From NCBI RefSeq assembly GCF_000716715.1, contig NZ_JNYJ01000008.1:186001-250000 (forward strand): a DNA stretch of 64,000 nt, in the 5' to 3' direction. The stretch is from Dactylosporangium aurantiacum (GTDB lineage: Bacteria; Actinomycetota; Actinomycetes; Mycobacteriales; Micromonosporaceae). This document shows, piece after piece, positions 1-64,000 of the stretch (its first letter is position 1; every line of letters begins with the position of its first letter). Under the pieces are notes generated by a model that did no database searches, was not told the DNA's origin, and was given only the letters and a program-made list of their open reading frames with translations. A program made the translations under genes and the position numbers.

Positions 1-1
1 C

Positions 2-1420
2 GTCATCTACGAGCTGCACGTGGGCACGTTCACCCCCGGCGGCACGTTCGACTCGGCGATCGAGAAGCTGCCCTACCTGCGTGACCTCGGCGTCGACCTG
101 GTCGAGCTGCTGCCGGTCAACACGTTCAACGGCGAGTGGAACTGGGGCTACGACGGCGTCGGCTGGCACGCCGTGCAGGAGTCCTACGGCGGCCCCGACG
201 GCCTGAAACGCTTCGTCGACGCCGCCCACGCGCACGGGCTGGGCGTGATCATCGACGCGGTCTACAACCACTTCGGGCCGTCCGGCGCGTACACCCCGGC
301 GTTCGGCCCGTACCTGTCGGCCGGCGCGAACACGTGGGGCCGGTCGCTGAACCTCGACGAGGCCGACTCCGGCGAGGTCCGCGCGTTCATCATCGACAGC
401 GCCCTGCAGTGGCTGCGCGACTACCACGCCGACGGCCTGCGCCTGGACGCCGTGCACGCCCTCGTCGACCGCGGCGCCACGCACCTGCTGGAGGAGCTCG
501 CGGTCGAGGTCGACGCCCTGTCGACCGCCGTCGGCCGGCCCCTGTCGCTGATCGCCGAGTCCGACCTCAACGACGCCCGGCTGGTCACCGCCCAGGAGGG
601 CGGCGGCTACGGCCTGCACGCCCAGTGGGACGACGACGTCCACCACGCGCTGCACGCGCTGCTCACCGGCGAGCGGCAGGGGTACTACGGCGACTTCGGC
701 TCCCCCGCCTGCTTCGCCAAGGTGTGGACGTCGGCGTTCTTCCACGACGGCACCTGGTCCTCGTTCCGCCGGCGCCGGCACGGCCGCCCGGTCGACACCC
801 GCCGCATCCCCGGCCACCGCTTCGTGGTCTGCCTGCAGAACCACGACCAGATCGGCAACCGCGCGGTCGGTGACCGGCTCACCGAGGTGCTGTCCCCCGG
901 CCTGCTGAAGGTCGGCGCGACGCTGCTGCTCACGTCGCCCTTCACCCCGATGCTGTTCATGGGCGAGGAGTTCGCCGCCCGCACCCCGTGGCAGTTCTTC
1001 ACCAGCCACCCCGAGCCGGAGCTCGCCGGCGCCGTCCGGGAGGGCCGCCGCGCCGAGTTCGCCGAGCACGGCTGGCCACCCGGCGACGTGCCCGACCCGC
1101 AGGACCCGGCCACCTTCGAACGCTCCCACCTGGACTGGTCCGCCCAGGACCCGGCGATGCTGTCGGTGTACCGGTCGCTGATCGCGCTGCGCAAACGCCA
1201 CCCGGCCCTCGCCGACCCGCGCCTGGACCTGGTCGAGGTCACCCACGACGACGGGGTGCTGCTGATCCGCCGCGGGCCGCACGTGGTGGTCGCCAACCTC
1301 ACCGGCGACCCGCGCACGGTGCCCCTGTCGGCGGACTGCCTGCTCTTCAGCACCGACGACACGGTGCTCCTGCAGGCCGACACCCTGACGTTGCCCCCGG
1401 AGTCCGCCGCGGTCATCTGA
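2..1420 (+). CDS. treZ: Malto-oligosyltrehalose trehalohydrolase, 3' part
   Basis: GH13 enzyme that releases trehalose from maltooligosyl-trehalose, the last step of the TreX-TreY-TreZ route from glycogen. The reading frame is open from base 2, so the start lies upstream. The 472 residues seen fit a family of about 580, so the N-terminal beta-sandwich is outside the window. GH13 motifs appear in order: DAVYNHFG, GLRLDAVHAL (nucleophile Asp), LIAESDLND (acid/base Glu) and LQNHDQIGNRAVGDRL, a long TreZ-type motif IV. The C-terminal beta domain is complete. MalQ, another alpha-glucan enzyme, lies 4 kb away on the other strand; treX and treY, if linked, would be to the left of the window. Confidence 0.93.
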   Translation, partial: VIYELHVGTFTPGGTFDSAIEKLPYLRDLGVDLVELLPVNTFNGEWNWGYDGVGWHAVQESYGGPDGLKRFVDAAHAHGLGVIIDAVYNHFGPSGAYTPAFGPYLSAGANTWGRSLNLDEADSGEVRAFIIDSALQWLRDYHADGLRLDAVHALVDRGATHLLEELAVEVDALSTAVGRPLSLIAESDLNDARLVTAQEGGGYGLHAQWDDDVHHALHALLTGERQGYYGDFGSPACFAKVWTSAFFHDGTWSSFRRRRHGRPVDTRRIPGHRFVVCLQNHDQIGNRAVGDRLTEVLSPGLLKVGATLLLTSPFTPMLFMGEEFAARTPWQFFTSHPEPELAGAVREGRRAEFAEHGWPPGDVPDPQDPATFERSHLDWSAQDPAMLSVYRSLIALRKRHPALADPRLDLVEVTHDDGVLLIRRGPHVVVANLTGDPRTVPLSADCLLFSTDDTVLLQADTLTLPPESAAVI

Positions 1421-1455
1421 CGTCGCTCGGCCCCGCCCGGTGGGTCCGGTGCGGC

Positions 1456-1971
1456 CTAGGCGAGCCGGCGCAGCCGCCAGGTGACCTGCGTCCGCACGCC
1501 CGGGTCCGGGTCGGCGGCGAGGGGGCGCAGCGCGTCGGCGGCGCCGGGCCGGGCGAGGAAGCCGACGATCCCGGCGGCCGCGGCGCGGATCCCCGGGTCG
1601 GGGTCGGTGAGCAGGGACCGGGCGACGGCGTCGACGCGGGCCCGGTCGGGCTGGTTGCCGAGCGCCACCAGGGCGGTGTGCCGCAGGGCTCGGTCGCCCG
1701 CGTCGGCTCGCTGGTCTTGGTCGCCGCCGCCGTCGCCCGTCGGGGTGGGCGGCTGGAGCGCGGTGGCGGTCAGCTCGTCGAGGTCGGCGGGGTCGGCGGT
1801 GAGGCCGAGCGCCCACAGGCGGGTCAGCGGGCTGCCCGGGTGGGCGAGGATGTGCCGGCGGCTGCCCGCGGGGTCGGCGGCGACCAGGGCCTCGATCTCG
1901 TCGACCACGGGGTCGGCGCAGTCGCACACGGCGTCCATGGCGTGCAGGAGGTCGCGCAGCGTGCGGGCCAT
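1456..1971 (-). CDS. HEAT-repeat-type protein
   Basis: A 171-residue soluble protein. The sequence shows repeated helical pairs of HEAT/PBS-lyase type, with phrases such as LLTDPDPGIRAAAAGIVGFLA and PLAADPDPGVRTQVTWRLRRLA in the second half. An acidic, Gly/Asp-rich spacer near residues 75-90 separates the two halves. Such proteins are usually scaffolds for protein contacts; there is no catalytic motif and no signal peptide. It converges on treZ with a 35-bp gap and stands alone, so the neighbours give no clue to its partner. The start ATG is the first in frame and has only a weak ribosome-binding site. Confidence 0.75.
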   Translation of the reverse strand: MARTLRDLLHAMDAVCDCADPVVDEIEALVAADPAGSRRHILAHPGSPLTRLWALGLTADPADLDELTATALQPPTPTGDGGGDQDQRADAGDRALRHTALVALGNQPDRARVDAVARSLLTDPDPGIRAAAAGIVGFLARPGAADALRPLAADPDPGVRTQVTWRLRRLA

Positions 1972-2019
1972 CCGCCGACGGTACCCGGGGGCACCGCCGG
2001 CGGACGCGTCGCGATCCGG

Positions 2020-2895
2020 TCAGGCGCGGGGCGGGATCTCCTGCAGCAGCCACGTGTTGCCGTCGGGGTCGGCGAAGTGGGCGTACAGGATGCCGCCGAG
2101 GTCGTCGACGGCGCCCATCGGCACCCCGCGGGCCAGCAGCAGCTCCCGGGACTTGTGGATGTCGGCGACGACGAGGTGCAGGCCGCGCAGCGTGCCCGGG
2201 GGCAGGTCGAGGCCCGGCAGGTCCTTGTACAGCACGATCGAGCACGCGGAGCCGGGCGGGGTCAGCTGGGTGACGCGGGCGCCGGTGCCGGGCTGGACGT
2301 CGTGGTCGAGGTGGAAGCCGAGCAGGTCCACGTAGAAGGCGAGCGCGCGGTCGACGTCGGCGACGGGCACCGGGACGAGCTCGAGGCGCATGTCGGGCAC
2401 CGGCGGCAGCTCCACGCCCGCCAGGTACGTCTCGAGGGTGCCGAAGCCGGCCTCCAGGCCCTCCTTCATCCCCGACTGCAGGGCGGCGTCGCGGGCCTCC
2501 TTCGACGGGTACCGCACCAGCGTGGTGATCATCGTGTGGCTGCCGAACGCGGTCAGGGTCAGCGTGTTGAGCGTCTCCGGCCAGCCGGGTCCCCACGTCT
2601 CGGTGCTGACGACCCGCAGCGGGCGGTCGATCTCCTGGTAGGTGCCGGTCAGCACCAGCTCGGCGTCGCCGTCGCCGCGCAGCACGTAGCGGAACGCGCC
2701 GCCGGGGCGCAGGTCGATCTCGCAGACGTCCATGCGCCAGCCGGGCGGGCCGGCCATCCAGTTGGGCAGGTGCTCGGGCTTGGTGTAGCAGTCGAAGACC
2801 AGGGCGCGGGGCGCGGCGACGGTGCGCCGGATCTGGATGTCGGTGTCGCTGGGCAGCTCGAACGTGGTGACGCCGGGCTCATGCATCAGGCTCAT
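2020..2895 (-). CDS. Fusion of SRPBCC (AHSA1-like) and glyoxalase/VOC domains
   Basis: A 291-residue two-domain protein. Residues about 15-160 form an SRPBCC/START-type lipid or hydrophobe-binding fold (IRRTVAAPRALVFDCYTKPEHLPNWM... then GWPETLNTLTLTA). Residues about 170-290 form a vicinal-oxygen-chelate domain (DRALAFYVDLLGF, then FADPDGNTWLLQE). SRPBCC proteins of this sort are commonly paired with an ArsR repressor, and here the upstream arsR-type gene overlaps this start by 17 bp, so the two are translated from one mRNA. The VOC half might bind a metal or simply a ligand; the substrate cannot be told. It is probably induced when the ArsR protein leaves the operator at 3247-3267. Confidence 0.85.
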   Translation of the reverse strand: MSLMHEPGVTTFELPSDTDIQIRRTVAAPRALVFDCYTKPEHLPNWMAGPPGWRMDVCEIDLRPGGAFRYVLRGDGDAELVLTGTYQEIDRPLRVVSTETWGPGWPETLNTLTLTAFGSHTMITTLVRYPSKEARDAALQSGMKEGLEAGFGTLETYLAGVELPPVPDMRLELVPVPVADVDRALAFYVDLLGFHLDHDVQPGTGARVTQLTPPGSACSIVLYKDLPGLDLPPGTLRGLHLVVADIHKSRELLLARGVPMGAVDDLGGILYAHFADPDGNTWLLQEIPPRA

Positions 2896-3229
2896 CGGTG
2901 CCGTCCTTCTGTTGCAGGGTCTTGAGGTAGCTGTCGAGTCGGGCGTAGTTCTCGTCCCAGAACCGCCGGTACTGCTCGGCGAACTCCGTCACCGCGCGCA
3001 TGGGTGCCGCCTCCAGCCGGCAGGGGCGCCACTGCGCCTCGCGGCCGCGGCTGATCAGGCCGGCCTGCTCCAGCACCCGCAGGTGCTTGGAGATCGCCGG
3101 GCCGCTCATGGCGAAGGGCGCGGACAGCTCCTTCACGGTCGCCTCGCCGCGGGTGAGCCGGGCGAGGATCGCGCGCCGGGTCGGGTCGGCGAGCGCCGCG
3201 AAGGTGACACTGAGCTGATCGGTGACCAT
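2879..3229 (-). CDS. ArsR-family transcriptional repressor
   Basis: A 116-residue winged-helix protein. The HTH reads ATVKELSAPFAMSGPAISKHLRVLEQAGLIS at residues about 30-60, and the N-terminal helix contains ALADPTRRAILARL, the signature of this family. The C-terminus (EFAEQYRRFWDENYARLDSYLKTLQ) matches the SRPBCC-linked subgroup, which lacks the metal-binding Cys-rich sites of true arsenic sensors. It is the first gene of a two-gene operon with the SRPBCC-VOC fusion. The ligand is unknown. Confidence 0.9.
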   Translation of the reverse strand: MVTDQLSVTFAALADPTRRAILARLTRGEATVKELSAPFAMSGPAISKHLRVLEQAGLISRGREAQWRPCRLEAAPMRAVTEFAEQYRRFWDENYARLDSYLKTLQQKDGTDEPDA

Positions 3230-3246
3230 CCGTTACCTCACCACTT

Positions 3247-3267
3247 GGTTATCTAACCTATCGGTTA
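3247..3267 (-). promoter_or_regulatory. Probable ArsR operator
   Basis: Two overlapping inverted repeats built from the same half-site: GGTTA-TC-TAACC at 3247-3258 and TAACC-TATC-GGTTA at 3254-3267, in an AT-rich stretch 18 bp upstream of the arsR-type gene. The position fits the promoter, and ArsR repressors are known to bind such short palindromes. Direct binding is inferred. Confidence 0.6.
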
Positions 3268-3376
3268 TTTAAGCGTGCCGGCGTACGGGTCGTCAAGCGG
3301 GTCCGGCGCGGCTCGGTCCCGGGCGCGTCTTCGCCGGGTGAGCTCAAGGACCGGGCGGTCGGGTAGCCTCACGGGG

Positions 3377-3973
3377 ATGTTCGGCCACGTGGCGGCGTCC
3401 GCTTTCAAGTGCGGCTTCGGGGGGTTCCACAGCGTCCGGTCGGCGCGGCTGGAGCTCACCGTCCCCCGGCGGCAGGAGCTGGTCGACGTGTGGGCGGACC
3501 TCGCCGACGCCGAGGCCAGGTTCCGGCTCGGCTGGGGCGAGGACGGCCCCGTGGTCGACCGCGACGAGACCGACCCCATGGTGATCGCCGACACGGGCGC
3601 CGAGTTCGTCGGCCGTGACCCGCAGACCGGGGTCGCCGTCGCCAGCGTCGGGTTCGGCCGGGCCGGTAACGGGTTCATGGAGGTCGGCGGGCTCGTCCAC
3701 CCGGCGTTCCGGCGGTTCGGGTTCGGCCGGGAGGCGCTCGACCTCGTCTGCGCGTTCGCGCACCAGCACTTCGGCATCGTCGAGCTGCGCGCCCGCTGCG
3801 AGACCGACAACGAGGCCAGCCGCCGCTGGCTGGCCTCGGCCGGCTTCCTGCCGCTGGAGGGCATCTCCATGCACACGCTGCCCGACGGCCGCAGCATGGC
3901 GACGATCCAGTGGCGGCGCCTGGACCCGACCGCGCGGCGCCGGTGCAAGCAGCCGTTCACCCCGGCCGAGTAG
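3377..3973 (+). CDS. GNAT-family N-acetyltransferase
   Basis: A 198-residue protein counted from ATG 3377. An in-frame upstream start at 3275 would add a low-complexity basic stretch and is unlikely. The acetyl-CoA-binding pattern is visible as VGGLVHPAFRRFGFGREALDLVCAFA, followed by GIVELRARCETDNEASRRWLASAGF, the usual beta4-alpha3-beta5 region of ribosomal-protein-type acetyltransferases. The acetyl acceptor is unknown. It faces away from the arsR-type gene, so the 147-bp gap holds both promoters, and it converges on the SPFH gene. Confidence 0.82.
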   Translation: MFGHVAASAFKCGFGGFHSVRSARLELTVPRRQELVDVWADLADAEARFRLGWGEDGPVVDRDETDPMVIADTGAEFVGRDPQTGVAVASVGFGRAGNGFMEVGGLVHPAFRRFGFGREALDLVCAFAHQHFGIVELRARCETDNEASRRWLASAGFLPLEGISMHTLPDGRSMATIQWRRLDPTARRRCKQPFTPAE

Positions 3974-4013
3974 CCCCCGGGCTTCCTGGCACCTGACCCC
4001 GGGTCCGGCCCGG

Positions 4014-5393
4014 CTACGGCTTCTTCAGCGTCGCCTGCAGGGCGCCGACGACGCCGGCCAGCTCGGCGAGGAGGCCGCCGATGGTGCTGGTGTCGTTGCC
4101 GCCGATGGTGACGGCGCGCAGCTCCGCGGGCTTCGGCAGCTTCGCCACGATCTCGGGCAGGGCGTCGACGAGCTTGGCCTGGATGGCCTCGGCGGACTGG
4201 GTGTTGTCGATGTCGGCGCGCAGGCGTTCGCGTTCCAGGTCCAGCAGCGCGCGGTCGTGGGCGGCGCGGGCGCGGGCGGCCTCCACGGCCAGTTCGCCGT
4301 CGACGGTGAGGCGGCGCAGCTCGGTCTCGCGTTCGATGCGCAGCCGGCCGATCTCGGCCTCCTCGGCGGCCCGCTGCCGCTCCAGGGCCATCGCGTGGCG
4401 GGTCGTGGCGTCCTGCAGGTCGGCGAGGGCCCGGCTGTCCTCCTCCTGCCGCTGCGAGCGGCGCAGCTGCTCGCCGGCCTCCTGGTCGAACTGCAGCGCG
4501 GCGTTGCGGGCGCGCAGCTCGGCGAGCTCCCGGTCGCTCTCGATCTGCTGGGTCTGGCGCAGCCGGGACGCGGCCAGCTCGCGGGCGCCGATCGCCTCGT
4601 CGGCGGCGAGCTCGGCGAGGCGGGCGATGCGGCCCTGCTCGGAGCGGTACGGCTTCTGCAGGTTCTCCCACAGCCGCGCCGAGCTGACCACGGCCTCCTT
4701 GATCTGCACGGTGACGATGCGCAGGCCGAGGCCGGCCGAGGTGTTGGCGGCGGCGTCGGCGGAGGTGCCCTCGGCGACGGCGCGCAGGCGGGCGGTGAGC
4801 TCCTCGATGATCGGCTGCTTGTCGCTGAGGACGTCGCTGACGCCGAGGGTGGCGACCTTGTCCTTGATGGCGGCCTCGGCCTGCTCCTTGAGCTGCAGGT
4901 TGACCAGTCGCATCGGGTCCTCGGCGTCGCCGAAGTCGAGTTTGCGGTACGCGGTGGAGAAGTCCTCGATGATCCACTGCACGTACGCCTGGACGAGGAC
5001 GCCCTGCAGTTCGCGGCAGATGCAGAAGGCGTTGATGAGGATGGTCTGCATCGCGCCGGGCACGACGAGATACGAGTCGGTCGCCGGGTTGTACCGGAAC
5101 GACACGCCGAGCCCGACGTGCAGGGGTTCGCTGCGGCCGCGGCGGGTGTGCACGACGAACGCGTTCGGCGGGACGATCACGGTCTTCCACCGGCCGATCC
5201 CGGTGACCCGGACCTCGACCGCGTTCGGCGCGGGCTGGGCCGCCTGCTGCCGGTCCCGGCCGCGGGTCGGCCCGCCCGGGGCGGGCGCCTGCGCGGCCGG
5301 GGCCGGGGCGCTGCGTTTGGAGCGCAGGTCCGCCTCGAGGCGTTCCTGTTGTGCGACGACCTGCTGCAGGTACTGGTTCCCGCTCGACGACAT
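4014..5393 (-). CDS. SPFH/Band-7 domain protein with long coiled coil, no membrane segment
   Basis: A 459-residue protein. Residues about 60-250 have the SPFH pattern (ILINAFCICRELQGVLVQAYVQWIIEDF... GLGLRIVTVQIKEAVVSSARLWENLQKPYRSEQ). Residues about 250-410 are a charged coiled coil rich in Glu, Arg and Ala, and the tail is short and hydrophobic. The N-terminus is an Ala/Pro-rich linker with no signal or transmembrane helix, unlike flotillins and stomatins. SPFH proteins oligomerise and organise membranes or chaperone proteases; a soluble form is less common. A purine-rich GGGAGCGGGCGG precedes the ATG. No clear partner gene is adjacent. Confidence 0.82.
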   Translation of the reverse strand: MSSSGNQYLQQVVAQQERLEADLRSKRSAPAPAAQAPAPGGPTRGRDRQQAAQPAPNAVEVRVTGIGRWKTVIVPPNAFVVHTRRGRSEPLHVGLGVSFRYNPATDSYLVVPGAMQTILINAFCICRELQGVLVQAYVQWIIEDFSTAYRKLDFGDAEDPMRLVNLQLKEQAEAAIKDKVATLGVSDVLSDKQPIIEELTARLRAVAEGTSADAAANTSAGLGLRIVTVQIKEAVVSSARLWENLQKPYRSEQGRIARLAELAADEAIGARELAASRLRQTQQIESDRELAELRARNAALQFDQEAGEQLRRSQRQEEDSRALADLQDATTRHAMALERQRAAEEAEIGRLRIERETELRRLTVDGELAVEAARARAAHDRALLDLERERLRADIDNTQSAEAIQAKLVDALPEIVAKLPKPAELRAVTIGGNDTSTIGGLLAELAGVVGALQATLKKP

Positions 5394-5481
5394 CCGCCCG
5401 CTCCCTGACCGTGGGACTCACTGTGGGATTCCGGGCACCATCTTGGCCGCCCCCGTCAAGGGGCGGCCATCGAACGAGCGG

Positions 5482-7188
5482 TCAGGCGTTGAACAGGTCC
5501 GCGATCTGTTTCATCCGCGCGTCGGTGGTCAGGTCCTCCAGCGTCAGCGGCAGCGGCACCCGCCAGTTCGGGTACTGCGTGGTCGTCCCCGGCAGGTTCG
5601 GCTGGCGGACCTCGCCGAGCACGTCGTACGGGGAGGCGAGCACGATCCGGCAGGGGGTGCGCAGCAGCAGCTGGTGCATCGCCAGGACGATCTCCTCGTC
5701 GGTGCTGTCGGGGCCGGTGAGCCCCTCGGCGTCGAGCAGGTCGAGCAGGGCGGTGCGGTCGGCGGTCGCGGTGGCCCACTCGACCTTGACGTCCCGGGTG
5801 AGGACGCCTGCCTCGGCCCGGGCCAGGACGTGCTCGCCGGACAGGAACCCGGCGGCGGTCGGCAGGTCGTGGGTGGAGATGCTGGCCATCGCGTTGTCGG
5901 GCCAGTCGCCGGGCGGCAGGAACCGGCCGTCGTCGTCGCGGGTGAACCACAGCACGGCCGAGCCGAGAATGTTGCGGTCCTGCAGGGTCGTGGTGACGAC
6001 CTCCTCGACGGTGCCGAGGTCCTCGCCGACGACGACGGCGCCGGCGAGCTTCGCCTCCTCGACGAGGATGCCGAGCATGGCCGCGTCGTCGTAGTAGACG
6101 TACGTGCCCCGCGCCGGGCTCTGGCCGGGCGGCACCCACCACAGCCGCCACAGCCCGGCGACGTGGTCGACGCGCAGCCCGCCGGCGTGGCGGAAGATGT
6201 CCCGCAGCAGGGTCCGCCAGGCGGCGTAGCCGGTGTCGGCGAGCCGGTCGGGGCTCCACGTGGCCAGGCCCCAGTCCTGACCCTGCTGGTTGAACGCGTC
6301 GGGTGGCGCGCCGACCTTCGCGCCGGCGGCGATGACGTCCTGCAGGGTCCAGGCGTCGGCGCCGCCGGGGTCGATGCCGACGGCGAGGTCGTGGATGATG
6401 CCGACGCTCATGCCGTCGGCGGCGGCGTTCGCGGCGGCGAGCTGCTCGGCGCAGCGCCGCTGCAGCCACGTGTGGAACGCGACGGCGGCCGGGTCGGCGA
6501 CGGCGTAGGCGGCGGGTCCGGGGCGGCGCAGCTCGGCGGGCCAGGTCCGCCAGTCGGGGCCGTGGTCGCCGACGAGCGCGCAGTAGACGGCGAAGTCGGT
6601 GAGGTCCGAGCGCTCCGCCGGCACCCGGGCGGCACCGGCGGGGCACAGCAGGGTGAGCGCGGCGCGTTTGGCCCGCCACACGCCGTCGTAGTCGATGAGG
6701 CCGTCGGCGGCGGGGGCGGGGCGCAGCGCGTCGACGGCGGCGCGCACGGCGGCGGTGGCGTCGCGGTACTCGGGCAGGTCGGTGACGCGCAGGTAGAGCG
6801 GGTTGACGAACCGCCGCGACGACGGCGAGTACGGCGAGGCCGGCAGCGGGTCGACGGGCGCGACCGCGTGCAGCGGGTTGACGAGGATCGCCCCGGCGCC
6901 GGTCGACTTCGCCCAGCGGGTGAACGCGGCGAGGTCGGCGAAGTCGCCGACGCCCCACGAGCCGGCCGAGCGCAGCCCGTACAGCTGCAGCATCCACCCC
7001 CAGGTGCGCGGCACCTCGGGCAGCGGGCCGGCCGGTTGGACCGGCGCGGCGGCGGGTGGGTTCGCGGGCGGGCCGAGCAGCGACAGCACCGTCCGCACGA
7101 CGGCGGGGTCGATGTCGACGCGTCGGCCGTCGGAGGTCTCGTAATAGGTCGCGACACCGCGGTGGAAGCCTGGCACGGGTCCAGTCAT
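5482..7188 (-). CDS. malQ: 4-alpha-glucanotransferase
   Basis: GH77 amylomaltase, 568 residues. It moves maltosyl or longer units between alpha-1,4-glucans in the cytoplasm. Visible motifs are SWGVGDFADL, LRVDHVAGLWRLWWVP (nucleophile Asp), VVVGEDLGTVEEVV (acid/base Glu) and STHDLPTAAGFLSG. The frame is open further upstream, but ATG 7188 is chosen because it forms a 4-nt ATGA overlap with the stop of the MEDS-STAS gene. It is the last gene of the eleven-gene leftward run and may carry its own role in glycogen turnover alongside treZ. Confidence 0.93.
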   Translation of the reverse strand: MTGPVPGFHRGVATYYETSDGRRVDIDPAVVRTVLSLLGPPANPPAAAPVQPAGPLPEVPRTWGWMLQLYGLRSAGSWGVGDFADLAAFTRWAKSTGAGAILVNPLHAVAPVDPLPASPYSPSSRRFVNPLYLRVTDLPEYRDATAAVRAAVDALRPAPAADGLIDYDGVWRAKRAALTLLCPAGAARVPAERSDLTDFAVYCALVGDHGPDWRTWPAELRRPGPAAYAVADPAAVAFHTWLQRRCAEQLAAANAAADGMSVGIIHDLAVGIDPGGADAWTLQDVIAAGAKVGAPPDAFNQQGQDWGLATWSPDRLADTGYAAWRTLLRDIFRHAGGLRVDHVAGLWRLWWVPPGQSPARGTYVYYDDAAMLGILVEEAKLAGAVVVGEDLGTVEEVVTTTLQDRNILGSAVLWFTRDDDGRFLPPGDWPDNAMASISTHDLPTAAGFLSGEHVLARAEAGVLTRDVKVEWATATADRTALLDLLDAEGLTGPDSTDEEIVLAMHQLLLRTPCRIVLASPYDVLGEVRQPNLPGTTTQYPNWRVPLPLTLEDLTTDARMKQIADLFNA

Positions 7189-8021
7189 ACCCCGCTGACC
7201 TGGTCGCGAAGCACGAGACTCGGCACGGTGTCGGCGCCGACGAGGTGCAGCGTCTGCCGCACGCCGCGGGTGCAGCGCACGACGGTGCTGCGGTGGGGGC
7301 GCGACGCGGCGAACCGGACGATGGTGCCGGCCCCGGCGGCGTCGAGGAAGCGCAGCTCGCTGGCGTCGAGCAGGACGGTGCTGTCGGCGCCGGCGACGAT
7401 GTCGAGGATGGACGGCAGGGCGGCGGCGTTGGAGGCGTCGAGCTCGCCGGACAGCCGCAGGTGGGCACCCCAGCCGCCGACGGTGAAGCGCAGCAGCGGG
7501 CCGGGGTGGACCGCGGCGATGGCGGTGAGGGCGTCCTTGGTGAAGCGGCGGCGGTCGTACAGGCACAGCCCGGCGACCCGGGCGTCGCCGAAGAACCGGT
7601 TCGCGGCCGCCTCGTAGCGCACCAGCTCGTCGGCGCCGAGGCCGGCGCGCAGCGCCCACGTCATCTTCCCGGCGAGGAACAGCCCCCCGTACCCGTCGCC
7701 GGCCGCCTGCTCGCGCATGGCGGCCATGCCGTCGAGCATCCGCTCGACGAGGGCCGGGCCGGTCCGCGCCGTCAGGTCGAACCCGCCGGTGCCGTACCGG
7801 GTGATGACCAGCTGCCCGGGCGCGGCGGCGGGGGCGGCGGCGGTCAGGTGCCGGGCCAGGTCCGCGTCGTCGGCGTCGAGGAAGACCGCGACCCGCTGGC
7901 CGGGGCGGACCCCGGCCCGGACGTAGCGGGTGAGCAGGTCACGGCACTCGTCGTCGGCGGAGTACATGGCGCTGACGTGGTCGCCCAGTCGCCATGATCG
8001 ATCCTCGCGCCCCTCCGACAC
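7185..8021 (-). CDS. MEDS (DcmR-type sensory) and STAS domain protein
   Basis: About 278 residues. Residues 10-165 look like an MEDS domain (LGDHVSAMYSADDECRDLLTRYVRAGVRPGQRVAVFLDADDADL), a sensory module often found with histidine kinases or anti-sigma switches. Residues about 175-278 form a STAS domain (LSGELDASNAAALPSILDIVAG, then VLLDASELRFLDAAGAGTIVRFA); the Ser usual at the phosphorylation site reads Asp-Ala-Ala here, so classic SpoIIAA-type phosphorylation may be lost. The start is uncertain: GTG 8021 sits on top of the GAGGAGG sequence that would serve as ribosome-binding site. It is 47 bp downstream of the mannosidase gene and overlaps malQ by ATGA. Confidence 0.78.
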   Translation of the reverse strand: MSEGREDRSWRLGDHVSAMYSADDECRDLLTRYVRAGVRPGQRVAVFLDADDADLARHLTAAAPAAAPGQLVITRYGTGGFDLTARTGPALVERMLDGMAAMREQAAGDGYGGLFLAGKMTWALRAGLGADELVRYEAAANRFFGDARVAGLCLYDRRRFTKDALTAIAAVHPGPLLRFTVGGWGAHLRLSGELDASNAAALPSILDIVAGADSTVLLDASELRFLDAAGAGTIVRFAASRPHRSTVVRCTRGVRQTLHLVGADTVPSLVLRDQVSGV

Positions 8022-8068
8022 CTCCTCAGCGTATGGAGAAACCCGATGCGGGGCTAGTAGTGCTTTGT

Positions 8069-10552
8069 TCAGCGCAGCCGCAGTGACCGAACGGCGTAGG
8101 GGCCGAGGGCCACGGCGGCCGGGTCGACCTGCGTGCCGCACGGGGTCTCGCCCATGGTGCACTCGCTCCAGTCCGAGGCGGCGACGCCGGTCACCGTCGC
8201 CACCGTCGCCGCGCCGGTCGGGTTCGCCAGGCGCACGACGACGCCGTCGCCGTCCTCGGCCGGCTTCACCGCGGTGACGGTCGCGCCGGTCACCGCCATG
8301 CCGGTGGTGTCGGCCGGCACGGCGGCGCCGAAGCGCAGCTGCCAGGCGCGCAACGGCGCACGGTGCAGCGCGGCCGCGTCCGCCATCTGCCGCTCGCCGG
8401 TGGCCAGGACGACGCCGACGGCGGCGTGGACGTCCCGCAGGCACTGCGCTTCGGGCGTGGGCAGTTGCGGTCCGGCGCCGGTGGTCCGTGACCGCAGGTC
8501 CGGCCGGGACAGCCAGCCGGTGGCGCGCAGCACCGTGACGGCGAGCTCGGGGCGGGTGGCCGGCAGCAGGCCCTGCACCTCGGGCAGGCCGGCGACGAGC
8601 AGGCCGAGCCCGCCGGTGGCGGCCCAGGTGTGGACCGGCGCGACGCCGCACTCGGCTTCGTGGGCGCGCTGCGTGGGCAGGGGCCCGAGCGGGGCGCTCA
8701 ACGGTCGGCGCAGGACGGAGAAGTGGGTGTCGGCGCTCCACGCGTCGGCGGGTTCGGCCGGGAAGTGCGCGCGAAGCCGGTGGTCCTCGGCGGCGTTGGT
8801 GAAGGACAGGTGCCAGTCGACGCGGTCGATGCCGCGCCACAGGGTGAGGGTGAGCCGGATCGGCACCCGCACCGTGTCGGCGGCCCGGGCCTGCCGATCG
8901 GCGGTCAGGCCGCCCGGCAGGTCGAGGTCGGCGTCGACGTGCCAGGTGCGGCGCACGGCGGTGGCGGTTTCGCGCACCGCACGGACCTGTGGCATGACCT
9001 CGAGGTCGTCGCGTGGCGGGTCGTAGTTGTACGTGTCGCCGGCGTCGCCGCCGTCGACGAGGCGGCCCAGGCCCGCCAGGATCCGGCCGGTCCCGGTGTC
9101 GGTCAGCGTGAACGACGCGTCGGCGGCGACCTCGACCCGCCACGGGTGCTCGAACGTGGCGCCCGGCCCGGCCGGCGCGTCGCCGAGCAGGACCTGGTAG
9201 CCGCGCCGGCCGCTGGGGCCGACGTCGGCGACGAACGCGAGCCGGTGCCGGGTCGCCGGCTTCGTGTCGGGCGGCAGGTCGACGTCGGCGCAGAACAACG
9301 GGGTGTCCTGGGACGCACCGGTCTCGAACGGCACGTCGCGACCGTCGCTGTCGCGCAGCCCGACCACGTGGCGCCCGGGTGCGCTGTACACCTCCAGCTC
9401 GACCGGTCCCCGCACGGGGCGCGGGTGGGGGTTGGCCACGACGACGGCGAGGGCGTCGGCTGACGGCGCGCCGTACAGCCGGGTGTCCAGGCCGAGCCGT
9501 TGCAGCGAACGCTCCAGCAGGTGTTCACCCGTCTGGGTGGCGCGGGCGAAGCGGACCTCGTTCTCGCGGTGGACCTCGTCGACCGAACAGCCGCAGATCG
9601 AGTCGTGCGGGCTGTTGGCCAGCACCAGGTCCCACGCGTGACGCAGGGCTCCGGTGGTGGCCGGGGTCGGTCCGGTCAGCGCCAGGTACGGCTCCACCCA
9701 GGTCTCCAGCAGGGTCTGCACCGCGACGTTGGCCTGCTTGAGGTACAGGCGCGAGGAGAGCGTGCCGGGCAGCAGGAAGGTCAGCCAGCCACCCGGATAG
9801 CGCAGTTCGCCGTCGACGACGGGTGCCGTGTCGCGGTCGTGGCCGGGATCGGCGAAGAACGCCGCGAGGCTGCTGTGCGTGAGCGCCGGGTCCGTGCGGT
9901 GTACCGCGGGAGCGAGGTGGTCGGCGCCGTTGAGCAGCAGCTGGGGGCCGCCGCCGACACGTTGCCGCTGCTGGGCGGCGTAGGCGGCGATCCGCTCGGC
10001 CATGCCGTCCTCGTGCCACAGCACGTCGGGCTCGTAGTAGCACTGGTTGACGGCGTAGACCTCCGAGCCGTCCGGGGATCGCCAGCGGAACCGGGCGTGC
10101 TGCGGTGGGGCGCCGCGCCAGACGAGCGCGGTGTCGAGGCCGAAGCCGCGCAGGATGCGCGGCAGGTCGGCGGGGTGGCCGAACGAGTCCGGGCAGTATC
10201 CCACCGTCGCCAGTCCCGCGCCGGCGGCGGCCCGCCGGGCGGTGAGCAGGTTGCGGATCAGGTTCTCGCCGGAGACGAGCTGGTTGTCGGCCAGCACGTG
10301 CCACGGGCCGATCGACAGCCGGCCGGCGCGGGCATGGTCGCGGACGCGTTCGGCCAGGGTCGGGTGCACCGCCTCGACATCGGTGACGGTGATCGTCTGC
10401 CCGTCCAGGTGGAAGGACGGGATCCGCCGCTCGTCCAGCGCGTCGCAGACCTGTTCGACGAGCTCGACCAGCCGGGCGCGGAAGGCCTCCATCGGCCGGT
10501 ACCACTCGCGGTCCCAGTGGACGTGGTGGACGACGTGCAGGTTCGAGGTCAC
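8069..10552 (-). CDS. GH38 alpha-mannosidase
   Basis: An 827-residue cytoplasmic glycosidase with no signal peptide. HVHWDREWY at residues about 8-16 holds zinc ligands, and YCPDSFGHPADLPRILRGFG near residue 120 carries the nucleophile Asp. HDSICGCSVDEVHRENEVRF follows, then the large beta-sandwich C-terminal half. GH38 enzymes cleave alpha-mannosides with retention. The bacterial forms include MngB, which acts on (phospho)mannosylglycerate, and broader mannosidases; which applies here cannot be told. GTG 10552 is chosen because it gives a GTGA overlap with nanE and has AGGAG six bases upstream. With NanE and a ROK kinase next door, the substrate may be an N-acetylmannosaminide or another mannoside. 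Confidence 0.9.
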   Translation of the reverse strand: MTSNLHVVHHVHWDREWYRPMEAFRARLVELVEQVCDALDERRIPSFHLDGQTITVTDVEAVHPTLAERVRDHARAGRLSIGPWHVLADNQLVSGENLIRNLLTARRAAAGAGLATVGYCPDSFGHPADLPRILRGFGLDTALVWRGAPPQHARFRWRSPDGSEVYAVNQCYYEPDVLWHEDGMAERIAAYAAQQRQRVGGGPQLLLNGADHLAPAVHRTDPALTHSSLAAFFADPGHDRDTAPVVDGELRYPGGWLTFLLPGTLSSRLYLKQANVAVQTLLETWVEPYLALTGPTPATTGALRHAWDLVLANSPHDSICGCSVDEVHRENEVRFARATQTGEHLLERSLQRLGLDTRLYGAPSADALAVVVANPHPRPVRGPVELEVYSAPGRHVVGLRDSDGRDVPFETGASQDTPLFCADVDLPPDTKPATRHRLAFVADVGPSGRRGYQVLLGDAPAGPGATFEHPWRVEVAADASFTLTDTGTGRILAGLGRLVDGGDAGDTYNYDPPRDDLEVMPQVRAVRETATAVRRTWHVDADLDLPGGLTADRQARAADTVRVPIRLTLTLWRGIDRVDWHLSFTNAAEDHRLRAHFPAEPADAWSADTHFSVLRRPLSAPLGPLPTQRAHEAECGVAPVHTWAATGGLGLLVAGLPEVQGLLPATRPELAVTVLRATGWLSRPDLRSRTTGAGPQLPTPEAQCLRDVHAAVGVVLATGERQMADAAALHRAPLRAWQLRFGAAVPADTTGMAVTGATVTAVKPAEDGDGVVVRLANPTGAATVATVTGVAASDWSECTMGETPCGTQVDPAAVALGPYAVRSLRLR

Positions 10553-11253
10553 GGGTGCTCCTGGCGCAGTGCGGCGGCGAACCGGGCGGTGATGGACGAC
10601 GGACGGGTGATCGCGGTGCCGACCACGACGGTGTGGGCACCGAGGCGCAGCGCCTCGGCGCACTGCTGCGGGGTGGCGAAGCGGCCCTCCGCGGCGAACG
10701 GGACGCTCAGCGTGCGTGCGAGCCGGGCGACGAGGGCGAGGTCCGGCCCGGGCGGCGGCGGGTCGGGCTCGGTGTAGCCGGCCAGGGTGGTGCTGACGAT
10801 GTCCACGCCGGCGTCCTGCGCGGCCAGCGCCTGGGCCTCGGAAGCGACGTCCGCCATGATCATTACGCCGCTGCGGTGCCGGATCGCGGCGACGGTCTCG
10901 GCGAGCGTGCGCCCGTCGGGTCGGTGCCGGTCGGTGCCGTCGATGGCCACGATGTCGGCCCCGGCCTCGGCGACGGCGATCGCGTCGTCGACGGTGGGCG
11001 TGATGTAGACCCCGTGCCGGCCGCGCTTGACCAGGCCGATGAGCGGCAGGTCCGCGGCGGCGGCCCGGATCGCGGCGATCTCGGCCAGGCCCTTGGCCCG
11101 GACACCGACGGCACCGCCGGCGCGGGCGGCCAGCGCCATGGCCGTCATGTGGATCGGCGCGTCGAGCGGTTCGCCCGGCTCGGCCTGGCAGGAGACGACG
11201 AGTCCGCCGCGCAGTGCGGTGAGCAGCGCCGCGCCGGCGGTCGCCGGCCTCAC
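10549..11253 (-). CDS. nanE: N-acetylmannosamine-6-phosphate 2-epimerase
   Basis: A 234-residue TIM-barrel enzyme that converts ManNAc-6-phosphate to GlcNAc-6-phosphate. The family pattern is strong: LRGGLVVSCQAEPGEPLD at the N-terminus, VGVRAKGLAEI, GRHGVYITPTVDDA, VAIDGTDRHRPDG, MADVASEAQALAAQDAGVDIVSTTLAGYT and LGAHTVVVGTAITRP. GTG 11253 overlaps the stop of the FAD oxidoreductase gene as GTGA. No nanA (sialic acid lyase) or sialidase is nearby, so free ManNAc or a ManNAc glycoside is a likelier source than sialic acid. The ROK kinase two genes further up could supply the 6-phosphate. Confidence 0.92.
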   Translation of the reverse strand: MRPATAGAALLTALRGGLVVSCQAEPGEPLDAPIHMTAMALAARAGGAVGVRAKGLAEIAAIRAAAADLPLIGLVKRGRHGVYITPTVDDAIAVAEAGADIVAIDGTDRHRPDGRTLAETVAAIRHRSGVMIMADVASEAQALAAQDAGVDIVSTTLAGYTEPDPPPPGPDLALVARLARTLSVPFAAEGRFATPQQCAEALRLGAHTVVVGTAITRPSSITARFAAALRQEHP

Positions 11254-12947
11254 CGGGGCACCGCCAGGGCCGCTGTCGCGTGCTCGCGCCACGTCGACGT
11301 CGCTGCCGCTGCCGGTGCCGGTGCCACTGCCGGCCCGGGCAGGCCGAGGCTGTCCCGCACGGTGGCGGCGGCGCCGTGCAATGCCGCCAGGTCGGCGGTG
11401 CCGGGCGTTTCGTCCGGACGCAGTCGCAGGTCGGCGGCGAGGTCCGCCTCCAACGCGCCGTGGGCGGCCAGCAGGTGGGCCGCCGGGAACAGCGGGTCGT
11501 CGGCGGCGACGTCGGCGATCCAGGCGAGCGGCACCGCGTGCCGGGCGAGGGCGAGCTGCGCCGTGACGAGCAGCGCCGGTGTGTCGACCACGTCGCGGGC
11601 GGTCCGGTTCGTGGCGCAGGCGACGGCGGCGAGCGCGCCGGCCGCCTCCCCGACCGCCCACTCGCCGTGGTGCACCCGGTACGCGGCCGCGGCGATCTGC
11701 GTCGCGGCGAGGTTCTTGGCGCCCATGAGCAGGTTGCCGACGCGGCCGACGAGCGCGTGGGCCGGGATCGTGAACGGTGCGGTCGGCTGGTAGACGGGGG
11801 CCGGGTGACCGGTGCGCTCGTGCAGGTCGATGTGATACCAGGCGACGCCGACGGAGCCCGGCAGGTGACGGGCCCGTGCCCGGCCGGGGACCGGGAGCAG
11901 GTCGTGACCGGTCACCGGCCGGTCGTTGCGCAGCCGGCGCGACTCGCGCAGATACGGGGCGGCGGCGTAGCCGTCGACGGTGCCGGCGTCGGCCGCGGCG
12001 AGCCGCAGACCCGGGTAGCCGCGCCCGCCGTCCTCCCGTGGGGCTTCGGTGCGCAGCCAGTGGATGAACGCGGCGGTCAGCTCCCGGCCGGCCCGCTCGG
12101 CGGTGTGTCCGTCACCGATGGGGTCGTAGCCGGCGCAGTCGTTGCTGGCCCAGTTGAGCACGATCAGCTCCGGTGTCCCGGTCCGGAGTCGCCGGTAGGT
12201 CCAGAACGGTGGTTTGCCGTCGGGGCCGTCGGTGAACATCCGGTAGCGGTGCACGCCGCCGTCCCAGCCGGCGATGTCGAGACCGCAGTGCTGCCGCAGC
12301 TCGTCGTACCGGGCCGGGGCCGGGCCGGGGTCGTCGCCGTCCCGGTCGGGGTGGTAGGTCAGCAGCGCGCACCAGGTGAACGACTGCTGGGCCTGGGGAG
12401 CCGGCCCGCCGGGGACGGCGAACGGCTCGCCGTGCGCGTCGGTGCCCTCGGAGCCGACGCTCCAGTGCTCGCCGGCCAGCGGCAGCAGGTCGCCGCGTTC
12501 GGTGGCGTCGATGAACACGGGGGCGGTCAGCCGGGTGCCGTCGGTGAACGTGACGGCCGTGACGGTGTCGCCGTCGACGGTCACCGTCTGCGGTGCGCTG
12601 TGCAACCGGACCTGCACGCCGTGCTCGGCGAGCAGCGCGTCGAGGACACGCTGCCCGACGGCGGGCGGGAAGCACAGCCGGCTGACCCAGCCGTCGCCGG
12701 GGTTGGCCGCTCCCCCGCAGGCCGCACGGATCCGGTCACGCAACTGCCGGTAGGCCGCCGACACGCCGAAGGTCTCGACGTGGGGGTGCTCGTCGAGCGC
12801 GCTGACGAGCTGCGTGGTGAGCTGGCCCCCGACGCGGTCGAGCTCCTCGGTCAGGATCACGGTCATGCCGGCGCGCGCGGCGGCGATCGCCGCGGCCACG
12901 CCGCCGAGGCCGCCGCCGACCACGACGACGTCTGCTTGCGATGTCAT
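11250..12947 (-). CDS. FAD-dependent oxidoreductase (FAD_oxidored family)
   Basis: A 565-residue protein. The Rossmann FAD-binding fingerprint is at the start (VVVVGGGLGGVAAAIAAARAGMTVILTEELDRVGGQLTTQ), and a second dinucleotide-fold segment (PVFIDATERGDLLPLAG) lies near residue 150. GNLLMGAKNLAATQIAAAAYRVHHGEWAVGEAAG near residue 415 is typical of the FAD_oxidored family that recurs in carbohydrate-degradation loci. The reaction is not known; oxidation of a sugar hydroxyl is a reasonable guess. No signal peptide is seen. ATGA overlap with the DUF4127 gene upstream and GTGA overlap with nanE downstream place it firmly in the operon. Confidence 0.85.
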   Translation of the reverse strand: MTSQADVVVVGGGLGGVAAAIAAARAGMTVILTEELDRVGGQLTTQLVSALDEHPHVETFGVSAAYRQLRDRIRAACGGAANPGDGWVSRLCFPPAVGQRVLDALLAEHGVQVRLHSAPQTVTVDGDTVTAVTFTDGTRLTAPVFIDATERGDLLPLAGEHWSVGSEGTDAHGEPFAVPGGPAPQAQQSFTWCALLTYHPDRDGDDPGPAPARYDELRQHCGLDIAGWDGGVHRYRMFTDGPDGKPPFWTYRRLRTGTPELIVLNWASNDCAGYDPIGDGHTAERAGRELTAAFIHWLRTEAPREDGGRGYPGLRLAAADAGTVDGYAAAPYLRESRRLRNDRPVTGHDLLPVPGRARARHLPGSVGVAWYHIDLHERTGHPAPVYQPTAPFTIPAHALVGRVGNLLMGAKNLAATQIAAAAYRVHHGEWAVGEAAGALAAVACATNRTARDVVDTPALLVTAQLALARHAVPLAWIADVAADDPLFPAAHLLAAHGALEADLAADLRLRPDETPGTADLAALHGAAATVRDSLGLPGPAVAPAPAAAATSTWREHATAALAVPR

Positions 12948-14425
12948 TGCTGCTCCACGTCGATGTCGATTTCGAAGGTGCGCCCCCACGGCAGGGCGAC
13001 GCTGCCGGGCCGCACCCGCCAGCCCGGCAGCGGGTCGAGCTGCCGCCAGCGCGCGGTGACGAGGCGCTCGATGCGTTCCTCGACGCCGGCGCCGGGCGCG
13101 ACCTCGTCGTGGCGGGTCGGATCGGTGCCGAGCTCGGCGCGGATGACGGCCCGGCCGTGCGACATGTAGGCGTGGTCCTCGGCGATCCGGTGGGCCAGCA
13201 GCCGCTCGTGCGCCCGCCGGTCCAACGTGCCGGTGGCGGTGCCGACGAGGTAGGCGGTCAGGTGCGCCGCGGCGCTGCCGAGGGTGTTGCCGGCCGTGTT
13301 CCACCCGGCGTACCCGGCGAGGCGTGGCAGCAGGTTCCGCTCGACGAGCGCGGCCAGCAGCGCGGGATCGGCGCCGTTCGGTGTGGCGCAGTCGGCGACC
13401 GCGACGGTCTTGCCGGCGGTGAGCAGCCGCTCGATCAGCACCGCGGTGGCCGCGGCGGCGCCCGGGTCGGGCGCGGCCGGCGGGTTGACCGCCCAGTCCG
13501 CGCCGCCGGGCCGGGGCGGGTGCACGACCAGGACCGCCGGGGCGTCCGGTGGCGTCGACGACGCGGCCAGGCCGGGTCGGGCGCCCGCGGCGGCGAGCTG
13601 GCTCATGGCACCGACGCCGACGGGCACGGGCTCGTAGGGGGCGATGAGCGACAGCTTCGCCGGGTCGGCGCAGACCACCGCGACGTCCGGTGCGACGTCC
13701 GCCGTCTGTGCCAGGGCCCGGGCGACGAGGACGGCACCGGTCTCGTCGGCGCCCGGATGGGACAGCACGGTGCCGCGCGGCTCCAGCCAGCCGGCCCAGG
13801 CGCGCAACCACTGCCACTCCGCGGTGCCGACCGCGTCGACGGCGGAGTCGTCGGCGCCGATCACCAGGGTGCGCAGGGTGCCGTCGGCGGCCAGGCCCAG
13901 CGCGTGCTGGTTGAGCAGGTGGTTGCGGTGCCGGCGGCGCAGGAAGTCCTGGCGGGCCGCCGCCGGCACCGTCGCGGGGTCCGGTGCGGCGGCGCCGTCG
14001 CGCAGCGTGCGGTGCAGCGCGGCCGAGTAGCGGTGCAGCGCGCGACCGCTGGTGGCCCAGTAACCGGGCTCCTCGCCGGCGTCGTCGGCGTCGGGCGTGC
14101 GCTGCACCACCGTTGCCGCGTGCACCGGCTGCGGCAGCTCGCCCAGCACGCGCCACCGCGCCAGGGCGGCGGTGACGGGCTCCTGACTGAGCCGGGAGGC
14201 GATGAGGCCCCCGTGGGCCAGGGTCTCCAGGCTGACCACCGCGGCGTCGGCGCGTGTGGTGCGCAGCCAGCCGGCGATCGCGTCGGCGTCGCCCGGCTGC
14301 CGTTTCGCCGGCAGCGCCCGCGGCGGCGGGCCGCACACGCGGGCGCCGGCCACCGCGGCGATCAGGGCCGGCAGGGTGCGGCAGACGGGCCGCTCGTCGA
14401 GCGGCACCAGCGCGATCGTGATCAT
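12944..14425 (-). CDS. DUF4127 family protein
   Basis: A 493-residue protein. The N-terminus ITIALVPLDERPVCRTLPALIAA is the hallmark of DUF4127, whose members begin with a PLDERPxN-type motif; here Asn is Cys. Other conserved-looking stretches are VSLETLAHGGLIASR, LVIGADDSAVDAVGTAEWQWLRAW, SHPGADETGAVLVAR, and VADCATPNGADPALLA with GYAGWNTAGNTLGSAAAHL. The many Asp, Asn and His residues in loops suggest a metal- or sugar-binding active site, but no function is established to my knowledge. It sits between the ROK kinase and the FAD oxidoreductase with 4-nt overlaps on both sides, so a part in the same catabolic route is likely. Confidence 0.85.
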   Translation of the reverse strand: MITIALVPLDERPVCRTLPALIAAVAGARVCGPPPRALPAKRQPGDADAIAGWLRTTRADAAVVSLETLAHGGLIASRLSQEPVTAALARWRVLGELPQPVHAATVVQRTPDADDAGEEPGYWATSGRALHRYSAALHRTLRDGAAAPDPATVPAAARQDFLRRRHRNHLLNQHALGLAADGTLRTLVIGADDSAVDAVGTAEWQWLRAWAGWLEPRGTVLSHPGADETGAVLVARALAQTADVAPDVAVVCADPAKLSLIAPYEPVPVGVGAMSQLAAAGARPGLAASSTPPDAPAVLVVHPPRPGGADWAVNPPAAPDPGAAAATAVLIERLLTAGKTVAVADCATPNGADPALLAALVERNLLPRLAGYAGWNTAGNTLGSAAAHLTAYLVGTATGTLDRRAHERLLAHRIAEDHAYMSHGRAVIRAELGTDPTRHDEVAPGAGVEERIERLVTARWRQLDPLPGWRVRPGSVALPWGRTFEIDIDVEQQ

Positions 14426-15342
14426 GATGGCTCCAGCGCGGTGATCGCGGCGCCGAAGAGCGCGGCGTCACCGCCGAGTGCGGTTGGCAGGACCGGGACG
14501 TCGGCGCGGATCGGCATCGCCGCGGCGGCGACCGCCGGCACGGTGGCGGCCAGCAGCGCGGGCACCGCGGCGCCGCCGCCGATGACGACCACGTCCGGGT
14601 CGAAGGTGTTGACGAGCCCGCCGAGGACGGTGCCGAGCGCCGTGCCGGCCTCGCGCAGGATCGTCGCCGCGAGCGGGTCGCCGTGCGCCGCGGCGGCCAC
14701 GACGTGCCGGAGGTCCATGCGCTCGGCGTCCGCACCGGTGGCCCGGCGTCCGGCGCGGTAGCGGGCGGTCATCGCCGGCCCGCTCGCCACGGCCTCGATG
14801 TGCCCGCTGCCCCCGCAGGGGCAGGGCAGACCGGCCGCCGGCCCGGCCGGTACGTGACCGAGGTGGCCGGCGGCGCCGCGCGCGCCGGTGAGGAGCCGGC
14901 CGCCGCTGATGATGCCTCCGCCGATACCGGTGCCGACCGCGACGCCGATCACGTCGCGCCGGCCGGCCGCCGCGCCGTGCCCTGCCTCGCCGAGGACGAA
15001 GGCGTGCACGTCGTTGATCGTCCGGCCGGGCAGTCCGGTCAGTGCCGTCAGGGCCGCGGTGACGGCGGTGCCGTCCCAGCCGTCGATGGCGTCGGTCGCC
15101 GAATGGACGACACCGTCGGTGTCGACGACGCCGGCCACCGCGGCGCCGAAGGCCACCGGCGCGGGAACACCGTCGCGCAGCGTGTCCAGCAGGTGCGCGG
15201 CCTGCCGCAGCACCGCCGCGCCGCCGTCCCGGGCCGGCGTCGGTGCCTGCGTCCGGGCGAGCATCCGGTCGTGCCGCACCAGCGCGACAGCGGTCTTGGT
15301 GCCCCCGATGTCGATCGCGGCGACGACACGGTCGCAGCTCAT
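14422..15342 (-). CDS. ROK-family sugar kinase
   Basis: A 306-residue kinase. The phosphate-binding loop is AAIDIGGTKTAVAL, the catalytic Asp lies in RTINDVHAFVLGEAGHGAA, VAVGTGIGGGII is the second ATP motif, and CPCGGSGHIEAVASGPA is the ROK zinc signature. It has no N-terminal HTH, so it is an enzyme and not a repressor. With NanE in the same operon, N-acetylmannosamine kinase (NanK-like) is the best guess, but glucose, mannose or GlcNAc are also possible. ATG 15342 overlaps the gntR stop as ATGA, and its own stop overlaps the DUF4127 start. Confidence 0.88.
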   Translation of the reverse strand: MSCDRVVAAIDIGGTKTAVALVRHDRMLARTQAPTPARDGGAAVLRQAAHLLDTLRDGVPAPVAFGAAVAGVVDTDGVVHSATDAIDGWDGTAVTAALTALTGLPGRTINDVHAFVLGEAGHGAAAGRRDVIGVAVGTGIGGGIISGGRLLTGARGAAGHLGHVPAGPAAGLPCPCGGSGHIEAVASGPAMTARYRAGRRATGADAERMDLRHVVAAAAHGDPLAATILREAGTALGTVLGGLVNTFDPDVVVIGGGAAVPALLAATVPAVAAAAMPIRADVPVLPTALGGDAALFGAAITALEPS

Positions 15343-16061
15343 GCGGTTCTCCGGGTGACGGTGATGCGGTACGAGTAGCGGTCGGCCCGGTACACCGACT
15401 CGCCGCGCTCCACGGCGCGGCCGGCGGCGTCGAAGGTGACCCGGGTGACGTGCAGCGCCGGCGAGAACGGCGGCACGCCCAGCAGCGCCGACTGGTCCGG
15501 GTCGGTGACGGTGGCGGCGATGATCTGGTCCGCGTGATGGGGGGCGGCGCCGCGTTCGGTGAGCGTCTCGTACAGCGATCCGCCGAGTCGGGACTCCTCG
15601 ACGTCGCCGACGACGGTGGCGAGGATCCAGACCTGCTCGACGCACATCGGGCTGCCGTCGGCCAGCCGCAGCCGCTCCACGTACACCACCGGCGTGCCCG
15701 GGGACAGGCCGAGGTCGCGGGCCACCTCCGCGGTCGCGGGAATCCGCTGCCAGGACAGCAGCTTCGACCCTGGTGTGAGGCGCCGGGCGCGCATGTCCTC
15801 GCTGAACGAGGTCAGTGCCAGCGACTTGGAGATCGTGGCCGGGTCGGCGACATAGGTCCCGGAACCCTGCTGGCGGTACACCCACCCCTCTTCTTCCAGT
15901 CGCCGCATCGCCTCGCGCACCGTCGCCCGGGACATCTGGTACCGCGCGGTCAGCTCCCGCTCGCTGGGCAACGGGTCGTGCGGCTGCAGCACCTGCTGGA
16001 TCTCGGTGAGCAGGCGCTGGTACACGATCTCGTGCTTGCGCTCCCCCTGCGTCGAGGTCAT
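15339..16061 (-). CDS. GntR-family (HutC/UTRA) transcriptional regulator
   Basis: A 240-residue repressor. The N-terminal winged HTH reads PLPSERELTARYQMSRATVREAMRRLEEEGWVYRQQGSGTYVA (residues about 30-72), and residues about 80-235 form a UTRA effector domain (TPVVYVERLRLADGSPMCVEQVW... EVxG-like core). HutC-type GntR proteins often sense sugar phosphates; GlcNAc-6-P or ManNAc-6-P would fit this operon. Placed inside the operon between permease and kinase with ATGA overlaps, it would be autoregulated. The AAGTGG...CCACTT site at 19191-19208 resembles DasR-type operators and is its probable target. Confidence 0.88.
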   Translation of the reverse strand: MTSTQGERKHEIVYQRLLTEIQQVLQPHDPLPSERELTARYQMSRATVREAMRRLEEEGWVYRQQGSGTYVADPATISKSLALTSFSEDMRARRLTPGSKLLSWQRIPATAEVARDLGLSPGTPVVYVERLRLADGSPMCVEQVWILATVVGDVEESRLGGSLYETLTERGAAPHHADQIIAATVTDPDQSALLGVPPFSPALHVTRVTFDAAGRAVERGESVYRADRYSYRITVTRRTA

Positions 16062-16894
16062 CCCTTGACACCGCCCTCACCGACACCGCGGAAGAACAGC
16101 CGCTGCAGCAGCAGGAACACCACGATCAGCGGCAGGACGGCGATCATGGTGCCGGCCGCGATGACCCGCTGGTCGTTGGTGAACGTGCCGGACAGGTACT
16201 GCAACCCGATCGTGAGGGTGTAGTTGTCGGGGTCCTTCAACACGATCAACGGCCACAGGAAGTCGTCCCACGCGAACAGGAAGCTGAACACGGCGACCAC
16301 CGCCAGGGATCCGCGGACGCTGGGCAGGGCGATCCGCCAGAACCGGGCCCACTCCCCGGCACCGTCGATGACGGCGGCCTCCTCCGTCTCACGCGGCAGT
16401 GCGAGGAACCCGGTGCGCAGTACCAGGATGGACAGGCCGCTGACCGCGCCGGGCAACAGGACGCCGAGCAGCGTGTCGACCAGGCCGAGGGCTTTGACGG
16501 TGAGGAACACGCTCACCATGATGACCTCGAACGGGATCACCAGGGCGGCCAACACGGCGGCGAGGACCGCGCCGCGGCCACGGAAGCGCATCCGGGCCAG
16601 GGCGTAGCCGGCCATCGCCCCGAACAGGCAGTTCGTGACGACGCTCGTCACGGCGACGATCATGGAGTTGGCGATGTACCGCCACACCGGCACGGTGTCG
16701 GCCACGGCGGCGTAGTTGTCCAGCGTCGGGTGTTGCGGCAGCCAGGTCGCGGACGTGCCGTAGATCGGCTCCTGGGCACCTTTGAGCGAGGTCAGCAACT
16801 GCCAGACGAACGGCCCGAGGCTGACCACCACCATGGCGCACAGCAGCAGGTAGCGTCCGGCCCGGCCGGTGTACAGCCGTGCTCTGGGGTTCAT
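16058..16894 (-). CDS. Carbohydrate ABC transporter permease, MalG/UgpE type
   Basis: A 278-residue inner-membrane protein with about six transmembrane helices. The EAA loop that docks the ATPase reads EEAAVIDGAGEWARFWRIALPSVRGS near residue 170. It pairs with the MalF-type permease encoded immediately upstream, joined by an ATGA overlap, and with the lipoprotein at the head of the operon. No ATPase gene is present, so the importer probably uses a shared MsiK-type ATPase coded elsewhere, as is usual for actinomycete sugar importers. Confidence 0.9.
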   Translation of the reverse strand: MNPRARLYTGRAGRYLLLCAMVVVSLGPFVWQLLTSLKGAQEPIYGTSATWLPQHPTLDNYAAVADTVPVWRYIANSMIVAVTSVVTNCLFGAMAGYALARMRFRGRGAVLAAVLAALVIPFEVIMVSVFLTVKALGLVDTLLGVLLPGAVSGLSILVLRTGFLALPRETEEAAVIDGAGEWARFWRIALPSVRGSLAVVAVFSFLFAWDDFLWPLIVLKDPDNYTLTIGLQYLSGTFTNDQRVIAAGTMIAVLPLIVVFLLLQRLFFRGVGEGGVKG

Positions 16895-17784
16895 GCCGAC
16901 GCCCCTTCCCCGGTGCGCCGGCGCAGCCGCAGGCTCAGTGCGGAGAAGACCAGCGTGCCGGCGAGCAGCACCAGGCTCAGGGCGGACGCGTATCCGATCT
17001 CGCCGTCGACGCCCAGGCCCACCTCGCGGATGTAGAACACCATGGATTTGGCGTCACCGCCGGGGCCGCCGCTGCCGTCGCTCATGACGTAGATCTCCGC
17101 GAACACCTTGGCGGCCGAGATCGCTGCCAGGGTGCCGACCAGCACCATGGTCGGGCGGACCGTGGGCACCGTGATCGACCAGAACCGGCGGGCCGGCCCG
17201 GCGCCGTCCACGGTCGCCGCCTCGATCACGTCGGACGGCACGTTGGCCAGCGCGGCCAGGTAGATGACCATGTAGTAGCCGAGCCCTTTCCAGATCGTCA
17301 CGGCCATGCAGCTGACCAGCAGCAGCGTGCTGTCGGTGAGGAACGGCAGCGGCTCGGCGACCACTCGCAGGCGCACCAGGACCGCGTTGACGATGCCGTC
17401 GCTGCGCAGCAGCCAGCTGAAGATGAGGCCGACCACGACCATCGACGCGACGACCGGGGTGTAGAACACGGCGCGGAACGCGCCGATGCCGGGCACCTTG
17501 GCGAAGACGAGCGTCGCCAGCAGCAGCGGCAGCACGACCAGCGCGGGCACCACGACGAGCAGGTACAGCACCGTGTTCATCAGCGCCTGCCAGAAGTCGG
17601 CGTCCGTGCCGATGCGGGTGAAGTTCGCCAGGCCGTTGAACCGGCCGCCGCCCAGGGCCCGGGCGTCGGTGAAGGCGAGCACGGCGGTGTTGGCCAGCGG
17701 GCCCCACAACACCACCGCGACCAGCACCAGCGCCGGGGCGAGGAACAGCCACGGCACGTACCAGCGTCGGCCGATCATCGGCAC
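16891..17784 (-). CDS. Carbohydrate ABC transporter permease, MalF/UgpA type
   Basis: A 297-residue membrane protein. The first helix is WLFLAPALVLVAVVLWGPLANTAVLAF, and the EAA loop reads IEAATVDGAGPARRFWSITVPTVRPT near residue 190. It forms the translocation channel with the MalG-type partner. A second in-frame ATG at 17778 is an equally good start. It follows the binding-protein gene after a 68-bp gap that contains a strong hairpin (17800-17829), a common way to make the permeases less abundant than the lipoprotein. Confidence 0.9.
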   Translation of the reverse strand: MPMIGRRWYVPWLFLAPALVLVAVVLWGPLANTAVLAFTDARALGGGRFNGLANFTRIGTDADFWQALMNTVLYLLVVVPALVVLPLLLATLVFAKVPGIGAFRAVFYTPVVASMVVVGLIFSWLLRSDGIVNAVLVRLRVVAEPLPFLTDSTLLLVSCMAVTIWKGLGYYMVIYLAALANVPSDVIEAATVDGAGPARRFWSITVPTVRPTMVLVGTLAAISAAKVFAEIYVMSDGSGGPGGDAKSMVFYIREVGLGVDGEIGYASALSLVLLAGTLVFSALSLRLRRRTGEGASA

Positions 17785-17799
17785 TTGTCCTTCCCGGAT

Positions 17800-17829
17800 C
17801 GGCCGGTCGGGACCTGGTGTCCCGGCCGG
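17800..17829 (-). terminator. Intercistronic hairpin (attenuator or mRNA stabiliser)
   Basis: Between the binding-protein stop (17853) and the permease start (17784) the transcript can form GGGAC-ACCAG-GTCCC with an outer CGGCC/GGCCG stem. There is no U-tract. Such hairpins often protect the upstream message or end part of the transcripts, giving more binding protein than permease. Confidence 0.45.
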
Positions 17830-17852
17830 ACGATCACCACCGTCGGATTCGG

Positions 17853-19166
17853 TTACTTGGCGAGCAGCTTGTTGGCCTCGTCGACGGCCTGGTTCAGCGC
17901 CGTCTTCGGGTCGAGGTCCCCCTTGACCGCCAGCTGGATCTTGCCGATCACGGCCGCTTTCGTACGGTCGTCGAACTGCACCGGCGTGAGGTTCTGGGCC
18001 TTGGCCAGCTGCTGGGCCGACAGCTTGCGGGCCAGGGACTCGGGCGTGCCGTCGGAGGTGTCGGTGAAGTACGGGTCGGTCAGCGACGTGGTCGTCGACG
18101 GCAGAATGGTCACGATCTTGGAGAACGCGAGCTGGTTCTCGGCGTTGGTCACGAACTTGGCGAACTCCAGCGCCAGCCGCGGGTTCTTGCTGGCCTTGGG
18201 CACGAGCAGGCCCATGACCGACATGTTCGTGAGACCGGTGGGACCGGACAGCTGCGGCCCGACCACCGTGTTGGCGGCGATCGCCGGCGCGTTCTGCTTG
18301 ACCACCTTGAGGAAGTTCGGCCCGGACGGGAACAGGGCGCTCTGCCCCGCGGAGTACGCCTCGGTGGCCTTGGAGTGGTTCTGCGTCAGCCAGTCCGGCG
18401 CGATGGCCTTGGTCTGGTACAGCTCACGCAGCTTGGTCACGTACTGCTCGGCGGTCGGGGTGTTGAACGTCCAGGCGGTCTGGTCCTGGTTGAGCAGCGG
18501 GACGTTGAGCTTGGCCAGGTCGGTGATGAAGCGGTTCTCCAGCGCCGGGTGCATGCCGTAGAAAGCGCCCTTGCCCGCCTCAGCGATCTTCTTCGACTGC
18601 TCCAGCGCCTCGTCGATGGTCGCGGGCGGCTTGGCCGGGTCGAGCCCGGCCTTGATGTAGAGGTCCTTGTTGACCATGGTCACCTCACTGGTGAGGTACC
18701 ACGGCAGCGCGAACCCACCTGGCTGCCCGGGGACCTTGAAGGCGTCCCAGGCGCCGGGGACGAAGGTGCCCTTGACGTCGCCGGCGTTGGCCTCGAGGTC
18801 GAAGAAGACCCCCTGCTTCTCCAGCTTCTGCGCGAAGTTCGGGTTCAGGTTGACCACGTCGGGCAGCGTGCCGGCCTGCGCGTCGGTGGTGATCTTCTCC
18901 TGGGCGCCCTGGAAGGGCAGGTCGAGCCAGTTGACCTTGGTGCCCGGGTGCGCGGTTTCGAACGTCTTGATCAGTCCGCTGATGTAGTCGTCGAACGTCG
19001 GCTTGAGCGCCAGCGTGGCGAAGGAGATCTCACCCTTGAGCTCTCCCGCCGGGATGGCGCCGTCCTTGGTCGCCGTGTCCTGCGCACCAAGACCACAGCC
19101 GGCGGTCGTCAGTGCGAGGCCCCCGGTGACCACCGCGGTCACGAACCAGCGCCGGGTTCGCATCAT
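17853..19166 (-). CDS. Extracellular sugar-binding lipoprotein of ABC importer
   Basis: A 437-residue solute-binding protein. The N-terminus MMRTRRWFVTAVVTGGLALT is followed by the lipobox TAGC, so Cys24 would be lipidated and the protein anchored outside the membrane. The mature part has the type-I sugar-binder pattern (ISFATLALKPTFDDYISGLIKTFETAHPGTKVNWLDLPF near the start, LALEFAKFVTNAENQLAFSKIVTILPS late). ATG 19166 is chosen because AGAGGAG lies five bases upstream; the longer frame from 19247 runs through the promoter. It heads the eleven-gene operon. The sugar it binds is not readable from sequence. Confidence 0.92.
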   Translation of the reverse strand: MMRTRRWFVTAVVTGGLALTTAGCGLGAQDTATKDGAIPAGELKGEISFATLALKPTFDDYISGLIKTFETAHPGTKVNWLDLPFQGAQEKITTDAQAGTLPDVVNLNPNFAQKLEKQGVFFDLEANAGDVKGTFVPGAWDAFKVPGQPGGFALPWYLTSEVTMVNKDLYIKAGLDPAKPPATIDEALEQSKKIAEAGKGAFYGMHPALENRFITDLAKLNVPLLNQDQTAWTFNTPTAEQYVTKLRELYQTKAIAPDWLTQNHSKATEAYSAGQSALFPSGPNFLKVVKQNAPAIAANTVVGPQLSGPTGLTNMSVMGLLVPKASKNPRLALEFAKFVTNAENQLAFSKIVTILPSTTTSLTDPYFTDTSDGTPESLARKLSAQQLAKAQNLTPVQFDDRTKAAVIGKIQLAVKGDLDPKTALNQAVDEANKLLAK

Positions 19167-19190
19167 CGCGTCTCCTCTTCGTTGATCGTC

Positions 19191-19208
19191 AAGTGGTACG
19201 TTCCACTT
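19191..19208 (-). promoter_or_regulatory. Probable GntR operator of the sugar operon
   Basis: The 18-mer AAGTGGTACGTTCCACTT is an inverted repeat with 16 of 18 positions symmetric. It lies 25 bp upstream of the binding-protein ATG and just after the predicted -10 box. Its AGTGG...CCACT arms resemble the DasR sites of the same HutC/GntR subfamily. Binding by the GntR protein of this operon is inferred. Confidence 0.65.
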
Positions 19209-19216
19209 GGGTCGTG

Positions 19217-19247
19217 AACCTAGCCCGTCACAACCGTCGACCGTCAA
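19217..19247 (-). promoter_or_regulatory. Predicted promoter of the sugar operon
   Basis: On the minus strand TTGACG (19242-19247) is followed after 19 bases by TAGGTT (19217-19222). The spacing is a little long. Transcription would start close to the edge of the 19191-19208 palindrome, a classic repressor position. Confidence 0.5.
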
Positions 19248-19249
19248 GA

Positions 19250-19715
19250 GTGAGCGTGATCACATGAGCTGTTTCATGGCTGTTGAACTGGGGATATGCC
19301 TGTCGGAACGGTATGACACCGGATGCGCCGCAGTTCCGCACGAGGTGGCCGTACCTCGATTCATATGGACCACCTGTCCGCGGTGGTGACCAATCACCGC
19401 CGCCGGTGCGCCACCTGTCCGAATAAATCCTGGCCCTGGCCGCTGCCGCCACCGAAAATGGACCGGACCAGTAGTTCGACGTCACCGCGCACCGGCCGGG
19501 CCCGCCGCGAACGGTGCGGCCAGCGAGGAAGCGGCGGGTCGGGAATGTGCCGCCACCCGGCGGCGGTGCGAGGCCCGTGCCGGATCCCCGCCGTGGTCGA
19601 CGCGGCCGGGTTGCCGCCGGCGTTTCTGCTGACCCTGGCCAGGCCGGGGACTGCCCGCAGTGCCGGCGGGTCCTACGACACCGAGGGCAACACGGGTCCC
19701 GCCGACCGTTGCAGC
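19250..19715. other. Intergenic stretch without a recognised gene
   Basis: About 470 bp upstream of the sugar operon and downstream of the polyphosphate kinase gene. Short open frames exist on both strands, but none shows a domain, ribosome-binding site or consistent codon use. The right end runs into a broken transposase piece, so the stretch is probably decayed insertion-sequence DNA plus promoter. Confidence 0.5.
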
Positions 19716-19853
19716 CGGCCGGAGACCAACCGACCCGCACCCGTCGCCGAGGCTGAACGGTTCAACCGCACCCTGCGACACCGAATGGGCCTACCGCCGC
19801 CCCCGCACCGGCGACATCCAGCGCGCCGCAGCCCCAGCCCGAGGTCATGAGCG
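19716..19853 (+). pseudogene. Remnant of an IS481-type transposase, frameshifted
   Basis: One frame gives RPETNRPAPVAEAERFNRTL (19716-19775), which matches the RPYRPQTNGK-ERFNRTL region before the last catalytic helix of IS481-family integrases. The match then continues in the next frame as TEWAYRRPRTGDIQRAAAPARGHE, matching the usual EWAY-RPYTS--ERxAAL stretch. The frame change and the missing N-terminus and tail show a dead fragment. No terminal inverted repeats were found. Confidence 0.6.
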
Positions 19854-19860
19854 GGTACAC

Positions 19861-20748
19861 CTAGAGCCTGGGGGCGTCGTCGACGGTCTCGTCGGCGAGG
19901 GCGGCGGGGCCGACGATCAGCGGGTCGGGGGTGCCGACCAGGCTGTGGTCCTTGTTGTCGTAGTTGAACCGGTTGAGCACGTGCCGCATCGCCTCGATCC
20001 GGGCGCGTTTCTTGTCGTTGGACTTCACGACGGTCCAGGGCGCGTCGGCGGTGTCGGTGTAGAAGAACATCGCCTCCTTCGCCTCCGTGTAGTCGTCCCA
20101 TTTGTCCAGTGAGGCGAGGTCCATCGGGGACAGTTTCCACTGCCGGACCGGGTCGACCTGGCGGATCAGGAACCGGGTCCGCTGCTCGTTGCGCGACACC
20201 GAGAACCAGAACTTGACCAGGTTGATGCCGGAGCGCACCAGCATCCGCTCCAGCTCCGGCGCCTCCCGCATGAACTCCAGGTACTCGGCGCGGGTGCAGA
20301 AGCCCATGACACGTTCCACGCCGGCCCGGTTGTACCAGGACCGGTCGAACAGCACGAACTCCCCGGCGGCCGGCAGGTGCTGCACGTACCGCTGGAAGTA
20401 CCACTGTGTCAGCTCGCGTTCGCTGGGCTTCTCCAGCGCGACGACCCGGGCGCCGCGCGGGTTGAGGTGCTCCATGAACCGCTTGATGGTGCCGCCCTTG
20501 CCGGCGGCGTCGCGGCCCTCGAAGAGGATCACCAGCCGTTCGCCGCCGGACTTCAGCGTGTTCTGCAGTTTCAGCAGCTCGATCTGCAGCAGGCGCTTGG
20601 TCCGGTCGTACTCGTCGCGGGTCAACCGCTCGTCGTACGGGTAGTCCTCCCGCCAGGTGTCGACCGGCCGACCGTCCTTGCGCAGCAGCACGGGGTCATC
20701 GTCGTCGTCGTCCTCGACGAGGTAGTCATCCAGTGACAGGTCAGCCAT
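19861..20748 (-). CDS. ppk2: Polyphosphate kinase 2
   Basis: A 295-residue PPK2-family enzyme that transfers phosphate between polyphosphate and nucleotides. Walker A is LFEGRDAAGKGGTIKRF near residue 75. The lid and Walker B region reads FDRSWYNRAGVERVMGFCT, and DKWDDYTEAKEAMFFYTDT follows. A run of Asp residues (DDDDDDP) lies near the N-terminus. Start ATG 20748 (MADLSLDDYLVE) is preferred to the longer frame from 20784, which adds only a basic leader. Class I, which makes ATP or GTP from NDP, is the likely type for a single-domain protein of this length. It appears to be a single-gene unit. Confidence 0.93.
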   Translation of the reverse strand: MADLSLDDYLVEDDDDDDPVLLRKDGRPVDTWREDYPYDERLTRDEYDRTKRLLQIELLKLQNTLKSGGERLVILFEGRDAAGKGGTIKRFMEHLNPRGARVVALEKPSERELTQWYFQRYVQHLPAAGEFVLFDRSWYNRAGVERVMGFCTRAEYLEFMREAPELERMLVRSGINLVKFWFSVSRNEQRTRFLIRQVDPVRQWKLSPMDLASLDKWDDYTEAKEAMFFYTDTADAPWTVVKSNDKKRARIEAMRHVLNRFNYDNKDHSLVGTPDPLIVGPAALADETVDDAPRL

Positions 20749-20805
20749 GCCACTGATGTACCCGCTCGCCCGCCGTTTCACCACTGCCGGCGTTTGAACG
20801 GTGCG

Positions 20806-22431
20806 TTACTGGTAGCCCCGGATCTCCTTGAACGCGGCGGGCAGCGCGCCGGTCGCGCGGGCGTCGAAGGTCCGGCCGCCGGTGAGCGTGGCGACCTCGG
20901 TCATCTCGCCGGTGTCGCTCTCGCCGAACAGCACCGTGAACACCGGCACCCTCGGCAGCCGCGGCAGCCGCGCCCGGAACGCGGCGAGGTCCGCGCCGGC
21001 GGTGCGTACGCCGTCGGTGAGCAGCACGATCGAGGTGAACCGGTCGCCGCCGGAGCCGGCGAGGGCGTACGCGGCCAGCAGCGCGTCGTAGATCGCGGTG
21101 TCGCCGTCGGCCTTGAGCTGCTGCACGTGGCCGCGGATCTGCGCCAGCACCGGGGCGAAGTCGGCCTCCGGCAGCTCGAACGTGGTGGCCGTGCCGGGTC
21201 TGGTGCTGAACGGCAGCAGCACCACCTGCTCGCGGCCGTTGAACCGGCTGAACTGCCCGGACAGGCTCGCGTCGGCGCCGGTCAGACCGGTCAGGGCGGT
21301 CTTGAGCCCCTGCAGCCGCTCGCCCTTCATCGACCCGGACAGGTCCAGCACGTAGACGGTGCGGGCGGGGCGGCGCAGCGAGTCGCCGAACGCGCCGATC
21401 AGCGCGTCGGCGGCGTCGAGCTTGCCGGGGAACGGCAGCTCCGGCAGGTTGCCGGACCTCGGGCCGAACTGCGGGGCGAGGGTCAGCGCCGGGTCGGGCA
21501 CCGCGGGCCGCCGCCACGTCCTCGCCATGATCTCGCGCTGCACGGACGGGCGGCGCAGGTAGTCGCTCACCGCGGCGTAGTTGGTGCGGGCCTGCTCGGA
21601 CGCGCCGGTGAGCAGCGTCAGCGGGTAGTCGGCGGTGACGACGCCGTCGGCGGGGTAGATCACGGTGAGCGGTTCGGTGAGCTTGCCGGACGCGTTCAGC
21701 GACAGGATCACCGACTCGTAGTTGACGAGCCCGTCGACGGGGCGGCCGTCGGCGGCGGCGCGCAGGTACGCCTCCATCAGCCAGCCGGAGGAGCCGGCGG
21801 TGAGGCTCTGCCCGGCGAAGAACGCCCGCAGCCGCGGGGTGATCGGCCCGATCTGTTCGGCGGTCAGCGCCGCGCCGGTGCCGGCGAGCGCGGCGGCGAC
21901 CCCGACCAGCGCGGCGAACCCGGAGTTGGAGCCGGCCGGGTTCGTCATCCCGTACGTGAAGCGGCGCTCACCGGTGGCGACGGCGATCTCGCTCCACGTG
22001 GGGCGGGTCTCCAGCCAGCCGAGCCGCTGCGCGACGGACGTGCGCACGCCGAGGACGACGGGCGACGTGGCGATCTTCGTGGCGGTGCCGGTGCGGGCCG
22101 CGGCGTCGGGGTGCAGCTGCAGGTAGCGGTTGCTGGCGAACCAGGTCGCGTCGTACTGCTTGGCGGCGCCGCCCTGCACGACGGCCTCCACGCCGTCGAG
22201 GGTGCCGGTGGCGGTGAGCTTGACGGTGACGCCGGTCGCGGCGGCCGCGCCGTCCAGGACCGGCTGGAGGTCGGCGAGCTCGCTGCCGGCCAGGACGCGC
22301 AGGGTGCCCTCGCCCTTGAGGAACGGCGGCTCGCCCTTCGCCGGCTGCGACTGCGCGGTGCAGGCGGTGAGGGTGGCGACGGCGGCGAGCGCGGCGGCGA
22401 GGGTGGCGGCGATGATCGGCGGCTTCCTCAT
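20806..22431 (-). CDS. Lipoprotein with substrate-binding and von Willebrand A domains
   Basis: A 541-residue surface protein. The signal ends in the lipobox LTAC (LAAVATLTAC, Cys24). Residues about 40-330 have a periplasmic-binding-protein-like fold (TLRVLAGSELADLQPVLDGAAAATGV... VNYESVILSLNASGKL). Residues about 350-541 are a vWA domain with an intact metal site: VYVLDLSGSMKGERL near residue 360 and IVLLTDGVRTAG later. Such SBP-vWA fusions are common in actinomycetes, but their ligands are unknown. It is co-transcribed with the preceding gene through an ATGA overlap (22428-22431), and a related protein lies at 24776-26437. Confidence 0.85.
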   Translation of the reverse strand: MRKPPIIAATLAAALAAVATLTACTAQSQPAKGEPPFLKGEGTLRVLAGSELADLQPVLDGAAAATGVTVKLTATGTLDGVEAVVQGGAAKQYDATWFASNRYLQLHPDAAARTGTATKIATSPVVLGVRTSVAQRLGWLETRPTWSEIAVATGERRFTYGMTNPAGSNSGFAALVGVAAALAGTGAALTAEQIGPITPRLRAFFAGQSLTAGSSGWLMEAYLRAAADGRPVDGLVNYESVILSLNASGKLTEPLTVIYPADGVVTADYPLTLLTGASEQARTNYAAVSDYLRRPSVQREIMARTWRRPAVPDPALTLAPQFGPRSGNLPELPFPGKLDAADALIGAFGDSLRRPARTVYVLDLSGSMKGERLQGLKTALTGLTGADASLSGQFSRFNGREQVVLLPFSTRPGTATTFELPEADFAPVLAQIRGHVQQLKADGDTAIYDALLAAYALAGSGGDRFTSIVLLTDGVRTAGADLAAFRARLPRLPRVPVFTVLFGESDTGEMTEVATLTGGRTFDARATGALPAAFKEIRGYQ

Positions 22432-23441
22432 GTGAGTCTCTCTTCCAGCGCGGCGAGCAGCGCGTGCAGGGTGGGTTCGTCCGGGGACGGGATGGTGTCG
22501 GTGGCGCCGAGGGCGACCACGCCGGGCGCGCCGGGCGCGCCGGCGGTGCGGAACCCGTGGGCGGCGGCGAGCCGCTGCAGCTGCGGGTCCGTGGCGAGCA
22601 GGTGGGCGAGGTCGGCGCCGGCGGTGGTGAACGGCACGACGGTGTGCTCGCTGAGGATCGTCGGCGCCGGGTAGAGCACGATCCGGTCGGCGCCGGCGCC
22701 GGGGGCCGGGTAGCGCTCCAGGAACTGCGCCTCGTAGATGAGCAGCAGCGGCGCGAAGTCCTTGCCGCGGCGCAGCCAGCTCTCGAACGGCTCGCCGGTG
22801 GTGGTGTCGACCGCGCCCTGGTCGGCGAAGGCCTTGGTGACCGCGGCCAGGTCACCGCCGGTGACCTGGTTGAGGAGGGCGGCGAACAGCGCGGCGGAGT
22901 TGGAGTCGGCGGGCCGGGTCGTGGCGACCAGCACCGCCTGGCGCACGGGGAACGTCGCGTTGCCGGGGATCTGGTCCCACCGCAGCCCGCGCTGGTTGGC
23001 CGCGACGAACGCCTTGAGGTCCAGGGTCCAGTGCCCGCCGGTGACGCGGCGGGCCAGGCCGGCCGTCTGCAGCAGGTCGACGACCGGGGTGAAGCTCGCC
23101 ACCGCGAGGGGTGAGGTGAACACCGCGACCGGCGCGCCGACGGCGGGGCGGCGGCGGGTGATCTCGGCGGCGGCGGGCGCGCTGCCGGGGAACGCGAAGT
23201 CGTAGCCGCCGAGGTCGAGGTCCGCCATCCGGCGGGAGCCGGCCGGGTCCAGCCGCAGCCGGACGCCGTGGTCGGCGAGGGCCTGCCGGACGGCGGGGTC
23301 GGCGAAGAAGGCGGTCATCTGCGAGCCGATCACGCCGGTGAGTTCGCGGGTATCGCCGCGGCGGCCGAGCAGGTGGCCGACGGAGGCTCCGGCGACGACC
23401 AGCAGCACCACGAGGACGAGCAGCCATCCGGTCCTTCCCAT
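22428..23441 (-). CDS. Membrane-anchored substrate-binding-like protein
   Basis: A 337-residue protein with one N-terminal transmembrane helix (MGRTGWLLVLVVLLVVAGAS) and an extracytoplasmic domain resembling periplasmic binding proteins (FAFPGSAPAAAEI, SPLAVASFTPVVDLLQ, PILSEHTVVPFTTAGADLAHLLATDPQLQRLAAAHGFR). It has no vWA domain of its own but is translationally coupled to the SBP-vWA gene after it, so the two may form a complex on the cell surface. The frame could start at 23468, but ATG 23441 directly precedes the hydrophobic helix. The ligand is unknown. Confidence 0.72.
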   Translation of the reverse strand: MGRTGWLLVLVVLLVVAGASVGHLLGRRGDTRELTGVIGSQMTAFFADPAVRQALADHGVRLRLDPAGSRRMADLDLGGYDFAFPGSAPAAAEITRRRPAVGAPVAVFTSPLAVASFTPVVDLLQTAGLARRVTGGHWTLDLKAFVAANQRGLRWDQIPGNATFPVRQAVLVATTRPADSNSAALFAALLNQVTGGDLAAVTKAFADQGAVDTTTGEPFESWLRRGKDFAPLLLIYEAQFLERYPAPGAGADRIVLYPAPTILSEHTVVPFTTAGADLAHLLATDPQLQRLAAAHGFRTAGAPGAPGVVALGATDTIPSPDEPTLHALLAALEERLT

Positions 23442-23586
23442 GGCCGTGATTGTGCCCCGGACAAGCAACTCCCGGCCGTCTATTCCCTGTTCAGACGCCG
23501 TTCACTTAGTCCACTGTGGATGATCGTTCGGCCGTTGTTCACGTCGCCGGTTCCGGCCGGACGACATCGATGACTATCGTGCCCAC

Positions 23587-24624
23587 ATGCGCTGGAAGTC
23601 ATTGACCGCCGTCACACTCCCGACGGTCGTCGCCGCTGCCCTGCTCGCCCCCGCCGCCGCCCACGCCGCCGGCCCGACCGACGCCCTCAAGCTCTCCCAC
23701 ACCACCGCCGTCGGCGTGCACAACACCTACGACAAGGCGAAGTTCGCGTACCTCGCCGACGCCCTGGACACCGGCGTGTCCCTGCTCGAGTTCGACATCT
23801 GGGTCGACACCGCCACCCGCCGCTGGCGGGTCAACCACGAGCTGTTCGGCACCAGCAACAACTGCACGGCCGCCACCACCGCCGCCCAGCTGCGCACCGG
23901 CGCCCGCGACCAGCAGTTCGGCGTCTGCCTCGACGACATCCGCATCTGGAGCGACGCCCACCCCGGCCACGCCCCGCTGCACCTGAAGATCGAGCTCAAG
24001 GCCGGCTTCGACAGCCGCTACGGCCTCGGCCCCGCCGACTTCGACACCCTCGTCGCGGCGAGGCTCGGCACCAAGGTGTTCAAGCCCGCCGACCTCAAGG
24101 GCGGCTACGCCAACCTCGACGCCGCCGCCAGGGCGGACAACTGGCCCACCCGCGCCGCCCTCGCCGGCAAGGTCCTCATCGAGATCATCCCCGGCACGTT
24201 CGAGCGCGGCAACCCGTTCGACAACCTCGACACCGACGTCGAGTACGGCCGGTACCTGCGCGACCTCGCCGCCGCCGGCACCCTCGCCCGGGCCCAGGCG
24301 TTCCCGGCCGTCCTCGACGCCGCCGCCGGCGACCCCCGCACCCGCTACGGCGAGACCACCATCCGGCCGTGGTTCGTCGTGTTCGACGGCAGCGCCAGCA
24401 CGTACGTCGGCGGCACGATCGACACCACCTGGTACGACACCAACCACTACCTGCTCGTCATGACCGACGCCTCCGCCGTCCCGCCGCCCATCGACCCCAC
24501 CGCGCCGACCAGCGCCCAGGCCCTCGCCAGGATCAACCTGCTCGCCGCCCGCGGCGCCACCGTCGTGTCCGCCGACTGGTCCCCCGGCACCGGCGTGCTC
24601 GGCACCGTCGTGCCCCGCGGCTGA
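23587..24624 (+). CDS. Secreted PI-PLC-like phosphodiesterase (calcium-dependent type)
   Basis: A 345-residue protein with a clear signal peptide (LTAVTLPTVVAAALLAPAAAHAAG, cleavage after AHA). The TIM-barrel phosphodiesterase motifs follow: TTAVGVHNTYDKA with the first catalytic His, LLEFDIWVDTATRRWRVNHE with acidic metal ligands and the second His, and LHLKIELKAGFD. The length and the EFDIW/KIELK pattern match the calcium-dependent SaPLC1-type enzymes of Streptomyces rather than the metal-free bacterial PI-PLCs. It would cleave a phosphatidylinositol-type lipid outside the cell. A strong hairpin follows the stop. It sits between two SBP-vWA loci on its own promoter. Confidence 0.85.
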   Translation: MRWKSLTAVTLPTVVAAALLAPAAAHAAGPTDALKLSHTTAVGVHNTYDKAKFAYLADALDTGVSLLEFDIWVDTATRRWRVNHELFGTSNNCTAATTAAQLRTGARDQQFGVCLDDIRIWSDAHPGHAPLHLKIELKAGFDSRYGLGPADFDTLVAARLGTKVFKPADLKGGYANLDAAARADNWPTRAALAGKVLIEIIPGTFERGNPFDNLDTDVEYGRYLRDLAAAGTLARAQAFPAVLDAAAGDPRTRYGETTIRPWFVVFDGSASTYVGGTIDTTWYDTNHYLLVMTDASAVPPPIDPTAPTSAQALARINLLAARGATVVSADWSPGTGVLGTVVPRG

Positions 24625-24640
24625 GCCACGACCCGCCGGT

Positions 24641-24694
24641 GACCGACCGGCCGGCACCCCTGACTGAACGGCTCAGGGTGCCGGCCGGACGGTC
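24641..24694 (+). terminator. Strong hairpin terminator after the PI-PLC gene
   Basis: GACCG plus CCGGCCGGCACCC pairs with GGGTGCCGGCCGG plus CGGTC, with one A-A mismatch and a loop that can add CTGA/TCAG. It begins 17 bp after the stop codon. There is no U-tract, which is normal in high-GC actinomycetes. Confidence 0.75.
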
Positions 24695-24775
24695 GAGGGG
24701 TACCGGAATCCGTCCCGCTCAATGGCATACTTTCCCGCGGTCCACCCCCTCTGACCCCGCGGATGGTTCGACACC

Positions 24776-26437
24776 ATGGGCAAGCACCAGACCGGCATCG
24801 TCGGCTCGCTGCTGCGCGGGCTCGTCCTGCTCCTCGCCGTCGGTCTCCTCGGCGGCGCCGGCTGGTACGTGCTGCGCAACAACACCGCCAACGGCGCCGG
24901 CGGCTGCCCCACCACCCTGCGCGTGGTCACCGCCTCGTCGTTCACCACCGTCGTCTCCGCCGCCGGGCGCACCCTGCGCGCCGGCGACAACTGCGTCCTC
25001 GTCGACACCATCACCACCGACGGCCGCCCCGCCGCCGGCCAGCTCACCCAGAGCCGCGCCGACCTGTGGATCCCCGACGACGCCGCCTGGGACGTCGTCG
25101 CCCCGCCGCAGTTCCTGGCGAAGAAGGACACCCTCAACGCCTACGCCACCCTCGCGACCAGCCCCATCTACATGGTCACCGACCCGGCGACCGGCGACCG
25201 GATCAACGCCGGCGGCGGCAGCTGGCTCGCCCTGTCCGGCCTGCTCAACACCAAGGGCTCCGGGGTCAGGATGGTCGTGCGCAACCCCGCCATGTCCGGC
25301 GACGGCATGGTCGCCGCCGGCGCCGTCGGCGAGGCCGTCTGGCTCGAGAAGGGCATGGACGCCTCCTCGCTCGTGCTGACCAACGTCCTCGGCGTCACCC
25401 GCACCGTCAACCACGAGCTCGCCGCCGTCCCCGAGACCCCCGGCGAGGTCGGCCTCATCCCCGAGTACGCGCTGCTGGCCACGCTGCGCCTGGCCAAGTC
25501 CGACCGCCGGTACATCGTCGGCAGCGACCACACCGCCCTGCTGCGCTACACGTGGCTGCCGTCCGCGGCCGCCGCCGCCGACCCGAAGAAGGCCGCCGCG
25601 CTGCGCCGCCTCTTCGCCGCGTTCACCAGCCCCGAGGCCAGCCGCGCCATCGCCGAGGCCGGCCTGCGCGCCCCCGACAACCTCCGGCCGATCTTCGACG
25701 GCGCCAACGTGCTGCCCGAGCCGACCGCCAAACCGTTCGAGGTCCTCCAGCCGCACCACGTCCAGCACATCTTCGCCACCTGGGACCCCGAGGACCGCCG
25801 CAGCAACCTGCTGATCATCGTCGACCTCACCACCACCGGCGCCGGCGCCACCCCCACCACCGGCGCAACCCCCACCACCGGCGCCTCACCGCCGCCCGGC
25901 AACAAGGTCCCGCCGATCGACGTGCTCCGCGAGGGCTGCATCGCGCTCGGCGGTCTCATGCCCGTCGGCTCCCGCCTCGGCCTGTGGGAGGTCAACCCCG
26001 GCACGCCCGGCTACCGCAAGCTCATGCCCACCGACCGGCTCGACGACACCAGCCGCGCCGCGTTCGGCAAGCAGGTCGGCAAGCTCGCCGCGCACAAGGC
26101 CGGCCCCGGCCTCTTCGACGCCATCGTCGCCGGGTACCAGTCCGTCCGCGACGACTACCACGACGACATGTTCAACCAGGTGCTCGTCTTCACCGACGAC
26201 CAGAACAGGGACAGCGCCAACACCCAGGCGGTCAACGACCTGGTCCGCAGGCTCACCGGCCTGCAGGACCCCGCCAAACCCGTCAAGGTCAGCGTCGTCG
26301 TGCTCGGCAAGAAGGAGTCCGCCGACCGCCTCAAGGACGCCCTCAAGCCCGTCGACGCCTACGTCGACAACGCCCTGCAGACCAGCGACGTGCAGGCCGC
26401 GTTCATCCACGTCGTCGCCGGCGGCCTGCACGAGTAG
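24776..26437 (+). CDS. Membrane-anchored substrate-binding/vWA-like protein with degenerate metal site
   Basis: A 553-residue protein with one N-terminal transmembrane helix (LLRGLVLLLAVGLLGGAGWYVL). A binding-protein-like domain follows at residues about 45-330 (LRVVTASSFTTVVSAAGRTLRAGDNCVLVDT), then a vWA-like domain at about 340-550. The metal site normally written DxSxS reads VDLTTTGAGATPTTGATP here (from about residue 348), so it lacks both serines and carries a Thr/Pro-rich tandem insertion. The later LVFTDDQNRD stands where the conserved LTDG should be. It is related in architecture to 20806-22431 but diverged. Metal-dependent ligand binding is probably altered or lost. Confidence 0.78.
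   Translation: MGKHQTGIVGSLLRGLVLLLAVGLLGGAGWYVLRNNTANGAGGCPTTLRVVTASSFTTVVSAAGRTLRAGDNCVLVDTITTDGRPAAGQLTQSRADLWIPDDAAWDVVAPPQFLAKKDTLNAYATLATSPIYMVTDPATGDRINAGGGSWLALSGLLNTKGSGVRMVVRNPAMSGDGMVAAGAVGEAVWLEKGMDASSLVLTNVLGVTRTVNHELAAVPETPGEVGLIPEYALLATLRLAKSDRRYIVGSDHTALLRYTWLPSAAAAADPKKAAALRRLFAAFTSPEASRAIAEAGLRAPDNLRPIFDGANVLPEPTAKPFEVLQPHHVQHIFATWDPEDRRSNLLIIVDLTTTGAGATPTTGATPTTGASPPPGNKVPPIDVLREGCIALGGLMPVGSRLGLWEVNPGTPGYRKLMPTDRLDDTSRAAFGKQVGKLAAHKAGPGLFDAIVAGYQSVRDDYHDDMFNQVLVFTDDQNRDSANTQAVNDLVRRLTGLQDPAKPVKVSVVVLGKKESADRLKDALKPVDAYVDNALQTSDVQAAFIHVVAGGLHE
25843..25890 (+). repeat. Short tandem repeat inside the vWA-like domain
   Basis: Roughly three copies of a 15-18-bp unit of the form GGCGC-CACCCCCACCAC (imperfect) encode the Gly-Ala-Thr-Pro-Thr-Thr stretch inserted at the former metal site of the vWA-like protein. 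Confidence 0.55.
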
Positions 26438-26452
26438 CCGCCGCGGCGGCAC

Positions 26453-27973
26453 CTACGCGGGGGTCGTCGGCGAGTCCAGCCACGCGTCGATGAGCCCGGT
26501 GAAGTCCCGCCCGGTCTGCCGGTTCACGAACGCGGTGAACGCCGCCCGGTCCTGCGCCGTGCCCGCGTGCTGCGACACCCACGCCCTGGCCAGGGCGAAG
26601 AACGCCGGCCCGCCCAGCTGCCGGTGCAGCTCGTACAGCATGAGCGCCGGGCACACGTACACGTTGCCCTCCGCGAAGCTGTCGGAGCGCGGGTTGCCGG
26701 GCGGCCCCAGCTGCTGCCGCACCTCCGCGTCACGCTGGCGGGCCCGCTTCGCCCACGCCTCGATGCCGGTGCCGTCGCGCTCCGCGGCGTACAGCGCCTC
26801 GGCGTAGGTCGCCCAGCCCTCGTTGAGCCACACGTCCTTCCACTGCGACGGCCCGACCGTGTCGCCGAACCACTGGTGCGCGTACTCGTGCAGCATGACC
26901 GTGTCCAGCGCCGCCGGGTACTTGCCGAGGCTGCCGCCGACGGTGACCATCTGCTGCGTCTCCATCGCCGAGTCCGACGGCACGACCACCGCGCCGGCGC
27001 TCGGGAACGGGTACTGCCCGAACCGCGACTCCAGCCAGCGCAGCTGCTCCGGCGCCTTGCGCAGCACCGGCAGCATCGCGTCGTCGACGCCGGGCCGGGT
27101 CCACAGGGTGATCGGCAGGCCCCGCGGGCCGGTGAGCCGCTCCTGCTGGTACTGCCCGACGGCCAGGGTCGTCAGGTAGGTGGCGACCGGCCGGTCCGAC
27201 GAGTACGTGAAGGTGCTGCCCCGCACCGGCCCCGGGGTGCCGCCGGCGACCGCCTCCCAGCCGTCCGGGACGGTGACGGAGATGTCGTACAGCGCCTTGT
27301 CCGACGGCTGGTCGTTGGACGGGTACCAGGTCGACGCGCCGTACGGCTCCTGCATCGTCCACAGCCCGCCGTCACCGGTGACGGTCAGCCCGAGCGGCTC
27401 GGCGTCGCCGCGGTGCGACGGCATCGGCACCGGCGCGGGCGTGCCCTGGTACTGCACCACGAGGGTGAGCGTCGAGCCGGCCGTCACCGCGCGGTCCACG
27501 GTCAGCTTGCCGCCGCCGACCCGGCCGGTCGCCGCGGCACCGTCGACCGTCGTGGCCGTCACCGCGTACGGGCCGGTCAGGTCCAACCGCAGCGCCTGGT
27601 CCGCGCGCAGCACCCGCAGCTTCAGCGTCGCCGTGCCCGTCAGCGTCTTCGTCGGCGGCGCCCAGGTCAGCGCCAGCCCGTAGTGCAGCACGTCGATGCC
27701 GGGGTTGCCGTAGGACGGGTACACCGGGTCGGCGACGGGCGTGGACGTGCCGTCGCGGTTGCCGGCGTCCAGCGGCTGCGGGGAGCGCAGGGTGCGGCCC
27801 TCAGCCGGGGCGGTGCAGCCCGCCAGGACGGCGAGGGCCGCGAGGGCGGCGACCACCCTGGGCGCGCGGCGCCGCCCGGCGGCGCCCGGGTGTGCCGCTG
27901 TCTTCCGACGGCTGGCGGTGCTTCGGTGGCTCGGGGGTCGACGCACCCGGCCAAGCATATGACTCAGGTGCAT
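26453..27973 (-). CDS. M1-family zinc metallopeptidase, probable lipoprotein
   Basis: A 506-residue aminopeptidase-type protein. HEYAHQWFGDTVGPSQWKDVWLNEGWATYAEALY near residue 360 supplies the HExxH-18-E zinc site, and an N-terminal beta domain (LHYGLALTWAPPTKTLTGTATLKL) precedes it. The N-terminus is basic, then hydrophobic with a lipobox (LAALAVLAGC), so the enzyme is likely anchored outside. ATG 27973 overlaps the zinc-binding lipoprotein gene by 10 bp; ATG 27958, five bases after that stop, is an alternative. Sharing a transcript with a Zur-controlled zinc-capture gene suggests this zinc enzyme is made when zinc is scarce. It converges on the vWA-like gene with a 15-bp gap. Confidence 0.88.
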   Translation of the reverse strand: MHLSHMLGRVRRPPSHRSTASRRKTAAHPGAAGRRRAPRVVAALAALAVLAGCTAPAEGRTLRSPQPLDAGNRDGTSTPVADPVYPSYGNPGIDVLHYGLALTWAPPTKTLTGTATLKLRVLRADQALRLDLTGPYAVTATTVDGAAATGRVGGGKLTVDRAVTAGSTLTLVVQYQGTPAPVPMPSHRGDAEPLGLTVTGDGGLWTMQEPYGASTWYPSNDQPSDKALYDISVTVPDGWEAVAGGTPGPVRGSTFTYSSDRPVATYLTTLAVGQYQQERLTGPRGLPITLWTRPGVDDAMLPVLRKAPEQLRWLESRFGQYPFPSAGAVVVPSDSAMETQQMVTVGGSLGKYPAALDTVMLHEYAHQWFGDTVGPSQWKDVWLNEGWATYAEALYAAERDGTGIEAWAKRARQRDAEVRQQLGPPGNPRSDSFAEGNVYVCPALMLYELHRQLGGPAFFALARAWVSQHAGTAQDRAAFTAFVNRQTGRDFTGLIDAWLDSPTTPA

Positions 27974-28857
27974 CCGAGCGCTTCACGCAGCGCTGCGAGG
28001 TTGCGCACCATGACCGACACGTAGTCGTCGCCGTCCTCGACGCCCTCGATCGGGTCGAGCACCGCCGCCTTCGCACCGATCTCCTTCGCGATCGTCTGCG
28101 ACAGCTTCGGGCTGACCAGCGCCTCGAAGAAGATGGTGGTCGCGCCCTTCTCCTTGGCCAGGGCGGCGACCTGCGACACCCGCTGCGGGCTGGGCTCCTC
28201 GTCGGGGTCCAGGCCGCTGATCGGCACCTGCGTCAGGTGGTACCGGCCGGCGAGGTACCCGAACGCCGCGTGGCTGGTCACGATCTCCCGCCGGGCGCAC
28301 GTGCGCAGGCCGGCCGTGTACTCCTCGTCGAGGCGGTGCAGCTCGTCCTGCAGCTGACCGGCCCGCACCTTGATCGCGTCGGCGTTGGCCGGGTCGAGGG
28401 CGGCGATGCGCTCGCCGAGCTTGCCGACGATGACCGCGAACCGGACCGGGTCCAGCCACACGTGCGGGTCGCCGCCGTGCTCACCGCCGGCCGCCAGCCG
28501 CTCGACCGCCGCGACGTCGAACGCCTTGTCCTTGGCCTGCAGGCGGACCGCCTCGTCCACCGACGGCTGGAACCCGTTGAGGTACACGACCAGGGCCGCG
28601 TCGCTGACCTGCGCCAGCTGGCTCGGCTTGAGCTCCAGGTCGTGCGGCTCGGCGCCGCCCTGGGTCAGGTTCGTCACGGCGGCGTCCTCCGCGCCGACCC
28701 GCTCGCTCATGTACTGCAGCGGGTAGAACCCGGCGACGATCCGCAGCCGCCCGTCCGCCTGCCGCTGCTGCTGCGCCGGCTCGCCGTCACCGCCGCACGC
28801 GGTGCTCAGCATCAGGGACCCGGCGGTGAGACCGGCGAGGACGGCGCGACGCAGCAT
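27964..28857 (-). CDS. znuA: Zinc ABC transporter substrate-binding lipoprotein
   Basis: A 297-residue cluster A-I metal-binding protein. The lipobox is STAC in LTAGSLMLSTACGGDGE. Metal-site motifs are visible: GGAEPHDLELKPSQ (His), GDPHVWLDPVRF (His), TSHAAFGYLAGRY (His) and GLDPDEEPSPQRV, with IFFEALVSPKLSQTIAKE near the end. The His-rich loop of many ZnuA proteins is short here (GGEHGGDPH). ATG 28857 is chosen: it opens a signal peptide and follows GAGG, while the longer frame runs through the Zur box. No permease or ATPase gene is adjacent, so it must use a transporter coded elsewhere. Manganese cannot be fully excluded as cargo. Confidence 0.88.
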   Translation of the reverse strand: MLRRAVLAGLTAGSLMLSTACGGDGEPAQQQRQADGRLRIVAGFYPLQYMSERVGAEDAAVTNLTQGGAEPHDLELKPSQLAQVSDAALVVYLNGFQPSVDEAVRLQAKDKAFDVAAVERLAAGGEHGGDPHVWLDPVRFAVIVGKLGERIAALDPANADAIKVRAGQLQDELHRLDEEYTAGLRTCARREIVTSHAAFGYLAGRYHLTQVPISGLDPDEEPSPQRVSQVAALAKEKGATTIFFEALVSPKLSQTIAKEIGAKAAVLDPIEGVEDGDDYVSVMVRNLAALREALGCT

Positions 28858-28876
28858 GATCCCATCCTCAGGGCAG

Positions 28877-28893
28877 TTGACAATGATTGTCAA
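28877..28893 (-). promoter_or_regulatory. Zur box upstream of znuA
   Basis: TTGACAATGATTGTCAA is a perfect inverted repeat around one central base, 20 bp upstream of the znuA start. Its core fits the actinobacterial Zur site of the form TGAxAATGATTxTCA. A Zur-type repressor is encoded at 39553-39957. The box could also influence the divergent gene at 29027. Confidence 0.85.
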
Positions 28894-29026
28894 AAACGCA
28901 TGGTTGCGGGCGTCACGGCGTGCTAAGCTTCCTAGGACACTAGCCCGAAGATGTCGCTGCCGGGATGTCGATCCCGTCCGCCCGTTTCCGACCTGTTGGT
29001 GACACCGTTGCGAAAGGATCCTGAGC

Positions 29027-29662
29027 ATGCTGCGTGTGCACAACTTCTGCGTCTCGGTCGACGGCTACGGCGCGGGAGCGGACCAGAGCCTCGACGACCC
29101 GATCGGCGCCGGCGGCGGGCGGCTGCACGACTGGGTGTTCCAGACCCGGACCGGCCGGCGCATGATCGGCGAGGAGGGCGGCAGCGAGGGCGTCGACGAC
29201 GAGATGATGCGGGCCGGCGAGACCGGCATCGGCGCCACGATCATGGGCCGCAACATGTTCGGCCCGGTGCGCGGGGCGTGGGCCCCCGACGAGCCGTGGA
29301 CCGGCTGGTGGGGCGACGACCCGCCCTACCACCACCCGGTGTTCGTGCTGACCCACCACGCCCGTCCCAGCGTGACGATGCGGGGCGGCACCGTCTTCCA
29401 CTTCGTCACCGGCGGCATCGAGGCCGCCCTGGAGCAGGCCGAGGCCGCCGCCGGCGGGCTCGACGTGCGCCTCGGCGGCGGCGTGTCCACCATCCAGCAG
29501 TATCTGCGCGCCGGCCTGGTCGACCAGCTGCACCTGGCGATCATCCCGGTCGTGCTCGGCCGCGGCGAGCGGCTCTTCACCGACGGGCTCACCGACGGCT
29601 ACACGTGCACCAGGATGGTCGCCTCCGACGCCGCCACCCACATGGTCCTCACCCGGTCATGA
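29027..29662 (+). CDS. RibD C-terminal/dihydrofolate reductase-like protein
   Basis: A 211-residue protein of the RibD_C fold. The pattern VHNFCVSVDGYGAGADQSLDDPIG at the N-terminus, TIMGRNMFGPVRGAW, VFVLTHHARPSV, and LGGGVSTIQQYLRAGLVDQLHLAIIPVVLGRGERLF is typical of the dihydrofolate-reductase-like family annotated around riboflavin reductases. It probably uses NADPH; its substrate is unknown and it is not a dedicated folate or riboflavin gene by context. AAAGGA lies nine bases before the ATG. It is divergent from znuA across the Zur box. Confidence 0.83.
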   Translation: MLRVHNFCVSVDGYGAGADQSLDDPIGAGGGRLHDWVFQTRTGRRMIGEEGGSEGVDDEMMRAGETGIGATIMGRNMFGPVRGAWAPDEPWTGWWGDDPPYHHPVFVLTHHARPSVTMRGGTVFHFVTGGIEAALEQAEAAAGGLDVRLGGGVSTIQQYLRAGLVDQLHLAIIPVVLGRGERLFTDGLTDGYTCTRMVASDAATHMVLTRS

Positions 29663-29673
29663 CGACGCCCGGA

Positions 29674-30174
29674 TCAGCGCGCGGGGCCGGGCAGCGTGAC
29701 GGCGAACTGGCGGGCGGTGATGCCGTACCAGCGGTCGGTCAGCCCCTCGTCGGTCATGCCGAGCCGGCCGGCGACCGCCTGCGAGGCGAGGTTGTCCTCG
29801 TCGGTGAGGGCGAGCACCCGGCCGCCGGTGCGCGACAGCAGCTCGCGGGCCGCCCGGGTGGCCAGACCCTTGCCCTGGTGGTCGGGGTGCAGGTGCCAGC
29901 CGACCTCGACCTCGCCGGTCTCCCCCGCCGCGTCCTGCAGCGGCAGCAGGAGCACCGTGCCCACCGGGACACCGTCGACGTCGATCGCCCAGTAGCCCCT
30001 CGGGCCGTCCTCCCGGCTCCGCATCCGCGCCAGCCGGTGGAGGGCCTCCTCGCGGTCGGCGACCACCCGCCGCGGGTGCGCGCCCAGGTGCCGCATCACC
30101 TCCCAGCGGGAGTAGATGTCGTAGAACGCCTCGACGTCGTCGTCCGTCCACCGCCGCAACCGCATGCCGGCCAT
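29674..30174 (-). CDS. GNAT-family N-acetyltransferase (RimJ-like)
   Basis: A 166-residue acetyltransferase. MRLRRWTDDDVEAFYDIYSRWEVMRHLG opens the protein, VEVGWHLHPDHQGKGLATRAARELL is the acetyl-CoA loop, and LTDEDNLASQAVAGRLGMTDEG completes the RimJ/RimL pattern. Start at ATG 30174 or 30165; both are plausible. It converges on the reductase gene with an 11-bp gap and is divergent from the P450 gene. The acceptor substrate cannot be inferred. Confidence 0.82.
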   Translation of the reverse strand: MAGMRLRRWTDDDVEAFYDIYSRWEVMRHLGAHPRRVVADREEALHRLARMRSREDGPRGYWAIDVDGVPVGTVLLLPLQDAAGETGEVEVGWHLHPDHQGKGLATRAARELLSRTGGRVLALTDEDNLASQAVAGRLGMTDEGLTDRWYGITARQFAVTLPGPAR

Positions 30175-30221
30175 GATGCACCGTCCGCCGCCGCCGGGCG
30201 GGCGGGGGACGTCACCGACCG

Positions 30222-30238
30222 ACACCGTTCGATATGAT
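30222..30238 (+). promoter_or_regulatory. P450 promoter region: TetR half-site and -10 box
   Basis: ACACCGTTCG (30222-30231) is identical to ten bases of the palindrome in front of the tetR gene (33913-33922). It is followed at once by TATGAT (30233-30238), a good -10 box. No convincing -35 is seen. Control by the nearby TetR protein is inferred. Confidence 0.45.
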
Positions 30239-30289
30239 CCGCAGCGTTTTGCCGCGACCGTGTCGCCGAGTCCCGCTGGGCCGGCGCTC

Positions 30290-30324
30290 GTGACCGGCCT
30301 GGAGCGCAGCGGAGGGCCGGTCAC
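30290..30324 (+). promoter_or_regulatory. Leader hairpin carrying a copy of the P450 ribosome-binding site
   Basis: GTGACCGGCC (30290-30299) pairs perfectly with GGCCGGTCAC (30315-30324). The loop contains GCGCAGCGGAG(G), which recurs as GCGCAGCGGAGG at 30360-30371, where it provides the GGAGG of the P450 gene. A short reading frame (MYAVSRSGRRRSAAEATS, from 30326) starts just after the hairpin and ends in an ATGA overlap with the P450 start. Confidence 0.45.
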
Positions 30325-30378
30325 CATGTACGCAGTCTCAAGGTCAGGACGGCGCCGCAGCGCAGCGGAGGCGACGTC

Positions 30379-31746
30379 ATGACCGTTATGGAGACGGCGC
30401 CGGCAGCGGCGCGGCAGATCCCCCTCGTGAAGGGTTGGCCCGTCGTCGGCAACGTGCTGGAGATGGCCAAGGACCCGGCGCGGTTCTTCGCCCGGGCCTA
30501 CCAGGAGCACGGCCCCGTCTACCGGATCAAGCTGTTCAACCGGACCTACCCGGTGCTCGCCGGCGCCGACGCGGCCAACTTCATGGGGTCCCGCGAGGGC
30601 CGCGAATGCCTGCGCTCCAAGGAGTTCTGGCAGGGCTTCCTCGACGAGTACGGTGGCACCCGCACCATCCTCGGCGAGGACGGCGACAGCCACAAGGAGC
30701 TGCGCGACATCATGCGCCGCGGCTACTCCCGCGACGCCATCAAGGGCCGCGCCGATGAGCTCGTCGCGATCACCGACCGGGCCCTGGAGCGCGACTGGCG
30801 CCCCGGCAAGCCCGTGCCCGTCGTGCACGCCTTGCAGTACATGGTGACCGACCAGCTCGGCACGATCCTCACCGGCAACGCGCCGCTGGAGTACGTGCCC
30901 GACATCCGCACCATGACCCTGTACGTGCTCAACGTCCTGGTCACCAGGCAGCGGCCGAAGATCCTGCTCAGGCACCCGAAGTACCGCCGGGCCCGGGCGC
31001 GGGTGTTCGAGCTCGGCGACAGGATGGTCGCCGAGCTGCGCGCCACCGCCGGCAGCACCCCCGAGCAGGAGCGCAACCTGGTCGAGGACCTCATGGACGT
31101 GCACCTCAACCGCGAGGGCGTCCTGCCGGCCAACGACCTCACCATGGCGCTGACCGGGCCGTATGTCGCGGGCCTGGACACGGTGGCCAACACGACCGCC
31201 GCGTTCATCTACTCGGTCCTCAAGCACCCCGAGGTCCTCGCGAAGGTGCGGGCCGAGGCCGACGCCCTGTTCGCCGGCGGCAGCATCACCGACGACGACC
31301 TGCGCAGGATCCCGTCGATCCGCTACGCGCTCATGGAGGCGATGCGCCTGTACCCGATCGCGGTCGCGCTCACCCGCACCGCGACGCGGGACTTCGAGTT
31401 CGGCGGGTACACCATCAAGGAGGGCGAGATGGTGTACGTCGCGACGACCGTGCCGCACTTCCTCGACGAGTACTTCCCCGACCCGGACACGTTCGACATC
31501 GGCCGGTACGAGAAGCCCCGGTCGGAGCACCTGCGGCCGGGGGCGTACTCGCCGTACGGGCGCGGGCCGCACACGTGCCTCGGCAAGAGCTTCGCCGACG
31601 TGCAGATGGCCCTGTCGATGGCGCGCCTGTTCCACCGGCTCGACCTGGAGCTCGACCCGCCCGGCTACACCCTCGTCACGAAGACCGCGCCGACCCCCGG
31701 CCCGGCGATGAGCTTCAAGGTGAAGGTGAAGGGGTACCGGCACTAG
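30379..31746 (+). CDS. Cytochrome P450
   Basis: A 455-residue haem monooxygenase without membrane anchor. The I-helix reads GPYVAGLDTVANTTA, ExxR is EAMR at residues 320-323, and the haem loop is YSPYGRGPHTCLGKSFAD with Cys400. The N-terminal proline-rich start (AARQIPLVKGWPVVGNVLEMAKDPARFF) is more like CYP51/CYP110-type class-2-style sequences than like typical Streptomyces CYP105s. The substrate is unknown; no ferredoxin gene is adjacent. GGAGG seven bases upstream supports the ATG. It is followed after 17 bp by an MFS exporter gene, so the two may make and export, or detoxify and expel, the same compound. Confidence 0.92.
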   Translation: MTVMETAPAAARQIPLVKGWPVVGNVLEMAKDPARFFARAYQEHGPVYRIKLFNRTYPVLAGADAANFMGSREGRECLRSKEFWQGFLDEYGGTRTILGEDGDSHKELRDIMRRGYSRDAIKGRADELVAITDRALERDWRPGKPVPVVHALQYMVTDQLGTILTGNAPLEYVPDIRTMTLYVLNVLVTRQRPKILLRHPKYRRARARVFELGDRMVAELRATAGSTPEQERNLVEDLMDVHLNREGVLPANDLTMALTGPYVAGLDTVANTTAAFIYSVLKHPEVLAKVRAEADALFAGGSITDDDLRRIPSIRYALMEAMRLYPIAVALTRTATRDFEFGGYTIKEGEMVYVATTVPHFLDEYFPDPDTFDIGRYEKPRSEHLRPGAYSPYGRGPHTCLGKSFADVQMALSMARLFHRLDLELDPPGYTLVTKTAPTPGPAMSFKVKVKGYRH

Positions 31747-31763
31747 CCGCTAGGTTCTACCGC

Positions 31764-33215
31764 ATGGCCTCACTCGCGTACGGCAGCCCGGCCGGTCGCT
31801 GGGTCCTCGCCGCGACGATCCTCGGCTCCGGCATCGCGGCGATCGACGCGACCGTCGTCGGTATCGCGCTGCCGGCGATCGGCCGCGCGTTCGACACCGA
31901 CCTGCAGACCCTGCAGTGGGTGGTCACGTCGTACACCCTCGCCCTCGCCGGGCTGCTGCTCATCGCCGGGGCGCTCGGCGACCGGTACGGGCGGCGGCGG
32001 GTCTTCCTCATCGGCGTCATCTGGTTCGCGCTCGCGTCGGTGCTGTGCGGCGCGGCACCGGACGCGCCGACCCTCATCGCCGCCCGGGCCCTGCAGGGGG
32101 TCGGCGCGGCCCTGCTCACCCCGGGCAGCCTCGCCATCCTGCAGGCGTCGTTCCGCCCCGAGGACCGCGGCCGCGCCATCGGCGCCTGGTCCGGCCTCGG
32201 CGGGGTCGCCACCGCCATCGGCCCGTTCCTCGGCGGCTGGCTCGTCGGCGCCGCCTCCTGGCGGCTGATCTTCGCGATCAACGTCCCGATCGCCGCCGCC
32301 GTCGTGTACCTCACCTGGCGGCACGTCCCCGAGTCCCGCGACGCCACCGCCACCGGCCCCGTCGACGTCACCGGCGGCGTCCTCGTCACCGCCGGCCTGG
32401 TCGGCGTCACGTACGGGCTCATCGACGGCTTCTCCCCCGTGCCCCTCGCCGCCGGGGCGGCGGTGCTGGCCGCGTTCGTGTGGTGGGAGCGGCGCACCGC
32501 CCACCCGATGCTGCCGCTGGACCTGTTCGCCTCCGCCCAGTTCAGCGCCACCAACGCCGTCACGTTCGTGGTCTACGGCGCCATCGGCGGCGCCCTGTTC
32601 CTGCTGCCGATCCAGCTGCAGCAGAGCTCCGGGTACACGCCGCTGCAGGCCGGCGTGTCGCTGCTGCCGATCACCGTCATCATGCTGCTGCTGTCGGCCC
32701 GCTCCGGCGCCCTCGCCGGGCGGATCGGGCCCCGTCTGCAGATGAGCGCCGGGCCGGTCGTCGTCGGCGCCGGGATGGCGCTGTTCACCCGGGTCGGCAC
32801 CGGCGGCTCGTACGTCGCCGACGTCCTGCCGGCCGTCGCGGTCCTCGGCCTGGGGCTCGCCACGACGGTCGCGCCGCTCACCGCGACCGCGCTGTCCTCG
32901 GCCCGGGCCAGCCACGCGGGCATGGCGTCGGCGGTGAACAACGACGTCGCCCGGGCGGCCGGGCTGATCGCCGTGGCCGTGCTGCCGGCGGCGGCCGGGA
33001 TCAGCGGGACGGCGTACCTGCACCCGGACGAGCTCACCGCGGGCTTCCACACGGCGGTGCTCATCTGCGCCGGGCTGTGCGTGCTGGCGGGCGCGGTGGC
33101 GGCGCTGACGATCCGCAACCCGAAACAGCCGCCGGCGGCCACGGCCGCGCCGCGGCACTGCGCCGTCGACGCGCCTCCCGCCGCCGCGCCGGTCTCAGGT
33201 CAGCAGGCCACGTAG
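31764..33215 (+). CDS. MFS drug-exporter-like protein, DHA2 (14-TM) type
   Basis: A 483-residue membrane protein. Motif A reads GALGDRYGRRRVFLIG, motif C-like glycine/proline repeats follow (GVGAALLTPGSLAILQA, GPFLGGWLVGAASWRLIFAINVPIAA), and about 14 helices can be counted. DHA2 members export drugs or natural products by proton exchange. The ATG at 31764 gives the usual short N-tail; no clear ribosome-binding site is seen, which suggests coupling to the P450 gene 17 bp upstream. The stop overlaps the convergent tetR gene by 21 bp. Confidence 0.9.
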   Translation: MASLAYGSPAGRWVLAATILGSGIAAIDATVVGIALPAIGRAFDTDLQTLQWVVTSYTLALAGLLLIAGALGDRYGRRRVFLIGVIWFALASVLCGAAPDAPTLIAARALQGVGAALLTPGSLAILQASFRPEDRGRAIGAWSGLGGVATAIGPFLGGWLVGAASWRLIFAINVPIAAAVVYLTWRHVPESRDATATGPVDVTGGVLVTAGLVGVTYGLIDGFSPVPLAAGAAVLAAFVWWERRTAHPMLPLDLFASAQFSATNAVTFVVYGAIGGALFLLPIQLQQSSGYTPLQAGVSLLPITVIMLLLSARSGALAGRIGPRLQMSAGPVVVGAGMALFTRVGTGGSYVADVLPAVAVLGLGLATTVAPLTATALSSARASHAGMASAVNNDVARAAGLIAVAVLPAAAGISGTAYLHPDELTAGFHTAVLICAGLCVLAGAVAALTIRNPKQPPAATAAPRHCAVDAPPAAAPVSGQQAT

Positions 33216-33890
33216 GACACCGCGGATGGTGCGTTCCAACAGGTCCGGCGCCTCCGGCGGGGGTGCCGCGGCGGTGAACGCGGCCGTGAGGTGCGGATGG
33301 GTCACCGGGTCGAGCATGGCGAACAGCTGCGCCGCGGCGGCCTGCTGCCGCTGGACGGCCTGCGGGTCGTCGGGCGGCGGGTTCATCGGCGTCGGCGTGG
33401 CGAACAGGGTCACCACGCCGGTCAGTACCGCCACCGCCTCCATCTTCACGCTCGCCGGCTGCGGCAGCGGGGCCATGATCGCCAGGCAGCGCTCGAAGTA
33501 GGTGATGGTGTTGGGCCCGAACGTGCTCACCCGGCGGGCCGCCTCGCTCAGCCAGGGGTGGCGCCGGTACAGGGCGAGCTGGTCGCGGGCGACGCCGATG
33601 AGGCCGTCGAGCCAGTCACCGGCGGCCGGGGCGCCGGCCGGCAGCTCGCTCAGCGCCGCGTCGACCATCAGGTCGAGCAGGTCGTCGCGGGAGGACAGGT
33701 AGCGGTACAGCGAGCCGGCCGCGGTGTCGAGGGCGGCGGCGACGGCCCGCATCGACACGGCGTCGAGACCGCCCTGGTCGGCGAGGGCCGTGGCGGCGGC
33801 GACGATCTCGGCGCGGGTGTGCTGCGGGACCGGACCCCGCGACCGGCGGTCGGGCCGGCTCCAGACCGACTCCCGGGGCGTGGCGGGCAT
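33195..33890 (-). CDS. TetR-family transcriptional regulator
   Basis: A 231-residue repressor. The HTH reads EIVAAATALADQGGLDAVSMRAVAAALDTAAGSLYRYLSSRDDLLDLMVDAAL at residues about 25-75, and the C-terminal half is an all-helical ligand pocket (TetR_C type). Start at ATG 33890 or 33902. Its gene ends inside the convergent MFS gene, which fits control of that exporter. A palindrome just upstream (33904-33926) is its probable operator. Confidence 0.88.
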   Translation of the reverse strand: MPATPRESVWSRPDRRSRGPVPQHTRAEIVAAATALADQGGLDAVSMRAVAAALDTAAGSLYRYLSSRDDLLDLMVDAALSELPAGAPAAGDWLDGLIGVARDQLALYRRHPWLSEAARRVSTFGPNTITYFERCLAIMAPLPQPASVKMEAVAVLTGVVTLFATPTPMNPPPDDPQAVQRQQAAAAQLFAMLDPVTHPHLTAAFTAAAPPPEAPDLLERTIRGVLRGLLT

Positions 33891-33903
33891 GCCGACAAGC
33901 ATA

Positions 33904-33926
33904 AACCGCGAACACCGTTCGCCGTT
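33904..33926 (-). promoter_or_regulatory. Probable TetR operator between tetR and the SerRS gene
   Basis: An imperfect 23-bp palindrome with arms AAC-GCGAAC and GTTCGC-GTT around ACC; 18 of 23 positions are symmetric. It touches the start of the tetR gene and lies about 115 bp before the seryl-tRNA synthetase start, so it could act on both. Ten of its bases recur at the P450 promoter. Confidence 0.55.
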
Positions 33927-34041
33927 ATGCGCCGCTCCGGGCGGGAACGGGTGGCGGCGACGGCAGGAGGAAAATCTGTCGGACGCACCCGGTAACATCC
34001 CAGGCGTCCCGAAAAACCCTAGCCAAAGGTGCGCGGCAACC

Positions 34042-35334
34042 ATGCTCGACATCGAGTTGATTCGCAAGGACCGGGCCTTCGTCGAGGCCGCTCTGTCCAA
34101 GAGGCTCGAGCCGTCCGAGGTGTCCCGCGTCCTGAGCTCCATCGCCGAGCTCGACAAGCAGCGCCGCGAGCTCATCGGCGACATCGACGCCGAGCGGGCC
34201 CGCCGCAAGGAGGAGGCCCGCGCCTTCGGCGCCGCGAAGGCCGCCGGCCAGGCCGTCGAGCCGACCACCCGGGACTCGAAGGCGGCGCTGCAGGAGCTCG
34301 AGGACCGCCTCGCCGCCGTGCAGGAGCAGCTCACCACCGTGATGAGCGAGCTGCCCAACCTGCCCGCCGACGACGTCGTGGCCGGCGGCAAGGAGGCCAA
34401 CGTCGTGGTGAAGGTCTTCGGCGAGGCGCCGAAGATCGAGCACGTCCGCGACCACGTCACCCTCGCCAGCGAGCTGGGCCTCGTCGACTTCGAGCGCGGC
34501 GTCAAGCTCGGCGGCTCCGGCTTCTGGATCTACACCGGCTGGGGCGCCCGCCTCGAGTGGGCCCTCGTCAACTGGTTCATCGACCGGCACTTCGCCGCCG
34601 GCTACCAGTTCATGCTCCCGCCGCACCTGCTGCTCGACTCGGCCGGCTATGCCGCGGGCCAGTTCCCGAAGTTCTACGACGACGTGTTCCACATCGCCAC
34701 CGACGGCGAGGAGCGTGGCCGCTTCCTGCTGCCGACGTCGGAGACCGCGATCCTCGGCGCCTACCAGAACGAGATCTTCGATACGGCCGACCTGCCGCAC
34801 AAGGCGTATGCCTACACGCCCTGCTACCGCAGCGAGAAGGCCGGCTCCCACTCCGACGAGCGCGGCACGGTCCGCGGCCACCAGTTCAACAAGGTCGAGA
34901 TCTTCCAGTTCACCACCCCCGAGGACGGCGAGAAGACCCTCGAGGAGATGGTCGACTACGCCGAGGACCTGGTGAGCTCGCTCGGCCTGCACTTCCGCCG
35001 CTCCCTGCTCGCCGCCGGCGACTCCAGCGCCTCGATGCGCAAGACCATCGACATCGAGGTGTGGATGCCCAGCACCGGCAAGTACAAGGAGGTCTCGTCG
35101 GTCTCCTGGGCCGGCGACTACCAGGCCCGCCGCGCCGGCATCCGCTACCGGGTCCCCGGCTCGAAGAACAACCGGTTCGTCCACACGCTCAACGGTTCGG
35201 CCCTCGCCACCAGCCGCATTTTCCCGGCCATCCTGGAGCAGTTCCAGCAGGAGGACGGCTCGGTCCTGGTCCCCGAGGTGCTCCGCGACAAGGTCGGCAC
35301 CGACCGCATCGTGAAGCCCACCAAGCGCCGCTGA
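34042..35334 (+). CDS. serS: Seryl-tRNA synthetase, divergent type
   Basis: A 430-residue class II synthetase. Residues 1-110 form the tRNA-binding coiled coil. Motif 2 reads CYRSEKAGSHSDERGTVRGHQFNKVE near residue 260, and motif 3 is TLNGSALATSRIFPAILEQFQQ near residue 382, so the catalytic arginines are present. It differs from the usual actinobacterial SerRS, which starts MIDLRLLREDP and has CFRREAGS and SSAARKYD; here these read CYRSEKAGS and SASMRKTID. That points to a second SerRS, of the kind found as resistance copies or as suppliers of seryl-tRNA for natural products. It could still be the only copy; the rest of the genome is needed to tell. ATG 34042 is taken from family alignment. 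Confidence 0.88.
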   Translation: MLDIELIRKDRAFVEAALSKRLEPSEVSRVLSSIAELDKQRRELIGDIDAERARRKEEARAFGAAKAAGQAVEPTTRDSKAALQELEDRLAAVQEQLTTVMSELPNLPADDVVAGGKEANVVVKVFGEAPKIEHVRDHVTLASELGLVDFERGVKLGGSGFWIYTGWGARLEWALVNWFIDRHFAAGYQFMLPPHLLLDSAGYAAGQFPKFYDDVFHIATDGEERGRFLLPTSETAILGAYQNEIFDTADLPHKAYAYTPCYRSEKAGSHSDERGTVRGHQFNKVEIFQFTTPEDGEKTLEEMVDYAEDLVSSLGLHFRRSLLAAGDSSASMRKTIDIEVWMPSTGKYKEVSSVSWAGDYQARRAGIRYRVPGSKNNRFVHTLNGSALATSRIFPAILEQFQQEDGSVLVPEVLRDKVGTDRIVKPTKRR

Positions 35335-35360
35335 CCGCGCCTGTTGACCGTTACCGGCGC

Positions 35361-35400
35361 TGATCGCGTCACCCTGATCGCATCACCCTGATCGCACCGG
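35361..35400 (+). repeat. Tandem repeat, 14-bp unit
   Basis: Two full copies and a partial third of TGATCGC(G/A)TCACCC follow each other 27 bp downstream of the SerRS stop. Confidence 0.7.
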
Positions 35401-35410
35401 GAGGTGACCC

Positions 35411-35428
35411 GGCCGGTCCATCGACCGG
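35411..35428 (+). terminator. Possible terminator of the SerRS gene
   Basis: GGCCGGTC-CATC-GACCGG forms a short stem with a tight loop, followed by G-CC that extends it over a bulge. It lies about 75 bp after the stop. No U-tract. Confidence 0.35.
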
Positions 35429-35469
35429 GCCGCCTTCCGGTGCAGGGTTGCTGCGTGCTGCCCGGTGCG

Positions 35470-35510
35470 TGGCCGGGTTGGCCGGGATGGCCGGGATGGC
35501 CCAGGAGGCC
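35470..35510 (+). repeat. Tandem repeat, 9-bp unit
   Basis: Four to five imperfect copies of GGCCGGGAT/GGCCGGGTT in a row. Confidence 0.55.
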
Positions 35511-36322
35511 GGGCTGCTCAGGATCCGCGGCGATGGCGAGCCGGGCTGCCCCGCGTAACCCGGCAACTCGGCACTCCGGCGGTGGTGCGGCCAGGTCGCC
35601 CGCGACAGCTTGCCGGCGACAGCTTGCCCGCGTCATCGTGCCCGCGACGTGGCCGGGCGACCTGGCTGGTCGTGGCCGGGGTGGCTCGGCGCCCGGAGTT
35701 CCGGTGGTGGGTCAGGCGGACGATAACGGCGTGGTCATCGCGGAGCAGGCCGGCGGCGGCGGAGCCGGGACCAGCCGCCGGGCGAAGCCGCGTGCCAGGC
35801 GGGTGCGGGTGTCGAGGTCCGGGCATCGCGTTCGTGCCTGATTGGGACCGGTTCGATCGTCCTTTCCGGGTTCGGGTCGGGTCGCGTGATCCAGCCGGTG
35901 GTCTTGCCTGGCCGGTGGGGGGTCGTGGTGGAAGACGTCGCTCTCGGCGGCGAAGCCCGGTGGTGAACCGTTGCGGGTGCGCAAGGTTGCTCGGTAGCCG
36001 CGGGCTGGCTGTCGGTGCACATGGCGGGAGTGCCGGTGTCGCAGACCTGTCCTGAACGCCTCCGGGGCCCGTCGCCACGGGGCGGGTCGTCCCGGTCTGG
36101 ATCGCGTCCGGCGCACCGCGGGCCGCTTCCGTCGGCACGAGCGCCGGCCCGGTCCCGGCAGGCGACGTCCGCGCACGGTGGGTGAACCCGACCCCGCACT
36201 CGCGGCCGTGTCCGTCAGCGAGACGGCCGCCACGGCGGCCATGCGGGCCGAGGCGGTCATCCACGCGGGATCCGGCCTCGGCCTGACCGGGCCCGGGCAT
36301 GCGACGCGGCGCCGGTGCTCTG

Positions 36323-38020
36323 CTACGAAACGGGCGGTGCGGACTCCTGAGCGGCGGCACTGGCCCGGCGGACCAGGTTGGTGAGCGCCGACCCACGCGC
36401 CACGACGAGCAACCGGTCCTCCACGGTGAGCTGCCGCTGCCGGGAAGCGACGGGGTCAAGGAGTTGACCATCGGACAAGGCAACTCCGGCCAGGCGTACC
36501 GCGCCTGCCCGATCGACCTCGGTGGCGGGCTGGCCGACGAGCGGCGCGCCGGCGGCGACGGAGACCTCGGCCACGAGCAGCTCCCGGTAGCCGATGGGGA
36601 TGGCGGCGAGAATCTCGCGGTTGAGCAGGGCCGTGGCGAACGCCGCGGCCGCCGGCGCCGAGACACTGTGCGACACGGCAAAATTGAACGCCCGGCGCGC
36701 GCGTTCCGCCCGGAGGTCCGACACCCGCAGCACGACCCGGGCCTCGGGAGCGAGCTCGCGGCCGGTCAACGCGGCCTGCAGGTTGGCCATGTCGTCGCGT
36801 CCGAGCACGACCAGCGTCCGGCAGGTCTCGACCCTCGCCGCGGTGAGCGTCGCCTCGGTGCTGGCATCGCCGACAATCACTGGGATGCCGGCCCGGCGTG
36901 CGGAGTGGACGCCGGGCGCGTCGGCCCGCTTGTCGATGCCGACCGCTTCGACGCCGAGGTCGTGCAGATACCGCATCACCTGCGTACCGAGACTGCCCAG
37001 ACCCGCGATCACGACGTGGTCGCGCCAGGCCGGCTGAGCCAGGTACTGGCGTACGGTGTACAGGAAGGCGCCGAGCGCCGGGATCAGCGCCACGCCGGCG
37101 ACGGTCAGCAGGAGCTGCATCACCTGCGGGGCCGTCGATCCGGTGGGATCCAGGTTGCCGCCGGTGACCGTGGTCTGGAAGGTCAGGTAGAACACCTGCC
37201 ACACCGACATCTGTGGAAGGGTGCGCGCCAGCAGCCAGCCCAGCACGACCGTGGCGAGCAGGATCGCAACGAGTGCCACGCCGGTCGGGCGGGTCACCAG
37301 CAGAGCGGCGGCGCGGGCGGCCCGCGGGACGCCGCGTGGCCGCCACCGCATGCGCCAGCCGACCGGCGGGGACCAGTTCCGTTCAACGGGCCTCAGGTGT
37401 GCCAGGACCACGTCCGTGTCGCGATCGTCCGCTGGTAGCAGCTGCACGGCTGCCGGGTCGCGGGTGTCGATGAGCCCGCACACGATGTGATCCGGCGGTA
37501 CGTGGTCACGCCGGGCGATGTACATCGTGTGCCCGGCGTACCGGAAGTGCGTCGGTGCCACCTCACCGAGCGCCGCGGCGACGAACGTGGGCGCGGCCAG
37601 CGCGGCGTCCGACAGCACGGTACAGCTGCCGAACAGTGGCCGGATCTGCGTTGCGAGCCGCTGGTTGAACATGCGCAGCACGAAACGCGCCTCCGGCCGC
37701 ACCGCCTGGGCCTCCAGCGCCGCGGTGATGTTGGTCAGGTCATCGGCGTACAGCAGCGCCACCCCGGTGGCGGCCTCCATGCCGGCGGACCGGAACACCG
37801 CCTCGTCCAGCCGCTTGACGCGCCTCACCTGGACCGGCCGCGCCGCCACGTCATCGGGGTCCAATTGCGACGGCCCGTTCACCAGGATCAACGTCACCTG
37901 CGCCCCGTCCTCGACCAACGCGTCCACCACATACATGGTCAGCGTGTCGTCGCCGCAGACGATGTACCGGTCCCGGGCACCGTCGTCCGCCGGGCCGGGC
38001 TGTGCGGCCGTCGCAGTCAC
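36323..38020 (-). CDS. Two-TM ion-channel-like protein with two RCK (TrkA-N) domains
   Basis: About 565 residues from GTG 38020. Residues about 20-150 are a first NAD-binding RCK-like domain (RYIVCGDDTLTMYVVDALVEDGAQVTLI). Two membrane helices follow (TGVALVAILLATVVLGWLLA and QLLLTVAGVALIPALGAFLYTV) with a pore-like loop LTFQTTVTGGNLDPT near residue 285. A second RCK domain begins DHVVIAGLGSLGTQVMRYL, and TrkA-C follows. The loop lacks the TVGYGD filter of potassium channels; TTVTGGN suggests altered or unknown ion selectivity. An N-terminal extension in the longer frame is unlikely. TATCCT lies a few bases before the GTG, so the mRNA may be leaderless. Confidence 0.82.
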   Translation of the reverse strand: MTATAAQPGPADDGARDRYIVCGDDTLTMYVVDALVEDGAQVTLILVNGPSQLDPDDVAARPVQVRRVKRLDEAVFRSAGMEAATGVALLYADDLTNITAALEAQAVRPEARFVLRMFNQRLATQIRPLFGSCTVLSDAALAAPTFVAAALGEVAPTHFRYAGHTMYIARRDHVPPDHIVCGLIDTRDPAAVQLLPADDRDTDVVLAHLRPVERNWSPPVGWRMRWRPRGVPRAARAAALLVTRPTGVALVAILLATVVLGWLLARTLPQMSVWQVFYLTFQTTVTGGNLDPTGSTAPQVMQLLLTVAGVALIPALGAFLYTVRQYLAQPAWRDHVVIAGLGSLGTQVMRYLHDLGVEAVGIDKRADAPGVHSARRAGIPVIVGDASTEATLTAARVETCRTLVVLGRDDMANLQAALTGRELAPEARVVLRVSDLRAERARRAFNFAVSHSVSAPAAAAFATALLNREILAAIPIGYRELLVAEVSVAAGAPLVGQPATEVDRAGAVRLAGVALSDGQLLDPVASRQRQLTVEDRLLVVARGSALTNLVRRASAAAQESAPPVS

Positions 38021-38686
38021 ACCCGAAGGATAGAGGCAACCGCCGGGTCCCTCGGTGCGCCGCGCGTGCCGGGTGGTCACCTGCGGCACCCGCTCCACGG
38101 ACGTCCTGCGAATGCCCGCGGGCTGGCGGGCGGACGCACCGACGGATGGCCAGGCCCAGCGGACCTCACGACCGAAGGGCGCGCTGTCCACCAGGCGCCG
38201 CACGTAGGCGGCTGCGCGCCCGACCGGAGACGGGCCGAACGCGTCACCCGGGCCGACGGGGCCACGGCGTCAAGCCCGACGGCACCCCGGCCGGTCGCAC
38301 CCGCCGCAACCGCCCAGACGCCGGATCGCGGCAGCAACACCACCGTGCACTACCCGAGGGATACACCAGGGCGACCCCGATCCACCGCGGTGCGGCGGTC
38401 CACCAGGTCGCACCCGCGGCCGGCGGTGTGCGGCAGACCCATCCCCTCCGACCGCGGACCGCCGGCCCACAGCCGGCGCAGCCCGGCAGCCGCACCCGCG
38501 CCAGCCCGGCAGCGCACCCGCGCCAGCCCGGTGCGGCACGGCCCACCCAGCCCACCGGCTGACGCCAGGCAGACCTCACCGCGCCAGCTGCCGGACGGCC
38601 GATCCAGGAGCGGTGCACCGCGGCGGCCGGAGGTTCGGCCCCGGCCGGGGTGCCGGCGGTGCCCCGGCCCATTCGTTGGTCACGGG
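38021..38686. other. Intergenic stretch of about 670 bp without a recognised gene
   Basis: Open frames on both strands are long but of low complexity (Arg, Pro, Ala) and have no ribosome-binding site. The right part contains the imperfect direct repeat ACCCGCGCCAGCCCGG (near 38495-38535). Nothing else was recognised. Confidence 0.5.
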
Positions 38687-38708
38687 CCCCGCCGGTCGGC
38701 GGGCGGGC
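38687..38708 (-). terminator. Probable terminator of the GDT1-like gene
   Basis: CCCCGCC pairs with GGCGGGG across an eight-base loop immediately after the stop codon (38713) on the minus strand. Confidence 0.55.
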
Positions 38709-38712
38709 GGGG

Positions 38713-39303
38713 TCAGAGGAGCTCGCGGAGGGCCTCCACCAGCAGCCAGGCGCCGAACAGGACGAACAGGGTGGCCGCGCCGTACTTGATGGCGCGTTCC
38801 GGGAGGCGCTTGCCGAGCAGGCGGCCGAGCAGGATGGCGAGGGCGTCGGCGGCGACCATGCCGATGGTGGAGCCCAGCCAGGTGCCGAACCAGCCGTGCT
38901 GGGTGGCGAGGGTGATGGTGGCGAGCATGGTCTTGTCGCCCAGCTCGGCGAGGAAGAAGGCGACGCCGACGGCGACGATGGCGGAGCGGGTGGTGGGCTG
39001 GGCGGCCTTGTCGCGTTCGGCGTCGGTGAGGGTGTCGCCGCGCAGGGTCCAGGCGCCGAAGGCGAAGAACGCCAGGGCGGCGACGAGGGAGATCCAGCCG
39101 GTGGGGAGGGCGGCGCCGAGGCCGTAGCCGACGGCGACGGACACGAGGTGCACGACGGCGGTGGCGACGGTGATGCCGATGAGGACCGGCATGGTCTTGA
39201 ACCTGGTCGCGAACGTCAAAGCCATCAGCTGGGACTTGTCGCCGAGCTCGGCGACGAAGATGACGCCGAAGCTGATGGCGAGGGCAGCGAGGAAACCGCT
39301 CAT
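38713..39303 (-). CDS. GDT1/TMEM165 (UPF0016) family manganese or calcium exporter
   Basis: A 196-residue membrane protein with six helices in two repeats. Each repeat carries the family signature: VAELGDKSQLMALTFATRF near residue 18 and LAELGDKTMLATITLATQH near residue 130. Bacterial members (MneA/MntX-like) expel Mn2+. The yybP-ykoY riboswitch in its 5' leader (39381-39520) strongly supports manganese as the inducing and exported ion. It follows the Zur-type gene on the same strand with a 249-bp leader between them. Confidence 0.93.
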   Translation of the reverse strand: MSGFLAALAISFGVIFVAELGDKSQLMALTFATRFKTMPVLIGITVATAVVHLVSVAVGYGLGAALPTGWISLVAALAFFAFGAWTLRGDTLTDAERDKAAQPTTRSAIVAVGVAFFLAELGDKTMLATITLATQHGWFGTWLGSTIGMVAADALAILLGRLLGKRLPERAIKYGAATLFVLFGAWLLVEALRELL

Positions 39304-39348
39304 GTGGTGCAGACAACCTTCCCGGGACGGTGCCGGGAGGAGGGCACG

Positions 39349-39393
39349 GACGACCTCGACCCGGCTTGTTCAGCCTGAGTCGAAGGTCTCGTC
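39349..39393 (-). promoter_or_regulatory. Riboswitch expression platform hairpin
   Basis: The 3' strand of aptamer helix P1 (in GACGAGACCTTCGACTC) can instead pair with GGGTCGAGGTCGTC just downstream, with an inner GGCT-GAACA-AGCC stem-loop. The two structures exclude each other, so metal binding to the aptamer would switch between them. Confidence 0.65.
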
Positions 39394-39520
39394 CGCCCCA
39401 TGAACGCCGACCTGGGCGGTCGGTGCCATCCGGCCGTGAGGGGCCGGGACGGGGCCGCGTGGCCGGGGACGCGAGCGCCCCAGTATGTCGACCACGCAGT
39501 TGAGGGACTACTCCCCTTCG
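39381..39520 (-). ncRNA. yybP-ykoY manganese riboswitch
   Basis: On the minus strand the conserved elements occur in order: CGAAGGGGAGTAGTCCC (39520 downward), GTCGACATACTG, and GGACGAGACCTTCG ending at 39381. CGAAGG pairs with CCTTCG to form P1. These match the GGGGAGUAG...GUCGUCAAUAC...AGACCUU consensus of the Mn2+-sensing yybP-ykoY class. It lies in the leader of a UPF0016 exporter gene, a known target of this riboswitch, where Mn2+ turns expression on. Confidence 0.88.
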
Positions 39521-39552
39521 CGCACCCTCACCCTACCCGATCGCCCCCGGGA

Positions 39553-39957
39553 TCACCTGGCGCAACGGCCGCAGGTGCCGAAGATCTCAAGGGTGTGGCT
39601 CACGTCGGTGAAGCCGTGCTCCTCGCCGATGCGGTCGGCCCAGCGCTCCACGGCGGGGCCGAGGACCTCGACGGTGCGGCCGCAGCCGCGGCACACCAGG
39701 TGATGGTGGTGGCGGTCGCTGCAGCGGCGGTACCGGGTGTCGCTGCCGGGCACCTGCATGACGTCGATCTCGTTGGTCTCGGCGAGCAGCTGCAGTGTGC
39801 GGTACACGGTGGTGAGGCCGACGTTGGCGCCGCGTTCGCGGAGCATGACGTGCAACTCCTGCGCGCTGTGGAACCCGTCGACGTTGCTGAGCAGCGTCAT
39901 CACGGCGTCGCGCTGGCGGGTGTTGCGCCTGGCGGGGTGCTGCTCCACGTCGTTCAC
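39553..39957 (-). CDS. zur: Fur-family metal regulator, Zur type
   Basis: A 134-residue repressor. RNTRQRDAVMTLLSNVDGFHSAQELHVML and VGLTTVYRTLQLLAETNEIDVMQ form the winged helix, DTRYRRCSDRHHHHLVCRGCGRTVEV contains the regulatory metal site, and the structural zinc cysteines are CRGC and CGRC. The tail HGFTDVSHTLEIFGTCGRCA is closely like Streptomyces Zur. The Zur box in front of znuA at 28877-28893 is a likely target. It stands upstream of the manganese exporter on the same strand. Confidence 0.9.
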   Translation of the reverse strand: MNDVEQHPARRNTRQRDAVMTLLSNVDGFHSAQELHVMLRERGANVGLTTVYRTLQLLAETNEIDVMQVPGSDTRYRRCSDRHHHHLVCRGCGRTVEVLGPAVERWADRIGEEHGFTDVSHTLEIFGTCGRCAR

Positions 39958-40022
39958 GAGTCGAAGCCTAGGTCGTCCACCCGAAAAAGCTTAGCGTGGC
40001 CTCACCGGATCGGTGGCGGCGC

Positions 40023-40036
40023 GCACGGTACCGTGC
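40023..40036. promoter_or_regulatory. Perfect 14-bp palindrome before the EACC1 gene
   Basis: GCACGGTACCGTGC ends four bases before the GTG start at 40041. It may be an operator or a translation-blocking hairpin. Which protein would bind it is unknown. Confidence 0.4.
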
Positions 40037-40040
40037 CGTC

Positions 40041-40541
40041 GTGGACATCAGGCTCGAGGTCGACGACGAGGACTCCCTCCGGATGCTGTACCGGTGGCTG
40101 CGCGACGACGAGATCCGCCGCGCGGTGCCGGTGACCCTGACCCCGACGCCGCCGCGGCCGGGCGAGATGGGTGCCGCGTTCGAGGTCATCAACGCCGTGG
40201 TGAGCAACGGTATCGCGCTCGGCGGCCTGCTCGTCGCGGTGGCGGCGTGGCGCTCGTCGCTGCCACGGGCGCCGCGGGTGCGGATCCGGCACGGGGACAC
40301 GGTGGTGGAGCTGGACGGCACCCCCGACGAGATCCGCCGCGTCGTCGACGCCCTCGACCCGCCCGCCGACCCGCAACCGCAACCGCAGCCGACCAGCCAG
40401 ACCGACCCGCAGCCGCAGCCGCAGCCGCAGCCGACCAGCCAGACCGACCCGCAGCCGCAACCGCAGCCGCGCACCGACCCGCAGCCGCAGCCGCAGCCGA
40501 CCAGCCAGACCGACCCGCAGCCGCGCACCGACCGGGAGTAG
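40041..40541 (+). CDS. EACC1-like effector-associated protein with PQ-repeat tail
   Basis: A 166-residue protein from GTG 40041. Residues 1-110 match the effector-associated constant component family: DIRLEVDDEDSLRMLYRWLRDDEIRR, then PRPGEMGAAFEVINAVV, a hydrophobic helix (ALGGLLVAVAAW), and VRIRHGDTVVELDGTPDEIRRVVDAL. EACC1 proteins normally sit beside a caspase-, trypsin- or other effector gene in conflict systems; none is adjacent here. Residues about 113-166 are tandem PQPQPQPTSQTD repeats. Eleven bases separate it from the WYL regulator gene, so the two are probably co-transcribed. Confidence 0.72.
   Translation: MDIRLEVDDEDSLRMLYRWLRDDEIRRAVPVTLTPTPPRPGEMGAAFEVINAVVSNGIALGGLLVAVAAWRSSLPRAPRVRIRHGDTVVELDGTPDEIRRVVDALDPPADPQPQPQPTSQTDPQPQPQPQPTSQTDPQPQPQPRTDPQPQPQPTSQTDPQPRTDRE
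40369..40530 (+). repeat. Imperfect tandem repeat encoding PQ-rich tail
   Basis: Four copies of a unit with CCGACCAGCCAGACCGAC or CGCACCGAC followed by CCGCAGCCG(CA/CAG) triplet runs of varying number. The coded pattern is (DPQPQPQPTSQT)n. Copy number is likely to vary between strains. Confidence 0.75.
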
Positions 40542-40552
40542 GACGGCAGGCG

Positions 40553-41530
40553 GTGCGCGCGTCCCGGCTCATCTCGCTGGTGCTGCTGCTGCAGGCCGGC
40601 GGCACCGTCACCGCCGCCGAGCTGGCCGAGGCCCTCGAGGTGTCGGAGCGCACCATCTACCGCGACATCCTCGCCCTGTCCGCCGCCGGTGTGCCCGTGT
40701 ACGCCGAGCAGGGCCGCGCCGGCGGGTACCGGCTGCTGGACGGGTACCGGACGAAGCTCAACGGCCTCAGCCGGGCCGAGGCGGAGGCGCTGTTCCTGTC
40801 GGGGCTGCCGGGGCCGGTCCGGGACATGGGCCTCGGCGACGTGCTCGCCGTCGCCGAGCTGAAGGTCGCCGCGGCGCTGCCGGCCCCGATCCGCGACGCC
40901 GCCGGCCGGGCCCGGCAGCGGTTCCACCTCGACGTGCCCGGCTGGTTCGAGGATCCGGCGCAGCCGCCGCCGTGGCTGGCGGACCTGGCCCGCGCCGTCT
41001 GGGACGACCGGGTGGTGCGGCTGCGGTACGAGCGCCGCGAGGTCGTCACCCGCACCGTCGAGCCGTACGGCCTGGTGCTCAAGAACGGCGCCTGGTATCT
41101 CGTCGGGCGGGTCGGCGGTGACCTGCGCGTGTACCGGGTCGACCGGATCGTGGAGCTGACCGCGGACGGGACGGCGTTCACCCGGGACCCGGGGTTCGAC
41201 CTGGCCGCGTTCTGGGCGGTCCGCGCCGACGAGTTCGTCCGGCGGGTCCTGGCGGAGCGGGTCACGATCCGGGTCACCCCGGCGGGGCTGCGGCTGCTGC
41301 GGTACGCGGTGGAGGCCCTGGCGGTGCGCGACGCCCTCGCCGGCTGGGAGGAGCGGCACCGCCCGGCCGACGAGCAGGGCCGGGTGGTGCTGGAGCTGCC
41401 GGTGGAGTCCGTCGGCGTCGCCTACACGCAGCTGCTGCGGCTCGGCCCGGAGGTCGAGGTGCTCGCCCCGCAGGAGCTGCGCGACCTGATGCGCGCCGCC
41501 GCCGACCGGATGACCGCGCTCTACCGGTAG
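40553..41530 (+). CDS. WYL-domain transcriptional regulator (YafY type)
   Basis: A 325-residue protein from GTG 40553. The N-terminal HTH reads RASRLISLVLLLQAGGTVTAAELAEALEVSERTIYRDILALSAAGVPVYAEQGRAGGYRL. The WYL domain includes RLRYERREVVTRTVEPYGLVLKNGAWYLVGRVGGDLRVYRVDRI, and a WCX-type C-terminus follows. WYL regulators sense nucleic acids or small ligands. It overlaps the convergent SDR gene by 10 bp and probably controls it through the inverted repeat at 42447-42464. Confidence 0.9.
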   Translation: MRASRLISLVLLLQAGGTVTAAELAEALEVSERTIYRDILALSAAGVPVYAEQGRAGGYRLLDGYRTKLNGLSRAEAEALFLSGLPGPVRDMGLGDVLAVAELKVAAALPAPIRDAAGRARQRFHLDVPGWFEDPAQPPPWLADLARAVWDDRVVRLRYERREVVTRTVEPYGLVLKNGAWYLVGRVGGDLRVYRVDRIVELTADGTAFTRDPGFDLAAFWAVRADEFVRRVLAERVTIRVTPAGLRLLRYAVEALAVRDALAGWEERHRPADEQGRVVLELPVESVGVAYTQLLRLGPEVEVLAPQELRDLMRAAADRMTALYR

Positions 41531-42435
41531 CCGGTCGCGTCGGCGGGCCTGCCCGCCTCGTGCACCTCGCGGAAGTACCGGAACCAGTCGGGCCGGCTGC
41601 CGTCGAGGTCGGTGAACCCGTACACGCCGGACAGCTGCCCGCTGGACAGCGACTGGCCGTTCCACCGGGCGACGTCCGGGTCGGCGGCGAGCGCGGCGAC
41701 GGCCCGCCCCACGTACGCCGGCGACTCCGAGATCACGAAGTGCGGCTCCTTCGCGGTCGCGTCGAGCCAGTTCGCCTCGGTGACGCCGTAGTGTTCGAGC
41801 ATCATCTCCGAGCGCAGCCAGCCGGGTGTGATCGCGACCGCGGTCGCGCCGTGCGCCTTGAGCTCGTGCGCCTGCGCGAACGCCAGCCGCAGCACCGACG
41901 TCTTGGCCAGGTCGTAGAAGAACGACACCCGGTAGGTGTCGGCGTTGTACTCGGTGGTGCCGTCGGTGACCTCGACGACGAGCCCGCCGGGGCGGCGGAT
42001 GAGCAGCGGCAGCGCGGCGTGGCTGGTGATGATGTGGGTGTCGACGGCGAGGCGCAGGATGTGCAGGCCGGTCTCCAGGGAGTCCTCCCACAGCGGCTTG
42101 TCCCAGGTGAACAGCCCCTCGGCGCCCCAGATGTCGTTGACGAGCACGTCGAGGCGGCCCTGCTCGGCGTCGATGCGGGCGACGAGGTCGCGCACCTGCT
42201 GCGGCACGAGGTGGTCGACCTGCACGGCGATGCCGACGCCGCCGGCCGCGGTGACCAGCTCCGCGGTCTCCTCGATCGTCTCCGGCCGGTTCATCTCCGA
42301 CGGCTGCCGCCGGGTGGTGCGCCCGGTCGCATACACGGTGGCGCCGGCGGCGCCCAGCTGCACCGCGATCTGCCGGCCGGCGCCCCGGGTGGCCCCGGCG
42401 ACCAGCGCGACCTTGCCTTTCAGTGGTGTGTTCAT
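41521..42435 (-). CDS. Short-chain dehydrogenase/reductase
   Basis: A 304-residue Rossmann enzyme. The cofactor loop is ALVAGATRGAGRQIAVQLG, ATGRTTRR after beta2 suggests NADPH, and DVLVNDIWGAE is the NNAG-like segment. The active-site pair is Tyr and Lys in FFYDLAKTSVLRLAFA. ATG 42435 (MNTPLKGK) is the natural start. The substrate is unknown. The convergent WYL gene and the operator-like repeat 12 bp upstream suggest a repressor-reductase pair responding to a reactive compound. Confidence 0.9.
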   Translation of the reverse strand: MNTPLKGKVALVAGATRGAGRQIAVQLGAAGATVYATGRTTRRQPSEMNRPETIEETAELVTAAGGVGIAVQVDHLVPQQVRDLVARIDAEQGRLDVLVNDIWGAEGLFTWDKPLWEDSLETGLHILRLAVDTHIITSHAALPLLIRRPGGLVVEVTDGTTEYNADTYRVSFFYDLAKTSVLRLAFAQAHELKAHGATAVAITPGWLRSEMMLEHYGVTEANWLDATAKEPHFVISESPAYVGRAVAALAADPDVARWNGQSLSSGQLSGVYGFTDLDGSRPDWFRYFREVHEAGRPADATGYR

Positions 42436-42446
42436 ACCGGTGACGG

Positions 42447-42464
42447 TGCCAGGAAAACCTGACA
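42447..42464 (-). promoter_or_regulatory. Probable WYL-regulator operator before the SDR gene
   Basis: TGCCAGGAAAACCTGACA is an 18-bp inverted repeat (TGTCAGG-TTTT-CCTGGCA on the minus strand, six of seven arm pairs matching). It ends 11 bp before the SDR start. The adjacent WYL regulator is the most likely binder. Confidence 0.5.
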
Positions 42465-42489
42465 ACCGATGTCCGACTTTCTCAAAAGC

Positions 42490-42831
42490 TCAGCGGAGCT
42501 TGCCGTCGACGCGGGGCCGGCGTACCCCTTCCACGGCGACGCACAGGCCGTACACCTTCGCGTGGCCGGTCCAGCCGTTGACCCGGCCCCGGTTGTTGGA
42601 GATCTGCACCCGCGCCCCGGCGGTGTCGACGGCCGAGACCAGGTGCAGGTAGACCGTGCCGGCGACCCTGGCCAGGACGATGTCGCCGGCCTCGACCTTC
42701 GCCGGGTCGACCGGGCCGACCGTCACCAGCTGCCGGCTGCGGATCAGCGGCACCATCGACGAGCCGGTCGGCCGGAACTGGACCGTCGCGCCGCCGGCGA
42801 CCCGCGCGGCGACCATGTCAAGCGCACCCAT
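42490..42831 (-). CDS. S24/S26 signal-peptidase-like small protein
   Basis: A 113-residue protein. VQFRPTGSSMVPLIRSRQLVTVGPVDPAKVEAGDIVLARVAGTVYLHLVSAV is the S24/S26 fold with the nucleophile Ser in TGSSM. The second block, VQISNNRGRVNGWTG, lacks the Lys general base of active signal peptidases, and there is no membrane anchor. It may therefore be a non-catalytic or LexA/phage-repressor-like relative. It is divergent from the CoA transferase gene with 53 bp between them and upstream of the SDR gene. Confidence 0.72.
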   Translation of the reverse strand: MGALDMVAARVAGGATVQFRPTGSSMVPLIRSRQLVTVGPVDPAKVEAGDIVLARVAGTVYLHLVSAVDTAGARVQISNNRGRVNGWTGHAKVYGLCVAVEGVRRPRVDGKLR

Positions 42832-42884
42832 CGTGACGCAGAGCATGCACCCGGCGCGGCGGGGTGTCGAGCGAGAATGCACGG

Positions 42885-44159
42885 ATGAGCGTCGAGATCC
42901 ACGGTCCCGCCGTCCCCGGGTCCCTGGCGGCACCCCTGGCGGTCGCCGGCTGCGCGACCGCGGCGGTGGCCAGGTGCCTGGACGCCGCCGCCGACCTCGC
43001 CGAGGCCCGCACCGGCCGGCGGCCCGCGGTCGCCCTGGACACCGGGCACGTCGCCGCCGCGGTGCGGGCCGAGGCGCTGCTGCGCGACCCGGCCGGTGCG
43101 GGTGTCGGCGGGTTCGCCCCGCTGTCGCGGCTGTGGCCGGCCGCCGACGGCTGGGTCCGCACCCACGCCAACTACCCGTGGCACCGCGCCGCGCTCCTGG
43201 CCGCCCTCGGCACGGACGAGGCCGGTGTGGCCGCCGCGATCGAGGCCCGGCCCGCCGAGGAGGTCGAGCGGCTCGTGTACGGCGCGGGCGGCCTCGCCGT
43301 CGCCGCCCGCGAGCCGGGCCGCTGGCCCGACCCGGAGCCCGACGCGCCGCTGGTGTGCATGACGCCCCTGCCGGGCACCGCCCGCCCGCTGGCCGCGGCC
43401 GGGCCGCTGCCGGCGTCCGGGATCCGGGTGCTCGACCTGACCAGGGTCATCGCCGGCCCGGCCGGCACCCGGATGCTCGGCGCGCTCGGCGCCGACGTGC
43501 TGCGCGTGGACGACCCGGCCCGCCCGGAGCTGCCGATGCACGCCGTCGACGGGGTCGTCGGCAAGGCCAGCACCGTCCTGGACGCCGGCACCCCGGCCGG
43601 CCTGGACACCCTGCACCGGCTGCTCGCCGGCGCCGACGTGCTCGTCACCGGGTACCGCCCGGGCGCGCTGCGCCGGTTCGGACTCGACCCGGACCAGGTC
43701 GCCGACCGGCACCCCGGCACGGTCGTGGTGACGCTGTCGGCGTGGGGGACGACCGGTCCGTGGGGCGCCCGGCGCGGCTTCGACAGCCTGGTCCAGGTCG
43801 CGACCGGCATCGCCCGGCGCATGCGGGACGGCACCGGCCGGCCCGGCGCGCTGCCGTGCCAGCTGCTGGACCACGCGACCGGGTACCTCGCCGCCGCCGG
43901 GGCGCTCGCCGCGCTCGCCGGGCGGGCCCGCACCGGCGCCGCCGCCCACGTCGAGGTGTCGCTCGCCCGGACCGCCCGCTGGCTGCTGGACACCCCCGCC
44001 GACCCGGCGGCGCCGGACGACACGCCGGTCGCGCCGTACCTGGCGCCGCTCGGCAACGGCTGGACCGGTGTGCGCCCGCCGGGCACGCTCGACGGCGCGC
44101 CCCTCACCTGGCCGCACCTGCCGCCGTCCTACGGCACGGCGGCCGCCGCCTGGGGCTGA
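42885..44159 (+). CDS. CoA transferase, family III (CaiB/BaiF type)
   Basis: A 424-residue protein. The typical core is ASGIRVLDLTRVIAGPAGTRMLGALGADVLRVDDPARP at residues about 180-215, with Asp ligands for the CoA thioester transfer. VVVTLSAWGTTGPWGARRGFDSLVQVATGIA, and LPCQLLDHATGYLAAAGALAAL then follow. The N-terminal 170 residues are a second, diverged half, as in fused alpha-methylacyl-CoA racemase-like proteins. ATG 42885 is preferred; GTG 42864 is an alternative. The acyl-CoA partners are unknown. Its end overlaps the convergent condensation gene by 31 bp. Confidence 0.85.
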   Translation: MSVEIHGPAVPGSLAAPLAVAGCATAAVARCLDAAADLAEARTGRRPAVALDTGHVAAAVRAEALLRDPAGAGVGGFAPLSRLWPAADGWVRTHANYPWHRAALLAALGTDEAGVAAAIEARPAEEVERLVYGAGGLAVAAREPGRWPDPEPDAPLVCMTPLPGTARPLAAAGPLPASGIRVLDLTRVIAGPAGTRMLGALGADVLRVDDPARPELPMHAVDGVVGKASTVLDAGTPAGLDTLHRLLAGADVLVTGYRPGALRRFGLDPDQVADRHPGTVVVTLSAWGTTGPWGARRGFDSLVQVATGIARRMRDGTGRPGALPCQLLDHATGYLAAAGALAALAGRARTGAAAHVEVSLARTARWLLDTPADPAAPDDTPVAPYLAPLGNGWTGVRPPGTLDGAPLTWPHLPPSYGTAAAAWG

Positions 44160-45436
44160 GCGGCCGACACCGCGATGTCCCGCATGGCGTGCAGCACCGC
44201 CGCCCCGTCGGCCGGCGACACGTGCGCGGCGTCGAGGTAGACGGTGAGCCGTACCGCGGCCGCGCCGTCGCAGGTGGCGTCGTCGACGTGCACGAACAGC
44301 GGCTCGAACGTCGGCGCGTCCTGCCGCCCCACCCACCGGAACCCGTCCGGCGCGTCGGCCGTGCCCGCGCCGCGCCGGTCGTTGAAGTAGCAGCCGAGCT
44401 CGATCGGGGCGCCCCGCTCCCGGCCGACCCGCTCGACGAGGTCCGCCATCTGCGCCTGGTGGAAGTAGGCGTACTTGTACGCCGTCAGCGCCGCCCGGCC
44501 GGCCCGGCCCAGCAGCTCGTCGAACGGCCCGTCGCCCACGTCGAGGCGGAACAGGCCGGCCTGCGCCAGGGTGCACACCACGTCGGCGAGGCCGGGCCGG
44601 AACCGGTTGCTGGTGACCGGCCGGATCACCACCGGGTCCACGCCGACGACCCGGCGCAGCGCCGCCGCGTACAGGGTCAGCAGCACGGTCGCGGACTCCA
44701 CGCCGGCGCGGGCGCTGATCGCCTCCACCGCCGCCGGCAGCGCCGCCGAGGTGAGCTCGCCGTGCCAGTACCGCGGCGACATCCGCACCGGCGGCGGGGG
44801 GAACCTGACCGGTTCGACCTGCCGCACGATGCGCTCCCAGTGCCGCTGCGCGTGCTCGTTGTGCCGACGGCCGGCCGGTGAGCACTGCCACTCGGCCTGG
44901 GCGAGCGGCTGCAACCCGGTGACCGGCGCCGTCGCGCGGGCGGCGACCTCGGTCATCATCGTGACCGCCCCGGCGGCGTCGGTGACGAAGTGGCTGACCA
45001 GCAGCACCACGTGCGTGAGGACCGGCCCGCGGCGCACCACGGCGTAGCGCACCGGCCACTGCGTGGTGAAGTCCATCGGCGTGTCGCGCAGCTGCTCGTG
45101 TACGGCGGCGGCGACCGCGTCCGGGTCGTCCTGCCCGGCGTCGTGGACGTCGACGACGAGCTCGCCGGTCGCGTGCACGACCTGCTCCGGCCGGCCGTGC
45201 GGGCCGGACCTGAGCCGGGTGCGCATCGGCTGGTACCGCCCCATCAGGTACCGCACCTCGTCGGCGACGTCGTCGAGCGTGGTGCCGGCCGGCAGCGGCC
45301 GGACCCCGCCGAGCGGCAGCCAGGTGCCCTGCTTGACGATCGCCGACCAGTTCTCCAGCTGGCCCCACGACAGCTCGCCGCTGCCGGACCCGTCGCCCGC
45401 GAACCCCACGACCATCCGTTCCGGCGCAACAACCAT
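44129..45436 (-). CDS. Stand-alone condensation-domain protein
   Basis: A 435-residue protein related to NRPS condensation domains and acyltransferases of the same fold. The active-site HHxxxDG reads VSHFVTDAAGA near residue 145, so the second His and the Asp remain but the first His is Ser and the final Gly is changed. ELSWGQLENWSAIVKQGTWLPLGG opens the domain. No adenylation or carrier domain is adjacent, so it may join an acyl group to a free acceptor. GGAGG seven bases before ATG 45436 fixes the start; the leader upstream is unusually AT-rich. Confidence 0.82.
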   Translation of the reverse strand: MVVAPERMVVGFAGDGSGSGELSWGQLENWSAIVKQGTWLPLGGVRPLPAGTTLDDVADEVRYLMGRYQPMRTRLRSGPHGRPEQVVHATGELVVDVHDAGQDDPDAVAAAVHEQLRDTPMDFTTQWPVRYAVVRRGPVLTHVVLLVSHFVTDAAGAVTMMTEVAARATAPVTGLQPLAQAEWQCSPAGRRHNEHAQRHWERIVRQVEPVRFPPPPVRMSPRYWHGELTSAALPAAVEAISARAGVESATVLLTLYAAALRRVVGVDPVVIRPVTSNRFRPGLADVVCTLAQAGLFRLDVGDGPFDELLGRAGRAALTAYKYAYFHQAQMADLVERVGRERGAPIELGCYFNDRRGAGTADAPDGFRWVGRQDAPTFEPLFVHVDDATCDGAAAVRLTVYLDAAHVSPADGAAVLHAMRDIAVSAAQPQAAAAVP

Positions 45437-45611
45437 CGCCGGTCCTCCTCGGTTTTGTACTTTCGGCGGCAAAGTTTTCACATCGTGCCGCAAGAAGTCC
45501 GCATCCACCATGGTGCATTGAGCCAATTGACATCGGGCCGGTGGGCGGGCGCACACGGTCGAGCCCGGCCTGGCGGGTGCGCCGGGCCGGGTTTCTCCGC
45601 CGGTTCGTGGG

Positions 45612-46847
45612 CTAGTTGGTGGGGCGGCGCAGGGTGGCGAGGATCGAGTCGCGGACCGCGGAGCGCCCCGCCTCCTGGGCGCCGAGCAGCGCCGCGTCGT
45701 CCTGCAGGGTGCTGGTGGCGATCGCGGTCTCCAGCGGCGCCGCCTCGGCCAGCGCGGTCGCGACCGCGGCGCCGAGGATCGGGCCGCCGGCCTGGCCGAC
45801 CTCGCCGCCGATGACGACCAGCGGCGGGTCGAGCACGGCCACGACCGCGGACAGGCCGATGGCGATCCGGCCGGCGAGGGTGGTGACGAAGCTGCGGGCC
45901 GCGTCGTCCCGGTCCGCGGCACGGGCGACCGCGGCGGCCATGGTGCCGGCGGCGGTGCTCTCCCGCAGGCCGTACTCGGCGGCGAGGTCGAGCACGGCGC
46001 CGCCGCCGACGAGGTCCTGGAAGTCGACGCGGCCGGTGAACCCGCGGCCACCGGTGACGCCCGGCAGCATCATCGGCATGTACCCGATCTCGCCGGCGCC
46101 GCCGCGGGCGCCGCGCAGCAGGGTGCCGCCGAGGTCGATGGCCAGGCCCAGGCCGGCCTCGCCGAGCCACAGCAGCGCGAAGCTCTCCGCGTCGCGGCCG
46201 GCGCCGTGGGCGCGTTCGGCGACGGCGGCGAGGTTCACGTCGTTGTCCACGCCGACCGGCACGCCGAGGCGGCGGCGCAGGTCGTCGACGAGCCCGGGCC
46301 GCCCCCAGCCGGGGACCTCGACGTGGTGCAGCACGTCGGTGCGCGGGTCGTACGAGCCGGCGACGGCGATCTGCACCTGCGCGACCGGGTCGGGCGCGAT
46401 CCGCGCCTCCTTGCACACGTCCTGCACGGCGTCGACGACGGCGGAGACCGGGTCGGTGCGGGTGAAGTCGACGGCGAGCTCCAGCCGCCCGCGGACGGTC
46501 CCGGCGAGGTCGGTCACCGCCGCGGACACCGCCGGCAGCCCCGAACCCGACGAGCCGAGCGGGTCGAAGGCCCGGTCCCGCACGGACAGCGCGACGGAGT
46601 ACGCCGCGTCCGGGTTCACCGCGTACACCTCGGCGTTGGGGCCGGGTCCGGCGCTGACGTAGCCGACGACGGTGACCAGCTTCGCCTCCGTGAGCCGCCG
46701 CAGCGCCTCGGAGATCGTGGGCTTGGACAGGCCGGTCAGCTCCCGCAGGTCGCTGCGCGTAAGGGTGCCGCGTTCGAGGACATGACTCAGGGCCGCCGCG
46801 TCGTTCATGGCCCTGAGCAGCTTGGACGATCCGCCGAGGTGCGTCAT
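45612..46847 (-). CDS. ROK-family transcriptional regulator
   Basis: A 411-residue repressor of NagC/XylR type. The N-terminal HTH is GTLTRSDLRELTGLSKPTISEALRRLTEAKLV, followed by a ROK domain with VDNDVNLAAVAERAHGAG, LLWLGEAGLGLAIDLGG and VLDPPLVVIGGEVGQAGG. The ATP loop and zinc cysteines of ROK kinases are missing, so it binds a sugar but does not phosphorylate it. No sugar-utilisation gene is adjacent; its target is unknown. Confidence 0.9.
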   Translation of the reverse strand: MTHLGGSSKLLRAMNDAAALSHVLERGTLTRSDLRELTGLSKPTISEALRRLTEAKLVTVVGYVSAGPGPNAEVYAVNPDAAYSVALSVRDRAFDPLGSSGSGLPAVSAAVTDLAGTVRGRLELAVDFTRTDPVSAVVDAVQDVCKEARIAPDPVAQVQIAVAGSYDPRTDVLHHVEVPGWGRPGLVDDLRRRLGVPVGVDNDVNLAAVAERAHGAGRDAESFALLWLGEAGLGLAIDLGGTLLRGARGGAGEIGYMPMMLPGVTGGRGFTGRVDFQDLVGGGAVLDLAAEYGLRESTAAGTMAAAVARAADRDDAARSFVTTLAGRIAIGLSAVVAVLDPPLVVIGGEVGQAGGPILGAAVATALAEAAPLETAIATSTLQDDAALLGAQEAGRSAVRDSILATLRRPTN

Positions 46848-47044
46848 GGTGGCTCGAACCGTATGGGCGCCCGTCGGCGGGTGTCAATCGCCAGGCACCG
46901 TCGGGTGGCCGTCACCGAGGCTCACGAAAGCGGCGAAAACCGTAGAAATGGAATGACGGGTGGATCCGGCGCCGGCCGACGCCGCCGGCGCGACGGTGCT
47001 GGCGGCGCAGGTGCCGTCCTGACCACATGGCAGACTGCCGCACC

Positions 47045-47581
47045 ATGCTGCATTTCGTCTGGGGCGTCGATGTCCCCGGCACCGGACCGTTGCGCGAGAA
47101 GCTGGTCGAGGAGCACTGGTCGTACATGGACCGCTTCGTCGAGGAACTGACCGCCCGTGGCCCGACGTTGACCGCCGACCGCACCGAGGCGACGGGCAGC
47201 ATCCACATCGTCGAGCTACCCGACGTCGCCACGGCGCGGGCGTTCGCGTTCGACGAGCCGAACTTCCGCGCCGGCGTCTACGATCCCGTGCTGCTGCTGC
47301 GGTACGAGGACACCCTCGGCGGCACCATGTGGCAGCACGCCACCGGCGCAGGCGACGGCTTCCTGCTCATCGGGCACGCGGCACCCGGCACCGTGCCGCC
47401 ACCGGCCGGCCCTGCGGCGCCGGGCACGCTCGCCCGCGGTGAGCTGTACTCCCACGACGACGGCGGCTGGGTCGGCACCGCGGCGCTGGTCGAAGCCGCG
47501 CAGGTCCGCTTCGGCGACGTCCTGCCCGGCCGGTACGACGAGACCGAGATCCACCCGTGGTGCATGGGCGGACGCCGGTAG
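47045..47581 (+). CDS. YciI-like (YCII-domain) protein
   Basis: A 178-residue protein. The N-terminal 95 residues have the YCII ferredoxin-like pattern: HFVWGVDVPGTGPLREKLVEEHWSYMDRFVEELTARGPTL, then GSIHIVELPDVATARAFAFDEPNFRAGVYDPVLLL. The C-terminal part is unassigned. ATG 47045 is chosen for the family N-terminus; ATG 47027 is possible. Function in this family is mostly unknown, and the His/Asp pair common in active members is not obvious here. Confidence 0.72.
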   Translation: MLHFVWGVDVPGTGPLREKLVEEHWSYMDRFVEELTARGPTLTADRTEATGSIHIVELPDVATARAFAFDEPNFRAGVYDPVLLLRYEDTLGGTMWQHATGAGDGFLLIGHAAPGTVPPPAGPAAPGTLARGELYSHDDGGWVGTAALVEAAQVRFGDVLPGRYDETEIHPWCMGGRR

Positions 47582-47671
47582 CCGACTCCCAACCCTGCGG
47601 TCCGGGCCGCGGACGTGTACGGTGCCGCTCGATTGATTCATCTGGTTCGTCGCGATGGGAGCGCGGGTGCC

Positions 47672-48022
47672 ATGCACATCAACGACTTTTTGAGCGCGAT
47701 CCCGATCGGTCTGCTCATCGGTGTCCTGGGCCGGCTGGTCCTGCCGGGCCGCCAGTCGATCGGGCTGTTCATCACGTTCCTCATCGGCGTCGGCGCGGCC
47801 CTGCTCGGCACGCTCGTCGCCGAGCTGGTCAACGTCGACGACAAGGCCCTGGTGAAGGTCTGGAAGATCGAGTGGAGCTGGTGGGAGCTGGCGATCCAGG
47901 TCCTGTTCGCCACGATCGGCATCGGGCTGGCCAACATGCTGACGTACACCAGGCTCGCCTCCGGCAACCCGAAGCCCCGCAAGCGCACGACCCGCCGCCG
48001 GAAGAAGAAGTCCGAGGACTGA
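47672..48022 (+). CDS. GlsB/YeaQ-like small membrane protein
   Basis: A 116-residue protein with three hydrophobic helices: FLSAIPIGLLIGVLGRLVLPG, IGLFITFLIGVGAALLGTLVAELV and ELAIQVLFATIGIGLANML. The tail is very basic (KPRKRTTRRRKKK). The arrangement fits the transglycosylase-associated/YeaQ family, stress-linked proteins of unclear action. It lies just upstream of a universal stress protein gene, which suits a stress role. Confidence 0.72.
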   Translation: MHINDFLSAIPIGLLIGVLGRLVLPGRQSIGLFITFLIGVGAALLGTLVAELVNVDDKALVKVWKIEWSWWELAIQVLFATIGIGLANMLTYTRLASGNPKPRKRTTRRRKKKSED

Positions 48023-48075
48023 CGCCCGCCCCCGCTGGCGTTGTCGATGCCTGTCCCGCGAGGGACGTTGGATGC

Positions 48076-48918
48076 ATGGACAGACCAGTGGTCGTCGGCG
48101 TCGACGGTTCAGTGGCGAGTCTCGGTGCGGTGCGGTGGGCCGCCGACGAGGCCGCCCGGCACAACCGGCCGCTGCGGATCGTGCATGCGATGAGCTGGGA
48201 GGGCCCCGCCGACAGCCAGGGCGTGGTCCTCGACGCGGCCGCCGACGCGCGGGGCTGGCAGCCGGGCATCTCCGTGGAGACGGTCACGGTGGGCGGCCCC
48301 GCCGCGCGGGTGCTGCAGGAGCAGTCCCGCGCCGCGAGCCTGGTGGCGATCGGCGGCAGACCCCACGAGGGCGGCCTGCTCAACTCGTCGGTCGGCGCCC
48401 ACCTGGCCGCGTACGCCCACTGCCCCGTCCTCGTCGTCAACCGCGGCGAACGCTGGCTGACCGAGGACCGGCGCCCCCTGGACCGCTGGCCCGGCCCGCC
48501 CGCCGCGGACCGCGCCGGCCCCGGCGCCGACCCGTTCACGGCCCAGCCGGGCACCGCCCCGGTCGTGGTCGGCGTCGACGGCTCCCAGTCGAGCTGGCGG
48601 GCCCTCGAGTTCGCCTACGACGAGGCCCGCTCGCGCGACGTCCCCCTGGTCGCCGTGCACGCCGGCCACGACCGCCCGCACACCACCGTGTACGCCGACC
48701 TGGCCCCGTGGCTGCGCCGCCACCGCGACGTCGACGCCAGGTTCGCCGGCATGGACGAGCCGGTGCTGGAGGCTCTGACGGCAGCGGCGGACACCGCCCT
48801 GCTGCTGGTCGTCGGCGCGCACCGGGTCTGCTGGTTCGAGCAACCCCGGCCGAACCCGCGTACCCAGCTGATCGTGCACCACGCGGCGAGCCCGGTCCTG
48901 GTGACCCGCAGCGTCTGA
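48076..48918 (+). CDS. Universal stress protein, two tandem Usp domains
   Basis: A 280-residue protein. Each half begins with the family start: PVVVGVDGSVASLGAVRWAADEA at residue 4 and PVVVGVDGSQSSWRALEFAYDEA near residue 160. The first half keeps the ATP-binding loop pattern (GGRPHEGGLLNSSVGAHLA). The second half has an altered loop (GAHRVCWFEQPRPNPRT) and may not bind ATP. Tandem Usp proteins are common in actinomycetes under hypoxia or dormancy. A CCC-GCGA-GGG hairpin lies just upstream. Confidence 0.88.
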   Translation: MDRPVVVGVDGSVASLGAVRWAADEAARHNRPLRIVHAMSWEGPADSQGVVLDAAADARGWQPGISVETVTVGGPAARVLQEQSRAASLVAIGGRPHEGGLLNSSVGAHLAAYAHCPVLVVNRGERWLTEDRRPLDRWPGPPAADRAGPGADPFTAQPGTAPVVVGVDGSQSSWRALEFAYDEARSRDVPLVAVHAGHDRPHTTVYADLAPWLRRHRDVDARFAGMDEPVLEALTAAADTALLLVVGAHRVCWFEQPRPNPRTQLIVHHAASPVLVTRSV

Positions 48919-48953
48919 CCCGCGGCGGCTGACCGGCGGCGTCCGAGGGATGG

Positions 48954-50204
48954 TCAGCTGGCGCTCGTCTCGCGGGCCGACTGGAACACGTCCGCCGCCG
49001 CCAGTTCGCTGATCACCGCGTTCAGCTCGTCGATCTGCTCGTCGGTGTTCGCGGCCGTGACCTGCACCCGGAACCCCACCTGGTCGCGTGGCACGCCCGG
49101 ATACGGCGCGAGGGTCACGAACAGCCCGCGCCGCCACAGCAGCTCCGACACCTCGACGAGGTCGCGGTCCAGGGCGATCGGCAGCTCGATGATCGGGGTG
49201 TCGTCGGTGTTCGGGGTGAAGATGCCGAGGCCGCGGACGTGCTGCAGCACGCGGGTCGACATCCGGTGCAGGTCGGCGCGCAGCTTGTCGCCGCGCTCGG
49301 CGTTGACGTCGAAGCCGGCCAGGACCGTGGCGAGGGACGCGGTCGGTGACGGGCCCGAGTACAGGTACGGGGCGGCGGCGGACTTGAGGCGGTTCTTCAG
49401 CACGGTCGGCACCGCGAGGAAGGCCAGCAGCGACGAGTACGCCTTGGAGAACCCGCCGACGAGCACGACGTCGTCGTAGGACTCGCCGAAGTACCGCACG
49501 ATGCTGTTGCCGCGGGTGCCGTACGGCGAGGTCTCGTCCGACGCGCGCTCGCCGATGACGCCGAAGCCGTGCGCGTCGTCGACGTACAGGATCGCCCCGT
49601 GCGCCCGGCACAGGTCCAGGTACGTGGCGATGCGCGGGATGTTGCCGGTCATGCTGTTGACGCCGTCCATGCAGACCAGGACCGGGCCGGGCAGGTCGGT
49701 GGCGAGCAGCGAGGCCAGCTCGTCGATCGTCTTGAACCGTTTCACTGTGGCACCCAGACCACGGGCGTGCACGCAGCCGTCCCAGATGGTCTTGTGCGCG
49801 CGGCTGTCGACGAGCAGCGTGCCCTGCTGCGCGAGGACCGGGATGACCGACAGGTGGATCTGCGTGATCGTGGGCAGCACGAGGGTGTCGGGGGTGCCGA
49901 GCAGGTCGGCGAGGCGTTCCTCGATCTGCGGGTACAGCGCCGGGTTGCCCAGCATCCGCGACCAGCTGGGGTGGGTGCCCCAGCGGCGCAGCTCGCCCTC
50001 GACGGCGTCGATGATCTGCGGCTCGAGGTCGAAGCCGAGGTAGTTGCACGACGCCCAGTCGGTGAGCCAGTGCTCGCCGACGCGGATCCTGCGGCCGTCG
50101 ATCTCGTCGATGACGGCGTCGTAGTAGCGGGTGCTGGCGCGCAGGTGGGCGATGCCGCTGTAGCGCGGGTCGTCGTCGACAGCAGCGGCGAGGTGGTTGA
50201 GCAC
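48954..50204 (-). CDS. Alpha-oxoamine synthase-like PLP aminotransferase
   Basis: A 416-residue fold-type I PLP enzyme of the KBL/BioF/CqsA group. LGNPALYPQIEERLADLLG, CMDGVNSMTGNIPRIATYLDLCRAHGAILYVDDAHGFGVIG (PLP-binding Asp and His) and VVLVGGFSKAYSSLLAF (Lys that binds PLP) are seen. These enzymes join an amino acid to an acyl-CoA with loss of CO2. No biotin or sphingolipid gene is near, so it is not clearly BioF. GTG 50204 has GGAGG four bases upstream. It is 22 bp behind the GGDEF-EAL gene on the same strand, which suggests a shared transcript and perhaps a signalling lipid. Confidence 0.82.
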   Translation of the reverse strand: MLNHLAAAVDDDPRYSGIAHLRASTRYYDAVIDEIDGRRIRVGEHWLTDWASCNYLGFDLEPQIIDAVEGELRRWGTHPSWSRMLGNPALYPQIEERLADLLGTPDTLVLPTITQIHLSVIPVLAQQGTLLVDSRAHKTIWDGCVHARGLGATVKRFKTIDELASLLATDLPGPVLVCMDGVNSMTGNIPRIATYLDLCRAHGAILYVDDAHGFGVIGERASDETSPYGTRGNSIVRYFGESYDDVVLVGGFSKAYSSLLAFLAVPTVLKNRLKSAAAPYLYSGPSPTASLATVLAGFDVNAERGDKLRADLHRMSTRVLQHVRGLGIFTPNTDDTPIIELPIALDRDLVEVSELLWRRGLFVTLAPYPGVPRDQVGFRVQVTAANTDEQIDELNAVISELAAADVFQSARETSAS

Positions 50205-50226
50205 AAATCCTCCGTGGGCCCTATGG

Positions 50227-53200
50227 TCAGGCCGCCGTCCGACTTCCCCGTTGAAGCCCCGACGCTTCCTCCAACAACCATTGACTCGCGTCACCGTAGC
50301 TCAACGGCCTGGAGAACAAGTACCCCTGCCCCAAATGGCAGCCCATCGTCACCAGCAGGTCACGCTCAGCCTCGGTTTCGATGCCTTCGGCCACGATCTG
50401 CAGCTGCAGGATCGCGGCGAGCTGCACGATCATGTCGACGACGGCGTGCTGCTCGGCGGAGGACGCGATGGTGTCGATGAAGCTCTTGTCGAGCTTGAGC
50501 ACGTCGACGGGGAGGCGGCGCAGGTACGACAGCGACGAGAACCCGGTGCCGAAGTCGTCGATGGCGATGCGGACGCCGGCCTCGCGCAGCTCGGCGAGCT
50601 CGGCGGCGACCTCGCCGTCGTCGTGCAGCAGCAGGCTCTCGGTCATCTCCAGCAGCAGGCTCGCCGGCGGCAGGCCCATCCGGTCGATCTCCTGCAGCAC
50701 CCAGCGGGCGAAGCCCTGCTCCCGGCCGCGGAACTGGCGGGCGGAGACGTTGACCGACACGTACACGTCCTCGCCGGGGTGCAGCAGGCGCCACTGCGCG
50801 GCGGCCTCGACCGCGTTGCGCAGCACCCACGCACCGAGCGGCACGATGAGGCCGCTCTCCTCGGCGACGGAGATGAACTCGGCCGGGGGCACCATGCCGC
50901 GGGTCGGGTGGTTCCACCGCACGAGGGCCTCGAAGCCGTGGGTGCGGCGGTCGCCGATGGCGACGATCGGCTGGAAGTGCAGCAGGAACGCGCCGTCGGC
51001 GATGGCCCGGTCCAGGTCGGCGCGCAGCTTGTGCCGCTCGACGACGGCGCTGTGCAGCGACGACTCGTAGCGCCGCCAGCGGTCCTTGCCGGCGTCCTTG
51101 GCGACGTACACGGCGAGGTCGGCGTGGCGCAGCAGGTCCTGGGCGTCGGCGGCCTCGGCGGTCGTGGCCACCCCGATGCTGGCGGTGGCGGTGACGTCGC
51201 CGTGCGGCAGCTCGAACGGGGCGGCGAAGCTCGCGAGGACCTTCTCCGCGACGCGTTCGACGTCGGCGGCGGTGCCGGCGCGGCGGACCAGCGCGGCGAA
51301 CTCGTCGCCGCCGAGGCGGGCGACGGTGCCGGCCGCGCCGTAGGAGCCGTCGACGGAGCGCAGCGCCTCGGTGAGCCGCTTGCCGACCGCGACGAGCAGC
51401 GCGTCGCCGGCGCTGTGGCCGAGGGTGTCGTTGACGACCTTGAAGTCGTCGAGCTCCATGATGAGCACGCCGACCGTCGCGCCGTTCTCGGCGCCGGAGC
51501 TGACCGCCTCCTGCACCCGCCCGAGGAACACCTCGCGGTTCGGCAGGCCGGTCAGGGCGTCGAAGGTGGCGCGCTGGTACAGCTCCGCCTGCAGCCGGCT
51601 GCGTTCGGTGACGTCGCGGAGGGTGACGACGATGCCGCCGACGGTCGGCTCGCCGCGCAGGTCGCGGAAGGTGGCCTCGACCAGGGCGGGCCGGCCGTCG
51701 GCACCGACCACGCGCAGGTCGTCGCCGGGGCGGTCGACGCCGCGGGTGCGCAGCTCGTGCAGGCGGCGGTCGACCTCGACGAGGCTCTCCTTCGCGAACG
51801 CCATCGGCAGCGGGGTGCCGTCGAGCTCGTCGCTGCCGAACAGGGCCCGCGCCGACGGGCTGGCGTAGCGGATCTGGTCGTGGTCGCCGACGATGAGGAT
51901 GACGTCGGCGGTCTCCAGCACGAGGGTGCGGAAGTACGCCTCGCTGTTGCGCCGGCCGATCTCCTCGCCGAGGGCGATGCGTTCCAGGGCGAGGGCGGCC
52001 TGGGTGGCGAGGATCTGCGCGGCCTCCTGCACGCCGACGAGCGTCACCTCGTCCGAGGCGATGTAGAGCGCCCGTCCCGACTCGCGGCCCTCGACCGGCG
52101 CCAGGGGGCAGCAGAGGGTGACCTCGAAGTCACCGAGCTCCTCGGCGAGCGCCGGGGCGAGGCTGCGCGTGTACGGCATCGACACGGCCCCGTCGCCGGC
52201 CGGGGCGAGCACGACCCGGTGCGGCCGGCCGAGGGGCAGCAGCTCGGCGATCGCGGTGCGCGCCGTCGCCGTGACGCCGGCCTCGTCGGTCGCCATGAGC
52301 AGCGCCGCACCGGCCCGGCGCAGCCGGCGCTCGCGCTGCACGGTGCGCCGCTGCACGTTGACGGCCCGGCCGAGGCGCAGCAGCACCATGCCGGACAGCA
52401 GCGCCGAGGAGGCGGCGATGACGGTGGCGTCGTGGACCTCGCCGGTGCGCATCTCGAAGTACAGCACGCACGGCGCGATGAACAGGGCCAGCCCGAGCAG
52501 CAGCAGCCGGCCGAAGTGCTCCTCGCCGGCGCGGTGCACCTTGGGCTCGGTGAGGTCGCGCATGGACGGGTGCAGCGCCGCGACGCCCCACAGCACGTAG
52601 AACGCGGCCCATCCGAGGTCGACCGGGCCGCCGGTCTCCCAGACGCCGTTGAGCTGCTTGAGCCCGTAGCCGACGTCGGCGCTGAGCAGGCCGATCCCGC
52701 CGGCGGCCAGCAGCAGCAGGGCCGGGCTGCGCCGCACGGTGCTGATGAGCCGCGCGCCGACGGCGAGCACGACGATGTCGGCCAGGGGATAGGCGATGGA
52801 GATGCTCTTCTCCAGCACCGACAGGGCCGGGTCCTCGACGTAGGGCCGGATGAGGAAGATGTACGACAGCAGCCCGAGCCCGGCGGTGACGGTGACCGCG
52901 TCGTACAGGCCGTTCGGGTCGCGCCGGGCCACCCCGATGTGGATCAGGCCGATGAGCGCGGCCGCGATCAGCACGTACACGGCCAGGTAGAAGCCGTCGG
53001 CGACGGACGGGAAGCCCTGCCGGTCCAGCACGCGGGTGAGCACGTCGGCGATGAGGTCGCCGGTGATGAACGAGGCGACGGCGCCGGCGAGCAGGAACCA
53101 GGGTGCGCGGCGGCGGGGCCGGTTGATGCGCACGCCGGTGACGATGGCCGCGACGCTGAGCCCGCCGATCGCCGACCACAGGACCAGGTGCAGGGAGGGC

Positions 53201-53271
53201 AGCGCGAAATTGGCCGCCACGAGGGCAGCCATGATCACGCAGTAGCCGGCCAGCACCCTACGCGGCGACAC
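50227..53271 (-). CDS. Membrane-bound GGDEF-EAL c-di-GMP protein with PAS domain
   Basis: A 1014-residue protein. Residues 1-310 hold about eight to ten membrane helices. A GAF-like region follows, then a PAS domain near 460-575 (YFRTLVLETADVILIVGDHDQIRYASPSARALFG). GGDEF lies near 575-745 with the motif ARLGGDEFAAL intact, and EAL near 755-1005 with GFEALVRWNHP and IDDFGTGFSSLSYLRRLPVD. Both cyclase and phosphodiesterase residues look complete. GTG 53271 has GGGAGG five bases upstream. It would set c-di-GMP levels in response to a membrane or redox cue. Confidence 0.93.
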   Translation of the reverse strand: MSPRRVLAGYCVIMAALVAANFALPSLHLVLWSAIGGLSVAAIVTGVRINRPRRRAPWFLLAGAVASFITGDLIADVLTRVLDRQGFPSVADGFYLAVYVLIAAALIGLIHIGVARRDPNGLYDAVTVTAGLGLLSYIFLIRPYVEDPALSVLEKSISIAYPLADIVVLAVGARLISTVRRSPALLLLAAGGIGLLSADVGYGLKQLNGVWETGGPVDLGWAAFYVLWGVAALHPSMRDLTEPKVHRAGEEHFGRLLLLGLALFIAPCVLYFEMRTGEVHDATVIAASSALLSGMVLLRLGRAVNVQRRTVQRERRLRRAGAALLMATDEAGVTATARTAIAELLPLGRPHRVVLAPAGDGAVSMPYTRSLAPALAEELGDFEVTLCCPLAPVEGRESGRALYIASDEVTLVGVQEAAQILATQAALALERIALGEEIGRRNSEAYFRTLVLETADVILIVGDHDQIRYASPSARALFGSDELDGTPLPMAFAKESLVEVDRRLHELRTRGVDRPGDDLRVVGADGRPALVEATFRDLRGEPTVGGIVVTLRDVTERSRLQAELYQRATFDALTGLPNREVFLGRVQEAVSSGAENGATVGVLIMELDDFKVVNDTLGHSAGDALLVAVGKRLTEALRSVDGSYGAAGTVARLGGDEFAALVRRAGTAADVERVAEKVLASFAAPFELPHGDVTATASIGVATTAEAADAQDLLRHADLAVYVAKDAGKDRWRRYESSLHSAVVERHKLRADLDRAIADGAFLLHFQPIVAIGDRRTHGFEALVRWNHPTRGMVPPAEFISVAEESGLIVPLGAWVLRNAVEAAAQWRLLHPGEDVYVSVNVSARQFRGREQGFARWVLQEIDRMGLPPASLLLEMTESLLLHDDGEVAAELAELREAGVRIAIDDFGTGFSSLSYLRRLPVDVLKLDKSFIDTIASSAEQHAVVDMIVQLAAILQLQIVAEGIETEAERDLLVTMGCHLGQGYLFSRPLSYGDASQWLLEEASGLQRGSRTAA

Positions 53272-53714
53272 GCATCCCTCCCGACCGTCACGGTGGCGGC
53301 CCCGACGCTACCCAGTGACACCCGTAAACGCCCCATCGGCACGGGGCCGGTCCCATTTAGGCTTTTTGGCGAGGGGAGCCATCGGCCTGCCCTCACCGTA
53401 GATTGTTTGCTGCCGAATGAGGAATACCTTGCAAGCAGGTGCCATGTGGCGCCGACCAGGGTTTTTGCGGCATTCGAGGGCTATGTGGAGTTTGCCGTAC
53501 CCAGCCCTGTCGATCTTGGGTACCGGCTGCGGTCGCGCCATCTACGGTGCGCAATCGTTCACGAATTCATTCACTTCATTCGGCAAAAGGTAACTTTCAC
53601 GCCATCTCGGCGCATCACCGCTGGTCGCCGCCGCGACCGGCGCCGGTGCGTGGACCGGTGGACGGCGCCCGCCGTACGGTCGGCCTTCCCGTGACCCCCG
53701 GAAGGACCAGCACC
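53272..53714. other. AT-richer intergenic region between GGDEF-EAL and cellulase genes
   Basis: About 440 bp of clearly lower GC than its surroundings, especially 53340-53620. It must hold the divergent promoters of both neighbours; TTGTTT and TACCTT with a 16-bp gap (53402-53429) are a weak plus-strand candidate. An open plus-strand frame includes VHEFIHFIRQ, but no family was recognised and there is no ribosome-binding site. No CebR-type cellulose operator (TGGGAGCGCTCCCA) was seen. Confidence 0.55.
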
Positions 53715-55118
53715 GTGCTCCGATCGCTTCGAAAGTGGCAGACGGCGGTCGCCGCGCTCGCCGCCGTCACCGCCGGCACCGCCGGGCTGTGGCTGGCCGG
53801 CGGCGGCTCGGCCAGCGCCGGCACCATCAGCGGCACGTTCTACCGTGACCCCGACTCGCAGGTGGTGCGCTGGCTCGCGGCCAACCCCGGCGACTCGCGC
53901 GCCGCCCTGATCCGCGACCGCATCGGCGTGCAGCCGCAGTCGCGCTGGTTCACCAACCCCAACACCGCCGCCACCACCAGCGGGGTGCAGTCCTACGTCG
54001 GCGCCGCCAACGCCGCCGGACAGATCCCCGTCGTCGTCGCCTACGCCATCCCCAACCGCGACTGCGGCGGCGCCTCCGCCGGCGGGACGACGAACCTGAC
54101 CGAGTACGCGGCGTGGGTGCGCGCGTTCGCCGCCGGGCTGGGCAACCGCACCGCCGTGGTGGTGCTCGAGCCGGACTCCCTGGCGCTGCAGACCTGCCTG
54201 GACAGCGCCGGCGTGGCCGCCCGCGCCAACGCACTGGCCAACGCGGTCACCACCATCAAGCAGGCGAACCCGCAGGCGAAGGTGTACCTCGACGCCGGCC
54301 ACTCCGCCTGGAACTCCGCCGGCGAGCAGGCCAACCGGCTCGTCGCCGCGGGCGTGCGCAACGCCGACGGCTTCTACAGCAACGTGTCGAACTTCCGCAC
54401 CACCTCGGACGAGATCGCGTACGGCCGCAACGTCCTCAACGCGATCGGCGCCGGGAACCTGCACCAGATCATCGACACCAGCCGCAACGGCCGCGGCCCG
54501 AACGGCAGCCAGTGGTGCGACCCGTCCGGCCGCGGTGTCGGCGTCGCCCCGACCACCAACACCGGCGAGGCGACCGTCGACGCGTTCGTCTGGGTCAAGC
54601 TCCCCGGTGAGGCCGACGGGTGCGCCGCCGCGGCCGGGCAGTTCGTGCCGGACCTGGCGTACCAGCTGGCGCTGAACGGGGTCGTGTCGTCCCCGCCGCC
54701 GTCCTCGCCCTCGGCGTCGCAGTCGCAGTCGCCGTCGGCGTCCGCGTCGCCGTCGAAGTCGCCGTCCTCGTCGCCGTCCTCGTCGCCGTCGGCGCCGACC
54801 GGCACCGGGTGCTCGGTGGCGTACCGGGTCGACAGCCAGTGGAACAACGGCTTCACCGCGACCGTGACGATCACCAACCGCGGCCCGGCCGCCGTCAACG
54901 GCTGGACGCTCACCTTCACGTTCCCCGGTGACCAGCGCATCAGCAACGCCTGGAACGCCACCGCGACGCAGAGCGGGACGTCGGTCTCGGTCCGTGACGG
55001 CGGCTGGAACGGCAGCATCCCCGTCGGGGGCACCGCCAGCTTCGGCTTCCAGGCCGGCTACTCGGGCACGAACGCCGCCGCCACCGGCTTCAAGCTCAAC
55101 GGCACCACCTGCTCCTGA
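53715..55118 (+). CDS. Secreted GH6 cellulase with CBM2
   Basis: A 467-residue secreted enzyme. The signal peptide runs to about residue 36 (VAALAAVTAGTAGLWLAGGGSASA). The GH6 catalytic domain, about 40-322, has AYAIPNRDCGGASAGG, VVVLEPDSLALQTC (acid Asp), AKVYLDAGHSAWN, NVSNFRTTSDE, IIDTSRNGRGPNGSQWCDPSGRG and FVWVKLPGEADG. A Ser/Pro linker (about 325-362) joins a cellulose-binding CBM2 (NNGFTATVTITNRGPAAVNGWTLTFTFPG ending in C). The open cleft and short length suit an endoglucanase. GTG 53715 follows GGAAGG; GTG 53691 is an alternative. A perfect 13-bp terminator hairpin follows. Confidence 0.94.
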   Translation: MLRSLRKWQTAVAALAAVTAGTAGLWLAGGGSASAGTISGTFYRDPDSQVVRWLAANPGDSRAALIRDRIGVQPQSRWFTNPNTAATTSGVQSYVGAANAAGQIPVVVAYAIPNRDCGGASAGGTTNLTEYAAWVRAFAAGLGNRTAVVVLEPDSLALQTCLDSAGVAARANALANAVTTIKQANPQAKVYLDAGHSAWNSAGEQANRLVAAGVRNADGFYSNVSNFRTTSDEIAYGRNVLNAIGAGNLHQIIDTSRNGRGPNGSQWCDPSGRGVGVAPTTNTGEATVDAFVWVKLPGEADGCAAAAGQFVPDLAYQLALNGVVSSPPPSSPSASQSQSPSASASPSKSPSSSPSSSPSAPTGTGCSVAYRVDSQWNNGFTATVTITNRGPAAVNGWTLTFTFPGDQRISNAWNATATQSGTSVSVRDGGWNGSIPVGGTASFGFQAGYSGTNAAATGFKLNGTTCS

Positions 55119-55124
55119 CCGGCC

Positions 55125-55160
55125 GGCGGGGCCGGGGTCGTCGGCGGCCCCGGCCCCGCC
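55125..55160. terminator. Strong bidirectional hairpin terminator
   Basis: GGCGGGGCCGGGG (55125-55137) pairs perfectly with CCCCGGCCCCGCC (55148-55160), six bases after the cellulase stop. It lies between convergent genes and may stop both. Confidence 0.8.
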
Positions 55161-55233
55161 CCGGCGGCAGCGACGTCGTGGCCGGAGGGCGTCACCGGCG
55201 CCCCCGGCCACGCCGCTGCCGCCCGCCGGACCG

Positions 55234-56409
55234 TCAGCGGCGTCCGGCGGCCACCAGCGGCACCAGCGCGAGGGCGCCGGTGAGGGCGGCCACGAGCAGC
55301 ACTCCCCCGGCCGCCCACGCCCCGAACAACGCCAGCGCCGACAGCTCCGTGGCCAGGGCCGCCACCGACGTGACGGTGGCCCGCGACGCGCCGTCGACCA
55401 CCCGCTGCAGCCGGGCGTCGACGAGGACCAGGACGTAGCGGTAGCCGCCGTAGAAGACCGCCACGAGCACGATCCCGGCCGGCACCCGCAGCACCCCGGC
55501 CGCAGCGAGCGCCGTGGCGGCGGCGCCGAGCAGTGCCGACTGCAGCGCCGGCGGCGGTGTTGCGGTGTACGCGACCAGCCCGGCCCCCGCCGCGCCGCCC
55601 AGCGTGACGACGAGGACCAGCACCGGGTTCAGCCCGGTCGGCACGCCCCAGCCGGCGGCGAGGAGCGAGAAGTACTCGTCGACCGCGTCGAGCCCCGCGA
55701 TCGCCGCCAGGGCGAGGACCGCGACCCGCACCGCCGGCACGCGGGCCGCCTGCCCGACCCCGTCCCGCAGCGTGGCGAGATACCCCCGCGGCCCGTCGTC
55801 CTCCGGGGTGCCGTCCGGCACCGCCACGGTGCCCGGCGCGGGCGTGGCGGGTGGGCGCAGGCGCAGGGCGAGGGCGGCGGCGCACAGGCAGACGGCGACG
55901 CTGACCCAGCCGACCAGGGCGTAGCCGCCGGCGGGGAACAGCAGCGCCGCCGCGCCGGCCGCGGGCACCTGGGCGAGGAGGCCGGCGGCGGCGACCCGGC
56001 CGGCGACGCGGGCGTACCGGTCCTGCGCCCCGGCGGCGGCGAGGCCGTCGTAGAGCAGCGCCTCCAGGGCACCGCTGGACAGGGCGCCGCCGACGCCCCA
56101 GACGACGAAGCCGGCGGCGAACACCCATCCGCCGGGCGCCACCGTCCACAGGGCGAACGCGGCCGCCTGCAGCAGTCCGGCCGCGACGAGCGCGCCGCGG
56201 CGCGACCACCGGTCGGCGAGCGCGCCGGTGGGCACCTCGGCGAGGATCCCGGTGCCCGACCACAGGGCGAACAGCAGCGAGATCTGCCCGTCGCCGAGCC
56301 CGGTGTCGGTGAACAGCAGCGCGTACAGCGAATACAGCGGCAGGGCGTCGGACAGCAGCGCCCAGCCGACCGCGCGCCGCGCGAACCGGCCGGCGGGATC
56401 GGTGGTGCG
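55234..56409 (-). CDS. MFS transporter with damaged or unusual start
   Basis: A 12-helix major facilitator. GTGILAEVPTGALADRWSRRGALVAAG is the motif A region after helix 2. The reading frame supports a full first helix (RAVGWALLSDALPLYSLYALLF), as homologues have, but no standard start codon lies before it: ATG 56424 is in frame and is followed after four codons by TGA (56410-56412). The coordinates given begin just after that TGA. GTG 56235 would give a shorter protein lacking the first two helices. So either translation starts at a rare codon, or the gene carries a nonsense or frameshift mutation. The cargo is unknown. Confidence 0.7.
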   Translation of the reverse strand, partial: RTTDPAGRFARRAVGWALLSDALPLYSLYALLFTDTGLGDGQISLLFALWSGTGILAEVPTGALADRWSRRGALVAAGLLQAAAFALWTVAPGGWVFAAGFVVWGVGGALSSGALEALLYDGLAAAGAQDRYARVAGRVAAAGLLAQVPAAGAAALLFPAGGYALVGWVSVAVCLCAAALALRLRPPATPAPGTVAVPDGTPEDDGPRGYLATLRDGVGQAARVPAVRVAVLALAAIAGLDAVDEYFSLLAAGWGVPTGLNPVLVLVVTLGGAAGAGLVAYTATPPPALQSALLGAAATALAAAGVLRVPAGIVLVAVFYGGYRYVLVLVDARLQRVVDGASRATVTSVAALATELSALALFGAWAAGGVLLVAALTGALALVPLVAAGRR

Positions 56410-56534
56410 TCAACCGAACGGCATGCCCGGCACGCTACCGCGCACCCGCCGCGGCGGCGCGCGGTTTTCCCACCGCCGGCACACCGCCCGGCCGGCACGT
56501 CACGGCGCGGCGCACCGTCCGGCGGGCGGAGCGT

Positions 56535-58031
56535 TCAGCCGGTCAGGGACCGGGCGAACGCGTCGGCGATCGGGCCCGTGACGTCCTGGCCGGCGCCCTC
56601 GACGTACACGCAGAACGCGACGTCGCCCTGGACCCGCACCGACATCCCGGGCACCGTCAGCGGGCCGGTGACCGCCGGGCCCTCCACGGCCGGTGGACCC
56701 GGTGACGGCTCGATGACCAGCACCGGCTGGCGCCAGCGCCCCCTGGCGACGGCAGCGGCGGCGGCCGCGTACACCAGCGGGGACCCGACCACGCCCGACG
56801 GCGTGACCCGGCCGGTGAACATGTCGGCGCCGAGCCTCCACTGGGCCCCGAAGCCGGCGGCGGCGCCGTCGACGCCGAGCGGCGGGCTCGGCACCTCGGC
56901 GAGGAACGCGAGGTTGTACCCGGCGGCGTCGGGACCGTTCGCGGCGGCGAGGACGGCGCCGTCGCCGACCCGGACCGCGACCAGCGCCGAACGGCTCGCC
57001 GTGGCCGCCAGGGCCGTCTCCGCCGCCTGCTGCGTCCTCACCTCGACGGTGGTGCGCACCTTCGCCCCGTCGACCGCCGGCGCGGTGTACAGCACCTGCT
57101 CCTTGGCCAGGACCTCGAGCCGCGGCGTGCCGCGCAGGGCGGTGTCGTACCGGCGCTGCAGCCCGGTGAGCCCGGTGACGTCGCCGGGGCGCAGGGTCCC
57201 GCCGCTGGCGTCGATGAGCTCCTTCGTCGCCGGGCCGGACGTGCCGAGCAGGGCCCGGCCGAACGTGCGGGTCAGCGGCAGCGACAGGGTCCCGGCTCTG
57301 GTGGTGACCCCGTCGGTGGCGGCGAGGTCCCGCTCGATCTCGGCGTAGTCGCGTTTGCGCAGGGTGACGAGATCGACGAACGCGTCGGGCTTGGCCGCCC
57401 GGATCCGCGCCGGCAGCGCCGACACGTCGACCGGCACCCGCACCGAGCGGAACACCACGTCGAGCCGCTGCACCAGGGCGTCGACGTCGCGCACGAGGCG
57501 GGGCTCGACCCCCACGTACACGACGGGGACCTCGGACACGATCGGCGTGCCGTCGGCGGCCAGGACCAGCCCGCGCGTGGCGGGCGTGGCGCGCAGCGTC
57601 ATCCGCGCACCGTCCGGCAGGTCCGGGTGCACGACGGCGGGGCCCAGGTAGACCGCCCAGCGCCCGTCGATGCGGCGGGCCTCCAGGGTCGTCTCGTACG
57701 CCCAGTGCCGCCCGTCCGGCAGCGTCCAGTCGACACCGGCGGTGGCCTTGGCGTCGTTCTTGCGCACGGTCGCGGCACCGTGCCGGGCCACCACCGGGCG
57801 GCGGGCGGCGAGGTCGCCCTCGGTGTCGGCGAGCAGCCGCCGGGCCGCGTCGGCGGGCAGCGGCTGCCCCGCGGGCGTGCGCAGCTCGACGCCGGTGAAG
57901 TCGGCGCGCTGCCAGCCGGCGACGAACGCCGCGAACGGGTCCTCGGCGGGCGGGTCGCCGGTGCATCCGGCGGTCGCCAGCAGCAGGGCGGCGACCAGCG
58001 CCCGTCTCACGTGTCGCAGCATCCGTGCCAT
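56535..58031 (-). CDS. Penicillin-binding-protein relative lacking the catalytic core
   Basis: A 498-residue lipoprotein (lipobox ATAGC near residue 23). Residues about 30-145 are an NTF2-like MecA N-terminal domain (DPFAAFVAGWQRADFTGVELRTPAG). A dimerisation domain follows (TRGLVLAADGTPIVSEVPVVYVGVEPR). The transpeptidase region begins normally (VRTTVEVRTQQAAETALAATASRSALVAVRVGDGAVLAAANGP) but passes at once from NLAF to GFGAQWRLGADMFTGRVTPSGVVGSPLVYAAAAAAVARGRW. About 80-120 residues that should hold SxxK and SxN are missing. It cannot be an active transpeptidase and may be a regulatory or structural decoy. The reading frame is intact, so this is not simple decay. Confidence 0.85.
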   Translation of the reverse strand: MARMLRHVRRALVAALLLATAGCTGDPPAEDPFAAFVAGWQRADFTGVELRTPAGQPLPADAARRLLADTEGDLAARRPVVARHGAATVRKNDAKATAGVDWTLPDGRHWAYETTLEARRIDGRWAVYLGPAVVHPDLPDGARMTLRATPATRGLVLAADGTPIVSEVPVVYVGVEPRLVRDVDALVQRLDVVFRSVRVPVDVSALPARIRAAKPDAFVDLVTLRKRDYAEIERDLAATDGVTTRAGTLSLPLTRTFGRALLGTSGPATKELIDASGGTLRPGDVTGLTGLQRRYDTALRGTPRLEVLAKEQVLYTAPAVDGAKVRTTVEVRTQQAAETALAATASRSALVAVRVGDGAVLAAANGPDAAGYNLAFLAEVPSPPLGVDGAAAGFGAQWRLGADMFTGRVTPSGVVGSPLVYAAAAAAVARGRWRQPVLVIEPSPGPPAVEGPAVTGPLTVPGMSVRVQGDVAFCVYVEGAGQDVTGPIADAFARSLTG

Positions 58032-58086
58032 CCCCCGGTCCTCAGTGCACTCCTGTGGAACCGTATCGCCGGGCGGCGGGGTTGTT

Positions 58087-58120
58087 CCCGGTGGCTGTGA
58101 CCCGCGCCACAGCCACCGGG
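58087..58120 (-). terminator. Terminator of sthA
   Basis: CCCGGTGGCTGTG (58087-58099) pairs perfectly with CACAGCCACCGGG (58108-58120) over an eight-base loop, 10 bp after the sthA stop. It isolates sthA from the penicillin-binding-protein relative downstream. Confidence 0.82.
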
Positions 58121-58130
58121 GGACGGCGGG

Positions 58131-59534
58131 TCAGGCGGTCAGGCGGGACACCGAACGCATCTTGTTCATCGCGTCGAGAGCGGCCACCTTGTACGACTCG
58201 GCGAGCGTCGGGTAGTTGAACACCGCGTCGACGAGGTAGTCGACGGTGCCGCCGCAGCCCATCACGGTCTGTCCGATGTGGACCAGCTCGGTGGCGCCGG
58301 TGCCGAAGACGTGCACGCCGAGGATGCTGCGGTCCTCCGGCGACACGATGATCTTCAGCATGCCGTACGAGTCGCCGATGATCTGGCCGCGGGCGAGCTC
58401 CCGGTACCGGGAGATGCCGACCTCGAACGGGATGTTGCTGTCGGTGAGGTCGTCCTCGGTGCGGCCCACGAAACTGATCTCGGGGATGGTGTAGATCCCG
58501 ATCGGCTGCAGCAGCTGCATGCCGCGCACCGGCTCGTCGCAGGCGTGGTGGGCGGCGAGGCGGCCCTGCTCCATGGACGTGGAGGCCAGCGCCGGGAAGC
58601 CGATGATGTCGCCGACGGCGTAGATGTGCGGCACCTCGGTCTGGAAGTGCTCGTCGACGGTGATCCGGCCGCGCTTGTCGGCCTCCAGACCGGCCTTGTC
58701 CAGGCCGAGCTGGTCGGCGGCGCCCTGCCGGCCGGCGGAGTACATGACGGCGTCCGCGGCGATCCGCTTGCCGCTGGCCAGCACGGCGACGGCGGTGCGG
58801 CCGTGCCGCTCGACGGAGGCGACGGACTCGCGGAAGCGGAACGACACCGACAGGTCCCGCAGGTGGTACTTGAGCGCCTCGACGATCTCCAGGTCGCAGA
58901 AGTCGAGCATCCGGTCGCGGCGCTCCACGACGGTGACCTTGGTGCCGAGGGCGGCGAACATGGAGGCGTACTCGATGCCGATGACGCCGGCGCCGACGAC
59001 GACCATCGACGCCGGGATCTTGTCGATGTTGAGGATGCCGTCGGAGTCGATGATCGTGGTGTCGTCGAAGTCGACGCTGTCGGGGCGGGCCGGGCGGGTG
59101 CCGGCCGCGAGGATGATCTTCTCGGCGGACACGAGGGTGGAGTGGCCGTGCTCGTCGTTCACGGCGAGGGTGTGCGGGTCGACGAACCGGCCCGTGCCCT
59201 GCAGCAGCTTCACCCGGTTGCGGGCCAGCTGGCTGCGGATGACCTCGATCTCCCGGCCGATCACGTGCTGGGTCCGCGCGCCCAGGTCGCCGACGGTGAT
59301 GTCGTCCTTGACGCGGTAGCTCTGCCCGTACATCTCCCGCTGGCTGAGACCGGTCAGGTAGAGCACCGCCTCGCGCAGGGTCTTGCTCGGGATGGTGCCC
59401 GTGTTGATGCAGACACCGCCGATCATGTGGCGCCGCTCGACGATGGCGACGCGGCGGTCGAGCTTCGCGGCCGCGATCGCCGCCTTCTGCCCGCCGGGGC
59501 CGGAACCGAGCACGAGGACATCGAAGTCGTACAT
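58131..59534 (-). CDS. sthA: Si-specific (soluble) NAD(P)+ transhydrogenase
   Basis: A 467-residue flavoprotein that equilibrates NADPH and NAD+. The FAD loop is [38 protein letters not shown] has Thr where related disulfide reductases have the second redox Cys, the mark of SthA. The NAD loop is [20 protein letters not shown] and the dimer domain ends in [22 protein letters not shown] 59534 is chosen over the longer frame. It has its own terminator. Confidence 0.95.
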
Positions 59535-59583
59535 GAACCACAGTGTCCAGTGCCGGATCAAGCCCGTCCAGACGATCGGGGCT

Positions 59584-60114
59584 ATGGTCGTCCGCGTGAA
59601 ACGACTTCTTCAAGGTCTGGCCGCGCGGCTCGGCGCCCGCCGGGCGCCCGCGCCCCCACCGCAGCCGGCGCCGCCGCCGGCGCGCCCGCAGCCGCCGCAG
59701 CAGCGGGCGACGCTGCACAAGCCCGGGCCGCCGCCGAGGCACGTCAGCGACAAGCTGCTGCAGTACGCCCCGCAGCTGGACGGCGCCGCCGATCCTGGCG
59801 AGGTCGTGTGGACCTGGGTGCAGTACGAGGACGACCCGAGCCAGGGCAAGGACCGGCCGGTCCTCGTCGTCGGCCGCAAGGGCACGTCGCTGGTCGGGCT
59901 GATGCTGTCCAGCCAGAGCGAGCGCGACGGGCAGCGCAACTGGTTCGCCCTCGGTCCCGGTTCGTGGGACCGTGACCAGCGGCCCAGCTGGGTGCGGCTC
60001 GACCGGGTCCTGACGGTGGAGGAGCACGGCATCCGGCGGGAGGGCGCGGTGCTGGACCGGGAACGGTTCGACCGCATCGCCGAGCGGCTGCGCAGCGCGT
60101 ACGGCTGGGACTGA
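59584..60114 (+). CDS. PemK/MazF-like protein with Pro/Ala-rich N-terminus
   Basis: A 176-residue protein from ATG 59584; GTG 59596 is an alternative. Residues 15-60 are rich in Pro, Ala and Gln. Residues about 70-176 follow the PemK/MazF fold: [43 protein letters not shown], then [35 protein letters not shown]. MazF toxins cut RNA with an Arg and Ser/Thr in similar loops. No antitoxin gene is adjacent, so a housekeeping or orphan role is likely. The start is divergent from sthA with 49 bp between them. Confidence 0.75.
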
Positions 60115-60168
60115 CGACCCGCACCGGCGCCGAGGCCCCGCACCGGCCCGGCCCGGCCCGGTGGCCGG

Positions 60169-60909
60169 TCAGCGTGGCAGCGGCGCCCGGCCCAGGCCCT
60201 TGACGCTGCCGCGCAGCGTGTCGTGCCGGCCGGCCGGGTCGTCCACCTCGGTCACCAGGCACAGCCCGCTGTCACCGTCGAACCAGCGCACCCGCAGGTC
60301 GCCGCGCCGCGCCAGCTCGTCCCCGGTGAGCGACAGGTACCCGGCGGCCACGGCGGGACAGCCCGCCGCCGGGTCCGCGCCCTCGGGCAGCAGGCCGGCG
60401 ACCTCCGCGGCGTGGTGCTCGTCGCAGCGGCCGTACCGCAGCGTGTCCTCGTCGTCGAGGTCGGTCACCAGGCAGGTGACCGCGAGCCGGCCGTCGCGCA
60501 TGCCGTTCTTCAGGCTGCCGGTGCCGCTGGTCGTCCGGCCGGCCGTGTCCAGGGCCTCCGCCAGCGCGCACCACCGCCCGCCCCGCCGCTGGTCGGCCGC
60601 GCTGAGCAGGGCGTACACGACGCGGGAGGCGCGCCGGGCGCCGCCGAGGAACGCGTCGGCGCGCTCCTGGCACCGCCGCTGCGCGTCATCGGCGCGCAGC
60701 AGCGCGATGACCTCCCAGTCGTGCGGCCGCCCGCAGTCGACGGGGGCCAGGTGCTCGCCGAACTCCGGGATGCCCTGGACGGACGGCAGCGCCGCGAAGC
60801 AGCCCGGATCGCCCTCGCCGGATCCCGACGAGCGGGACATGCTGTGCCACAGCAGGACACCGGCGAGCACGAGCAGCCCGGCGATGTAGATCACGGCTCT
60901 GCGGGGCAT
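60169..60909 (-). CDS. Septum-formation-family-like membrane-anchored protein
   Basis: A 246-residue protein with an N-terminal membrane helix (AVIYIAGLLVLAGVLLW). The extracellular part shows paired motifs of the Septum_form family: PGCFAALPSV... LAPVDCGRPHDWEVIALL near residue 60 and YGRCDEHHAAEVAGLLPEGADPAAGCPAVA near residue 160. Conserved cysteines probably form disulfides. Its exact role is unknown despite the family name. Confidence 0.68.
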   Translation of the reverse strand: MPRRAVIYIAGLLVLAGVLLWHSMSRSSGSGEGDPGCFAALPSVQGIPEFGEHLAPVDCGRPHDWEVIALLRADDAQRRCQERADAFLGGARRASRVVYALLSAADQRRGGRWCALAEALDTAGRTTSGTGSLKNGMRDGRLAVTCLVTDLDDEDTLRYGRCDEHHAAEVAGLLPEGADPAAGCPAVAAGYLSLTGDELARRGDLRVRWFDGDSGLCLVTEVDDPAGRHDTLRGSVKGLGRAPLPR

Positions 60910-60951
60910 GACCGTGGACCGTAGCGGAGACGGCCGGCGCGGACGACCCCT

Positions 60952-61617
60952 TTACGGCTGGGGCTGGAAGACCGGCAGCATCCTGGCCAGTTCCTCGCGC
61001 ATGAGTGCCGCCGCGTCGTCGAAGCGCTCCACGACGGTGGCGGTCTCACCGGTGCCGTCGCTGCCGACGAACCGCCACGAGCCGTCCGTCGACGAGGCGA
61101 GCGTCGCCCGGGCCGGGGTGGTGCCGCGGGCGACGTCCTGCGCGGTGGAGGCGTTGAACGTGGCGACGGCGGGCCGGTGCCGGTGCAGGAACCGGTCGGC
61201 GACCGCCAGCAGCGGCTCACGCACGTCGACGTCGGCGCCGATCGGGGTGATGTCGTAGCAGCGGTACGCCCGCGCCGCGACCAGGAACCGGGTCATCTCC
61301 GCCTCGAACAGCAGCGCCCCGTCGGCGTGGTCCTCCGCGGTGAGCGCGACCTGGATGAACGCGCGCGGGTGGTGCAGCCCGGCGGCGACCGCGGCCACCG
61401 CCGGCGCCATCTCCAGCTTCTGCCCGTCGACGGGGGCGGCGAGGTGGCGCAGCAGCAGCGACCCGAGGCCGGCGCTGAGCACCGCGTCGGCCCGGTCGGC
61501 GTCGGTGAGCCCGAGCAGCCGGGGCGCCTCCCCCGCCGGTCCGCCGCTGGCCAGCAGGAACGACAGCTCGGCGGCGGTCATGCTGAGGTGTTCGGTGGTC
61601 CCGTCCATGGCGTCCAT
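60952..61617 (-). CDS. Protein of unknown function
   Basis: A 221-residue, acidic, soluble-looking protein. TAAELSFLLASGGPAGEAPRLLGLTDADRADAVLSAGLGSLLLRHLA opens it, with helical pattern, and later parts mix beta strands (TDGSWRFVGSDGTGETATVVERF). No family could be named. In layout it somewhat recalls secretion-associated proteins of the EspG kind, but no motif supports this. It shares strand with the septum-like gene (42-bp gap) and the sigma-factor operon upstream. Starts at 61617, 61608 or 61581 are possible. Confidence 0.6.
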   Translation of the reverse strand: MDAMDGTTEHLSMTAAELSFLLASGGPAGEAPRLLGLTDADRADAVLSAGLGSLLLRHLAAPVDGQKLEMAPAVAAVAAGLHHPRAFIQVALTAEDHADGALLFEAEMTRFLVAARAYRCYDITPIGADVDVREPLLAVADRFLHRHRPAVATFNASTAQDVARGTTPARATLASSTDGSWRFVGSDGTGETATVVERFDDAAALMREELARMLPVFQPQP

Positions 61618-61679
61618 CCCGTCGCGCGTCGTGCCGTCGTCGTGGTGCTCAACGCCGGGCGGCCGATCGCGTCACGCGT

Positions 61680-62603
61680 TCAGGCGCGGCTGGCCTTTTT
61701 CGACCTGTCGCTCGACGGCTGCCCGTGCTGGCCGGTCTGCCCGGGCTGCCCTGGTTGGCCGGTCTGCCCGGGCTGGCCGGGCTGCCCGGGCTGGCCCGTT
61801 TGCCCGGGCTGGCCGGGCTGCGCGGGCTGCCCGGGCGCGGACGGGGTCAGCCCGCAGAAGCGCTCGATCCGGTCCTGGCCGCCCGCGGCGGCGGCGAGGG
61901 CCTGCAGGTCCGCCGGGTCCATCGGATCGCGGTGCGGGTCGTCGCGGACCTTCTCCCACTCCTTGCACAGGCGTTTCACGTCCGCCGCGGTGGTGGGGGC
62001 GGGGGCGGTCGACGGCTGCCGCACCGCCACGGTCGGCGACCCGGCACGCACCGTCTGCCCCGGCTGCGGTTCCTTGCCCGTCGGGTCGCGCTGGTCGCCG
62101 GCGGGGCCGGGGACCTGGTCGATCCAGTCGTGCGCGGCCCGCTGCAGCGGCTCGGGCAGCCGGCCGGCACCCGCGGCGACCCCGGTGCCGGCGACGGCCG
62201 CGGCGGCGAACGCGGCGGCGAGGATCCCGACCCGGGCGCGGGCCGGCCGCGACCGCCGCGAGGTGACACCGGCGGCACCGCCGGCACCCTCGGCGGCGAG
62301 GCCGGCACGCTCAGCGGCGAGGCCGGCACCCTCGGCGGCGGCGCCGGCGTCCATCCGGGCGCCCGCGCGGGAGGCGTCGGCCCGGGCGGCGTCGGCCCGC
62401 GCCTTCGCCCGGGCGGTGGCCTCGTCGAGGTACGCCTGGCGGAACGCGGCGACCGCGGCCCGCTCCCCCGCCAGCTCGTCGGGGCGGGCCGGGCCGGCCG
62501 CCGCCCGCAGCAGGGCGGCGACCGGGGAGTCGCCGGCGCCGCCGTCCAGCAGCCGCTGCGCCTCCGCCCTGGCCTGGGCCCGGCGCCGCCACCAGCCGCG
62601 CAT
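61680..62603 (-). CDS. Sigma-factor-linked membrane protein with GQPGQ-repeat tail
   Basis: A 307-residue protein. The N-terminal part is helical and charged (RRRAQARAEAQRLLDGGAGDSPVAALLRAAAG), then an Ala-rich stretch. One membrane helix follows near residue 150 (ARVGILAAAFAAAAVAGTGVAAGAG), then an outer part with KRLCKEWEKVRDDPHRDPMDP and GQDRIERFCG (two Cys). The tail is a run of GQPGQTGQPGQP repeats. The start overlaps the stop of the ECF sigma gene by one base (TGATG), the usual place of an anti-sigma factor. No ZAS or RskA motif is visible, so the role is inferred from position. Confidence 0.7.
   Translation of the reverse strand: MRGWWRRRAQARAEAQRLLDGGAGDSPVAALLRAAAGPARPDELAGERAAVAAFRQAYLDEATARAKARADAARADASRAGARMDAGAAAEGAGLAAERAGLAAEGAGGAAGVTSRRSRPARARVGILAAAFAAAAVAGTGVAAGAGRLPEPLQRAAHDWIDQVPGPAGDQRDPTGKEPQPGQTVRAGSPTVAVRQPSTAPAPTTAADVKRLCKEWEKVRDDPHRDPMDPADLQALAAAAGGQDRIERFCGLTPSAPGQPAQPGQPGQTGQPGQPGQPGQTGQPGQPGQTGQHGQPSSDRSKKASRA
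61717..61845 (-). repeat. Imperfect 9-bp tandem repeat coding Gly-Gln-Pro
   Basis: About a dozen copies of GGGCAGCCC/GGCCAGCCC-type nonamers code for the collagen-like GQPGQTGQPGQP tail of the sigma-linked membrane protein. Confidence 0.65.
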
Positions 62604-63211
62604 CAGGCCCCCTCCAGGTGCGGGTGGGGCAGGTCGGCGCCGGTCGGGCCGACCGCGACCCGGCGGGAGCGGACCTGCGGGTGCGCGGCGAGGCGGCGCA
62701 ACCCCCGCATCGCGGCGATGCGGACCGCGCCGGGGCGCTTGCCGAGTACCTCGGCGGTGCCGGCGACGTCGAGGCCCGCCACGACCCGCAGCAGCACCGC
62801 CTCGGCCTGGTCGGGCGGCAGCTCGCCGATGAGCCGCAGCGCCCACTCGGTGCCGGCGTGCTCGAGGACCTCCGCGGCGGCGTCCGGCGCGGGCCGGCCC
62901 GGCTCGACCTGGTCGCGGCTCTCCTCGCGGCGGCGCCACGCCCGCCGGACGTCGTCGATCGCGCGGTGCCGGGCCACGCGGAACAGCCATACCCGGAACG
63001 CCGTGGCATCCCCGGCGAAGCGGGGCAGATCCCGCACGACCTGGAGCCACGTCTCGGACGCGACATCCTCCGCCGCGTCGCCGCACACGGCGTGCAGGTA
63101 CCGTAGGAGGGCCGGCTGCAGGGCGCGCCACAGCACGGCGAAACCGGTCTCGTCACCACCGGCCGCGGCCCGCAACGGCGCGGCGAGGTCGGCGTCACGC
63201 ACCGGCGTCAC
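62603..63211 (-). CDS. ECF RNA polymerase sigma factor
   Basis: A 202-residue sigma-70-family factor. Region 2 reads FAVLWRALQPALLRYLHAVCGDAAEDVASETWLQVVRDLPRFAGDATAFRVWLFRVARHRAIDDVRRAWRR. Region 4 reads LIGELPPDQAEAVLLRVVAGLDVAGTAEVLGKRPGAVRIAAMRGLRRLA. GTG 63211 or GTG 63202 is the likely start; the longer frame to 63298 lacks support. The gene after it may be its membrane anti-sigma factor. The signal and target promoters are unknown. Confidence 0.9.
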   Translation of the reverse strand: MTPVRDADLAAPLRAAAGGDETGFAVLWRALQPALLRYLHAVCGDAAEDVASETWLQVVRDLPRFAGDATAFRVWLFRVARHRAIDDVRRAWRRREESRDQVEPGRPAPDAAAEVLEHAGTEWALRLIGELPPDQAEAVLLRVVAGLDVAGTAEVLGKRPGAVRIAAMRGLRRLAAHPQVRSRRVAVGPTGADLPHPHLEGA

Positions 63212-63315
63212 CGACCGGGTGTAACGCGCGGTGAGCGCGGGCCGCCCCTTGAGGGACGAGCACCATCCGCGCACCGAGGGGGACCACCGTTGACGCACCG
63301 ACTGCAGGAGCGGAC

Positions 63316-63666
63316 ATGACCGACGCCATCGCGACCGGCACGGTCGACGGCTGTGTCGTGGTCACGCCCACCGGCGCTCTCGACGTCGCCACGTCGCCGG
63401 CGTTGCACACCTGGGTGCACCGCTGTCTGGACGAGGGCGCGACGCGGCTGGTGCTGGACCTGTCGGAGGTGGAGTTCATCGACTCCACAGCATTGCGGGT
63501 CCTCGTGTCCGTGCACAAGCGGTTGCGGGAAACCGAATCGGGTGGATTCGCCGTGGTGTGCCCGCATGCTCGGATCCGGCGGATCTTCGACCTGACGGCA
63601 CTGGACCGGGTCCTCACCCTGACCGACACCGTCGACGAGGCAGTGATCGCCCTCAAGGCGCCCTGA
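63316..63666 (+). CDS. STAS-domain anti-sigma factor antagonist
   Basis: A 116-residue single STAS domain of SpoIIAA/RsbV type. The strand-helix switch is LVLDLSEVEFIDSTALRVLVSVHKRLRE, with Ser of IDST as the phosphorylation site. AGGAG lies seven bases before the ATG. Such proteins free a sigma factor by binding its kinase-type anti-sigma factor. It is divergent from the ECF sigma gene, but ECF factors usually do not work through this switch, so its partner is probably elsewhere. Confidence 0.9.
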   Translation: MTDAIATGTVDGCVVVTPTGALDVATSPALHTWVHRCLDEGATRLVLDLSEVEFIDSTALRVLVSVHKRLRETESGGFAVVCPHARIRRIFDLTALDRVLTLTDTVDEAVIALKAP

Positions 63667-63740
63667 CCAGCGCCGACCCACCCGGTCGCGGCCGCCGTCC
63701 GGCGCCCTGACCAGCACCGGCCCGCCGGGTCGCGGCGCCG
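63657..63740. repeat. Imperfect direct duplication at the 3' end of the STAS gene
   Basis: GCGCCCTGACCAGC(G/A)CCG(A/G)CCC followed by a near copy of CCGGGTCGCGG occurs twice about 43 bp apart. The first copy includes the stop codon of the STAS gene. Confidence 0.55.
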
Positions 63741-63775
63741 GCGCGGCGTCGTGACCCGGGCCGGTCCGCCGCTTG

Positions 63776-64000
63776 TCACCGGCCACCCACCCCGGCCTCG
63801 GACGGCACCGGCCGGGGGTGGCGGATGCCCGGGTGGCCGGGCGGCAGGCTCCGGCGCAGCACCCACCAGCTCGCCGCCAGGCACGCCGCGACCAGCGGCC
63901 AGGTCAGCACCATCTGTGCCGTGCCCAGCCACACCACCAGACCCGCCCACCACAGCGGCACGAAGATCAGCAGGCGGACGAGGTACTGCGCGACCCACAC
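63776..64000 (-). CDS. Small membrane protein, possibly cut by the window edge
   Basis: At least 74 residues with two hydrophobic helices (YLVRLLIFVPLWWAGLVVWLG and MVLTWPLVAACLAASWWVL) and a Pro/Gly/Arg-rich cytoplasmic tail. A GTG at the very edge could be the start, but the frame continues out of the window. No family was recognised. Confidence 0.5.
   Translation of the reverse strand: MWVAQYLVRLLIFVPLWWAGLVVWLGTAQMVLTWPLVAACLAASWWVLRRSLPPGHPGIRHPRPVPSEAGVGGR

Follow-up and report, generated by a model that had tools for sequence, protein, structure and literature searches.

Which sugar is served by an operon that joins a ROK kinase, NanE and a GH38 hydrolase to a DUF4127 protein, and what does the DUF4127 protein contribute to it? 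The question is raised by a locus of Dactylosporangium aurantiacum, a soil-type actinobacterium, lying in the window analysed here, a stretch of 64,000 nucleotides. The answer we favour, with a probability of about 0.5, is that these genes form a self-regulated operon for the use of a glycan containing ManNAc and mannose, from which the DUF4127 protein would free the ManNAc.

Organization and conservation of the locus

Nine genes occupy positions 8069-19166 of the window on the minus strand. They encode, in this order, a sugar ABC substrate-binding lipoprotein (17853..19166; SBP_bac_1 PF01547, 3.5e-34), two ABC sugar permeases (16891..17784 and 16058..16894; BPD_transp_1 PF00528, 1.8e-11 and 3.7e-17), a GntR-UTRA regulator (15339..16061; GntR PF00392, 7.1e-22; UTRA PF07702, 3.5e-41), a ROK sugar kinase (14422..15342; PF00480, 1.9e-52), the DUF4127 protein (12944..14425; PF13552, 6e-109), an FAD-dependent oxidoreductase of the FAD_oxidored family (11250..12947; PF12831, 4.4e-80), the ManNAc-6-P 2-epimerase NanE (10549..11253; NF002231, 270 bits for a cut-off of 189) and a GH38 alpha-mannosidase-type hydrolase (8069..10552; PF01074, 4.1e-24; PDB 2wyh, 9.4e-60). 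They are followed by a MEDS-STAS protein (7185..8021; PF14417, PF13466) and the 4-alpha-glucanotransferase MalQ (5482..7188; TIGR00217 of NCBIfam, above its cut-off). All eleven frames are open and all are on the minus strand, the original prediction having placed them on one strand, and the Pfam domains from the lipoprotein through the MEDS-STAS protein all exceed the Pfam cut-offs. The ATG at 19166 is the more likely start of the lipoprotein gene, rather than the TTG at 19247, because GAGGAG stands just 5' of it and a lipobox, as judged by eye, is in register.

Direct reading of the junctions confirms that 8 of the 10 are four-nucleotide ATGA or GTGA overlaps, including, as claimed, every junction from the second permease to the mannosidase. 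Seven of them are consecutive, from permease 1 through GH38: ATGA joins permease 1 to permease 2, permease 2 to GntR, GntR to ROK, ROK to DUF4127 and DUF4127 to the FAD gene, and GTGA joins the FAD gene to NanE and NanE to GH38. The eighth, again ATGA, links MEDS to malQ. The junction between GH38 and MEDS reads CTGA, which holds no usual start codon, and the next plausible start of MEDS is the GTG at 8021, leaving a gap of 47 nt to GH38.

The gene set is widely conserved and found in several bacterial phyla. Our sample of relatives consists of the best 80 of 343 DUF4127 loci, taken from named genomes and skewed to Actinomycetota. NanE is present in 46 of these 80 loci, the FAD enzyme in 50, ROK in 38 and GH38 in 35; all four partners accompany DUF4127 in 21 and none in 15, the FAD enzyme is the only one of the four in 13, and in 10 the partners of DUF4127 are ROK and NanE, both FAD and GH38 being absent. 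The 15 loci without partners and the 13 with the FAD enzyme alone imply that DUF4127 does not always serve ManNAc. Neither MEDS-STAS nor malQ has a match in the 80 related loci; we therefore drop these two genes, which the original prediction had counted in the operon, from the conserved unit, in which they look like passengers to judge from this comparison.

Among 394 genomes of the class, full NanE occurs in all 14 that carry DUF4127 and in 25 of the 380 that do not (Fisher, 7.6e-16), 9 of the 14 coming from one family; only 7 of these genomes have the two genes no more than 10 kb apart. The distances of the partner proteins correlate with those of DUF4127 (Mantel r of 0.92 for the FAD enzyme, 0.89 for GH38, 0.83 for NanE and 0.82 for ROK; 0 of 999 permutations as high), the FAD enzyme giving the highest value among the seven neighbours compared. 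No association of NanE with the FAD enzyme is detected within the DUF4127 loci beyond their shared link to DUF4127 (p 0.33). The co-occurrence of DUF4127 with FAD_oxidored, NanE, ROK and GH38 in other genomes, proposed earlier as a check, is thus strongly borne out by the 80-locus and 394-genome counts, and because the same gene set recurs elsewhere its grouping as an operon goes beyond chance.

The variants of the locus are informative. In three Chloroploca loci without NanE, a relative of AGE (N-acylglucosamine 2-epimerase) lies between ROK and DUF4127 and, judged from sequence and position, would stand in for NanE; the one that was scanned scores 367 bits with the N-acyl-D-glucosamine 2-epimerase model (cut-off 600) versus 68 with cellobiose 2-epimerase. 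On plasmids of Enterococcus and Carnobacterium, the set is reduced to NanE-HAD-DUF4127 with a PTS IIC protein of the lactose/cellobiose family, a disaccharide type, above the cut-off. The interval from NanE to the PTS gene shows no glycosidase on these plasmids, so that, apart from the HAD protein, DUF4127 is the sole candidate there for splitting a disaccharide after import. A plasmid of Priestia carries manA together with FAD, GH38, ROK, DUF4127 and NanE genes, there being more than one ROK. GHL10 is present in 16 of the best 80 loci and linked with GH38 (p 3e-4, 50 full-flank loci); the GHL10 genes of the host genome do not lie close to the operon. In Subdoligranulum, DUF4127 adjoins an ABC transporter, a PfkB-like kinase and two open reading frames read by eye as ADP-ribosylglycohydrolases, and no NanE is seen in that locus. 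RpiR regulators, NagZ-like GH3 proteins and hydrolases of GHL10 or family 10 are found in the neighbourhood of some relatives. The one SIS protein scanned comes closest to NagB-II rather than to MurQ.

A candidate operator

A perfect palindrome, AAGTGG-N6-CCACTT, lies at 19191..19208 (strandless), 24 nt before the lipoprotein ATG, and is the sole exact copy in the 11.44-Mb genome; with up to one mismatch, the pattern is found at two places, against 20 per strand with a reversed control pattern. Of the upstream stretches of 32 relatives, 18 contain a related palindrome, versus 0.1 expected from shuffles, and 14 do not; the form counted is TGGT-N4-ACCA, to which the window's own site does not conform. 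Loci L023-L049 contain 29 sites with up to two mismatches, versus about 9.7 after simple shuffling, in which dinucleotides are not preserved. As operator evidence we count only exact and near-exact sites in front of the operons. The palindrome is probably bound by the operon's own GntR-UTRA regulator.

The enzymes

NanE is the single match of its profile in the genome. The active-site residues of SaNanE given in the excerpt of PMC8482478 used here, Gln11, Arg40, Lys63, Asp124, Glu180 and Arg208, are all six kept in the window protein (alignment to 4utt, by motif), in the motifs VSCQA, VRAKG, LVKRG, MADV, AEGR and AITRP. The HLGH motif of the ROK kinase corresponds to His153/His156 of E. coli NanK, as described in the portion of PMC5458393 considered. 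HxGH occurs in 20 of 43 ROK rows including the window's, the other rows of the 20 all being from Actinomycetota, and 15 of the 43 have Glu in the motif. The glucokinase model scores above NanK for the window kinase, all scores being below the cut-offs, and in the PDB this kinase matches a glucokinase best; the specificity reading is at motif level and the scores lean slightly to glucokinase. The PDB matches of the FAD enzyme are mostly confined to its dinucleotide-binding part. GH38 reaches 85.9 bits with Glyco_hydro_38N (cut-off 25), and its HWDREWY, PDSFG-type and PHDSICGCS stretches, which presumably carry the nucleophile Asp and the zinc ligands, align with 2wyh and are kept.

The DUF4127 protein matches PF13552 over its whole length (365 bits, profile 1-489 of 489), is probably cytosolic, and is modelled by AF2 with a pLDDT of 96.7. 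No sequence relative was found for it in the PDB. Literature searches found no paper with the name DUF4127 and none with the string acetylmannosaminidase.

Proposed pathway and rival explanations

The model we propose builds on the observed gene order, families, conservation, palindrome and NanE active-site residues, from which we infer the substrate, the regulation and all reactions except the family function of NanE. Until a sugar of the pathway appears, the GntR regulator would exert its control at the palindrome preceding the lipoprotein gene. The lipoprotein and the permeases would import an oligosaccharide, which a secreted GHL10 hydrolase would in several relatives probably free outside the cell. 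Inside the cell, GH38 would take off mannose, DUF4127 would break the bond holding ManNAc by glycosidase, phosphorylase or lyase chemistry, and the FAD enzyme would prepare or modify the sugar. The ROK kinase would phosphorylate ManNAc, NanE would convert ManNAc-6-P into GlcNAc-6-P, and NagA, encoded elsewhere in the genome and above its cut-off, would continue from there. The earlier idea of an imported saccharide yielding ManNAc that is fed to GlcNAc-6-P via ROK and NanE is supported, its mannose part only probably.

More tentatively, and as a possible rather than a probable outcome, DUF4127, apparently built of two Rossmann-like domains and lacking any invariant His, Lys, Cys or Ser, might be a new class of carbohydrate-cleaving enzymes that work with a dedicated flavoenzyme and free ManNAc, or ManNAc-6-P where import is by a PTS, from the wall glycans of bacteria. 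It is unlikely, in our estimation, that DUF4127 is not the ManNAc source and has its role at a later step or in a side branch, for example as a deacetylase or on the second sugar of the oligosaccharide, the ManNAc for NanE coming from another cut: its varying contexts and the 15 of the best 80 loci without any partner would suit such a role, which is opposed by the full NanE in 14 of 14 DUF4127 genomes of the class and by the PTS plasmids, on which no glycosidase is seen in the NanE-to-PTS interval.

Two further explanations change the chemistry. In a redox-assisted cleavage, the FAD enzyme would oxidise the sugar, a 3-keto sugar being one conceivable product, and DUF4127 would eliminate the aglycone; since the stereochemistry at C2 would be lost, ManNAc would arise from a GlcNAc glycoside, hence NanE. 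This scheme accounts for both enzymes together and agrees with the FAD enzyme's top distance correlation and with the 13 loci holding this pair without the other three; we consider it rather improbable, because DUF4127 is found with ROK, NanE or GH38 but without FAD in 15 of the best 80 loci (some cut by contig ends), no FAD gene is seen in the stretch of either Bacilli plasmid read by annotation or by eye, and a Gfo/Idh oxidoreductase is no substitute (4 of 34 full-flank loci with FAD versus 2 of 16 without, p 1.0). DUF4127 could instead be a non-homologous nonulosonate lyase replacing NanA, with ManNAc and pyruvate as products, a sialic-acid-like pathway that the 10 DUF4127-ROK-NanE loci, mirroring nanA-nanK-nanE, would fit. 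We hold this to be quite improbable. The absence of an invariant Lys from 109 DUF4127 sequences makes a NanA-like Schiff-base aldolase unlikely, and GH38, GHL10 and a cellobiose-type PTS are ill-suited to sialic acid. In the genome, no NanA exceeds the cut-off (best 127 of 382 bits) and the one BNR_2 match that might denote a sialidase is below its own, so that sialic acid, already argued against in the original prediction, is an unlikely substrate; the genome's nearest protein of the DHDPS family has a relative at one (L075) of the loci searched. Furthermore, the part of a nan-cluster survey used here reports 0 positive of 17 Jiangellales genomes (PMC8754123), yet two Jiangella genomes have DUF4127 and full NanE.

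Comparison with known systems

If the ManNAc-freeing reading of DUF4127 is true, this protein would supply the N-acetylmannosaminidase-type step so far missing from a sialic-acid-free ManNAc catabolic route, and confirmation of the activity would give a function to a family named without one and correct many annotations. For DUF4127 itself, the UPF0261/Tm-1 N-terminal domain (PDB 9mpy, 3wrx) is among the closest known systems, compared on fold. GH38 shares its N-terminal and middle domains with 2wyh, the GH38 alpha-mannosidase of Streptococcus pyogenes, whereas the likeness of the C-terminal part is weak and the rest of the operon differs; the sole NCBIfam model matching it is the mannosylglycerate hydrolase NF007331, at 297.6 bits, far below the cut-off of 1138.

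In our view of the literature, NanE and NanK are commonly taken as sialic-acid genes. The nan operon (NanA, NanK, NanE) has in common with the window operon the lower pathway from ManNAc, that is ROK and NanE followed by NagA; the window differs by DUF4127, the FAD enzyme and GH38, in a genome without NanA or sialidase above the cut-offs. In Actinomycetota, Chloroflexota and Bacilli they accompany DUF4127, and a NanA relative is mostly absent; this points to a further source of ManNAc that has gone unrecognised, plausibly ManNAc-containing wall polymers, for instance secondary wall polymers or teichoic linkage units. Muropeptide recycling clusters are characterised by RpiR/MurR, NagZ and a PTS; such RpiR and NagZ-like proteins, and the hydrolases named above, likewise occur near some DUF4127 relatives, but here it is NanE and DUF4127 that form the core.

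Proposed pathway and limits of the operon

The model we propose is that of a self-regulated operon importing a glycan of ManNAc and mannose, from which DUF4127 would free ManNAc for successive conversion by the ROK kinase, NanE and NagA; we give this full statement a probability of about 0.5. ManNAc catabolism as such is likely, and the idea that DUF4127 is a new class of ManNAc-releasing enzyme is tentative and rather doubtful.

The window, part of contig 8 of the 11.44-Mb genome G000, carries the operon on the minus strand (8069-19166) in the order substrate-binding lipoprotein, two permeases, GntR-UTRA regulator, ROK kinase, DUF4127 (PF13552), FAD_oxidored, NanE and GH38; between permease 1 and GH38 all seven gene boundaries are 4-nt ATGA or GTGA overlaps. 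The original prediction counted eleven genes by adding MEDS (7185-8021) and malQ (5482-7188), whose junction is an eighth such overlap. The likeliest MEDS start lies 47 nt from the end of GH38. When profiles of the window proteins were compared with 80 DUF4127 loci, MEDS and malQ matched in the window only, and we therefore drop both from the unit. They are an odd pair adjoining the operon: the MEDS gene, on the minus strand, encodes a MEDS sensory domain joined in one protein with a STAS domain, and overlaps malQ by ATGA. By eye, the product of the gene directly upstream of the operon (19861-20784, minus strand) resembles members of the polyphosphate kinase 2 family.

Conservation of the gene set

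The loci, stretches around the DUF4127 genes of relatives (L-numbers), are the best 80 of 343 from a DUF4127-alignment scan of named genomes, skewed to Actinomycetota; 30 are shorter than the full flanks. With profiles seeded from a Priestia locus (from L040 for GHL10), these best 80 of 343 contained FAD in 50, NanE in 46, ROK in 38, GH38 in 35 and GHL10 in 16. NanE, ROK, FAD and GH38 occurred together in 21 of them, FAD as the sole one of these four in 13, and none of the four in 15. The 50 full-flank loci held NanE in 34, ROK in 30, FAD in 34, GH38 in 26 and GHL10 in 14, and by a test that ignores relatedness NanE was associated there with ROK (p 1e-4) and GH38 (p 0.015), and GH38 with FAD (p 0.002) and GHL10 (p 3e-4); NanE and FAD were independent of each other (p 0.33). 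When each neighbouring family was represented by its top-scoring member per locus, DUF4127 protein distances correlated with the distances for FAD (r 0.92, 47 loci), GH38 (0.89, 30), GntR (0.88, 40), NanE (0.83, 49), ROK (0.82, 40), and permease 2 and the lipoprotein (0.78), none of these seven values being reached in 999 permutations. The DUF4127 proteins nearest to the window's are from Catellatospora and Micromonospora, and the genome is probably that of a member of the Micromonosporaceae.

In a test that does not depend on how those loci were chosen, DUF4127 and full NanE (E below 1e-40, with the following match at 1e-7) were both looked for in one set of 394 genomes from the class. DUF4127 exceeded its cut-off in 14, a weak fifteenth match in genome G355 being left out, and full NanE was present in all 14 versus 25 of the 380 others (Fisher 7.6e-16, subject to relatedness, since nine of the 14 are one family). 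Match lists read by eye place NanE less than 10 kb from DUF4127 in seven of the 14 and at about 20 kb in two more; the operon's NanE is the sole match in its genome. This recurrence of the gene set upholds the core of the original prediction, more strongly than could be known from one stretch of DNA.

Regulation

The palindrome AAGTGGAACGTACCACTT lies at 19191-19208, 24 nt ahead of the lipoprotein ATG, and nowhere else in the genome is AAGTGG-N6-CCACTT matched exactly. Its GT...AC shape is in keeping with GntR sites, and one palindrome heading seven overlapping junctions would fit a single transcript. Among the 32 relatives whose lipoprotein start could be placed by script, the 300 bases upstream contain TGGT-N4-ACCA in 18, with a variant in L023, against a mean of 0.1 (maximum 2) in shuffles and 0.017 sites per 300 bases in the remainder of the same loci. 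The exact 18-bp form occurs in L027, L028, L031, L032, L035 and L036. Of the other 14 relatives, most belong to a NanE-less kind of locus. In two loci that lack FAD and GH38, L038 and L044, 2-mismatch sites stand ahead of the ROK genes, a weakly suggestive observation.

Enzymes and substrate

NanE scores over its NCBIfam cut-off and, in alignment, keeps all the active-site residues named in the accessible text of PMC8482478. The ROK motif is HLGH, whose counterpart in E. coli NanK comprises His153 and His156 (PMC5458393, accessible text); HxGH occurs in 20 of 43 ROK rows, the window's included, and Glu takes that place in 15. ROK scores exceed no specific cut-off and lean slightly to glucokinases; judged from its sequence, ManNAc specificity would be plausible. 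The GH38 alignment to alpha-mannosidase 2wyh spans the catalytic part, and NagA is encoded elsewhere in the genome.

Three natural experiments point to ManNAc. In Chloroploca (L060, L081, L084) NanE is missing and a relative of N-acylglucosamine 2-epimerase (AGE) stands between ROK and DUF4127; that of L081 matches PF07221 at 3.5e-48 and scores 367 bits to the AGE model, below the strict cut-off of 600. Four class genomes (L119, L121-L123) also have a relative of this protein within the stretch examined, which in L123 scores 150 bits to the AGE model. Plasmids of Carnobacterium (as annotated) and Enterococcus faecalis carry NanE, a HAD hydrolase, DUF4127, PTS IIC and an RpiR-type regulator, the Enterococcus HAD and regulator being recognized by eye; NCBIfam identifies the Enterococcus NanE and assigns both PTS IIC to the lactose/cellobiose family. 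Because import is by PTS, a kinase would be superfluous there, and between NanE and the PTS gene DUF4127 is, besides HAD, the sole disaccharide-splitting candidate. A Priestia megaterium plasmid is annotated with FAD, GH38, two ROKs, acetylxylan esterase, DUF4127, manA, NanE and a family 10 hydrolase, as one would expect of a system that releases both mannose and ManNAc.

The FAD protein scores highly over nearly the whole profile in most loci; solved structures in the PDB comparison matched it partially, mostly in the nucleotide-binding part. Since none was seen in the PTS versions, and 15 of the best 80 of 343 loci lack it while retaining ROK, NanE or GH38, it is probably dispensable for some DUF4127 reactions.

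GHL10 is a candidate secreted partner: many are about 800 residues long with apparent signal sequences by eye, several genes diverge from the lipoprotein gene with the probable operator palindrome between, and four are Pfam-confirmed (L040, L045, L049, L076). E. coli DigH is presumably a GHL10 protein, a name its description does not use. DigH hydrolyses denuded peptidoglycan glycans (PMC12288456, accessible text), and this likeness is at most a hint that the substrate is a glycan from the wall.

Other DUF4127 contexts

The family perhaps has a different role in L108 (7001-14741), a Subdoligranulum plasmid where DUF4127 accompanies an ABC transporter, an aminoglycoside 3-N-acetyltransferase-family protein (PF02522) and a DUF4434 protein (PF14488); by eye there are also a PfkB-like kinase and two ADP-ribosylglycohydrolase-like ORFs, and NanE was not seen. 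A second type combines ABC, DUF4127, a LacI-type regulator (Pfam-checked in L093) and FAD without NanE or ROK (L053-L055, L062, L068-L070, L072, L077, L093, L102); in L070 an opposite-strand protein near DUF4127 has a DUF6351 tannase-like domain. PhyH-family dioxygenases accompany DUF4127 in L061 (by Pfam, with an oligopeptide-type ABC ATPase), L074, L092, L095 and L099. In L132, from the same genus, two DUF4127 genes stand side by side, with 181 nt between their matches, and adjoin divergent FAD, lipoprotein, permeases, ROK and NanE.

Comparison with sialic acid catabolism

Neither DUF4127 nor acetylmannosaminidase is named by any paper in the non-subscription literature searched. Within that literature, papers on NanE with ROK and GH38 and on ManNAc catabolism were mainly sialic acid work. 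Our model shares its lower pathway with the nan operon, and it is the entry step of the DUF4127 operon that would be new.
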